The notes below the pieces were generated by a model. It saw only the letters and a list, made by a program, of their open reading frames with translations, did no database searches and had not been told where the DNA came from. Below, piece by piece: positions 1 through 33,582 of a stretch of 33,582 bases of DNA (its first letter is position 1; the number at the start of each line of letters is the position of its first letter). This DNA is from Candidatus Hydrogenedentota bacterium (GTDB lineage Bacteria > Hydrogenedentota > Hydrogenedentia > Hydrogenedentales > JAJRTN01), in assembly GCA_024278275.1 (NCBI GenBank), contig JAJRTN010000014.1, forward strand, positions 1-33,582. Reading direction: 5' to 3'. Made by a program: the position numbers and the translations under genes.

Positions 1-60
1 TGAAGAGACTGGCGGTCCGTACCATGAGATTGCCCTCCTGTTGGTGTTGGTGGCCGTTAG

Positions 61-2624
61 TTAGAGTGCGACCATTTTTCAACACCGACGGAGGGCGTAG
101 TCAAGCTCAAAGTTTCAGAAAGCTATCTTGGACAAGAGTGGTTCCATAACAAGGAAAGAAACAAGACCGGCGATAAGGGCACCGGCATTCTCGACGTCCT
201 AGACCGCTACAACTTCACCATCAAGGAAGACGAACCTCTTGAAAAAGAAGTGGCCATCGACCCCGAAATGTTGGGCAAGGTCTTCGAAAACATGCTCGAA
301 GTCACCGAGCGGAAGCAGAAGGGCGCCTTCTATACCCCTCGTGAAATCGTCCATTACATGTGCCAGGAAAGCCTGATTTATTATCTGGACAATGCACTCA
401 ACACCCATGACGAGAATCCTGGCAGGACGGGTGACAGCTCATTTTCGAAAAAAGCCAGGGGAAATATCCGTGTTCCCCGTGAAGACCTTGAGGTTCTGGT
501 TCGTAAAGGGCACCTGGCTCTGGAAAACGACCAGCGGGTGCTGAGAACGGGCAAAGAGACCGATACCTACAAATTCCAGCTCCCCAAATTCGTGCGCGAA
601 CACGCCAAGGAAATCGACAAGGCGCTTGCGGATATCAAAATGTGCGACCCGGCCATCGGTTCCGGAGCCTTTCCCGTGGGATTGCTGCATGAGATTGTGG
701 GCGCGCGCCTGGCGCTTGCACCGCACAGTGGCAACAACATGACCGCCTACGATTTGAAACGCCACGCCATCCGCGAGAGCATCTACGGCGTGGACATCGA
801 TGCCTCGGCCATCGACATCGCCCGGTTGCGCCTCTGGCTCTCCATGCTCGTGGACGAGGAACGCTACGACACCATCGAGCCCCTACCCAATCTCGATTAC
901 AAGATTGTACAGGGGGATTCGCTGATTGGTTTCCAGGAAAACTGGCAAAGTCCGGCGTTTCAGAGGATTGAGGATCTGAAAAAGCAGTTTTTTGAAGAAA
1001 CGGATCAAGATCAGAAAGCAAGGATCAAGACTGAAATTGATTGTGCAATCCAGCAGCGATTTGCCAACTCCAGGCAGGTATTTGGATATCAGGTCAGCTT
1101 CGATTTCCGCTTGCTGTTCTCCGAGGTCTGGCACGAAAAGGACGGGTTCGATGTGGTCATCGGCAATCCGCCGTATGTGCAGATTCAGAGGTTTTCCGGT
1201 CGGCAGATTCAAAAGGACTGGGAAGCGCAACAGTACAAGACCTTTGCCAAAACCGGCGATATCTACTGCCTGTTTTACGAAAAGGGCCACTGTATTCTTC
1301 GCGACGGCGGCGTGCTGGCCTTCATCACCTCCAATAAGTGGATGCGGGCCGCCTACGGTAAAAAGTTGCGGGAGTTTTTCAGCCACGAAACTCAACCCCT
1401 GACCCTCATAGATTTCTCCAGCTTTCAGGTCTTTGAAACCGCCACCGTGGATACCAATGTGCTGCTGTTCCGAAAACAGAAACGGAGCGGTGGCGCAGAA
1501 GCCTGTCTGATAGACAATTCCTTCACACGCACCACACCACTGAACGTATTCGTAAACAATCATCATATTGAATTGGATGATCTCAATGGTGAGAGCTGGG
1601 TGATTTGCAAAAAAGCGGAATACGAGATCAAAAAACGCATCGAGGCGATCGGCACGCCGCTCAGGGAGTGGGATGTTTCTATCAATTACGGCATAAAAAC
1701 AGGACTCAACGAGGCGTTCATCATCGACGGCAAAAAGAAGGATGAGTTGATCGCCGCCGACCCGAAGAGCGCGGAGATCATCAAGCCCATTCTCCGGGGC
1801 CGGGACATCAAGCGCTACCGCGTCGATTTCGCGGATCTGTGGCTGATAGCGACTTTTCCAGCCCTTAATTTGTATATAGACGATTTTTCGGCGGTTCGGG
1901 ATTACCTGAAAACTTTCGGCAAAAAACTGTATCAAACTGGGGAAGTGATCGGACGGGACGAGCAGGGGAAAATTATCAAGAGCCGCAAAAAGACGGGGAA
2001 CAAGTGGTTCGAGACACAGGATCAAATCGCCTATTACGAAGAACTCGAAAAGGAGAAGATTGTTTGGGGCAATCTTGCTCTCAGTTGCCAGTTTGCGCTG
2101 GCTGATGCGGTACTCTATATCAACGCTCCAAGTCCATTAATCGCTAGCAAAGATCGTTTCTTGTTGGCTATTCTGAACTCATCCGTTGGGGATTTTTATA
2201 TACGTTCTCTAGGTGTTACGCGTAACGGTGGCTATTTTGAGTACAAGCCTATGTTTGTCGAAAAGTTGCCTATTCCAACAATCCCCGACAACCGGAAGAA
2301 GCCATTTCAGACACTGGCTGAATATGTACTTCTGATCACAAAGAAAGACAAAAACCTCGAATCTGCCTTTTTCGAACAACTCATCGACGGCCTGGTCTAT
2401 GAACTCTACTTCCCGGACGAGATAAGGCGGCAGGCAAGGAGATTCTACCACATCTAGGCGAGCTGAAACCCATAACCGACGACATGAGCGAGGAGGAAAA
2501 ACTCGCCGTCATCCAGCGCGAATTCGACCGCCTCTATGACCCTAACCACCCGGTGCGCAACGCCATTGAAACCCTCGACAGCGTCGAAGTCGTCCACACC
2601 ATCCGGGATGCGCTGAAGAAATGA
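61..2624 (+). pseudogene. Broken type IIG (Eco57I-like) restriction enzyme/adenine methyltransferase
   Basis: This family both cleaves DNA and N6-methylates adenine. The reading frame opens only at 61, after an in-frame stop at 58-60, and has no credible start before a GTG at 250. The usual N-terminal several hundred residues are therefore missing. Methylase motifs are clear: GAFYTPREI (motif X), DPAIGSGAF at 646-672 (SAM-binding motif I), YGVDIDASAID (motif II) and the catalytic NPPY at 1164-1175. A target-recognition-like region follows. The frame stops at 2457. Restoring one base in the A run near 2422-2427 extends it through ...GKEILPHLGELKP... to a TGA at 2622-2624, the expected family C-terminus. 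The gene is thus truncated at the 5' end and frameshifted at the 3' end. The restored stop overlaps the next ATG by 3 bases, which implies an ancestral operon with the AAA ATPase. Family assignment is confident; activity is unlikely. Confidence 0.85.
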
Positions 2625-2692
2625 AAATCCACACCATCGAAATCACCAACTACAAGGCCTTCCACGGCACCCATAAAATCAATATGGGGCGG
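2621..2692 (+). pseudogene. 5' stub of an AAA/SMC-like ATPase gene, cut by an IS
   Basis: The ATG at 2621 overlaps the restored stop of the restriction-methylase. It encodes MKIHTIEITNYKAFHG..., the typical first beta strand of RecF/SMC-like AAA ATPases (IxxxNYKAFxG), which normally leads into a Walker A motif. Here the match ends after about 24 codons, exactly where an IS-like terminal repeat begins (2693). No Walker A is present and no continuation was recognised downstream of the IS remnant. AAA ATPases often sit next to restriction or defence genes, so this was probably the partner of the upstream enzyme. It is non-functional as seen. Confidence 0.65.
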
Positions 2693-3243
2693 TGGCAAGC
2701 CCCCTGTTTTTGGCCCAGTCGCTATGAGAATGTCGGTGTTTCACGCTCGGCGAATTCTCTTGGGGTCTGGTTGCCCAGTGAGGTATGGGGGCGAGTTTCG
2801 TTGTAGTGGCCTTTCCAGTCCATAGCCAGTTGCTGAGCTTCGCCCAAGGTGTAGAAGTAGTTCATCTCCAGGAACTCGTGGCGAAGACGGCTGTTGAAGG
2901 ATTCGGCGTAGCCGTTTTGCCAGGGGGCACCGGGTGCGATGTAGAGCGTCTCCACGTCCGCTTTCTCAAGCCATTTCCGCATCTCCCTGGCGATGAATTC
3001 CGAGCCGTTGTCGGAACGGATATGCTGGGGCACGCCGTGGTGCGCCATGCGTTCACAGAGCACGCCGAGCACGGCGTCGGCCCTCATCGAGCGCGCCACA
3101 TCGAGGTACAGGCACTCGCGCGTGAACTCGTCGAGGATGACGAGGAACTTCAGTTGCCGCCTGTCCACGGTGCGGTCGTGGATGAAGTCCCAGGTCCACA
3201 CCTCGTTGCGTGACGTGGCCGTGCGCTTGCCACTCCCGTCCCG
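2693..3243 (-). mobile_element. IS3-family insertion sequence remnant (transposase 3' end plus one terminal repeat)
   Basis: The element begins at 2693 with TGGCAAGCCCCC followed by a T run and TGGCCCAG. This resembles the outer terminal repeats of IS3-family elements, which commonly start TGA/TGG and run into a C-rich then T-rich stretch. Inside it, on the minus strand, lies the C-terminal half of an OrfB transposase. The other end (orfA, the start of orfB and the second terminal repeat) is missing. The right boundary is placed near 3243, where OrfB similarity stops; it is uncertain by about 20 bases. With one end lost, no target-site duplication can be checked. Confidence 0.75.
2722..3240 (-). 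pseudogene. IS3-family OrfB transposase, C-terminal integrase-core fragment
   Basis: About 170 residues of an rve (DDE) integrase core are readable: VWTWDFIHD with the first Asp, an IDEFTRE-like strand, HIRSDNGSEF with the second Asp, and GAPWQNGYAESFNSRLRHE with the Glu about 35 residues later. The end, HYNETRPHTSLGNQTPREF, is the classic IS3-group tail. Full OrfB is around 270-300 residues; the N-terminal HTH_21 region is absent and the frame meets a stop at 3256-3258. All three catalytic acidic residues survive, but without orfA, the N-terminus and a second terminal repeat the element cannot move by itself. Confidence 0.85.
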
Positions 3244-3245
3244 GA

Positions 3246-3444
3246 GTCGGGAAATTTAGAACAATATCGCGGGGACTTGGCCTGGATGAAGAAAATGTCC
3301 AAAGAGAACAAGTAATCGATGGACTGCTGGCGCCGCAACGAGGGTGAAACGCAGCCCAAGGGACCGCAGACGATCCCGGCGGACCTGCTCAAGAACTCGG
3401 GCAATGAATCGGCGGCAAAGAAAAAGATCCAGGCAAAAGGATAG
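3246..3444 (+). other. Unassigned coding-like relic between the IS remnant and the toxin-antitoxin pair
   Basis: One frame reads ESGNLEQYRGDLAWMKKMSKENK, stops (TAA at 3313), and resumes two codons later in the same frame as MDCWRRNEGETQPKGPQTI...KKKIQAKG, ending at a TAG near 3442. The lysine-rich end looks like a natural protein C-terminus. I recognise neither part. It could be the displaced 3' end of the interrupted AAA ATPase gene or of another island gene. No ribosome-binding site is obvious. Low confidence that anything here is expressed. Confidence 0.3.
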
Positions 3445-3446
3445 GA

Positions 3447-3824
3447 TTATGGGCGGAACACTTTTAGTTCGACTTCGGCGATGGTCCGGTAATCTTTGGC
3501 ATTCCCCGTGGATAGCACCATCTCATTTTCTGCGGCCGTGGCGGCGATCAAGGCATCGGGAAGGCCCAAGTTCGACTTCAAGCTGTATTCCTCCAAGTAG
3601 ATTGAAGCGCGGTGCCCAATGTTTTCCGAGAGCGGGACAATATGGAAGCCCAGATCAGTCAGGAAGGCTTTCACCAGACGCAAATCCTTTTTGTCGCGAG
3701 CGCCTTGCAGCAATTCCATGTAACTCACGATGGAGAGTTTCAGGCGATCCGCTTGATCGATCACCTTGGCCGCTCGGTTGTTTCCGCGTAGCGCCCAGAT
3801 TATCACGTCGGTGTCAAAGAGCAT
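3447..3824 (-). CDS. vapC: VapC-like PIN-domain toxin (type II toxin-antitoxin)
   Basis: A 125-residue PIN-domain ribonuclease, the expected length for VapC. The acidic Mg-binding residues are visible: Asp in MLFDTDVIIW near the N-terminus, Glu in SYMELLQGA, and Asp in GLPDALIAATA, followed by the typical STGNAKDYRTI and a hydrophobic end. VapC-type enzymes cut RNA (often tRNA or rRNA) when not bound by antitoxin. The ATG at 3824 was chosen because a good ribosome-binding site (AAAGGGGCG) lies just upstream and because it overlaps the antitoxin stop by 11 bases, the standard translational coupling. An upstream in-frame start at 3848 exists but is less likely. Confidence 0.85.
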   Translation of the reverse strand: MLFDTDVIIWALRGNNRAAKVIDQADRLKLSIVSYMELLQGARDKKDLRLVKAFLTDLGFHIVPLSENIGHRASIYLEEYSLKSNLGLPDALIAATAAENEMVLSTGNAKDYRTIAEVELKVFRP

Positions 3825-4059
3825 CGAAACGCCCCTTTCGAAGTTCACGAACGTATGTCGAGGGATTGCTCATCTCGGGGCGATCAGACCACATGCCGAA
3901 TGCCTTGTGTTCGGAAACGCGGGGACGCTTGTCATCGCGAATCGGTTCGATCCTGGCTATGCGCTTGCCGCGGTTGGTGAGGGTGACTGTTTCGTTGCAG
4001 GCAATCGCGTCGAGTATCTTCTTGGGATTTCGTCTCATGTCCAAAAGGGTCGCTTTCAT
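3814..4059 (-). CDS. Phd/YefM-type antitoxin paired with the PIN toxin
   Basis: An 81-residue protein starting MKATLLDMRRNPKKILDAI, with TVTLTNRGKRIARIEP in the middle. This is the Phd/YefM fold, which binds its own promoter. The C-terminal third (KAFGMWSDRPEM...YVRELRKGRF) is the usual flexible toxin-wrapping segment. The ATG at 4059 follows a GGAGACAGGA ribosome-binding site; the frame extends further upstream but without such a signal. The stop lies inside the toxin gene start. Antitoxin and toxin form one operon, probably autoregulated through the palindrome just upstream. Confidence 0.8.
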   Translation of the reverse strand: MKATLLDMRRNPKKILDAIACNETVTLTNRGKRIARIEPIRDDKRPRVSEHKAFGMWSDRPEMSNPSTYVRELRKGRFDAL

Positions 4060-4079
4060 TTTCCTGTCTCCATTCTTAG

Positions 4080-4100
4080 TGTGCAGTAATAGTATGCACT
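4080..4100. promoter_or_regulatory. Candidate operator of the toxin-antitoxin operon
   Basis: GTGCA (4081-4085) and TGCAC (4095-4099) form an inverted repeat around an AT-rich 9-base centre. It lies 20-40 bases upstream of the antitoxin ATG, where Phd/YefM operators normally sit. The arms are short, so this is inference from position and symmetry. Confidence 0.4.
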
Positions 4101-4307
4101 TCAAAGGAACTCTAAGTCAATTCCAAAGTGGAAGTGCGGGCTTTTCAGCGAAAATGCAAGAAAGATGGCGGATAACACCGAAGGGCGAATCAGGAGACCC
4201 GCATGAACAGGGGCGCTGTCGGTGCTAAGGATCCGGCTCCACATGTCCGATGGCGACTTCCTGGCATTGCGCCCCCTGCACTTCCTCTGATACCATTCAA
4301 TGGAGCT

Positions 4308-4385
4308 CGGGGTGTGGCGCAGTCCGGTTAGCGCACCTGCTTTGGGAGCAGGGGGTCGCCGGTTCGAATCCGGCCACCCCGACCA
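4308..4385 (+). tRNA. tRNA-Pro (anticodon TGG), CCA encoded
   Basis: A complete cloverleaf can be folded by eye. The acceptor stem is CGGGGTG with CACCCCG, the anticodon stem CCTGC/GCAGG encloses the loop TTTGGGA (anticodon TGG, proline), and the T stem GCCGG/CCGGC encloses TTCGAAT. Discriminator A is followed by an encoded CCA. The 3' half lies directly against an integrase tail read on the opposite strand, so this tRNA is a probable integration site. Confidence 0.95.
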
Positions 4386-4391
4386 TTCACC

Positions 4392-4800
4392 ACCTTTGTC
4401 ATCGGTTGACAAGGCCCGTCAACATTGGCCAAAGTCTCTATCGTATGGCTTGTGTCACTGTATTGCTTATCTCCCTCGGAATTGCCACGAAATGACGCCC
4501 AATGACCCCCTGCGCCAGAAAAGTGTGCAACTTTCCGTGCAACCTGAACCGTCGCTTCCTGACATGTGTCCACGGGTTTGAGCGTCGGAAGCTTTTCCAC
4601 CGCGCCCGCCACATTCAACAACCAAGGTGGGTGTAGACGTTTGCGGTCATGGTCGGTGTGCTATGGCGCATGGCCCGTTGCGCCACCTGTAGGGAAACCC
4701 CCCGTCGTTGCCGGTATGGTCCCGAAGGTGTACTGCAAGGCGTTAATGCCTTCAGGGGCATAAGCGACATTGCGGTGGAGGCGATTCGAAAGGACATTTG
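4392..4800 (-). pseudogene. Tyrosine recombinase (phage-type integrase) C-terminal relic
   Basis: On the minus strand, joined across two frameshifts, the translation reads APEGINALQYTFGT..., GVSLQVAQRAMRHSTPTMTANVYTHLG, then LLNVAGAVEKLPTLKP. This matches the catalytic end of site-specific integrases (HALRHTFGTLLA...VPLQVAQRAMRHS...ANVYTHL). The Tyr nucleophile of NVYTHL is kept, but the catalytic RH pair of LRHTFGT has become QY. The frameshifts fall near the G run at about 4695-4700 and just after YTHLG. The last frame runs on as low-complexity sequence into the tRNA-Pro gene. Position next to a tRNA 3' end is the usual place for such an integrase. It is clearly inactive. Confidence 0.75.
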
Positions 4801-4818
4801 GAACGTCCATCTGAGTGC

Positions 4819-5115
4819 CTATCCATGCTGCTCGAATGCCTGCGCCATTCCCCCCTCACCGGGGATATGCCCGCCAGGTGGTTCACCAGGGCCGGGCGCG
4901 TCCACCTCACAGTTCAGGATAAACGCCGGGAGTCGCTCGATGTCCCCACGGGTTATTTTCGAAAGGTCGAAGGCATGGGCGTCTTGTTCTTACCGGGGCT
5001 TTTCTTCCTGTCCCGTTAGGTCCAGCGTGCGCTCCAGCCACGCCAGCAGGCTGCCGATGGATTCGCCCTGCATGTAGCGCTCCCAACGTTGCATGGGGCG
5101 GCTGCGGGCAAAAGC
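4819..5115 (-). pseudogene. Degraded coding region of unknown identity upstream of the integrase relic
   Basis: One minus-strand frame reads MQRWERYMQGESIGSLLAWL...LTGQEEKPR, meets a single TAA, and continues in the same frame as EQDAHAFDLSKITRGDIERLPAFILN... to a TAG at 4819. Composition is protein-like, but I recognise no family. It may be part of the same lost integrative element. The stretch 5116-5356 holds no gene I can support. Confidence 0.3.
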
Positions 5116-5356
5116 ACACGGCCATCGCCTGCCACCAGGGCCAGGGGTTGGTCGTTTCCGGGGCGCTGGAAGATAAAGTGACCAGGGTGTTCCTTCTGGC
5201 CCTAATTCGGGTCGTGCTTTTGGGGTACCCCGATTGCCATGGTCGCCCGCGGCGCCCTCACAATGACGGTTGATAAACGGCGTGAACGGTTACGGTTTAC
5301 GGTAACCCATGACAGCGGATCGACGCGGGGAAGAACATGTTACCATGGAGAATGGC

Positions 5357-6457
5357 TTAACGATTCCGGGCAAAGATCAACTCCATCAGGGTCTCGGCGA
5401 TCTGTTCGGCTGCCAAGGGATGGCCCAGCGTTTTCGCGGCGCGACCCATGGCGTCCAGCGTTTCTTCGTTATTGACAAGTTCGCCGATAATGGATGACAG
5501 GCGGGAGCCGGTGCATTCCTGGTCCGCCACGAACACGGCCGCCCCCGCGGCCTCGAAAGCGCGGGCGTTTACCTCCTGGTGGTTGTCGGTGGCGTGCGGG
5601 TAGGGGACCAGCACGGCGGGCTTGCCCAATACGGCGAGTTCGGCCGTGGTGGAAGCGCCCGCCCGCGTCACCACCAGGTCGGCCGCGGCGCAGGCTTGGG
5701 CCATGTCCTCGATGAAGGGGTACACCAGCACCGTGCCCCCCGCGTTTTCGGCGGCCTTGCGGGCCTCGGGCGCTCCGCCAACCCCCGTCATCCAAATCAA
5801 CTGTACATCGCCGGGCGAAAGGGTCGGCAACATTTCCGCCACGGCGGTATTGAGTGAGCGCGCGCCCTGGCTTCCTCCGCAGACAAGCACCACCGGCAGG
5901 TCGGGCCGCAGCCCCAGCGCTTCGCGCGCGGCGGCTTGCTCGGGGGGGGTAAGGAAATCCTTGCGCACGGGGTTGCCGACCACGCGGGCCTTTTCCCGCG
6001 GATAGTCGCCCAGCGTATCTTCGTAACCCAGGAAAAGCAGGTCGGCGCGGGGGGCCGCCACGCGGTTCGCCATACCGAGCCGTTTGTTCTGCTCGTGCAA
6101 CACGGTGGGTACCCCCATGCGTTGTGCGGCGATCATGAGGGGGAGCGACACATAGCCCCCCACGCCCAGCACCACCTGGGGCCGGAACTTCCGTACCAGC
6201 AACATGCAGCGAAGCACGGCCCAAACCAGTTTCGCACCCACCCATACCCGCCGCAGCGTCCGCTTCCGGGGCCAGCCCGACACGGCGATGGGGCGAAAGG
6301 CCACGCCGTGAGCCCGGCTCACCCGTTCTTCAATGCCCCCGCGCCGTCCGACCCATTGCAATACAAGCCGTGGATCGTGCGCCCGAAGTTCCTCGATAAT
6401 AGCCACGGCGGGCGACGTGTGCCCGCCGGTACCGCCTCCGGTGATCATCATGCGCAT
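5357..6457 (-). CDS. murG: MurG, lipid II-forming GlcNAc transferase
   Basis: Transfers GlcNAc from UDP-GlcNAc to lipid I, giving lipid II, at the inner face of the cytoplasmic membrane in peptidoglycan synthesis. The 366-residue length is normal. Signatures in order: GGGTGGHTSPA at residues 7-17 (lipid I-binding glycine loop), GVGGYVSLP (second G loop), LHEQN, VVGNPVR, VLVCGGSQGARSLN (third G loop), and TRAGASTTAELAVLGKPAVLVPYPHATDNHQ, the UDP-GlcNAc site. The ATG at 6457 follows AAGGAGAG with 10-base spacing; ATGs at 6451 and 6448 are alternatives. It stands alone here rather than in a dcw cell-wall cluster, 105 bases downstream of a Ser/Thr kinase gene on the same strand. Confidence 0.97.
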   Translation of the reverse strand: MRMMITGGGTGGHTSPAVAIIEELRAHDPRLVLQWVGRRGGIEERVSRAHGVAFRPIAVSGWPRKRTLRRVWVGAKLVWAVLRCMLLVRKFRPQVVLGVGGYVSLPLMIAAQRMGVPTVLHEQNKRLGMANRVAAPRADLLFLGYEDTLGDYPREKARVVGNPVRKDFLTPPEQAAAREALGLRPDLPVVLVCGGSQGARSLNTAVAEMLPTLSPGDVQLIWMTGVGGAPEARKAAENAGGTVLVYPFIEDMAQACAAADLVVTRAGASTTAELAVLGKPAVLVPYPHATDNHQEVNARAFEAAGAAVFVADQECTGSRLSSIIGELVNNEETLDAMGRAAKTLGHPLAAEQIAETLMELIFARNR

Positions 6458-6562
6458 AGTGGCGTGGCTCTCCTTCATCGGTCAACGGAATGGATAAAAC
6501 GGACATGGGACGGTATGGACTTTGTCGTTACCATGGGCATGCCGTACTTTTCCCCGCTTCAC

Positions 6563-7981
6563 CTACCGCGCGGGCTCAAGACGGCCCCGCGTCCGGGGAC
6601 GCCACCCGATGGTATCCCGGAAGAAGACCTGGAGTTCCGGCACCGTGAGTTGCCTGTCCCCATTGGTATCCGCCCGCCGCAGGCGCGTGCGGAGTTGCAC
6701 ATCCGGCAGTGCCCGCAGCTCATCGTAGCTCAAGGCACCGTCACCATCCCGGTCCGCCTGGCGGAAAATGTCGCGAAGCCGTGCGCCCCCCATGCCGGAC
6801 AGGCGTGTTTCCCCGGCCCGCGGCGTGGGTTTGACCGTAGTCGGTGGAGCAAAAGGCGACGGTCGCCCGGTGGCCTGGTCCGCCGGTCGAGGGGCGGCGG
6901 ACGGCTCTTCCCGTGAAACCGGCGCCGGGCGGGGATCAGTCCCGGCTTTCCCTTTCGCTTTGTCCTTGTCTGCCACGACCAACAGCCCAAGAAAAACAAG
7001 GGCGGCGATGATTACCCGGCGGCGCGTGAATATGCGGTGTTTTCTTACTTTCGCGGTGCCGTCGCCTTTTCGGGTTGACGTCGAGGGGGGAAGCACCTCC
7101 GCCTTCAGTTCCAATTGCGTCACGGCATGTAACGGAGACCGGCCCTGGCTCAGACGCCGCAGGTCGGACAGCACCTCCGATGCTGAAGCATAACGCCGCC
7201 AGGGCTCCTTGGCCAGCATGGCCTCGACGACCTGTCCCACCGGCACGGGCAGGTTGGGCACGCGCTCGGTGAGCGGAACCTGCACATCGCTGGTGATGGC
7301 GCGAACCAGCCCGGCGGGGGTGCTGGCATCGAAGGGGCGCACGCCCGCTAGGAGTTCATAGACCGTAATCCCCAGGGAGAAGATGTCGCTCTGCGGGCCG
7401 ATCTCCCCGATACCGCATTGTTCGGGAGACATGTATTGGGGCGTGCCGATAAAGGTGCCTTCCGTGGTGAGCTGGGTCGAGGCCTCGAGTACCTTCGCCA
7501 CGCCGAAATCCGTCACCCGAGCGCGGTTCTCGCGGTCCATGAGGATGTTCGCCGGCTTGATGTCCCGATGCACCACACCCTTTGTATGGGCGCAATGCAA
7601 CGCCGAGGCCACCTGTCCGCAGAGGGTCATGGCCCGGCGCCAATCCATGGCGCCCTCGCGGGCCATCCATTGGTCCAACGGGATACCATCGACATACTCC
7701 ATCACGATATAGGGAAGGCCCTTTTCACTGCCCACGGCATAGACGGAAACGATGTTGGGATGACTCAGCCGGGCCGCGGCCTTGGCCTCGCGTTCGAAAC
7801 GCCGCACCAGGGAATCGTCGCCGGACCGCGAAGGGTGCAGTACTTTGATGGCCACCTTCCGATCCAGCGAGTGGTCGCGCGCCAGGTAGACGGCCCCCAT
7901 GCCGCCGCGCCCCAGGCAACGGCGGATCTCATAAATACCCAGCCGGTGGCCGGGCCTGAAATCATCTCTTTCGACTGCCAT
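6563..7981 (-). CDS. Membrane-anchored Ser/Thr protein kinase with C-terminal EF-hand pair
   Basis: A Hanks-type kinase fills residues 16-275 (numbered from the ATG at 7981): glycine loop LGRGGMGAVY, Lys46 in VAIKVLH, HRDIKPAN with catalytic Asp140, DFG with Asp158, and GTPQYMSPEQ. A short hydrophobic segment (about 323-337) follows an RRR cluster and should cross the membrane. A Pro/Ala-rich linker leads to two EF-hand loops, residues 410-421 (D-x-D-x-D-G...E) and 438-449 (D-x-N-x-D...E), outside the membrane by this topology. This suggests a kinase gated by external calcium, which is inference. The start is uncertain: 7981 lacks a well-spaced ribosome-binding site, and a GTG at 8068 preceded by AGGGGGAAGG would add 29 residues. 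Confidence 0.9.
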   Translation of the reverse strand: MAVERDDFRPGHRLGIYEIRRCLGRGGMGAVYLARDHSLDRKVAIKVLHPSRSGDDSLVRRFEREAKAAARLSHPNIVSVYAVGSEKGLPYIVMEYVDGIPLDQWMAREGAMDWRRAMTLCGQVASALHCAHTKGVVHRDIKPANILMDRENRARVTDFGVAKVLEASTQLTTEGTFIGTPQYMSPEQCGIGEIGPQSDIFSLGITVYELLAGVRPFDASTPAGLVRAITSDVQVPLTERVPNLPVPVGQVVEAMLAKEPWRRYASASEVLSDLRRLSQGRSPLHAVTQLELKAEVLPPSTSTRKGDGTAKVRKHRIFTRRRVIIAALVFLGLLVVADKDKAKGKAGTDPRPAPVSREEPSAAPRPADQATGRPSPFAPPTTVKPTPRAGETRLSGMGGARLRDIFRQADRDGDGALSYDELRALPDVQLRTRLRRADTNGDRQLTVPELQVFFRDTIGWRPRTRGRLEPAR

Positions 7982-8130
7982 ACCCTCGGTTCCGGCCTTT
8001 GTCCCTGCCTCATATAACCCGGTTTCCGGCCACGGGTTTCTCGCCGGGAAAGGCAATAGCCCCGGCACCCTTCCCCCTGTAAGCCTACCATGATTGCACG
8101 GAAGCGGGCGAACCCGGCCATTCCAGGGGG

Positions 8131-9300
8131 TCAGGCCCAGTCTTTGAGGGGGTGCTCCCGTTCTGCCTGGGGGATTGTTATCCGCCGCCCGTTCACATGA
8201 GAGGCGAAAACACCTTGAATCATTTCCTGCGCCATCACGGAACGGGCCAGGCTCGTCTGGGGCTCGCGATCCGCCTCGATGCTCGCGATGAGGTCGTCCA
8301 CGATGTACTTGTGCCGCTCGCGGCGTTCATCCGCCACCGTGAAATCCGGCATCCCGGGCAATGGCTTCCATGGCGTGCCATGCGCGGCGGTCCAGCGCGA
8401 ATCATCCAGCCACCACGCCTCGGGCACCACGCCCATGTGTACCTGTATGACCCCTTTCCCCCCGTGGATGGTCACCCCCCAGCGTCCGCCGCCACCGTCG
8501 CGGGAATACATGGAACTGAAATGCCCCGCCTTTCCCTTGGCAAAGCCATAGAGGGCGTGTAGGCGGTTGCCCACGATGGGCCCCAGGGGTTCGGTGGCCT
8601 CGCGCACGTTCTCCGGTCGCGCGGGCTTGCCATTGTGCGTGATATCGGCCTGGCACCACGACGGCGGCCCCATGAGATACGCCATGAGGTCGAAGATATG
8701 CGTACCCAGCACGATAAGGTCTTCCGCGCCGGCCCGGTGGTCCTCCTTTCCCCGGCCCCGGATCTCGTAAATGGAGCCGATAAGTTTCTCGTCCCACATC
8801 ATTTTCTTCACATGCGCCATGATCGGCGTCATGCGCACGTTATAGGCCAGGGCCCACTTCAGGTTCTTCGCCTTCACCGCCGCCACCATGGCATCCGCCT
8901 CGGCCAGGTCAACGGCCAGGGGCTTTTCAAGGTAGCCGTGGGCGCCCACGTCCGCGCAGGCCAGGACATAGTCCCGGTGGTTTACCGTGGTGCGCGGCCC
9001 CACCGCCACGAGATCCGGTTTTTCCTTCTCCAGCATTTCGCGGTAGTCGGCATAGGTCCGCGCCGCACCCGCTTCCTTGCCCGCCCGCGTGCGGCCCTCC
9101 TCCGAGGGATCCGCCAGGGCCACCACCTCCACGTCATCCCGCAAGGCGAAGGCGAGGTGCATGCTGTGGCCATAGGCCCCGTTTTTCAGGTCGCCGATAA
9201 TACAAGCGCGGTATTTCCTGGGCGCTCCTTGCCCCACCGCCACGGCCGCCACCGATGCCGAAGCGCCGGCGGCGAGGAAAGTTCTTCGGTTCATGAACAT
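8131..9300 (-). CDS. Tat-exported Gfo/Idh/MocA-family oxidoreductase
   Basis: A 389-residue NAD(P)-dependent oxidoreductase of the glucose-fructose oxidoreductase/inositol dehydrogenase family. The N-terminus MNRRTFLAAGASASVAA is a twin-arginine signal, so the folded, cofactor-loaded enzyme is likely exported. A Rossmann region follows (ACIIGDLKNGAYGHS, VEVVALADPSEE), then the conserved EKPLAVDLAEAD with the active-site Lys, and a C-terminal alpha/beta substrate domain. The dinucleotide loop reads GDLKNGAYGH rather than a plain GxGxxG. The ATG at 9300 has AAGGAG 8 bases upstream; an ATG 6 bases later is also possible. It lies 146 bases downstream of a GH2 gene on the same strand, consistent with modifying released sugars. 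The substrate cannot be named. Confidence 0.93.
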   Translation of the reverse strand: MFMNRRTFLAAGASASVAAVAVGQGAPRKYRACIIGDLKNGAYGHSMHLAFALRDDVEVVALADPSEEGRTRAGKEAGAARTYADYREMLEKEKPDLVAVGPRTTVNHRDYVLACADVGAHGYLEKPLAVDLAEADAMVAAVKAKNLKWALAYNVRMTPIMAHVKKMMWDEKLIGSIYEIRGRGKEDHRAGAEDLIVLGTHIFDLMAYLMGPPSWCQADITHNGKPARPENVREATEPLGPIVGNRLHALYGFAKGKAGHFSSMYSRDGGGGRWGVTIHGGKGVIQVHMGVVPEAWWLDDSRWTAAHGTPWKPLPGMPDFTVADERRERHKYIVDDLIASIEADREPQTSLARSVMAQEMIQGVFASHVNGRRITIPQAEREHPLKDWA

Positions 9301-9446
9301 TATGATCGCTCCTTCCATTCATTCCGTACCATGTGCGAAACGATGATTTTCAACGAGATTGCGGTCCCACGGCGGGCAGGTGAATGCTCCTCGATTCCAC
9401 AAACACCTTTGCGTAACTCCTGGGGAAAAACATGGTTTATGCGCCC

Positions 9447-12400
9447 CTATCCCGCCGCGGGATGGACGGTTGCGGCGTTCCAGGCCTTCACGGTGACCCC
9501 GCTCAAGTCCTGACCGGGATCGCCCAGGGTGAAGGTTACGCGCCGGGTCTCCTGCGGGTAAAGGGAAAAGCTGTTATCCTCCAGGTAGGTCCCGTAGACG
9601 TAGGGGAAGTCATCGATGATCACGTTGAAAGCGGGGCGGTCGGCGGTGTTGGTGATCACGAACGCCCCCTCCGCGCCGTCCCGCTCCAGGCGGACCTCCA
9701 GCTTCACTTTGGGCAGGTTGAGCAGGCGCGCTTCCGCCAGGTTGCCGTAGGCCGCGAAGGCCTCCGGGGCGCGGTCGTGGGGCCAGCCCCAGGCCGGGAT
9801 TTCCTCCACCTTCTTTATGGCATCCGTCGTAACGTGGAAATTGAACCAGGACCACTGGTCCGAAAGGCGCGCGCCATCGCCGTCGCGCAGGGACACGGCC
9901 AGGAGGAAGGGCGTCACCTTGGCGGGGTCCAGGGTCAGGGCCAGTTGATCCAGTTCCACTCGTGTCGCCGTGGGGACGTTCTCCACGGGGTAGTCTTTGC
10001 GCCACAGTTCCTCCAGATCACTGCCGTAGATCACCACGCGGACCGTGGCGTGCTTCAGCGGCAGCGAGGAATCATTGGCCGCGTAAACCCCTGCGTGGAA
10101 CGTCTCGCCTGGTGCCCAGTCGTACCGGTCATACTGGACGAAGGCGGCACGGGGCGCGTAGAACTGCTTGGCCCGGTAGTAGGACAGCTTGGGGTAACCG
10201 TAGAACCCGACCACGCCCCAGGCCTGCCCGGGGAAGAGTTCGGTCATCTTGTAGAACCAGAGGCCGCCCTTGTTGAGGTAACTTCCGGCCCGTTGCAGGT
10301 TGGTGGCGAAGGCGATCTCGTCGCCCTGGGCCATCTGGCCGTACTCGATGTATTGCCGCCAACTGTTGATGGGGCCGTAGTCGGCGTAGCGCATGAGTTT
10401 CGCCATGTCGCCGTAGCCGAACTGGTTCATGTGCGACATGATCCCGCCGTCGTCCTGTGCCGGGAGCCAGGTCTCCAGCTTTTTTTTCGGCAGGTACCGG
10501 AGCGATTCCAGCCAGTTGCTCATAGTGGGCAGGCCGAATTCGCCGTACCACACGGAGGGGCTGTTCACGAAACCGCTGTCAATGGGCTGCCCATTATGGA
10601 ACACGCCCCAATTATGGAAACTGCCGCCCCAGGGACTGGTCCGGTGGAAGGGGCGCGTGCGGTCGTATTGCCGGCAGCGCCGCCCCACCAGCAACAGACC
10701 GTCGTCGTTGCCCGAGATCGCCACGTTCTCGTTGCCCCCGCCCCACATGACCAGCGACGGATGATTCCGGTTCCGCTTCACCACGGCGGTCACCTGCCGG
10801 TCGAGTACCGCCGGGTCGGTGAGGGGGAAATCCGGCGGCCCCCAGCAATAGGGGAACTCCTCGTAGACCATGAGGCCCTTCTCGTCGCAGAGGCGGTAGA
10901 AGGTGTCGGTTTCCACCATGCCGCCGCCCCAGCAGCGAAACATCTGGATGCCGCCGCGCCGGGCCGTTTCGAGGATGTGTTCATACTTGGCGGGGTCGCC
11001 CTGGAGCATGGGATCGGTCCAGCACCAGTTCGCGCCCTTGATGAACATGGGCACGCCGTTGATGACGAATTGCCAGCGGTAATCTTCCACGGCCTTTTGG
11101 CCGCGCAGGGGTTTCATCTCGATGGTGCGGATGCCGAAACGGGTGGTCTTCAGGTCCTTTCCGCCGATGCTTGCGCGCAGGTGGTAGAGCGGCTGGCCGC
11201 CGTAGTTCATGGGCCACCAGGCCTTGGCATGGGGCAATTCGATGACTGTCTCCCACCGGGCCTTGCCATAAGGCACGTTGATGGTGTTGGTGAAGGCCGT
11301 GAGCGGGCCGTCGAAGTTTGCCCCTTCCATCTCGAAGCGCACCGTGGTTCTTACCGATCCCGGAACACGGCTGTTGGTGTAGTACTCGACCGCCAGGGTG
11401 GCGCCATCGCCGCTGAGGACCTTCGTTTTCACGAAGGGCGCTTCGATCTCCACCTCGGGCACGGTTTCCAGGGTCACGCCGCGCCAGATGCCCATGGAGA
11501 CAAGGTGGCCATAGTGCCAGCCCCATCCCGGGCTTCCCTTGAGAATGCCGGTCCAGGCGTCGGGCACCGTATCGACGCAGACCACGAGTTCATTGGGCTT
11601 GTCGAAATAGAGCAACGGGGTCACATCGTAGGACGGTCCGCCGAACATGCCCTGGTGGTATCCCAGCGTATGGCCGTTGAGGTAGAAGGACGCGCCGTAG
11701 TCCACCCCGTCGAAGTAGAGGCGAATGTCCTCTCCCTTCCAGTCCGCGGGCACGTCGAAGGTGCGTGCGAACCACCAGTCCTGCTGTTCGATACGGGTTT
11801 TCCGGTGATGCCAGGCGAAGTCCTTCGGCCAGCCATGTTCGTGCAATTCCTTCCACGTGTTGTCGTCCCACAGGGGGTCCTCGATCTCACCCAGCTTGAG
11901 CAGGGCGTTCTGTACCGTCGTCGGCACCTGCACCGTGTACCAGTCGTCCCGCTTCGTCCCGTAAGCAAACCACTTTTCCGTGACGCCCTGGCGTTCCACG
12001 GCGGTGAGGCGGTTCTCTTTCGTCAAATCGGGACGCTTGAAGGGCGCGGCCCCTTTCATACGCCACGCGCCGTCGAGCGACAGCCGCTTCCCGGGCGTGG
12101 CCTTGGCGACCGGTGGGGCGGGCCTGGCCTCGGCCCGCATGACAGGCAGACGGCTTTCCGCCTCCACCGAGCGGTCCCCGTACAGCACCGCCGTTTCATA
12201 CCGTTCATCCATCACTTCGTCCAGAAAACGTTCCCCCTTTGGCATGGTCAGGTTGTCCACGATGGTTGCGTCACCCACGATACTTTCTCCCACGGCATTG
12301 GGGGTCACGCCGTCGTCGCTCACCACGTCAAAATGGAAGACGGCCACATTGCCCGCCGTCCCGGCCGGGCCTTTCGGCACCCGGCCCAAAAGCGTACCGT

Positions 12401-12947
12401 TCCCGCGACGGATGACCAACTCGTCCAGCGCGCCGGTCATGCGCAACGCTTCGTTGGGGATGGACGCCACGTGGACCGCCGGCGCGTCAAAGATCAGACG
12501 CTGAGCATAGCGCTTTTCCAGGACCAACGTACCATCCAGGTAAAGCTGGTAGCCTTGGTCTTCCAGGCGAAAGGCCAGAAAGAACCAGGTGTTAAGCGGC
12601 GGAACCACCGGACTTCGGCTGTCGCCCACCTGTGGAATGTAGACCGACAGTTGACCGGATCCCGCCGCGGTGTAGACCTCCCAGTGCCGTCCCGATTTCG
12701 GACCCGACGCCAGGATGATGTTGAAGGCATCAAACCGGTCCAGCCGCACCCAGCAGGAAAAGGTGACCGGTCTTTTCTCCAGCAACGCGCCGACGGGAAA
12801 CGACGCCGTCCGTCCCGCCGAGGCAAGATCCAGGGCCGTCCCGTACTTCCCGGACACCAGGCGGTGGTTACCGTCCGCCCGTGCCGTGCCCGCAACCACG
12901 AGGACCGTCAAGGCCAGTCCGATTCCTGCTTTCTGCCACACTTTCAT
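9447..12947 (-). CDS. Secreted GH2 glycosidase (beta-mannosidase-like) with N-terminal LamG/ConA-like domain
   Basis: An 1166-residue protein with a Sec signal (MKVWQKAGIGLALTVLVVAGTARA). Residues about 30-230 form a ConA/LamG-like beta-sandwich (TFSCWVRLDRF..., WFFLAFRLE..., YLDGTLVLE..., GALDELVI). From about 300 the GH2 modules follow: the sugar-binding jelly roll (LSLDGAWRM, FDGVDYGASFYLNG), immunoglobulin-like domains and a TIM barrel (NGVPMFIKGANWCWTD). The acid/base is predicted as Glu740 in WGGGNEN and the nucleophile as Glu803 in WYGEFGLP; both resemble the beta-mannosidase branch. Extra beta domains close the protein. It acts outside the cytoplasm on an oligo- or polysaccharide; linkage is uncertain. 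It diverges from the SGNH-GH5 gene across a 281-base region, suggesting shared control. Confidence 0.92.
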   Translation of the reverse strand: MKVWQKAGIGLALTVLVVAGTARADGNHRLVSGKYGTALDLASAGRTASFPVGALLEKRPVTFSCWVRLDRFDAFNIILASGPKSGRHWEVYTAAGSGQLSVYIPQVGDSRSPVVPPLNTWFFLAFRLEDQGYQLYLDGTLVLEKRYAQRLIFDAPAVHVASIPNEALRMTGALDELVIRRGNGTLLGRVPKGPAGTAGNVAVFHFDVVSDDGVTPNAVGESIVGDATIVDNLTMPKGERFLDEVMDERYETAVLYGDRSVEAESRLPVMRAEARPAPPVAKATPGKRLSLDGAWRMKGAAPFKRPDLTKENRLTAVERQGVTEKWFAYGTKRDDWYTVQVPTTVQNALLKLGEIEDPLWDDNTWKELHEHGWPKDFAWHHRKTRIEQQDWWFARTFDVPADWKGEDIRLYFDGVDYGASFYLNGHTLGYHQGMFGGPSYDVTPLLYFDKPNELVVCVDTVPDAWTGILKGSPGWGWHYGHLVSMGIWRGVTLETVPEVEIEAPFVKTKVLSGDGATLAVEYYTNSRVPGSVRTTVRFEMEGANFDGPLTAFTNTINVPYGKARWETVIELPHAKAWWPMNYGGQPLYHLRASIGGKDLKTTRFGIRTIEMKPLRGQKAVEDYRWQFVINGVPMFIKGANWCWTDPMLQGDPAKYEHILETARRGGIQMFRCWGGGMVETDTFYRLCDEKGLMVYEEFPYCWGPPDFPLTDPAVLDRQVTAVVKRNRNHPSLVMWGGGNENVAISGNDDGLLLVGRRCRQYDRTRPFHRTSPWGGSFHNWGVFHNGQPIDSGFVNSPSVWYGEFGLPTMSNWLESLRYLPKKKLETWLPAQDDGGIMSHMNQFGYGDMAKLMRYADYGPINSWRQYIEYGQMAQGDEIAFATNLQRAGSYLNKGGLWFYKMTELFPGQAWGVVGFYGYPKLSYYRAKQFYAPRAAFVQYDRYDWAPGETFHAGVYAANDSSLPLKHATVRVVIYGSDLEELWRKDYPVENVPTATRVELDQLALTLDPAKVTPFLLAVSLRDGDGARLSDQWSWFNFHVTTDAIKKVEEIPAWGWPHDRAPEAFAAYGNLAEARLLNLPKVKLEVRLERDGAEGAFVITNTADRPAFNVIIDDFPYVYGTYLEDNSFSLYPQETRRVTFTLGDPGQDLSGVTVKAWNAATVHPAAG

Positions 12948-13228
12948 TCGGTTTGCCCTTTCAGGGGTTCAGCGAGAAACATCATTCTACCGCAATAATC
13001 CGTGTGAATCTCGAATTGACGGAACATCCCCGGGAATAAACGTTATTCGTCCCTGTGGCGCCGTCTATCAGCGCCCGAGTGGGGGGGAGGCTCTCCCCGG
13101 CCTCCGTATTCTTACATGTTTTTCTACGGACTGTGTCAAGACAGCGGACGGTGACATTGATAGGATGGAATGGAGTAGTCTTACGGGCAGGAATACGTAA
13201 GGCGCGGAACCTATTGAGGGAACAAGCA
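12948..13228. promoter_or_regulatory. Divergent promoter region of the glycan-utilisation locus
   Basis: 281 bases separate the start codons of the minus-strand GH2 gene and the plus-strand SGNH-GH5 gene. It must hold promoters for both. I see no convincing -35/-10 pair, but a perfect inverted repeat lies at 13034-13048. The stretch is more AT-rich than its neighbours between 12985 and 13050. Confidence 0.5.
13034..13048. promoter_or_regulatory. Candidate transcription-factor operator
   Basis: GAATAA-ACG-TTATTC is a perfect 6-base inverted repeat around a CG-containing centre. It sits in the middle of the divergent region. LacI-family operators typically have a central CG flanked by A/T-rich symmetric arms, so a LacI-type sugar regulator is a reasonable guess. 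No such regulator gene is in this window. Confidence 0.4.
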
Positions 13229-15547
13229 ATGTGGACCACTTCCTGGCGATACATGATCGTCGCAATTTCACTACTGGCGATGACGGGGGCCACGGCCATG
13301 GATGATATCTATAAAGGGCTGGATGGGGACGCCATCCGGGCGCGGTCGGTGGTGGACATGGGGCAGGCGGCACGGGTGCAACGCGCGCTGGACAAGGCGC
13401 GGCGGGGCGGGAAGGTGGTCATTGGCGCCATCGGTGGCTCCATCACGGCGGGAGCCCGGGCATCCAAACCCGAGTTTCGCTGGGTGAACCGCGTGGCACA
13501 ATGGTGGATAGACACCTTTCCCCAGGCCGACATCAAGCTCGTCAACGCGGGCATCGGCGCCACCGGTTCGGACATCGGCGCACACCGGGTAAAAACGGAC
13601 CTCCTGAAGGACCGTCCCGATTTCGTCCTGGTCGAGTACGCCGTGAATGACAGCATCATCGCCACGCCGGACGAGATGCTGGAGGGCCTGCTGCGGCAGA
13701 TCCTGGCCATGCCCAACCACCCGGGCGCCATGATGCTCTTCACCATGAACAACCAGGGCCGGAACGTGCAGGCCCCGCATATCCCCGTGGGCCGGCATTA
13801 CGGCCTGCCCATGGTGAGCTACCGCGACGCCCTGTGGCCGGAGGTCGAGGCGGGGCGCGTGGCGTGGGACGACATCGGGGGGGACCACGTACACCCCAAC
13901 GACCGGGGCCATGCCATCTGCGCGGACTTGCTCATCAACGTGCTGAAACAGTGGCTGGATCAATTGCCCGATAGGGGCGCGCCCGACGTCCTTCCCCTCC
14001 CCGCGCCCCTCATCAGCGACCCCTTCGCGCGGACGGTCATGCGCAGCCGCGACAACCTGGCACCCCTGCGGAACGAGGGCTGGAGCCCCGCGCCGGGTGG
14101 CTTCTACGGGCGCGGCTGGGCGGCGGATACGCCGGGGAGCGTCATCGAGTTCGACGTGGAAGGCACGGCCATCGGCCTCATTTTCTGGCGCATCAAGGGA
14201 CCCTCGGGCATGGCCGAAGCGCAGGTGGACGACCGGCCGCCGGTGCGCCTCGATGCCTGGTTTAACGCCGACTGGGGTGGTTTCACACCCTTCCAGATGG
14301 TGGCGCGCGATCTCGAACCGGGCACGCACCGCCTCCGTGTCACCGTACTCGAGGAGAAAAACAAGCATAGCGACGGGCATCGCTTCGAGATACGCGGCAT
14401 TCCCTGCGGGGGTGCTTATGGGACACCCGTCGCTCTCCTCCGCGTGGGAGAAGATGGCACAATGCTCCGTGGCGGCACCCCTTACCGGGGCGTTGGGGTC
14501 AACTATTTCGACGCTTTTTTCCGCACCCTGCAAAACCCCGACGACACCAGCTACGACGCAGGCTTCGCCGAATTGGTCCAACGGGACATCCCTTTCGCCC
14601 GCTTCATGGCCTGTGGCTTCTGGCCCGTGGATTTCCGGCTCTACCGCGAAGACAAGGCGAAGTACTTCGCCCTGCTGGATGGGGTGATAGCAAGCGCGGC
14701 CAAGCATAAGGTGGGCCTTATCCCCAGCCTGAACTGGTACAACAGCTGTATTCCCGATATGGTGGGCGAACCGCGCAATGCCTGGGGAGACCCCGAGAGC
14801 AAGACCGTTCAGTTCATGCGGCAGTACGCCACGGAGGTGGTGTCCCGCTACGTGGATTTCCCCGCCATCTGGGCCTGGGAACTGGGCAACGAGTGGAGCC
14901 TCTCCGCCGACCTTCCCAACGCCGCCGAGTGGCGTCCCAAGATCGTGCCCCGGCTCGGAACGGCCACGTCGCGCAGCGAAAAGGACGACCTCACCACGGA
15001 CATGCTGCTCGCGGCCTTCAAGGAGTTTGCCCGTACCGTTCGCGCCATCGACCCCGTGCGCCCCATCACCACGGGCAACGCCGCGCCCCGTGAAATGGCC
15101 TCTCATTACCGCCGGGGCACCACCGGCTTCGACACCCGGGCGGAGTACCGGGCCAACCTGCTGGAGGTCACCCCCGACCCCTATGACCTGGTGTCCATCC
15201 ACTATTACCCCGAAACGCCTCAACCCCGCTTCAAGGAAAAAGAAACCTCCTTCGACGAACTGCTGGCCCTGAGCGGCGCGGCCTGCCGTTCCGCCCACAA
15301 GGCGCTTTTTCTCGGCGAATTCGGCGTGAGCAAGCAGGCCTTCGACGGCGATGCCGCGAAGATCCGCGCCCTTTTCCAGGACAGCCTTCACGACATCGTG
15401 AAAAGTGACGCCGCCCTGGCGGCCCTATGGGTTTTCGACCACGCCAACCAGGACAAAAGCTGGAATGTCACGGCGGACAACAACCGGGCCTGGATGCTCG
15501 ACGCCGTCGCCGAGGCGAACCGGCAGGTACGTGTCGTACAACCCTGA
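13229..15547 (+). CDS. Secreted SGNH-type esterase fused to a GH5-like glycosidase
   Basis: A 772-residue two-enzyme protein. A signal peptide (MWTTSWRYMIVAISLLAMTGATA) is followed by an SGNH/GDSL hydrolase: Ser71 in IGGSITAG, the Gly block NAGIGATGSDIG, Asn140 in EYAVND, and Asp219/His222 in DHVHP. A beta-sandwich segment (about 250-395) leads to a TIM-barrel glycosidase (about 410-770) with acid/base Glu555 in WELGNEWS and nucleophile Glu697 in FLGEFGVS, as in GH5 mannanase- or cellulase-like enzymes. The likely job is to strip acyl groups and cut the same glycan chain outside the cytoplasm. The ATG at 13229 has GAGGG upstream; the frame is open further 5' but looks non-coding. The GH2-like gene follows after 17 bases, so the two are probably co-transcribed. 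Confidence 0.9.
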   Translation: MWTTSWRYMIVAISLLAMTGATAMDDIYKGLDGDAIRARSVVDMGQAARVQRALDKARRGGKVVIGAIGGSITAGARASKPEFRWVNRVAQWWIDTFPQADIKLVNAGIGATGSDIGAHRVKTDLLKDRPDFVLVEYAVNDSIIATPDEMLEGLLRQILAMPNHPGAMMLFTMNNQGRNVQAPHIPVGRHYGLPMVSYRDALWPEVEAGRVAWDDIGGDHVHPNDRGHAICADLLINVLKQWLDQLPDRGAPDVLPLPAPLISDPFARTVMRSRDNLAPLRNEGWSPAPGGFYGRGWAADTPGSVIEFDVEGTAIGLIFWRIKGPSGMAEAQVDDRPPVRLDAWFNADWGGFTPFQMVARDLEPGTHRLRVTVLEEKNKHSDGHRFEIRGIPCGGAYGTPVALLRVGEDGTMLRGGTPYRGVGVNYFDAFFRTLQNPDDTSYDAGFAELVQRDIPFARFMACGFWPVDFRLYREDKAKYFALLDGVIASAAKHKVGLIPSLNWYNSCIPDMVGEPRNAWGDPESKTVQFMRQYATEVVSRYVDFPAIWAWELGNEWSLSADLPNAAEWRPKIVPRLGTATSRSEKDDLTTDMLLAAFKEFARTVRAIDPVRPITTGNAAPREMASHYRRGTTGFDTRAEYRANLLEVTPDPYDLVSIHYYPETPQPRFKEKETSFDELLALSGAACRSAHKALFLGEFGVSKQAFDGDAAKIRALFQDSLHDIVKSDAALAALWVFDHANQDKSWNVTADNNRAWMLDAVAEANRQVRVVQP

Positions 15548-15564
15548 CCAGACAGGTACACATC

Positions 15565-18468
15565 ATGATTACGTCGTTGCTCCTATCGGCCCTTCTTTCC
15601 GCCGGAGGCGATGCGCCGCTCCCGGCATCACCCCGCCTCGAAATCCTGCTCAACGGCTCCTGGCAGTATGCGCCGGGGGATGTGGGCTGGTTCTCGGATA
15701 CCTCCCTCCGTGTGCGGGTGCCCGGCGCGTTTCAGCACGACGACATGGTGCAGGAAGTCTGTGCCTGGTACCGTCGCACCTGGAACCTGCCCGACGCGCT
15801 TCGGGATGACGGCGCGCGCTGGTTGCTCCGTTTCGACAAGGCGGGCTGGTACACCCGGGTCGATGTGAACGGCACCATGGTCGGCGAAAACTACGGCTCT
15901 TACGTGCCCTTCGAGTTCGAGGTCACGAAGGCCCTTCGTTTCGGGGAAGAAAATGAACTGAAGGTCTTCGTCCACGCCGCGGATTCGACCCACACCCTTC
16001 CCGGCGAAACCATTGACGACCTCCACCGGGTGATGGGCTTTCGCACCGGCGGGCGGCACAACCGGAACTGGGTGCAGATTGCCGGCGACGTCACCCTGGA
16101 GAAGCGTCCCGCCCACGGCATCGCCTACCACCGGGTTGAGACCTCGGTTCGTAACAAGACCCTTCGTATCGTGGGTGAATTGTCCTGTCCGCCCGGTACG
16201 GACCCCCTGCAAGCCTCGGTACACGACCTCGAGACGGGTAAAAAGGTTCTGGATACAGAGCTGGAAGTGGGGGAGACGTTCGAGGTCACCCTCCCTTGGG
16301 CCGATCCCATCCTGTGGGGCTTTGGCCCCTACGGCACACCCCACCTCTACGCCCTCCGGCTGGTCCTCCAGGACCAGGACGGCGGCACGGTGGACACGGT
16401 GGTCTCCCGCTTCGGTTTTCGCGAGCTTTGGTACGAGGGGCAAACCCTTCTCTTCAACGGCAAGCCCTTCATGATGACGGCGGCCACGATCCCCTACGAC
16501 TTCACCCCCCTCCCGCCGTACCTTTATCCCTACGGCATGTTCGAGCCGCACCAGTTCACCCGCTGGTGCCAGGCCTTGCGCGCCCACGGCTGGAATGCCG
16601 TTCACAACCACTTCGATTCCTTCGGCACGGGTATCTATGACGTGGCCGATGAATTGGGCATGCCCGTGGTGGCGGGCCTTTACTGCGCGGGGGCGAGCTG
16701 GTTGACGCCAAACTCCAAGGTGGACCCACGCTGGCCCGCCTTCATGCACGATCAAACCAAGGCCTGGACCAAGGCCATCGCCGGCCATTCCAGCGTGGTC
16801 CTGTACAGTCTGATCGACGGCGTTCCCGGTCCTTCCCCCGAATGGCCCCTCGACAAGATTCATGCCCAACTCGACGAGGCGGGCGCCATCCGTGCCATTG
16901 ACGAAACCCGGCCCATCGTCGGTGGCGACGTGGACTTCGTCAAGCAGGGGATTGCCAAGATTCGCGAGGAAGCGGCGCGTTCCTTCCAGGACAACGGCCA
17001 CCCGCGCTTCATCAAGGAGGTGTGGGCCGTGGACGCGGGGAGTGGCTACGCCACGAAGGCCATGCCGGGCTTCCTCGCCTTCATGGAGAAAGAAAAGATC
17101 AGCGGATTCGTCTCCTTCGGCAAGAGCTTCCCTACCTTCCCCTTCCACGTGACGTGGCCCTCGGACACGGGGCGGGGGATGCGGTGGCAGGCGCGGTTCG
17201 CCCCCGCGGGCTTTACCGGCTGGCTCAACTGGTGCGACCCGGACCAGCCACTGCATCAACCCAGCGACGTGGGGGACCTCCTCAAGGAGCAGTACGTGGC
17301 GCGCTGGGGAAGCCCCGGCGAAACGGAGCCATGGGTCTACCCCGACATCCTGAGCGAGTCCCACGGAGCGGACACCGCCCTCGTGGGCATTGAATCCCTG
17401 GTCCTGCCCGGCGCGCCCCTCCGTTTCACCCCGGTGGACAGCGCGGGGAATGCCATGCTCCACGTCTCCTATCCCGGCGCGGTGCGTCTCCATGCCCTGG
17501 GCTCCGGCCCCCACCGAACGATGACCCTGGACGCGCCCCGCCGACGCCTCCCCTACGCACCCGGTTACCAGGAAGTCCTGACCGCCAACTGGCCCGCGAC
17601 CGTGCCGTCCCCCGTGGCGATTCGTCTCGAAGGCACGGAAAACGCACAGCATTTCCCCCTGCTCAAGATCCACCTTCAGCGCAATGGCCAGGACGCGGGA
17701 TATGTCAACGTGCGTTTTCCCGAGGCCATTCAGGCCACGGATACGGCGAGAAGGCAGGTACTCAAGTTCTACCAGGACGTGTGGAGTCCCGAGTGGCCCG
17801 CCCACCTGGCGTGCGAACCCGTGGACCTGCCGGTGCGGTGGGACACCACGGATGGACGGGTGGCGTACACCATGCAACTGGACAACGGCATGGTCCTTCA
17901 TGCCTCGGCAACGGTGACCGGCGCCGTGGTCACCCTGCGTTACGATCTCGAGAACCACACGCCCCTGACCCTCGAAGAGGTAGGCATCTGGAATTGCATT
18001 CAGATGCAGCTTGCGCCACCCCTGGATGATCCCCTCATGGACCGAACCTACTGCTGGACGGACCGGGGTTTCCAGTTGATGCGCTCGCTGGTGCCCGGTT
18101 TTCGACCCTACACGCGGGACCAGGCGGTAAACCGCCGCTTCAGCGCCTATCTGCCCGGCATCCCGAAACCTTACCCGGAAAACCCCTACATTGTTCCTCA
18201 TCCGGGACACCCCGACGACCCCGATCAACGCATCTGGTTCTGGACCGTTACCAATCCCATACCCCGCGCCGCCATCGCCACGGTCTCGAAGGACGGTACC
18301 TGGGCGGCCCTGACGCAAGGGAAAGGCGCCCGGGGCGTATGGACCAACCCCGGTATCTCCTGCCACCATGCCGACCCCGTTGGGAAACCGTTGCCCCCCA
18401 AAGGCAGACTGACCATCAGCAACACCCTGCGTTTCGTGGAGGGGAGTTTGCCGGCCCGGTTGGATTGA
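15565..18468 (+). CDS. Secreted GH2-like protein without the usual acid/base residue
   Basis: A 967-residue protein with a short signal sequence (MITSLLLSALLSAGG). It has GH2 architecture: a sugar-binding jelly roll (LLNGSWQYAPGD..., WYRRTWNLP..., DVNGTMVGENYGSYVPFEFEVT), a beta-sandwich, then a TIM barrel starting LLFNGKPFMMTA. Where active GH2 enzymes read SLGNE or similar after HPSVVLYS, this one reads HSSVVLYSLIDGVPG; the position of the acid/base Glu is occupied by Asp-Gly (418-419). A Glu in IKEVWAVDAG (485) could stand for the nucleophile. Large C-terminal beta domains follow. It may be a binding protein, use another residue, or belong to an unassigned family near GH2. It starts 17 bases after the SGNH-GH5 stop and is translated in the same operon. 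Confidence 0.85.
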   Translation: MITSLLLSALLSAGGDAPLPASPRLEILLNGSWQYAPGDVGWFSDTSLRVRVPGAFQHDDMVQEVCAWYRRTWNLPDALRDDGARWLLRFDKAGWYTRVDVNGTMVGENYGSYVPFEFEVTKALRFGEENELKVFVHAADSTHTLPGETIDDLHRVMGFRTGGRHNRNWVQIAGDVTLEKRPAHGIAYHRVETSVRNKTLRIVGELSCPPGTDPLQASVHDLETGKKVLDTELEVGETFEVTLPWADPILWGFGPYGTPHLYALRLVLQDQDGGTVDTVVSRFGFRELWYEGQTLLFNGKPFMMTAATIPYDFTPLPPYLYPYGMFEPHQFTRWCQALRAHGWNAVHNHFDSFGTGIYDVADELGMPVVAGLYCAGASWLTPNSKVDPRWPAFMHDQTKAWTKAIAGHSSVVLYSLIDGVPGPSPEWPLDKIHAQLDEAGAIRAIDETRPIVGGDVDFVKQGIAKIREEAARSFQDNGHPRFIKEVWAVDAGSGYATKAMPGFLAFMEKEKISGFVSFGKSFPTFPFHVTWPSDTGRGMRWQARFAPAGFTGWLNWCDPDQPLHQPSDVGDLLKEQYVARWGSPGETEPWVYPDILSESHGADTALVGIESLVLPGAPLRFTPVDSAGNAMLHVSYPGAVRLHALGSGPHRTMTLDAPRRRLPYAPGYQEVLTANWPATVPSPVAIRLEGTENAQHFPLLKIHLQRNGQDAGYVNVRFPEAIQATDTARRQVLKFYQDVWSPEWPAHLACEPVDLPVRWDTTDGRVAYTMQLDNGMVLHASATVTGAVVTLRYDLENHTPLTLEEVGIWNCIQMQLAPPLDDPLMDRTYCWTDRGFQLMRSLVPGFRPYTRDQAVNRRFSAYLPGIPKPYPENPYIVPHPGHPDDPDQRIWFWTVTNPIPRAAIATVSKDGTWAALTQGKGARGVWTNPGISCHHADPVGKPLPPKGRLTISNTLRFVEGSLPARLD

Positions 18469-18518
18469 CGCGGAGAATTTCCCGCGTTACCCTATAATTC
18501 CGTTCATGAAAGGATAGC

Positions 18519-18660
18519 ATGATGCGCGTGAATCCGATACGGTTCGGGAAGTTATGGGGATGCGTCTCCCTGGAACAATCATTGAGCAGGCTCGCTTTGG
18601 CACGAACCTTGAACTTACCATGGAAGACGGAGCCATAATCATTCGTCCCGCGGGGGGCGG
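18519..18660 (+). pseudogene. MazE/AbrB-type antitoxin relic
   Basis: Two frames joined near 18550 give MRVNPIRFG-(shift)-GMRLPGTIIEQARFGTNLELTMEDGAIIIRP. This is the standard MazE/SpoVT-AbrB domain (IRIGNSxGIRLPxxIIEQ...LELxxxDGxIxIRP). The FGK-LWG stretch replaces the usual FGNSWG, so one base change near 18550 broke the frame. Homology ends about 18660; a G run there marks another probable frame break. A TATAAT at 18493-18498 precedes it. The following 180 bases could hold decayed mazF sequence (a faint RGE...PTG pattern), but I cannot support that firmly. Confidence 0.6.
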
Positions 18661-18840
18661 CGTTCAGGCTGGACCACGGCCGCAATCGCTTGTCAACAGG
18701 CGGGAGAGGGATCCTGGAGGATTGGGATCGTGGCGAACGATTTCCCGGGGCCCTTGCCAGACCAACCGGGTAGCGGCGTACGGGGGGAACATGGCAGATG
18801 GCTCCGGGGTCCATGCACGGAGCCGTGAAGGAGGCCTTCC

Positions 18841-21363
18841 TTGACACACAGGATCAACACAATGACGGTTTTACCATTTCCCCTCACGCTCATGCTTTCC
18901 TTTTTGCTTGCGGCCGGTGGTGTATGGGCCGAGGATCAATCCCCGGCACGCAAACCGGACGCCCCGGATGCAATGGAGGGCCGTACCATGGCGGAAGCGT
19001 TTGCGGAGAAGTTCAGCCGAATCACAGCCGATGAAGGCGTACCCTTCGCCGGTAAGGCGGCTCCGCCCGAAGGCGGCCTCACCCTGTGGTATCGCCAACC
19101 GGCCAGGGCCTGGGAGGAGGCCCTTCCCGTGGGCAATGGCCGGCTGGGCGCGATGGTTTTCGGCCAAGTGCGGGGTGAACGGATTCAACTCAACGAAGAA
19201 ACGGTCTGGGACGGCTATCCCCGCGACACGACCAATCCGAAAGCCCTCGAAGCCTTGCCCGAAATGCGGCGACTCCTTTTCGCCGGGAAGAACGAGGAAG
19301 CCACCCAACTTGCCAGGGCCACCATGCTGGCCGTGCCCGAACGCATCCACTCCTACCAGTCGCTGGGCGACCTGCGGCTGATCCTGCCCGGGCACGCCAA
19401 GATTGCGGACTACCGGCGCACGCTGGATCTCGACACGGGTATCGCCTCCGTGAGCTACCTTGCCGGCGAGATTCGACACGTGCGCGAGGTCTTCGCCTCC
19501 GCGCCCGCCCAGGTAATCGCCGTGCGCCTCACGGCGGATCGCCCCGCGTCGGTGAGCTTCGAGGCGGCATTCACCCGCTAGCAGGATGCCCAATGCCTGA
19601 GCAAGGGGGAGAACAAGCTGATCCTGCGCGGGCGGATCAACCGCGCCAGGGCGGAGACGGGAGAACCCGCTGGGCTGCGATTTGAAGCACAATTGGTGGC
19701 CTTGTCCCGAGGCGGGACCGTGACCAACCGCGATGGTGTGCTGAAAATCGAAGGAGCTGATTCGGTGCTGCTGCTCATCGCGGGCGCGACCAATTACCGT
19801 GGCGGCGATGCGGCGGAAAAATGCGCGGCCCGGCTGCGCGACGCCATACGGATTCCCTACGAACAACTGCGGGCGGAACATCTCGCCGATCACCGGGCGT
19901 TGTTCCGGCGGGTTTCCCTCGACCTGGGGGCCGGTCCGAATGCCACGCTTCCCACGGACCAGCGGCTGGAAACCCTGAAGCAGGGCGGGGACGATCCCCA
20001 ACTGGCCGTCCTGTACTTTCAATACGGCCGTTACCTGCTCATGGGCAGTTCGCGACCGGGATGCCTGCCCGCGAATCTCCAGGGCCTCTGGAACGAGCAC
20101 ATGAACGCCCCCTGGAACAGCGATTACCACACGAACATCAACCTGCAAATGAATTACTGGCCCGCCGAGGTGACCAATCTTTCCGAATGCCACCTGCCGC
20201 TTTTCGACTACTTGGACGCCCTCGTGCCTTCGGGGGAAAGGACGGCCCGGGTCCATTACGGCGCGCGCGGCTGGGTGGTCCACCACCTGAGCGACATCTT
20301 CGGGTTCACGGCGCCCGCCGACGGCGTCTGGGGAATCTGGCCCATGGGCGCGGCCTGGCTGTGTCAGCACCCCTACGAGCACTATCTCTTTACGGGCGAC
20401 AAGGACTTTCTCGCGAAGCGCGCCTATCCGCTGATGAAAGGCGCGGCCCTCTTCATGCTCGACTTCCTGGTGGAGGATCCCGAAGGACGCCTCGTGACAA
20501 ACCCCTCCCATTCCCCGGAAAACAGGTTCCGCAAGGCCGACGGGACGGAGTCCATGTTTACCTACGGCGCCACCATGGATCTCATGATCGTCCACGAACT
20601 CTTCACGAATTGTATTGAAGCCGGCAAGACGCTGGGCATTGATGCGGCTTTCCGCGCCGACCTGGAATCGGCGCTCAGCCGGCTTGCCCCGCTGCAAATC
20701 GCGCCGGACGACGGGCGCCTCAAGGAGTGGATCGAGGACTACGACGAACCCGAACCCGGCCACCGGCACATGTCGCATTTCTACGGCTTCCACCCCGGAC
20801 ATCAAATCACGCTGTCCGGAACGCCCGACCTGGCGGCGGCCTTGCGCAAGTCGCTTGAGTATCGGCTGAGCCACGGCGGCGGTCACACCGGCTGGAGCCG
20901 GGCCTGGATCATCAGCTTCTGGGCGCGCTTCCTCGAAGCCGAGAAGGCCCATGAAAACCTGCGGGCCCTGCTCTCCCAGTGCACGCTGCCCAACCTTTTC
21001 GACACCCACCCGCCGTTCCAGATTGACGGCAACTTCGGCGGCACCGCCGGCATCGCCGAAATGCTCATCCAGAGCCACGCCGGGGAAATCCATTTGCTTC
21101 CCGCCCTGCCCCGCGCCTGGGCCAACGGCTCCTTCAGGGGCCTTCGTGCCCGTGGCGGTTTCGAGGTGGATCTCGCGTGGCGCGCCGGCAAGCCCATTTC
21201 GGGGACCATTCTCTCCACCATCGGCGGCCCCTGTCCGTTACGATGCGACGGTCCGCTGCAGGTCCGGCGCGACGGGGTGCCCATCCCGCTTGAAGCCTCC
21301 GGCGGTGGGCTTCATCGCTTCGACACCCGGCCGGCCCAACGCTACCAGCTCGTCTTCGAATAG
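18841..21363 (+). pseudogene. GH95 alpha-L-fucosidase/galactosidase family gene with one in-frame amber stop
   Basis: An 841-codon frame carries a single TAG at 19579-19581 (codon 247); no other stop occurs, so both parts are in the same frame. Family signatures are strong: LWYRQPARAWEEALPVGNGRLGAMVFG near the N-terminus, [52 protein letters not shown] (predicted acid Glu region), GHTGWSRAW and [11 protein letters not shown] (Asn and Asp of the inverting mechanism). A signal peptide starts it. The TTG at 18841 is favoured over the ATG at 18862: AAGGAGG lies 7 bases upstream and it adds the positive residues a signal peptide needs. The family removes terminal alpha-1,2-L-fucose, or galactose, from glycans. 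The stop would leave only the N-terminal beta domain unless read through or a sequence error. Confidence 0.9.
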
Positions 21364-21377
21364 CCGGAAGAATGCGG

Positions 21378-21395
21378 GGTGCGCTTCAGCGCACC
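21378..21395 (+). terminator. Strong hairpin after the GH95 stop codon
   Basis: GGTGCGC-TTCA-GCGCACC is a perfect 7-base stem with a 4-base loop, 15 bases after the GH95 stop. No T run follows, so it may act as an RNA-stabilising or Rho-dependent 3' structure rather than a classic terminator. Confidence 0.45.
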
Positions 21396-21533
21396 GTTCC
21401 CCGCTGACATAATGGACCCGGTGGACCAGATTCCAGGACCCTCCAGTCCACTCCGTCCACGATTGAATCCGCCCCCACGCCCCGTTCCTGTATAATACCG
21501 CCTCTTTCCGGCTCCCACCCTGAAGGTATCCCT

Positions 21534-22691
21534 ATGTCCGGCCACCGCAAATCCCTGCACATCGCCGCCTGCGGTGCCATGTTCGTCTATGCCGTCTCCG
21601 TGGTGGCCATGCCCATTTGCCTGCTCCAGATGAAGGCGGACCTGGGTTTCCAACTCACCGGTGGCGGGGCGCTCGAGGCCGGGCGCACCGTGCTCCTCCT
21701 GGCCATGCTGCTCATCAGCGGTTGGGCGGCCATGCGCTGGGGCAAGGTGCGGCCCCTAGCCATCGGCCTATACATCACCGGCGCGGGCCTTGCCCTGCTC
21801 TCCCAATGCCACACCTACACCGCCGCCATGGCCTGCATCATGTTCATCGGCGCCGGCAGCGGCCTCGTGGAAGCCCTTGTCAACCCCCTCGTGCAGGATC
21901 TCCATCCCCGGGACGCCGGACGCTACCTTAACATCACCAACGCCTTCTTCTCTTTCGGGATCATGGGCGGCACCCTGCTCATGGGCGAAGCCCTCACGCG
22001 GGGGATGAGTTGGCGCGCCATCATGATGGCCCTCGCCGGCGCCAGCCTGGCCTGCGGCTTCCTCTTCACCTCCGCCCGCAAAGCATCCCTGCCCCCCTCC
22101 GCGCATAGCGTGGGCCACATCACCGCCATCCTCCACGACCGGCGCTTCTGGTACTTCGGCATGGCCATGGTCTGCGCCGGGGCGACCGAAGCGTCCTACA
22201 CCTTCTGGAGCGCCACCTACGTTCAGCTTCACTTCGACGAACTGCCTCGCGCCGGGGCCTTCGCCACCGCCCTCTTCGCCGGGTCCATGGCCGTGGGCCG
22301 CCTGGCCTGCGGCAAGGCCGCCCACTACGTCTCGCTCCCCCGAATCATCCTGGCTTCCGCCCTGGTCGGCGCCCTTGTCGCCATCATGCCCGCCTTCGTC
22401 GAAAGCGTCGGGATGTTTTACCTTTCCCTCGTGCTGGCAGGTTTCTCCGTGGCCTGTTTCTGGCCCACCATCCAGGCCCACGCCGCCGCCACCATGGAGG
22501 TCGATTCCACGCTGCTTTTCATCTTTCTCTCCTGCCTCGGCATCCCCGGCTACGGATTCATCTCCCTCCTTATGGGCATCATCGGCGACGCCGCCGGGCT
22601 GCAGAAAAGCTTCCTCATCGTCCCCGGGCTTTTCCTCACCCTCGCCGCCGGCATGTTTTTCGCCGAGAAATCAGAGAAACGCAACGCCTGA
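21534..22691 (+). CDS. MFS sugar permease-like transporter
   Basis: A 385-residue inner-membrane protein with about 12 hydrophobic segments. The start, MSGHRKSLHIAACGAMFVYAVSVVAMPICLLQMKADLG, and the first cytoplasmic loop RWGKVRPL are typical of the major facilitator superfamily; the overall form is like fucose/glucose permeases (FucP-related). The ATG at 21534 follows GAAGG. A TATAAT at 21491-21496 could serve as -10, but the nearest TTGA box is 22 bases upstream of it, so a separate promoter is uncertain. It lies downstream of the GH95 gene on the same strand and plausibly imports the released sugar. Substrate is inferred from context only. Confidence 0.85.
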   Translation: MSGHRKSLHIAACGAMFVYAVSVVAMPICLLQMKADLGFQLTGGGALEAGRTVLLLAMLLISGWAAMRWGKVRPLAIGLYITGAGLALLSQCHTYTAAMACIMFIGAGSGLVEALVNPLVQDLHPRDAGRYLNITNAFFSFGIMGGTLLMGEALTRGMSWRAIMMALAGASLACGFLFTSARKASLPPSAHSVGHITAILHDRRFWYFGMAMVCAGATEASYTFWSATYVQLHFDELPRAGAFATALFAGSMAVGRLACGKAAHYVSLPRIILASALVGALVAIMPAFVESVGMFYLSLVLAGFSVACFWPTIQAHAAATMEVDSTLLFIFLSCLGIPGYGFISLLMGIIGDAAGLQKSFLIVPGLFLTLAAGMFFAEKSEKRNA

Positions 22692-22737
22692 TGCCGACCT
22701 TCTACCGGGAGAGGTGCCACCGATGCCCTCTTGGGAG

Positions 22738-22782
22738 GGTGGCCAGCCACCAGCGAGAAACCGAAGCCAATCCCCTGGCTTC
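22738..22782. terminator. Two tandem hairpins between converging genes
   Basis: GGTGGC-CA-GCCACC at 22738-22751 and GAAGCCA-ATCCCC-TGGCTTC at 22763-22782 are perfect stems. They lie between the MFS gene and the minus-strand MNT/HEPN block. A related GGTGG...CCACC hairpin precedes the second glmS-tail copy (about 23754-23765), so these may be part of an ancestral glmS 3' end. No T run is present. Confidence 0.4.
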
Positions 22783-22787
22783 CTCCC

Positions 22788-22872
22788 AACAACGCGCGCT
22801 CCGGGTCCGTGTCTGCCCGTGTTCGTCCGTGCCCGTCCCGTTACTCCACCGTCACGCTCTTGGCAAGGTTGC
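22788..22872 (-). repeat. Displaced copy of the glmS 3' end (copy A)
   Basis: 85 bases align without gaps to 23776-23860, the true glmS end, at 71 of 85 positions by hand count. The first 32 bases read on the minus strand encode the last glmS codons (NLAKSVTVE and stop) with a single, synonymous difference. The rest is downstream sequence rich in CCGTG units. Copy A has no glmS body attached; the match stops abruptly at 22872. Confidence 0.8.
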
Positions 22873-22876
22873 ATGT

Positions 22877-22895
22877 CGCGGGCGTTCCGCCCGCG
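22877..22895 (-). terminator. Hairpin downstream of the HEPN gene
   Basis: CGCGGGCG-TTC-CGCCCGCG is a perfect 8-base stem beginning 4 bases from the end of the displaced glmS tail and 48 bases past the HEPN stop. It may end the MNT/HEPN transcript. It lacks a T run. Confidence 0.45.
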
Positions 22896-22942
22896 CATCG
22901 GCAGGTATAACATGACCCCGTGGTTGCTTAGCGGCTAAGCAC

Positions 22943-23365
22943 TCAATCAATCTCACACAGGTCGTCTGGAAGTGCGGACAGAATCGCGTTACGTACATCT
23001 TGTGCGAGTGCGATGGCATGCCGACTTTCCTCTTCCCCAGGCTCTGGTTGGTCTCCAGGGTACCGGACCTCCACGCCATAGGGAGTCAGGGCCACACACT
23101 CGTCCAACATTAGTGCGATGGCATCATCCACACTGCGGAGTAATTCCAAGAGCAGTTCCAGCGCGTGGGTCTTTGGAAACGCAACCTGATGCCAGGTGAG
23201 CAGTGCTTTCAGGCATTTTTCGGCGCTTTGTTGGGCATGGAAACAGGCCGGATAATAGCAGGGAGAAGGAGTCTCCAGCAGAGCATTGGCCGCGCGGAAG
23301 TCCTGATCGGCCTTGGCCAGCCACTGGCGCACGAGGTCGCGCTTAACTTGTTCGCGCGGCCTCAT
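22943..23365 (-). CDS. HEPN-domain protein (toxin of MNT/HEPN pair)
   Basis: A 140-residue all-helical protein. It shows VRQWLAKADQDFRAANALLE at the start and ACFHAQQSAEKCLKALLTWHQVAFPKTHALELLLE in the middle, the usual HEPN pattern (helix with FHAQQAxEKxLKA). The C-terminal part has the commonly conserved YGVEVRYPGD. HEPN proteins are often RNases; the Rx4-6H motif is not clear here, so catalytic status is open. The ATG at 23365 overlaps the MNT stop by 23 bases, the standard coupled arrangement in which the MNT protein comes first and neutralises the HEPN protein. Confidence 0.85.
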   Translation of the reverse strand: MRPREQVKRDLVRQWLAKADQDFRAANALLETPSPCYYPACFHAQQSAEKCLKALLTWHQVAFPKTHALELLLELLRSVDDAIALMLDECVALTPYGVEVRYPGDQPEPGEEESRHAIALAQDVRNAILSALPDDLCEID

Positions 23366-23672
23366 AGATCACTCTTCCATTCTTGTGCGCAGGATATGCG
23401 ATGCCACCGACAACGTCCTTGCTTTCCTCGAACCACTCCGTGGAGACAACGATGACATCGAAGGGAAGCCCCAACCCTCGAAGAGTACGGCATAGCATGA
23501 CGCTTTCCTTGCGCCGGTCGACCGGGGCGTCTTCCAGTACGAGCAGATCGATATCACTATCAGGGGTCATCTGGCCGGTCGCCGCCGAACCAAACAAAAT
23601 AATCCGGTTTGGCGTGGCGACGGACAGAACGCGCCCAACAATCTGATCCACTACGGTTTCATCAATGCCCAT
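23343..23672 (-). CDS. MNT minimal nucleotidyltransferase (antitoxin of MNT/HEPN pair)
   Basis: A 109-residue nucleotidyltransferase of the MNT/MNTA type. The signature ILFGSAATGQMTPDSDIDLLVLED holds the GSx...DxD metal site; a downstream FDVIVVS strand carries a third Asp. In characterised MNT/HEPN systems the MNT adenylylates the HEPN toxin and blocks it. The ATG at 23672 is preceded by GGAGTGAGG. The pair sits just downstream of glmS, on the same strand, inside a glmS-tail duplication, consistent with arrival as a cassette. Confidence 0.87.
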   Translation of the reverse strand: MGIDETVVDQIVGRVLSVATPNRIILFGSAATGQMTPDSDIDLLVLEDAPVDRRKESVMLCRTLRGLGLPFDVIVVSTEWFEESKDVVGGIAYPAHKNGRVIYEAARTS

Positions 23673-23775
23673 TCCTCACTCCGCTACTTTGGGCCCTTTC
23701 CTCCCGGTGATCTTATCCGGCTTCCAGAGTGATTGCAAGGTCCAATCGCCGAGGTGGTCTCCCACCACCCCTTCC

Positions 23776-23860
23776 AGCAACGCGTGCTTCGGGTCCGTGC
23801 CCGTCCGTGCCTGTCTGTGTTCGTCCCATTACTCCACCGTCACGCTCTTGGCGAGGTTGC
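23776..23860 (-). repeat. Genuine glmS 3' end and downstream sequence (copy B of the repeat)
   Basis: Matches copy A (22788-22872) without gaps. All 14 differences I counted are transitions (C/T or A/G). It includes the last codons and stop of glmS plus 53 downstream bases. The coding part is far better conserved than the rest. Confidence 0.8.
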
Positions 23861-25664
23861 GGGGCTGGTCCACGTCGCGGCCCAGACCGTCGGCGATGTA
23901 GTAGGCCAGGAGTTGGAGTGGCGCCGCCACGAGGATGGGACTGAAGGGTTCGTAGCAATCCGGCACGTACAGTACGTCGTCACTGTGCTCGCGGATCAAA
24001 TCGTCCCCCTCCGTCGCGATGGCGAGGGTGATGCCGTCGCGTGCGCGGATCTCCTGAATGTTGGATACCACCTTTTCGTAGACTTGTCCCTGTACGGCGA
24101 TGCACACCACCGGCAGTTCGGAGGTGACGAGGGCGATGGGGCCGTGCTTCATTTCACCGGCGGCATAGCCCTCGACGTGGATGTAGCTGATCTCCTTCAG
24201 CTTGAGGGCGCCCTCCATGGAACTCGGGTAATTGTAGCCGCGACCAATGAACATGGCATTGCGTGCCTTCAGGTACCGAGGCTTCTCCGCCACCCGGCGG
24301 ACGGTCTCGCAGGATTCAAGGTAATGCGTCAATTTGCCCGGTATGTCCCACAAGTGTTTCAAAAGGCCCCGGGCCGCTTCTCCCGAGATGGTTCGGCGTG
24401 TCCGGGCCAACTGGATGGCGAAAAGCACCAACGCGGAGATCTGCGAGGTGTAGGCCTTGGTCGAGGCCACGCCGATCTCCGGCCCCGCTTCGGTGTAAAT
24501 CACGCCGTCGGCCTCGCGGGCAATACTTGAACCCACCACGTTGACCACGCCCATGACGGACGCGCCTTCCTGACGGGCAATGCGGATGGCCTCCAGGGTG
24601 TCCGCCGTCTCGCCGGACTGGGTCACGGGGACAACCAGGTCGTTTGGTCCCAGCACGCGGTTGCCGTAACGAAACTCCGAGGCCAATTCCACTTCGACCG
24701 GCACGCGGGCGAAGCCCTCGATCAAATACTTTCCCACCATCCCGGCATGCCACGCCGTACCACAGGCCACGATCACGATGCGGGAAATGTCGCACAGAGC
24801 CACCTCGTCAAGTCCAAGGTCCGGGAGTCGAACCTGCCCGGTCTGCTTGTCTACATAGGTCAGCAACTGGTGTCGGATGACGTCCGGCTGCTGGTGGATC
24901 TCCTTGAGCATGTAATGGGGATAATCTTCCTTCTCCGCCGTGGTTTCATCCCAATCCACCGTGGCGGTGATATGGCTCCGTTCGTTCCCCTCAAGATCCT
25001 GGATCGCGCATCCATCACGCTTGATGGTGCAAAGATCACCCTCCTCTAGATAGATGACCTCGCGGGTGAATTGCATGATGGCAGGCACATCGGACGCAAT
25101 GAACGCTTCCCCGTCGCCCAGGCCCACGATGAGCGGGCTTCCCTTCCGTGCCGCGACCAGCAGATCCGGCTCGTGCCGGCAGACCACCCCGAGAGCATAG
25201 GCCCCGCGCACTTCGCGCAGCGCCTTTTTTACCGCCTCAAAAAGATCGCCCTCGTAATGCGCGTGGATGAGGTGGGGGAGTACCTCCGTATCGGTCTCGC
25301 TACGGAACGAAACGCCCCCGTCTTCCAGTTTGCGCCGTAATTCCTGAAAGTTTTCGATGATGCCGTTGTGGACGACCGCAATATCGCCCGGACCATCCAG
25401 GTGGGGGTGGGCATTCGTTTCGTTGGGCGTCCCGTGGGTGGCCCAGCGGGTGTGGCCGATACCCACATGGCCCGTGTGGGGACATTGGCGCAACGCCCCC
25501 TCCAGTGACCCCAGTTTGCCCACGCACCGGGTGCAGGTGAGGTCATTTTCCCGCACCGTGGCCAAGCCCGCCGAATCGTAGCCCCGGTACTCCAGACGGT
25601 GCAGTCCCGCCAGGATGACCTCCTGCGCGTTCTTCTCGCCCACATAGCCGACAATACCGCACAT
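23829..25664 (-). CDS. glmS: Glutamine--fructose-6-phosphate aminotransferase GlmS
   Basis: Makes glucosamine-6-phosphate from fructose-6-phosphate and glutamine, the first step toward UDP-GlcNAc for peptidoglycan. 611 residues, the usual length. It starts MCGIVGYVG with Cys2 as the glutaminase nucleophile, then HRLEYRGYDSAG, HTRWATHG and NGIIEN. Two SIS sugar-isomerase domains follow (ACGTAWHAGMVGKYLIE..., VTQSGETADTLEAIR, FIGRGYNYPSSMEGALKLKEISYIHVEGYAAGEMKHGPIAL), ending NLAKSVTVE. It lies 43 bases downstream of a DedA-type gene and is probably cotranscribed with surE. The leader is too short for a glmS ribozyme. Its product feeds the pathway completed by MurG, encoded 17 kb away in this window. 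Confidence 0.98.
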   Translation of the reverse strand: MCGIVGYVGEKNAQEVILAGLHRLEYRGYDSAGLATVRENDLTCTRCVGKLGSLEGALRQCPHTGHVGIGHTRWATHGTPNETNAHPHLDGPGDIAVVHNGIIENFQELRRKLEDGGVSFRSETDTEVLPHLIHAHYEGDLFEAVKKALREVRGAYALGVVCRHEPDLLVAARKGSPLIVGLGDGEAFIASDVPAIMQFTREVIYLEEGDLCTIKRDGCAIQDLEGNERSHITATVDWDETTAEKEDYPHYMLKEIHQQPDVIRHQLLTYVDKQTGQVRLPDLGLDEVALCDISRIVIVACGTAWHAGMVGKYLIEGFARVPVEVELASEFRYGNRVLGPNDLVVPVTQSGETADTLEAIRIARQEGASVMGVVNVVGSSIAREADGVIYTEAGPEIGVASTKAYTSQISALVLFAIQLARTRRTISGEAARGLLKHLWDIPGKLTHYLESCETVRRVAEKPRYLKARNAMFIGRGYNYPSSMEGALKLKEISYIHVEGYAAGEMKHGPIALVTSELPVVCIAVQGQVYEKVVSNIQEIRARDGITLAIATEGDDLIREHSDDVLYVPDCYEPFSPILVAAPLQLLAYYIADGLGRDVDQPRNLAKSVTVE

Positions 25665-25707
25665 ACCAGCCTCCTTTGCCTGACGGGTTGGAGCCGTCTT
25701 TGTGCGA

Positions 25708-26313
25708 CTAATGCCCCAGCAGTTTCAACAGGGCGAAACCACCCACCAGCAACACCATGAACGCCACCACCAACAGGTTGAACCAGCGGTCGATGAAGCC
25801 CTTGACGGGTTCTCCAAACCAATATAGCAGGGTGGCCACGAGAAAGAAACGGGCCGACCTGCCCACGAACGACGCGATCATGAACATGACAAAATTGATC
25901 TGGAAGACTCCTGCTGCGATGGTGATCACCTTGTAGGGGAAGGGGGTGAAGCCCGCGCCGAAGACGATCCAGAAGTCATACTGATTGTAGAGTTCCCCCA
26001 CTTTGTCGAAGACCACCTTCGAGAAGCCGGGCACGTAGGTATAGAAGAATTGGTCCATCATGGACCAGGCGCCCCAGCCGATGCCATAGCCCAGGGCACC
26101 GCCGCAAAGGGAGGCCAGGGAACAGGCCAGGGCGAACCACAGGGCACGGTGGCGCCGGCCGATGCACAGGGGAATGAGCAACACGTCCGGCGGGATGGGG
26201 AAAAAGCTTGCCTCCGCGAAGGAAAGCACTATCAGGGCCGCGAGGCCATAAGGCGATTCCGCCCAACTCAACACCCAGTCGTAGAGGCCTCGTATCCATT
26301 TCATGGTTGCCAT
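25708..26313 (-). CDS. DedA/YqaA-family (VTT-domain) inner-membrane protein
   Basis: A 201-residue membrane protein with about four to five hydrophobic segments. Family marks include LIVLSFAEASFFPIPPDVLLIPLCI, a re-entrant-loop motif (E...F.P.P.D), and FGAGFTPFPYKVITIAAGVF followed by FVGRSARFF, as in YqaA/SNARE-associated Golgi-type proteins. DedA-superfamily members are linked to lipid flipping across membranes; the role of YqaA types is poorly defined. The ATG at 26313 has GGAG 4 bases upstream; 26304 is an alternative. It sits between surE and glmS in the same orientation with gaps of 91 and 43 bases. Confidence 0.9.
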   Translation of the reverse strand: MATMKWIRGLYDWVLSWAESPYGLAALIVLSFAEASFFPIPPDVLLIPLCIGRRHRALWFALACSLASLCGGALGYGIGWGAWSMMDQFFYTYVPGFSKVVFDKVGELYNQYDFWIVFGAGFTPFPYKVITIAAGVFQINFVMFMIASFVGRSARFFLVATLLYWFGEPVKGFIDRWFNLLVVAFMVLLVGGFALLKLLGH

Positions 26314-26404
26314 GGTGCTCCATAGGTGGTGCTGCTTTTGGTGCATGGAGAAGAAGGCGGGAGCCACGCGTCCGGCAAGCCGTTTCTATCCGCCATGGTC
26401 CCGC

Positions 26405-27163
26405 TCAAAGCGAAAAACCCATGTCCATCACGGCGGGTATCGCCCCGTGATGGGTCAGGTCGCGGTGGAGGGGCGTGATACTCACCTGCCGCCGTTCAAT
26501 GGCCTCGAAATCGGTCCCCGTTTCGGGAACATGCCCCGGCGTGTCACCCCCGATCCAGTAATAGACCCCGCCTCGCGGGTCTTCCCTCCGAACGATTTCA
26601 TCCTGGTAATCACGACGGCCCATCCGCGTGACCGTCACGCCCTTCAGCGCCTCATAAGGCAGGTCCGGCACGTTGACATTCAGCATGGTGTCCGGCGGCA
26701 GTCCACATCGCGTCACCGCCCCTGCCATGCGCGCGGCGACCCGGGCGGCCGTGTCCAGGTGTTCGGCGTGAATGCCTGCCAAAGACACGGCAAAGGAAGG
26801 TATCCCCAACAGCATGCCCTCGAAGGCCCCCGCCACCGTGCCGGAGTAGGTTACATCGTCGCCCAGGTTGGGACCCGGGTTGACGCCCGACACCACCAGT
26901 TCAGGACGTCGCCCCAACAGGTCGCGCACGGCCAGCATGACACAATCCGTCGGCGTGCCGTCCACCATGTGCCATCCCGGCTGTGTTTCCGTAACCCGCA
27001 GAGGCCGGTGCAGCGTCACACCGTGTCCCACGGCGCTCTGCTGGCCCGCGGGGGCATAGATCACGACCTCACCAACCACGTCCAACGCTTTCACCAACCG
27101 GTGAAGACCGGGCGCCTGGATTCCATCATCGTTTGTAACCAGTATAAGCGGTGTCTTTGACAT
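26405..27163 (-). CDS. surE: SurE, 5'/3'-nucleotidase
   Basis: A metal-dependent nucleotide phosphatase that recycles nucleoside monophosphates and helps stationary-phase survival. The 252 residues are of normal length. Signatures: ILVTNDDGIQAPGL (the Asp-Asp metal pair), APAGQQSAVGHGVTLHRPLRV, VDGTPTDCVMLAV, VVSGVNPGPNLGDDVTYSGTVAGAFEG, LNVNVPDLP and a terminal TDFEAIERRQVSITPLHRDLT. The ATG at 27163 follows GGAGG closely. First gene of the probable surE-dedA-glmS transcription unit. Confidence 0.97.
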   Translation of the reverse strand: MSKTPLILVTNDDGIQAPGLHRLVKALDVVGEVVIYAPAGQQSAVGHGVTLHRPLRVTETQPGWHMVDGTPTDCVMLAVRDLLGRRPELVVSGVNPGPNLGDDVTYSGTVAGAFEGMLLGIPSFAVSLAGIHAEHLDTAARVAARMAGAVTRCGLPPDTMLNVNVPDLPYEALKGVTVTRMGRRDYQDEIVRREDPRGGVYYWIGGDTPGHVPETGTDFEAIERRQVSITPLHRDLTHHGAIPAVMDMGFSL

Positions 27164-27598
27164 GAGCCTCCGTGCCGGGGGGAAAGGGTTGACCCTGACA
27201 GACCAATCCTGCTATACCTTTGCAACTTGGCGCGGGCTGATTTCGGTTTCGCTGTCGGGGGGGCGGCTAATCTATAGCACACGGTCTCGCCGGAATCAAA
27301 CGGACAGTGCCCCGGCACTATTTTCAGAAAGGCAAATTGATTACAGGGGGGACTATACGGTCATTGAGGAAAGTGGGTGTATCTTCCCGGCATCGTGATT
27401 CCAATTATTTTTTCGTCATTTAAGAGTTTTCGCATTATAGTATGCGGTGTTTACACGATATGTGGTGGCTTTTTCAGCTTTTCCGGGTATAATCCACATA
27501 CAAGTATTTTGTACAACACTGACGAAGACATCCCGTTAAGGCAATGTGGTTGGAATACGTAGTGTCCGTGAATTGACGTGGGAGCAGGTTGTCAACCC
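27164..27598. other. Intergenic region between surE and the response regulator
   Basis: 435 bases without a gene I can support. From about 27380 to 27530 it is clearly AT-rich compared with its surroundings. It has an imperfect palindrome CGCATTATAGTATGCG (27431-27446) and a TATAAT at 27488-27493 that could be a -10 for the response regulator, although no good -35 lies 16-18 bases before it. Promoters for surE (leftward) and the regulator (rightward) must be here. Confidence 0.5.
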
Positions 27599-27985
27599 AT
27601 GAATCCCAGCATACTGATAGTGGATGACGAGGCAAGCGTGCGGCTCGCACTCGTTCGCTGGTTTGGCATTCGGGGGTTTGACGTCTCCCAGGCGGCCGAT
27701 GGTCAAGAAGCGGTCGAAGCGGTTGAACAACAATCCTTTGATATTGTCTTGATGGACCTGGAAATGCCGCGTCTCCATGGGTTGGAGGCCATGGTGCGGA
27801 TGCGTGCCCACTCACCCCACCTTCCCATCATTGTCTTGTCGGGGTATGCACGGGATAAGGCCAAGGCATGGGATCGGGGCGCGGCTTTGGTGTTGTCCAA
27901 GCCCATACGCTTGGCGGTACTGGAGCAGCACGTGCGTCAGGTATTGGCGGAACAGGACGACACGCCCTCGGAACAGGCATTGTAA
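27599..27985 (+). CDS. Single-domain response regulator (CheY-like receiver)
   Basis: A 128-residue receiver domain with no output domain. The acidic pair Asp9/Asp10 (ILIVDDE), phospho-acceptor Asp53 (IVLMDLEMP), switch Ser81 (IIVLSGYA) and Lys101 (LVLSKPI) are all present, so phosphorylation is expected. Such proteins relay phosphate or act by protein contact, as in chemotaxis or phosphorelays. No histidine kinase is nearby. The ATG at 27599 follows GGGAGCAGG; the frame extends 21 bases further upstream without a better start. Flanked by long non-coding stretches, so it is probably transcribed alone. Confidence 0.93.
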   Translation: MNPSILIVDDEASVRLALVRWFGIRGFDVSQAADGQEAVEAVEQQSFDIVLMDLEMPRLHGLEAMVRMRAHSPHLPIIVLSGYARDKAKAWDRGAALVLSKPIRLAVLEQHVRQVLAEQDDTPSEQAL

Positions 27986-28160
27986 ACCCTTTATGTGACA
28001 ATGATTTTGCAATGAGGCGAAGTGGTCTTCTCAACCTCGCCCGGTCCAGGTCGGGCTAGGTAGGCTGTCCCGGTATCGTCGGCACCCGAACAGGTTTGAC
28101 AAACCGGGTCTGCCCCCTGATCACCTTTCTTTCCGAATTTGGACCACGCGCATGGGTACG

Positions 28161-28193
28161 AAAAACCCCGCAACGCCGTAAGCCGTTGCGGGG
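28161..28193 (-). terminator. Rho-independent terminator of tRNA-Cys
   Basis: On the minus strand a 10-base perfect stem (CCCCGCAACG with CGTTGCGGGG) is followed by TTTTT. It starts 14 bases past the tRNA 3' end. Confidence 0.9.
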
Positions 28194-28206
28194 CTGTTCT
28201 TTAGGA

Positions 28207-28282
28207 TGGAGGCGACACCCGGACTCGAACCGGGAATACGCGGCTTTGCAGGCCGCTGCCTTACCAATTTGGCCATGTCGCC
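28207..28282 (-). tRNA. tRNA-Cys (anticodon GCA), CCA encoded
   Basis: Cloverleaf by eye: acceptor GGCGACA/TGTCGCC, anticodon stem GCGGC/GCCGC with loop CTGCAAA (anticodon GCA), and T arm CCCGG-TTCGAGT-CCGGG. The discriminator is T, as required for cysteine tRNA, followed by an encoded CCA. It has its own promoter and terminator. Confidence 0.95.
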
Positions 28283-28304
28283 AAAGAGCTTCAGAACACG
28301 TTGA

Positions 28305-28334
28305 ATGATAGCTTTCTTGTGCCAAAGATGTCAA
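28305..28334 (-). promoter_or_regulatory. Sigma70-type promoter of tRNA-Cys
   Basis: Minus strand: TTGACA (28329-28334), an 18-base spacer, then TATCAT (28305-28310), placing the start a few bases before the tRNA 5' end. A consensus -35 and a near-consensus -10 make this the best promoter in the window. Confidence 0.8.
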
Positions 28335-28551
28335 ATATGACGGCGTTTGCGAAATGAGGATTCTTCATATGGACACGGGCCGCGTTCAGCCCCGGGATTT
28401 CATACGCTGCGGTTATTAACCCGGCCGTTTCACCGGCCTCCTGTTACACACGCGTATGCCGGGCCATCTCAAGCACTTGTTACGTTCGGCAAACCCCACG
28501 GGTATCTACACGCGGCCGTCCGCTTCGCCAGGCCCTTTACGGGCCGGGCCG

Positions 28552-30537
28552 TTACTCCCGCCGACGGTGAAACCGCACGTGGTCCCGTTCGCGGATGTAG
28601 CAACGCACGCCGTCGTCCACCTCCGTCTTGAACACGGTGCCCGGGGGCTGTTCCGATGGGTCTTCCGTCACAACTTCGAGATAAATGGAAACGCCCTCGT
28701 CGAAGTGTCCGATGGCGCGCGCACCCAGGCTCTCGTCCTCGGGCCGCTCCAACACCTCGACCTGGAAATCCTCGCCAAGCCGATCCGTCACGGTTCGGAA
28801 TTCGTGCAGCGTGTCCTCGGCCCGCTTGCGGTAATCCTCGGCATACCGAACGCGCTGGCTGATTTTGCGTAACTCCATCGTGACAAAGCCCGACTTCAGC
28901 CGTGAGGCGATGGGGCCCTCCGTCTGCTGTTGCAAGGTGGGCAGCACGCGCTGCAGGACTTCGAGTTTCGACGCGCCTTTCCCGCTGCTTTCAACGAGCT
29001 TTTCGTAAGGCTCCAGCGTCTGGATTGATTTTTCCTTCCGCTCGAGTTCCACCAGCGCGGCGCGCTTCTCCTCTTCCACGTGTTCGAGTTTCGCCGCGGT
29101 CTGCTGCATGATGAGCGTGCGCTGCTTACGGTCCAGTCCTCGGGCCCGCAAACGTTCGCGCAGTTTTACGGCATCTTCATGTTCTTTCCTCAAATCATCG
29201 TCCACCGGATCGGAATCGTCGAAGAGGGCAAGGCTTTCGCTTTGAAGGTCGGGGGCGGTCGATGTTTCCCGCCGTGTGAGCCCGTCCCGTGCGGTTTCCA
29301 ACAGGTCACGCAAGTTGTTTTCGATACGGTTGAGAATCTCGATCCGCCGTTGACAACGCATGAGCGAACCGAGTTTCCGATGGGCTTCCCCGCTGCCGAA
29401 AACGTACATGAGAACCGATTGTGCCGACCGTTCGGCCTCGTTTTGGGCCAGGTTTCCCACGGCCTCGAAATGATGCGCCACGCTTCGCAAACGGTAGGCC
29501 CGTGACAGGAGTTTCTTCAGCTCCGCGCCGGTGACCTCACCAAAGTCCTCGCAGTTCAGTTCGCGGCGCAGCACCACGGAAAGCGTATTGGCCCCCAGGT
29601 GCCGGAAGTGCTTGGCCTGAACCAGTTCTGAAACCTGGATCCGGCCTCCACGCACATCGTTGCCCACATCCATCTTGCGGGCAATGTAATTCCCCAGCAT
29701 GGTGTCACCGGCGATGGACAACCGTCGTCCGGCGAAAACCAGCTTGGGGCCCTGGGCGCTTTGGCAATATACGCTGCCCATTTTCGCGATGACCTGGGCG
29801 TTGTTGATGATGCTGCGTGCCCGAATATCACCGTGGAGCACGACCGCCACGCCGGAGATATTCCCCCGGATTTCGCATTGTCGCTTCGACAATACACGCC
29901 CCATAACATAACCATCGACGCAGCAATGCCCCGCGCCTTCCACCACGACCGTGCTGCGTTCGGGAACATCGCCCAGGACGCGCAGATGGCAGGACGCACT
30001 CAAAACAGGCCCCCGGCAGGGAAGTTCGATTCCCGCGAGCAACCGGGTATCGCGCACGGGCGCCTGAAGGATGTCCGCTTCCGTGACATATTGGATCAGG
30101 CCGCTCAAATCGGGGAGATGGGGGGTGGGCCGGATTCCCTCGCAACGCTGAATGAGCCGATCCCTGCTGCGTCTCAGCAGACGTTCAACCCGGGCAAAGC
30201 GTTCGGGATTCACCACCTGCGTCAGAAGGCGATCCACGGCGTGGAGGAAAAAGACCTCGCTGTTGCTCAGCGCATCGAGACCTTTGCGCTGAATCCTGGA
30301 AACCGCCTCGCGCAGGAACATCTGCTGGCGACGCCCGGCGGTGGACTCCACGGCGGCGGGCTCCGCCTGTTGCCAGCAGACCACCCGATCCCGCAGCGCC
30401 TTCACGCGCCCCGCTTCTTCCCCATCCCCGTCACACGATTCCAGCCAGGCCTGACAAAGGGCCATGTCCTGCAGGAGCAACTGCGCACAGAAATTCTCCG
30501 GTTGCTCCAACACATACTCGACAAGCCGCTCAAGCAA
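28552..30537 (-). CDS. FapA/DUF342-like polymer-forming protein with coiled-coil tail
   Basis: A 661-residue cytoplasmic-looking protein. The N-terminal third is helical and unassigned. A DUF342/FapA beta-helix lies at roughly residues 180-310: repeated short strands such as VLGDVPERSTVVVEGAGHCCVDGYVMGRV, IRGNISGVAVVLHGDIRARSIINNAQVIAKMGSVY and KLVFAGRRLSIAGD. A long, charged coiled coil (about 340-560) and a small C-terminal domain follow. FapA-like proteins can form scaffolds near the membrane; function is otherwise poorly known. TTG at 30537 is chosen because AGGAG lies 9 bases upstream and no ATG or GTG precedes it in the open frame. The sulfatase gene is 126 bases upstream on the same strand, probably unrelated. 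Confidence 0.75.
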   Translation of the reverse strand: MLERLVEYVLEQPENFCAQLLLQDMALCQAWLESCDGDGEEAGRVKALRDRVVCWQQAEPAAVESTAGRRQQMFLREAVSRIQRKGLDALSNSEVFFLHAVDRLLTQVVNPERFARVERLLRRSRDRLIQRCEGIRPTPHLPDLSGLIQYVTEADILQAPVRDTRLLAGIELPCRGPVLSASCHLRVLGDVPERSTVVVEGAGHCCVDGYVMGRVLSKRQCEIRGNISGVAVVLHGDIRARSIINNAQVIAKMGSVYCQSAQGPKLVFAGRRLSIAGDTMLGNYIARKMDVGNDVRGGRIQVSELVQAKHFRHLGANTLSVVLRRELNCEDFGEVTGAELKKLLSRAYRLRSVAHHFEAVGNLAQNEAERSAQSVLMYVFGSGEAHRKLGSLMRCQRRIEILNRIENNLRDLLETARDGLTRRETSTAPDLQSESLALFDDSDPVDDDLRKEHEDAVKLRERLRARGLDRKQRTLIMQQTAAKLEHVEEEKRAALVELERKEKSIQTLEPYEKLVESSGKGASKLEVLQRVLPTLQQQTEGPIASRLKSGFVTMELRKISQRVRYAEDYRKRAEDTLHEFRTVTDRLGEDFQVEVLERPEDESLGARAIGHFDEGVSIYLEVVTEDPSEQPPGTVFKTEVDDGVRCYIRERDHVRFHRRRE

Positions 30538-30663
30538 AGGCTCTTTCTCCTGCCGCCCGCACGGGATCTCCCAACCGTTCCTGCTTTACGGAGCTATACT
30601 AGCACGCCCTTCGAACTGGCTCAATGCCATGCGTTTCTTTCGCTGCCGCACCGACAGGCAGGG

Positions 30664-32046
30664 TTACTCGTGATCCCATTTCAGGATCCAGGGGTCCTTC
30701 GTGCGTTCCTGGAAGGCCTTGAGCTTTGCCTTCATGGCCGCCAGCAATTCCCCGTGCTTCGGCTCATCGGCGAGGTTCTGCAACTCGTCGGGGTCCTCCT
30801 GGAGGTCGTACAGCTCGAAGGCCGGACGCTTGATATAGGCGTCCACGGAGCGCTGGGCGTAGAGTTCCTCCTTGCGCTCGATGATCCCTTGCCAGGTGGT
30901 GGATTCCCACAAATCGGAGGCGAAGGGATACTCCAAACCATGGGCGATGTTCCAGATCAGTTTGTAGCGCCGCCCGCGCACGACACGCATGGGGTAGTAC
31001 ATGGTGATCTCGTGGAAGGTGTGCGAGGCATACACCTCGTCGAAACCCTCGGGCGATTCTTCTTCGAGGACGGAAAGGAACGACGGGCCGTGGAAGGCAT
31101 GGTCCGCCGGCAATGCGCCGCAGAAATCGAGAATGGTGGGCGTGATGGAGGTCCAGTCCACGAGCGCGTCGCAGGTATGGCCCTTCTTTTCCTGGTAGGG
31201 GCTGCGTACGACGCAGGGCAAACGCATGCCCGGTTCGTAGAGATTGGTCTTGGCCCCGGGAAAGGCGATGCCGTTGTCGGAAATGTAGATTACCATGGTG
31301 TTGTCCCACTGGGCCGTCTCTTTCAGCACCTCAATAAGGCGCAGCAGTCCCCTGTCGGCGCGTTCGACGGACATGTAATACCGGGCGAGTTCCTCGCGGC
31401 ATTCGGGGGTGTCGGGCAGGTAATCCGGAACGATGACCTCCTCGGGCGATATGGGCCGTGAGCCTTCGTGGTGAAAGGGGCGGTGGGGCTCGGTGGTGCA
31501 GAGATAAAGGAAGAAGGGCTGGTCTTCGTCCCCGGTGATAAAGGCGCGGCTGTTCTCGGCCATCTGCTCGGGTGATCCCCCTTTCAGCACCCGCTCGAAG
31601 TGATAGACCGCTTCCGGCGCCACGTGGTACTTGCCGACGCGTGCGGTTCGGTAGCCGGCCTGGCCCAGGAAATACGGCAGGCTTTTCACATGGGGGAAGG
31701 ACACGAAGTGATGGTAGGCGTGGGCATGGCCGTATTGTCCCGTGGCGTGGTTGTGCCAGCCCGTGAGAATCACCGACCGGCTCGCACTGCACGAGGGTGT
31801 CGTGCAGAAACCGTTCCGGAAGCGTGTCCCCGCGCCCGCCAACTGGTCAAGTCCCGGCGTGTGAATCACGGGATTGCCGTAGCATCCCGCATCGTCCGTG
31901 CCTTGGTCGTCCACCACGTAGAGCACCACGTTGGGCCGCTTCTTCTTGTCACGCGCGGTGGCCGCGCCCTGGGTCAATGCCGCGGCCGCCGTTCCCGCGC
32001 TAACACCTTTCATGAATGTCCTCCTCGAAATACCGTCCGCCGTCAT
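30664..32046 (-). CDS. Tat-exported S1-family sulfatase
   Basis: A 460-residue type I sulfatase. A twin-arginine signal (GISRRTFMKGVSAGTAAAAL) starts it. The catalytic loop is Cys86-Ser-Ala-Ser-Arg90 followed by SVILTG; the Cys is converted to formylglycine by a separate enzyme. Metal-binding and substrate residues lie in NVVLYVVDDQGTDD, KYHVAPE, HRPFHHE and YISDNG. The C-terminal FELYDLQEDPDELQNLADEP is typical of the family, and the overall pattern recalls heparan N-sulfatase-like members. It would remove sulfate from glycans outside the cytoplasm and fits the hydrolase locus, though it lies 8 kb from it. ATG at 32046 has AAGGAG 9 bases upstream. Substrate unknown. Confidence 0.95.
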   Translation of the reverse strand: MTADGISRRTFMKGVSAGTAAAALTQGAATARDKKKRPNVVLYVVDDQGTDDAGCYGNPVIHTPGLDQLAGAGTRFRNGFCTTPSCSASRSVILTGWHNHATGQYGHAHAYHHFVSFPHVKSLPYFLGQAGYRTARVGKYHVAPEAVYHFERVLKGGSPEQMAENSRAFITGDEDQPFFLYLCTTEPHRPFHHEGSRPISPEEVIVPDYLPDTPECREELARYYMSVERADRGLLRLIEVLKETAQWDNTMVIYISDNGIAFPGAKTNLYEPGMRLPCVVRSPYQEKKGHTCDALVDWTSITPTILDFCGALPADHAFHGPSFLSVLEEESPEGFDEVYASHTFHEITMYYPMRVVRGRRYKLIWNIAHGLEYPFASDLWESTTWQGIIERKEELYAQRSVDAYIKRPAFELYDLQEDPDELQNLADEPKHGELLAAMKAKLKAFQERTKDPWILKWDHE

Positions 32047-32239
32047 TGCCCCGATCTCCTTCCTGGTTCATGCGTGACCTGCCGGCCACGCCGGGATTAT
32101 CAAGTCAGCCGGTTCAGCCTACGCCGTTATCCCATCCAAAGCAAAACCGCAGCCCCGATCGAGGATTTTTTGATTGCCCTATGAGAGCTTTCATGCTAGT
32201 ATTGGCAGCATAGTGTACGAATGGGAGGTCGTGGGGCGT

Positions 32240-33235
32240 ATGGCCGTGAGAAGCCGGGCGGGAAAACAGGCGGAAGAGAAACTCCCGGGTTTCTTTTCCA
32301 TCGCCATTCAAACGCTGAGACTGGATGAGGTGATCGATTTCGATTTGTATCTTCCGCCAGCCTCTGCCACGGGGGAGCCGGTATTGTACCGGCGGAAATC
32401 GCTTCCCTTCTCGGAAGAAGCGCGGGATCGTCTGGTGTCCAATGCCGTGGATGAAGTTTACGTGGCGGATGTACAACGGGGGCCATATCAGCGTTATCTC
32501 GAACGCAATCTGGGTAATATCCTCGCAGACTCCAGCGTTTCCATGGAAGAGCGGGTTTCCCGGCTTTACGATTCCGCCCAGGGGCTGGTGCGGGAGGTGC
32601 TCGAGGATCCTCGCTCTGGTGGCATGGTGGAGCGGAGCGGCGAACTTGTCGAGCACATGGTGCGCTTTCTGTATGCGGAGGGCACTTCCTTCGAACACCT
32701 CATGAAAATCACGTCTTATGACTACTATACCTACACGCACAGTGTGAATGTGTTCGTATACACGACGGCCCTTGCGCAGCATCTCCGGTATGACGAGGCC
32801 ATCGTGCAGCGGCTGGGACAGGGCGCTCTCCTGCATGATGTGGGCAAGAGCATGATCGACACGGAGGTGACCAACAGCAAAGGCCGCTTGGCTCCCGCGC
32901 AGTGGGCCCAGATGCAGCAACACCCGGCCTTTGGGTACGACATTCTCATGGAACAGGGTTACCAGGACCCAATAGGGCTGGACGTTGTGCGGCACCATCA
33001 TGAGAAGCTTACCGGGCGCGGCTACCCCGACGGCCTTGGGGGGGACGACGTGAGCGGGTGGGTACGCATGTCCACCATTGCGGATATCTTTGACGCCCTG
33101 ACGACGCGCCGGTCCTACAAGGAGGCGATGCACACCTTCGAGGCCCTGCAACTTATGAACCAGAAGATGCGAAAAGAACTCGATACCGCCATGTTTCGTG
33201 AATTCGTCAGCATGATGGGAAAACACACCGGCTAA
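32240..33235 (+). CDS. HD-GYP domain phosphodiesterase
   Basis: A 331-residue protein. Residues 1-130 form an unassigned N-terminal domain (LDEVIDFDLYLPP...VLYRRKSLPFSEEARDRLV) seen before some HD-GYP domains. The HD-GYP part follows: YTHSVNVFVY, LLHDVGKSMID (HD pair), QHPAFGYDIL, VVRHHHEKLTGRGYPDGL (GYP-type motif) and IADIFDALTTRRSYKEA. These residues match active cyclic di-GMP phosphodiesterases. No membrane segment or receiver is seen, so the signal it senses is unclear. ATG at 32240 has GGAGG 13-17 bases upstream plus a closer GGGG; longer in-frame starts exist. It diverges from the sulfatase gene. Confidence 0.92.
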   Translation: MAVRSRAGKQAEEKLPGFFSIAIQTLRLDEVIDFDLYLPPASATGEPVLYRRKSLPFSEEARDRLVSNAVDEVYVADVQRGPYQRYLERNLGNILADSSVSMEERVSRLYDSAQGLVREVLEDPRSGGMVERSGELVEHMVRFLYAEGTSFEHLMKITSYDYYTYTHSVNVFVYTTALAQHLRYDEAIVQRLGQGALLHDVGKSMIDTEVTNSKGRLAPAQWAQMQQHPAFGYDILMEQGYQDPIGLDVVRHHHEKLTGRGYPDGLGGDDVSGWVRMSTIADIFDALTTRRSYKEAMHTFEALQLMNQKMRKELDTAMFREFVSMMGKHTG

Positions 33236-33331
33236 GCGATACCTTTACTCCCAAGTCGCACAAAGTCCGTGGCCTGGGCGGGACTCGTTTGCCGAAGCGG
33301 GCTGCGCTTCATGGTGAAACGCAGTACGTAG

Positions 33332-33416
33332 GGTGGGCCTTGGCCCACCAAGCCTGAAACCTTGACGACGAAACAGCCTCCCTTGAAAGAAAGGCCATGG
33401 TGGGCCAAGGCCCACC
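33332..33416. repeat. Pair of REP-like palindromes
   Basis: GGTGGGCC-TT-GGCCCACC at 33332-33349 and GGTGGGCC-AA-GGCCCACC at 33399-33416 are each 8-base hairpins and are exact reverse complements of each other, 49 bases apart. They follow the HD-GYP gene. Such intergenic REP/BIME-like units often occur in many copies per genome. The rest of 33236-33582 holds no gene I can support; a short GATT run lies near 33464-33476. Confidence 0.75.
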
Positions 33417-33582
33417 ATGATATGGACCGACCTTTTCAACCCCTTATTCCAAAGCCGATTTTATTGATTGATTGATTTCTATGGAGGTGGCTTGAACGGG
33501 AGCCTGAAGAAGGCGGACGAGGACGGTTGCTTCGACGACGTGTCACTCTGATATGCGCGGGTTACGTCTGAAATCAGACGCA

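Follow-up and report, generated by a model that had tools for sequence, protein, structure and literature searches.

Few enzymes are known that remove the 2-O groups of mannose, and those of family CE17 belong to them. The structurally solved member closest to the protein studied here, RiCE17 of Roseburia intestinalis, is represented in the PDB by entries 6hfz and 6hh9 (PMC9487903), whose titles describe a two-domain esterase active on acetylated mannans. RiCE17 combines an SGNH domain with a substrate-clamping CBM35. It works with Ser41, Asp190, His193 and Asn110, to which the CBM35 adds Trp326, and the specificity of CE17 is for the 2-O-acetyl groups of beta-mannans (PMC13276840). To date CE17 has been described only in Bacillota, according to that article, and a review places the action of CE2 and CE17 in the cytoplasm, after import of oligosaccharides (PMC12098361). 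GH5 enzymes joined to other catalytic modules have already been described (PMC3526467). One of the closest precedents is Cel5C-CE2 of Clostridium thermocellum, a cellulase and an acetyl esterase in one chain, whose esterase favours acetylated glucomannan over xylan (PMC2661963).

We analysed a window of 33,582 nucleotides, a stretch of contig JAJRTN010000014.1 from a Candidatus Hydrogenedentota bacterium, that carries a gene encoding a CE17-like esterase fused to a mannanase-like GH5 barrel (Table 1). The mechanical ORF is longer and begins at GTG 13055. ATG 13229 has AGGGA seven bases ahead of it and gives a signal-peptide-like N terminus, RYMIVAISLLAMTGATA. This start agrees with the secreted chain proposed in a first-pass annotation of the DNA, and export of the protein is predicted from it. 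The catalytic residues were located by motif, Ser71 in GGSIT, Asp219 and His222 in GDHVHPND, Glu555 in WELGNE and Glu697 in LGEFG, so that both catalytic sets named in the annotation are present with exactly the same numbering. An antisense ORF of 706 residues (13271-15391) was dismissed as a gene, as all homology sits in the plus-strand protein; antisense frames are open because third-position GC is high.

Table 1. Coordinates of the fusion gene, its domains and its neighbours in the window
Feature	Positions	Strand	Basis
Fusion gene, 772 aa, ATG to stop: signal-peptide-like start, then a CE17-like esterase of SGNH domain and CBM35-like lid, then a mannanase-like GH5 barrel	13229..15547	+	
Signal-peptide-like N terminus, residues 1-23 ending in ATA, without a lipobox Cys	13229..13297	+	Sequence and hydropathy
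SGNH esterase domain, ~residues 40-250; Ser71, Asn140, Asp219, His222	13346..13978	+	Pfam Lipase_GDSL_2 9.9e-15; 6hfz alignment
Beta-sandwich, CBM35/CBM6-like, probable esterase lid, ~residues 281-392; Trp349 = RiCE17 Trp326	14069..14404	+	
GH5 (beta/alpha)8 barrel, residues 401-772; acid/base Glu555, nucleophile Glu697	14429..15544	+	
Divergent neighbour: Laminin_G_3 + GH2 with mannosidase-type Ig domains; WGGGNEN and GEFG motifs present	9447..12947	-	
Second GH2-like protein, 17 bases downstream of the fusion gene; LIDGV at the expected NE acid/base motif	15565..18468	+	
GH95 gene, all three GH95 domains, in-frame TAG at 19579-19581	18862..21363	+	
MFS transporter	21534..22691	+	

In the N-terminal half, Pfam recognised only a GDSL-type hydrolase. 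Alignment with the RiCE17 structures reaches further: residues 41-376 match residues 11-353 of the 6hfz/6hh9 chain with an E value of 4.2e-57, which covers both RiCE17 domains at about 30% identity. As read from this alignment, S41, N110, D190, H193 and W326 of RiCE17 correspond to S71, N140, D219, H222 and W349. The first four of these are conserved in all 18 aligned rows (hits shorter than 250 residues or weaker than 1e-40 were dropped), and W349 is conserved in all 17 rows that reach the position, one more row being truncated. The full-length structure model was poor over the N-terminal half because its alignment held only one relative of this half, and modelling of the half alone, from two sequences, gave a low pLDDT of 51.6. 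A Foldseek search with that low-confidence model returned 6hfz/6hh9 in places 1 to 7, with CBM6 and CBM35 modules lower down, a result that serves only to support the sequence match. Since the RiCE17 match spans both domains and W349 is aligned, the beta-sandwich most likely forms the esterase's lid instead of a linker. The annotation had described an SGNH esterase joined to the glycosidase by a beta-sandwich. The SGNH fold and the sandwich are indeed there, but the esterase is more exactly CE17-like, with both RiCE17 domains matched, and the sandwich belongs with it, most likely as a CBM35-like lid.

The C-terminal half is a GH5 fold of mannanase-like type. Among solved chains, phmmer gave 8d89 as the best match, over residues 422-714 (E 3.3e-25), followed by GH5 mannanases and one GH158 enzyme. 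A profile built from 25 relatives retrieved 8d89 at 7.9e-52, and the other eight hits were all mannanases. The structure model of residues 401-772 was confident, with pLDDT mostly around 90, and its alignment by VIA-align gave 8d89 a Z score of 43.5 over 345 residues (rmsd 2.4), compared with 32.1 for the runner-up; rows 2 to 28 were mannanases or mannosidases throughout. Thus, 8d89 is the closest solved chain by sequence and by fold, at about 24% identity. This entry, which stems from a capybara gut metagenome, was deposited as a "GH5 endo-mannanase", and we take it to be the first GH5_57 structure. Besides the catalytic Glu pair, the clan-A conserved residues of GH5 are Arg, Asn, His, Tyr and Trp; R458, N554, E555, Y660, E697 and W734 are conserved in all 35 rows of the alignment (hits shorter than 250 residues or weaker than 1e-25 dropped), and H658 in 34 of them. 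The GH5 fold proposed by the first-pass annotation is confirmed by the structure comparison, and the loss of catalytic residues for which it proposed to check was seen in neither half. As to the subfamily that it asked to have assigned, GH5_57 is a candidate, with 8d89 as nearest solved chain; the Pfam model PF00150 did not match the window domain at E 0.001, whereas it matched 24 of the 25 alignment members and, at 5e-8, the full-length relative described below.

A second GH5 of the same type occurs elsewhere in the same genome (L002 1048-4014, minus strand, 52% identical), where a PASTA domain and a TSP3 repeat are part of its chain. Four other GH5 relatives from Hydrogenedentota (L008, L009, L011 and L012) have a conserved C-terminal extension of about 300 residues that has no Pfam match.

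We determined the distribution of the fusion by scanning one genome per species, 84,980 species in all, with six short peptides. Of the 19 loci found, a single one, L005 from a Pirellulaceae MAG, spans both halves. It has the same domain order and the same junction, is open throughout and is 71% identical over the full length. A full-length match occurred in 1 of the 68 genomes of the window's order, which make up all of its phylum among the genomes scanned, and in 1 of 241 genomes of the L005 family (at most the four best candidates scored per genome), these being the window's own genome and that of L005. Samples of two further groups gave 0 of 387 and 0 of 392 genomes with at most the two best candidates scored per genome. 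No relative of the N-terminal half was found in viral contigs, and 3 of 72,556 plasmid records had weak partial matches, none covering 80%. Close N-terminal halves (E 1e-90 or better) are found in 8 of the 68 genomes of the phylum and C-terminal halves (1e-60 or better) in 32. The halves are widespread separately, and the fused form, seen only in the window genome and the L005 MAG, appears rare. Six of the eight genomes with an N-terminal half have both (hypergeometric P 0.095, or 0.157 without the window genome), which is not significant, and co-occurrence of the separate halves was dismissed as functional evidence.

Comparison of the window gene with the L005 gene gave pS of 0.61 and pN of 0.17 for the N-terminal half and 0.58 and 0.19 for the C-terminal half, corresponding after Jukes-Cantor correction to dN/dS of about 0.15 and 0.19, respectively. 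As pN is well under pS in both, both halves are maintained under purifying selection. The RiCE17 and 8d89 matches, the full-length relative and this selection put the gene and its fusion beyond chance. That two neighbouring genes were joined by an assembly or frameshift artefact is a possibility of almost no weight, even though the halves are separate genes in other genomes and the window comes from a draft of 200 contigs. L005 comes from an independent assembly and shows the same fusion, the two form one clade in the trees of both halves, drawn from the 18 and 35 rows used for the residue counts (support 100/100 for the N-terminal and 100/99 for the C-terminal half), and in all 11 genomes that have both halves as separate genes these lie on different contigs.

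In both trees this clade is nested among sequences of the window's order, with support of 93/97 and 98/93 for the N- and C-terminal halves, respectively. This nesting suggests a single fusion event in the window's order, followed by a transfer, or else a misplaced L005 contig. The surroundings of L005 differ from those of the window gene: an ABC transporter lies upstream and a 913-residue gene without assignment downstream, and synteny was dismissed, since not one of the window's 18 remaining genes had an L005 match at 1e-8. A glutamate dehydrogenase on the L005 contig is 78% identical in two members of its family, at most 65% in the other matching members, and up to 73%, over nearly the full length, in the window's order. 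For the neighbouring transporter gene, the one match outside its own genome is weak (36%) and comes from another member of the L005 family. With such matches, the assignment of the contig to Pirellulaceae may be correct, or the contig may have been misplaced.

The genes around the fusion give a mixed picture. The first-pass annotation had viewed two GH2-type proteins, GH95 and MFS as partners in a compact glycan-utilisation locus without a SusC/SusD pair. The divergently encoded GH2 keeps its motifs and has beta-mannosidases as its best solved relatives (E 4e-44), and the transporter is present. The second GH2-like protein looks impaired and is possibly a non-catalytic or altered GH2, as judged from the sequence at the acid/base position. 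The TAG codon in the otherwise complete GH95 gene may reflect a pseudogene, a sequencing error or readthrough. Because the GH95 frame is interrupted and the second GH2 lacks the NE motif, the glycan locus is at best partly intact, and its different counterpart around L005 also argues against a compact unit. For SusD, the annotation's statement extends beyond the window: the whole genome, which is 96% complete, gave 0 matches to the SusD-like model PF07980, by which a control Bacteroides genome was matched.

Among described systems, RiCE17 shares with the window protein the SGNH plus CBM35 plan and the aligned triad, oxyanion Asn and lid Trp, but it is free-standing, whereas the window protein is fused to a GH5, has a signal-peptide-like start and occurs outside Bacillota. 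The fold and the aligned catalytic residues of the C-terminal half are those of 8d89; in contrast, besides the low identity, the deposited chain of 405 residues carries no esterase module. Cel5C, which presumably belongs to GH5 given the family number in its gene name, likewise shares its chain with an acetyl esterase. Unlike that cellulase with its C-terminal CE2, however, the window protein combines an N-terminal CE17-like esterase with a mannanase-like GH5. L005 has the same arrangement in a different gene neighbourhood. In the literature searched, which lay outside most subscription journals, we found no report of a CE17-GH5 fusion. To judge from its sequence, the protein is a new arrangement of known parts, a CE17-like module with a signal-peptide-like start on a mannanase-like GH5 outside Bacillota, because the sources cited above know CE17 from Bacillota only (PMC13276840) and place it in the cytoplasm (PMC12098361).

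We consider it likely that the protein is secreted and bifunctional, both of its enzymatic modules acting on acetylated beta-mannan. The annotation had left the substrate among mannans, xylans and fucosylated glycans, and the choice narrows to acetylated beta-mannan because the esterase, the GH5 and the adjacent GH2 all point there. After export from the cytoplasm, a strand of acetylated mannan would be clamped under the W349 lid, the CBM35-like beta-sandwich closing over the sugar chain. Ser71, acting with His222 and Asp219 and with Asn140 in the oxyanion hole, would attack the axial 2-O-acetyl group on mannose and release acetate, and the freed backbone would then be cut by E555 and E697 with retaining cleavage. 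Finally, the divergently encoded GH2 would break the oligosaccharides down to mannose. Mannanases are less active on acetylated substrate, and in one study addition of a CE2 esterase made a GH5 mannanase about 30% more active on konjac glucomannan (PMC10492685). A more specific proposal is that the CE17 clamp and the GH5 cleft act in order on one strand outside the cell, deacetylating and then cutting it as part of the primary attack, although 2-O-deacetylation is a cytoplasmic step in the gut bacteria studied, and that a single fusion event in Hydrogenedentota was followed by transfer of the whole fused gene to another phylum; we put this forward very tentatively, as a possible but doubtful account.

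Both modules could be active, but on another beta-linked glycan such as a mannan-like polysaccharide that is algal or sulfated; the esterase would then take off other O-acetyl groups. GH5 relatives in two other genomes are fused to a sulfatase (L094 885-4346) or flanked by two (L096 363-5411), the window itself has a sulfatase at 30664-32046, and in a different CE17-like fusion from another genome a CE17-like domain shares its chain with a GH43/GH32-like module (L097 642-3710); the wider families may therefore serve other glycans. The family is distant from characterised enzymes, and its identity to them, about 24-30%, is low enough for a shift in specificity. This alternative is nevertheless unlikely, since the close solved relatives of both halves are all mannan-active and the divergent GH2 is nearest to beta-mannosidases.

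As regards the mode of action, the GH5 half might be an exo-acting beta-mannosidase, because the exo-mannosidases 4lyp, 7odj and 1uuq score about as well in VIA-align as GH5_7 endo-mannanases, with Z of 29-30. We doubt this, given that the clear best match was deposited as an endo-mannanase and that most of the remaining profile hits are endo-mannanases; an endo mode would thus fit better. It is also conceivable that the GH5 does the chemistry and the esterase module chiefly binds the substrate, in the way that the CE2 module of Cel5C-CE2 binds cellulose; there, a GH5 is joined to an SGNH esterase that uses its active site for binding as well (PMC2661963). However, that CE2 is itself an active esterase, as the same source states, and in the window protein the catalytic set, the oxyanion Asn and the lid Trp are conserved in all rows with residues there and dN/dS is low in the esterase half, making a mainly binding role quite improbable.

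If the two modules of the proposed mannan-degrading enzyme work as predicted, a natural secreted CE17-GH5 chain outside Bacillota would extend the CE17 family and be a case of deacetylation linked to the initial cut of the backbone. It could also provide a single protein ready for use on softwood or konjac mannan, and it offers a functional guess for a large family of GH5 proteins often encountered in Hydrogenedentota (32/68 genomes).

Other genes of the window have features of their own. The sulfatase has a TAT signal and is flanked by ORFs of 661 residues (28552-30537, minus strand) and 370 residues (32114-33226, minus strand) that have no Pfam or NCBIfam match. An Eco57I-type N6 adenine methylase with a TaqI-like specificity domain and weak likeness to BREX PglX is encoded at 250-2457 on the plus strand. 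At 6563-8068 on the minus strand, a Ser/Thr protein kinase (Pkinase, 1.2e-53) has an EF-hand region at its C-terminal end (PF00036 in two stretches, 6.6e-10), an arrangement like that of calcium-dependent kinases, here in a bacterium.
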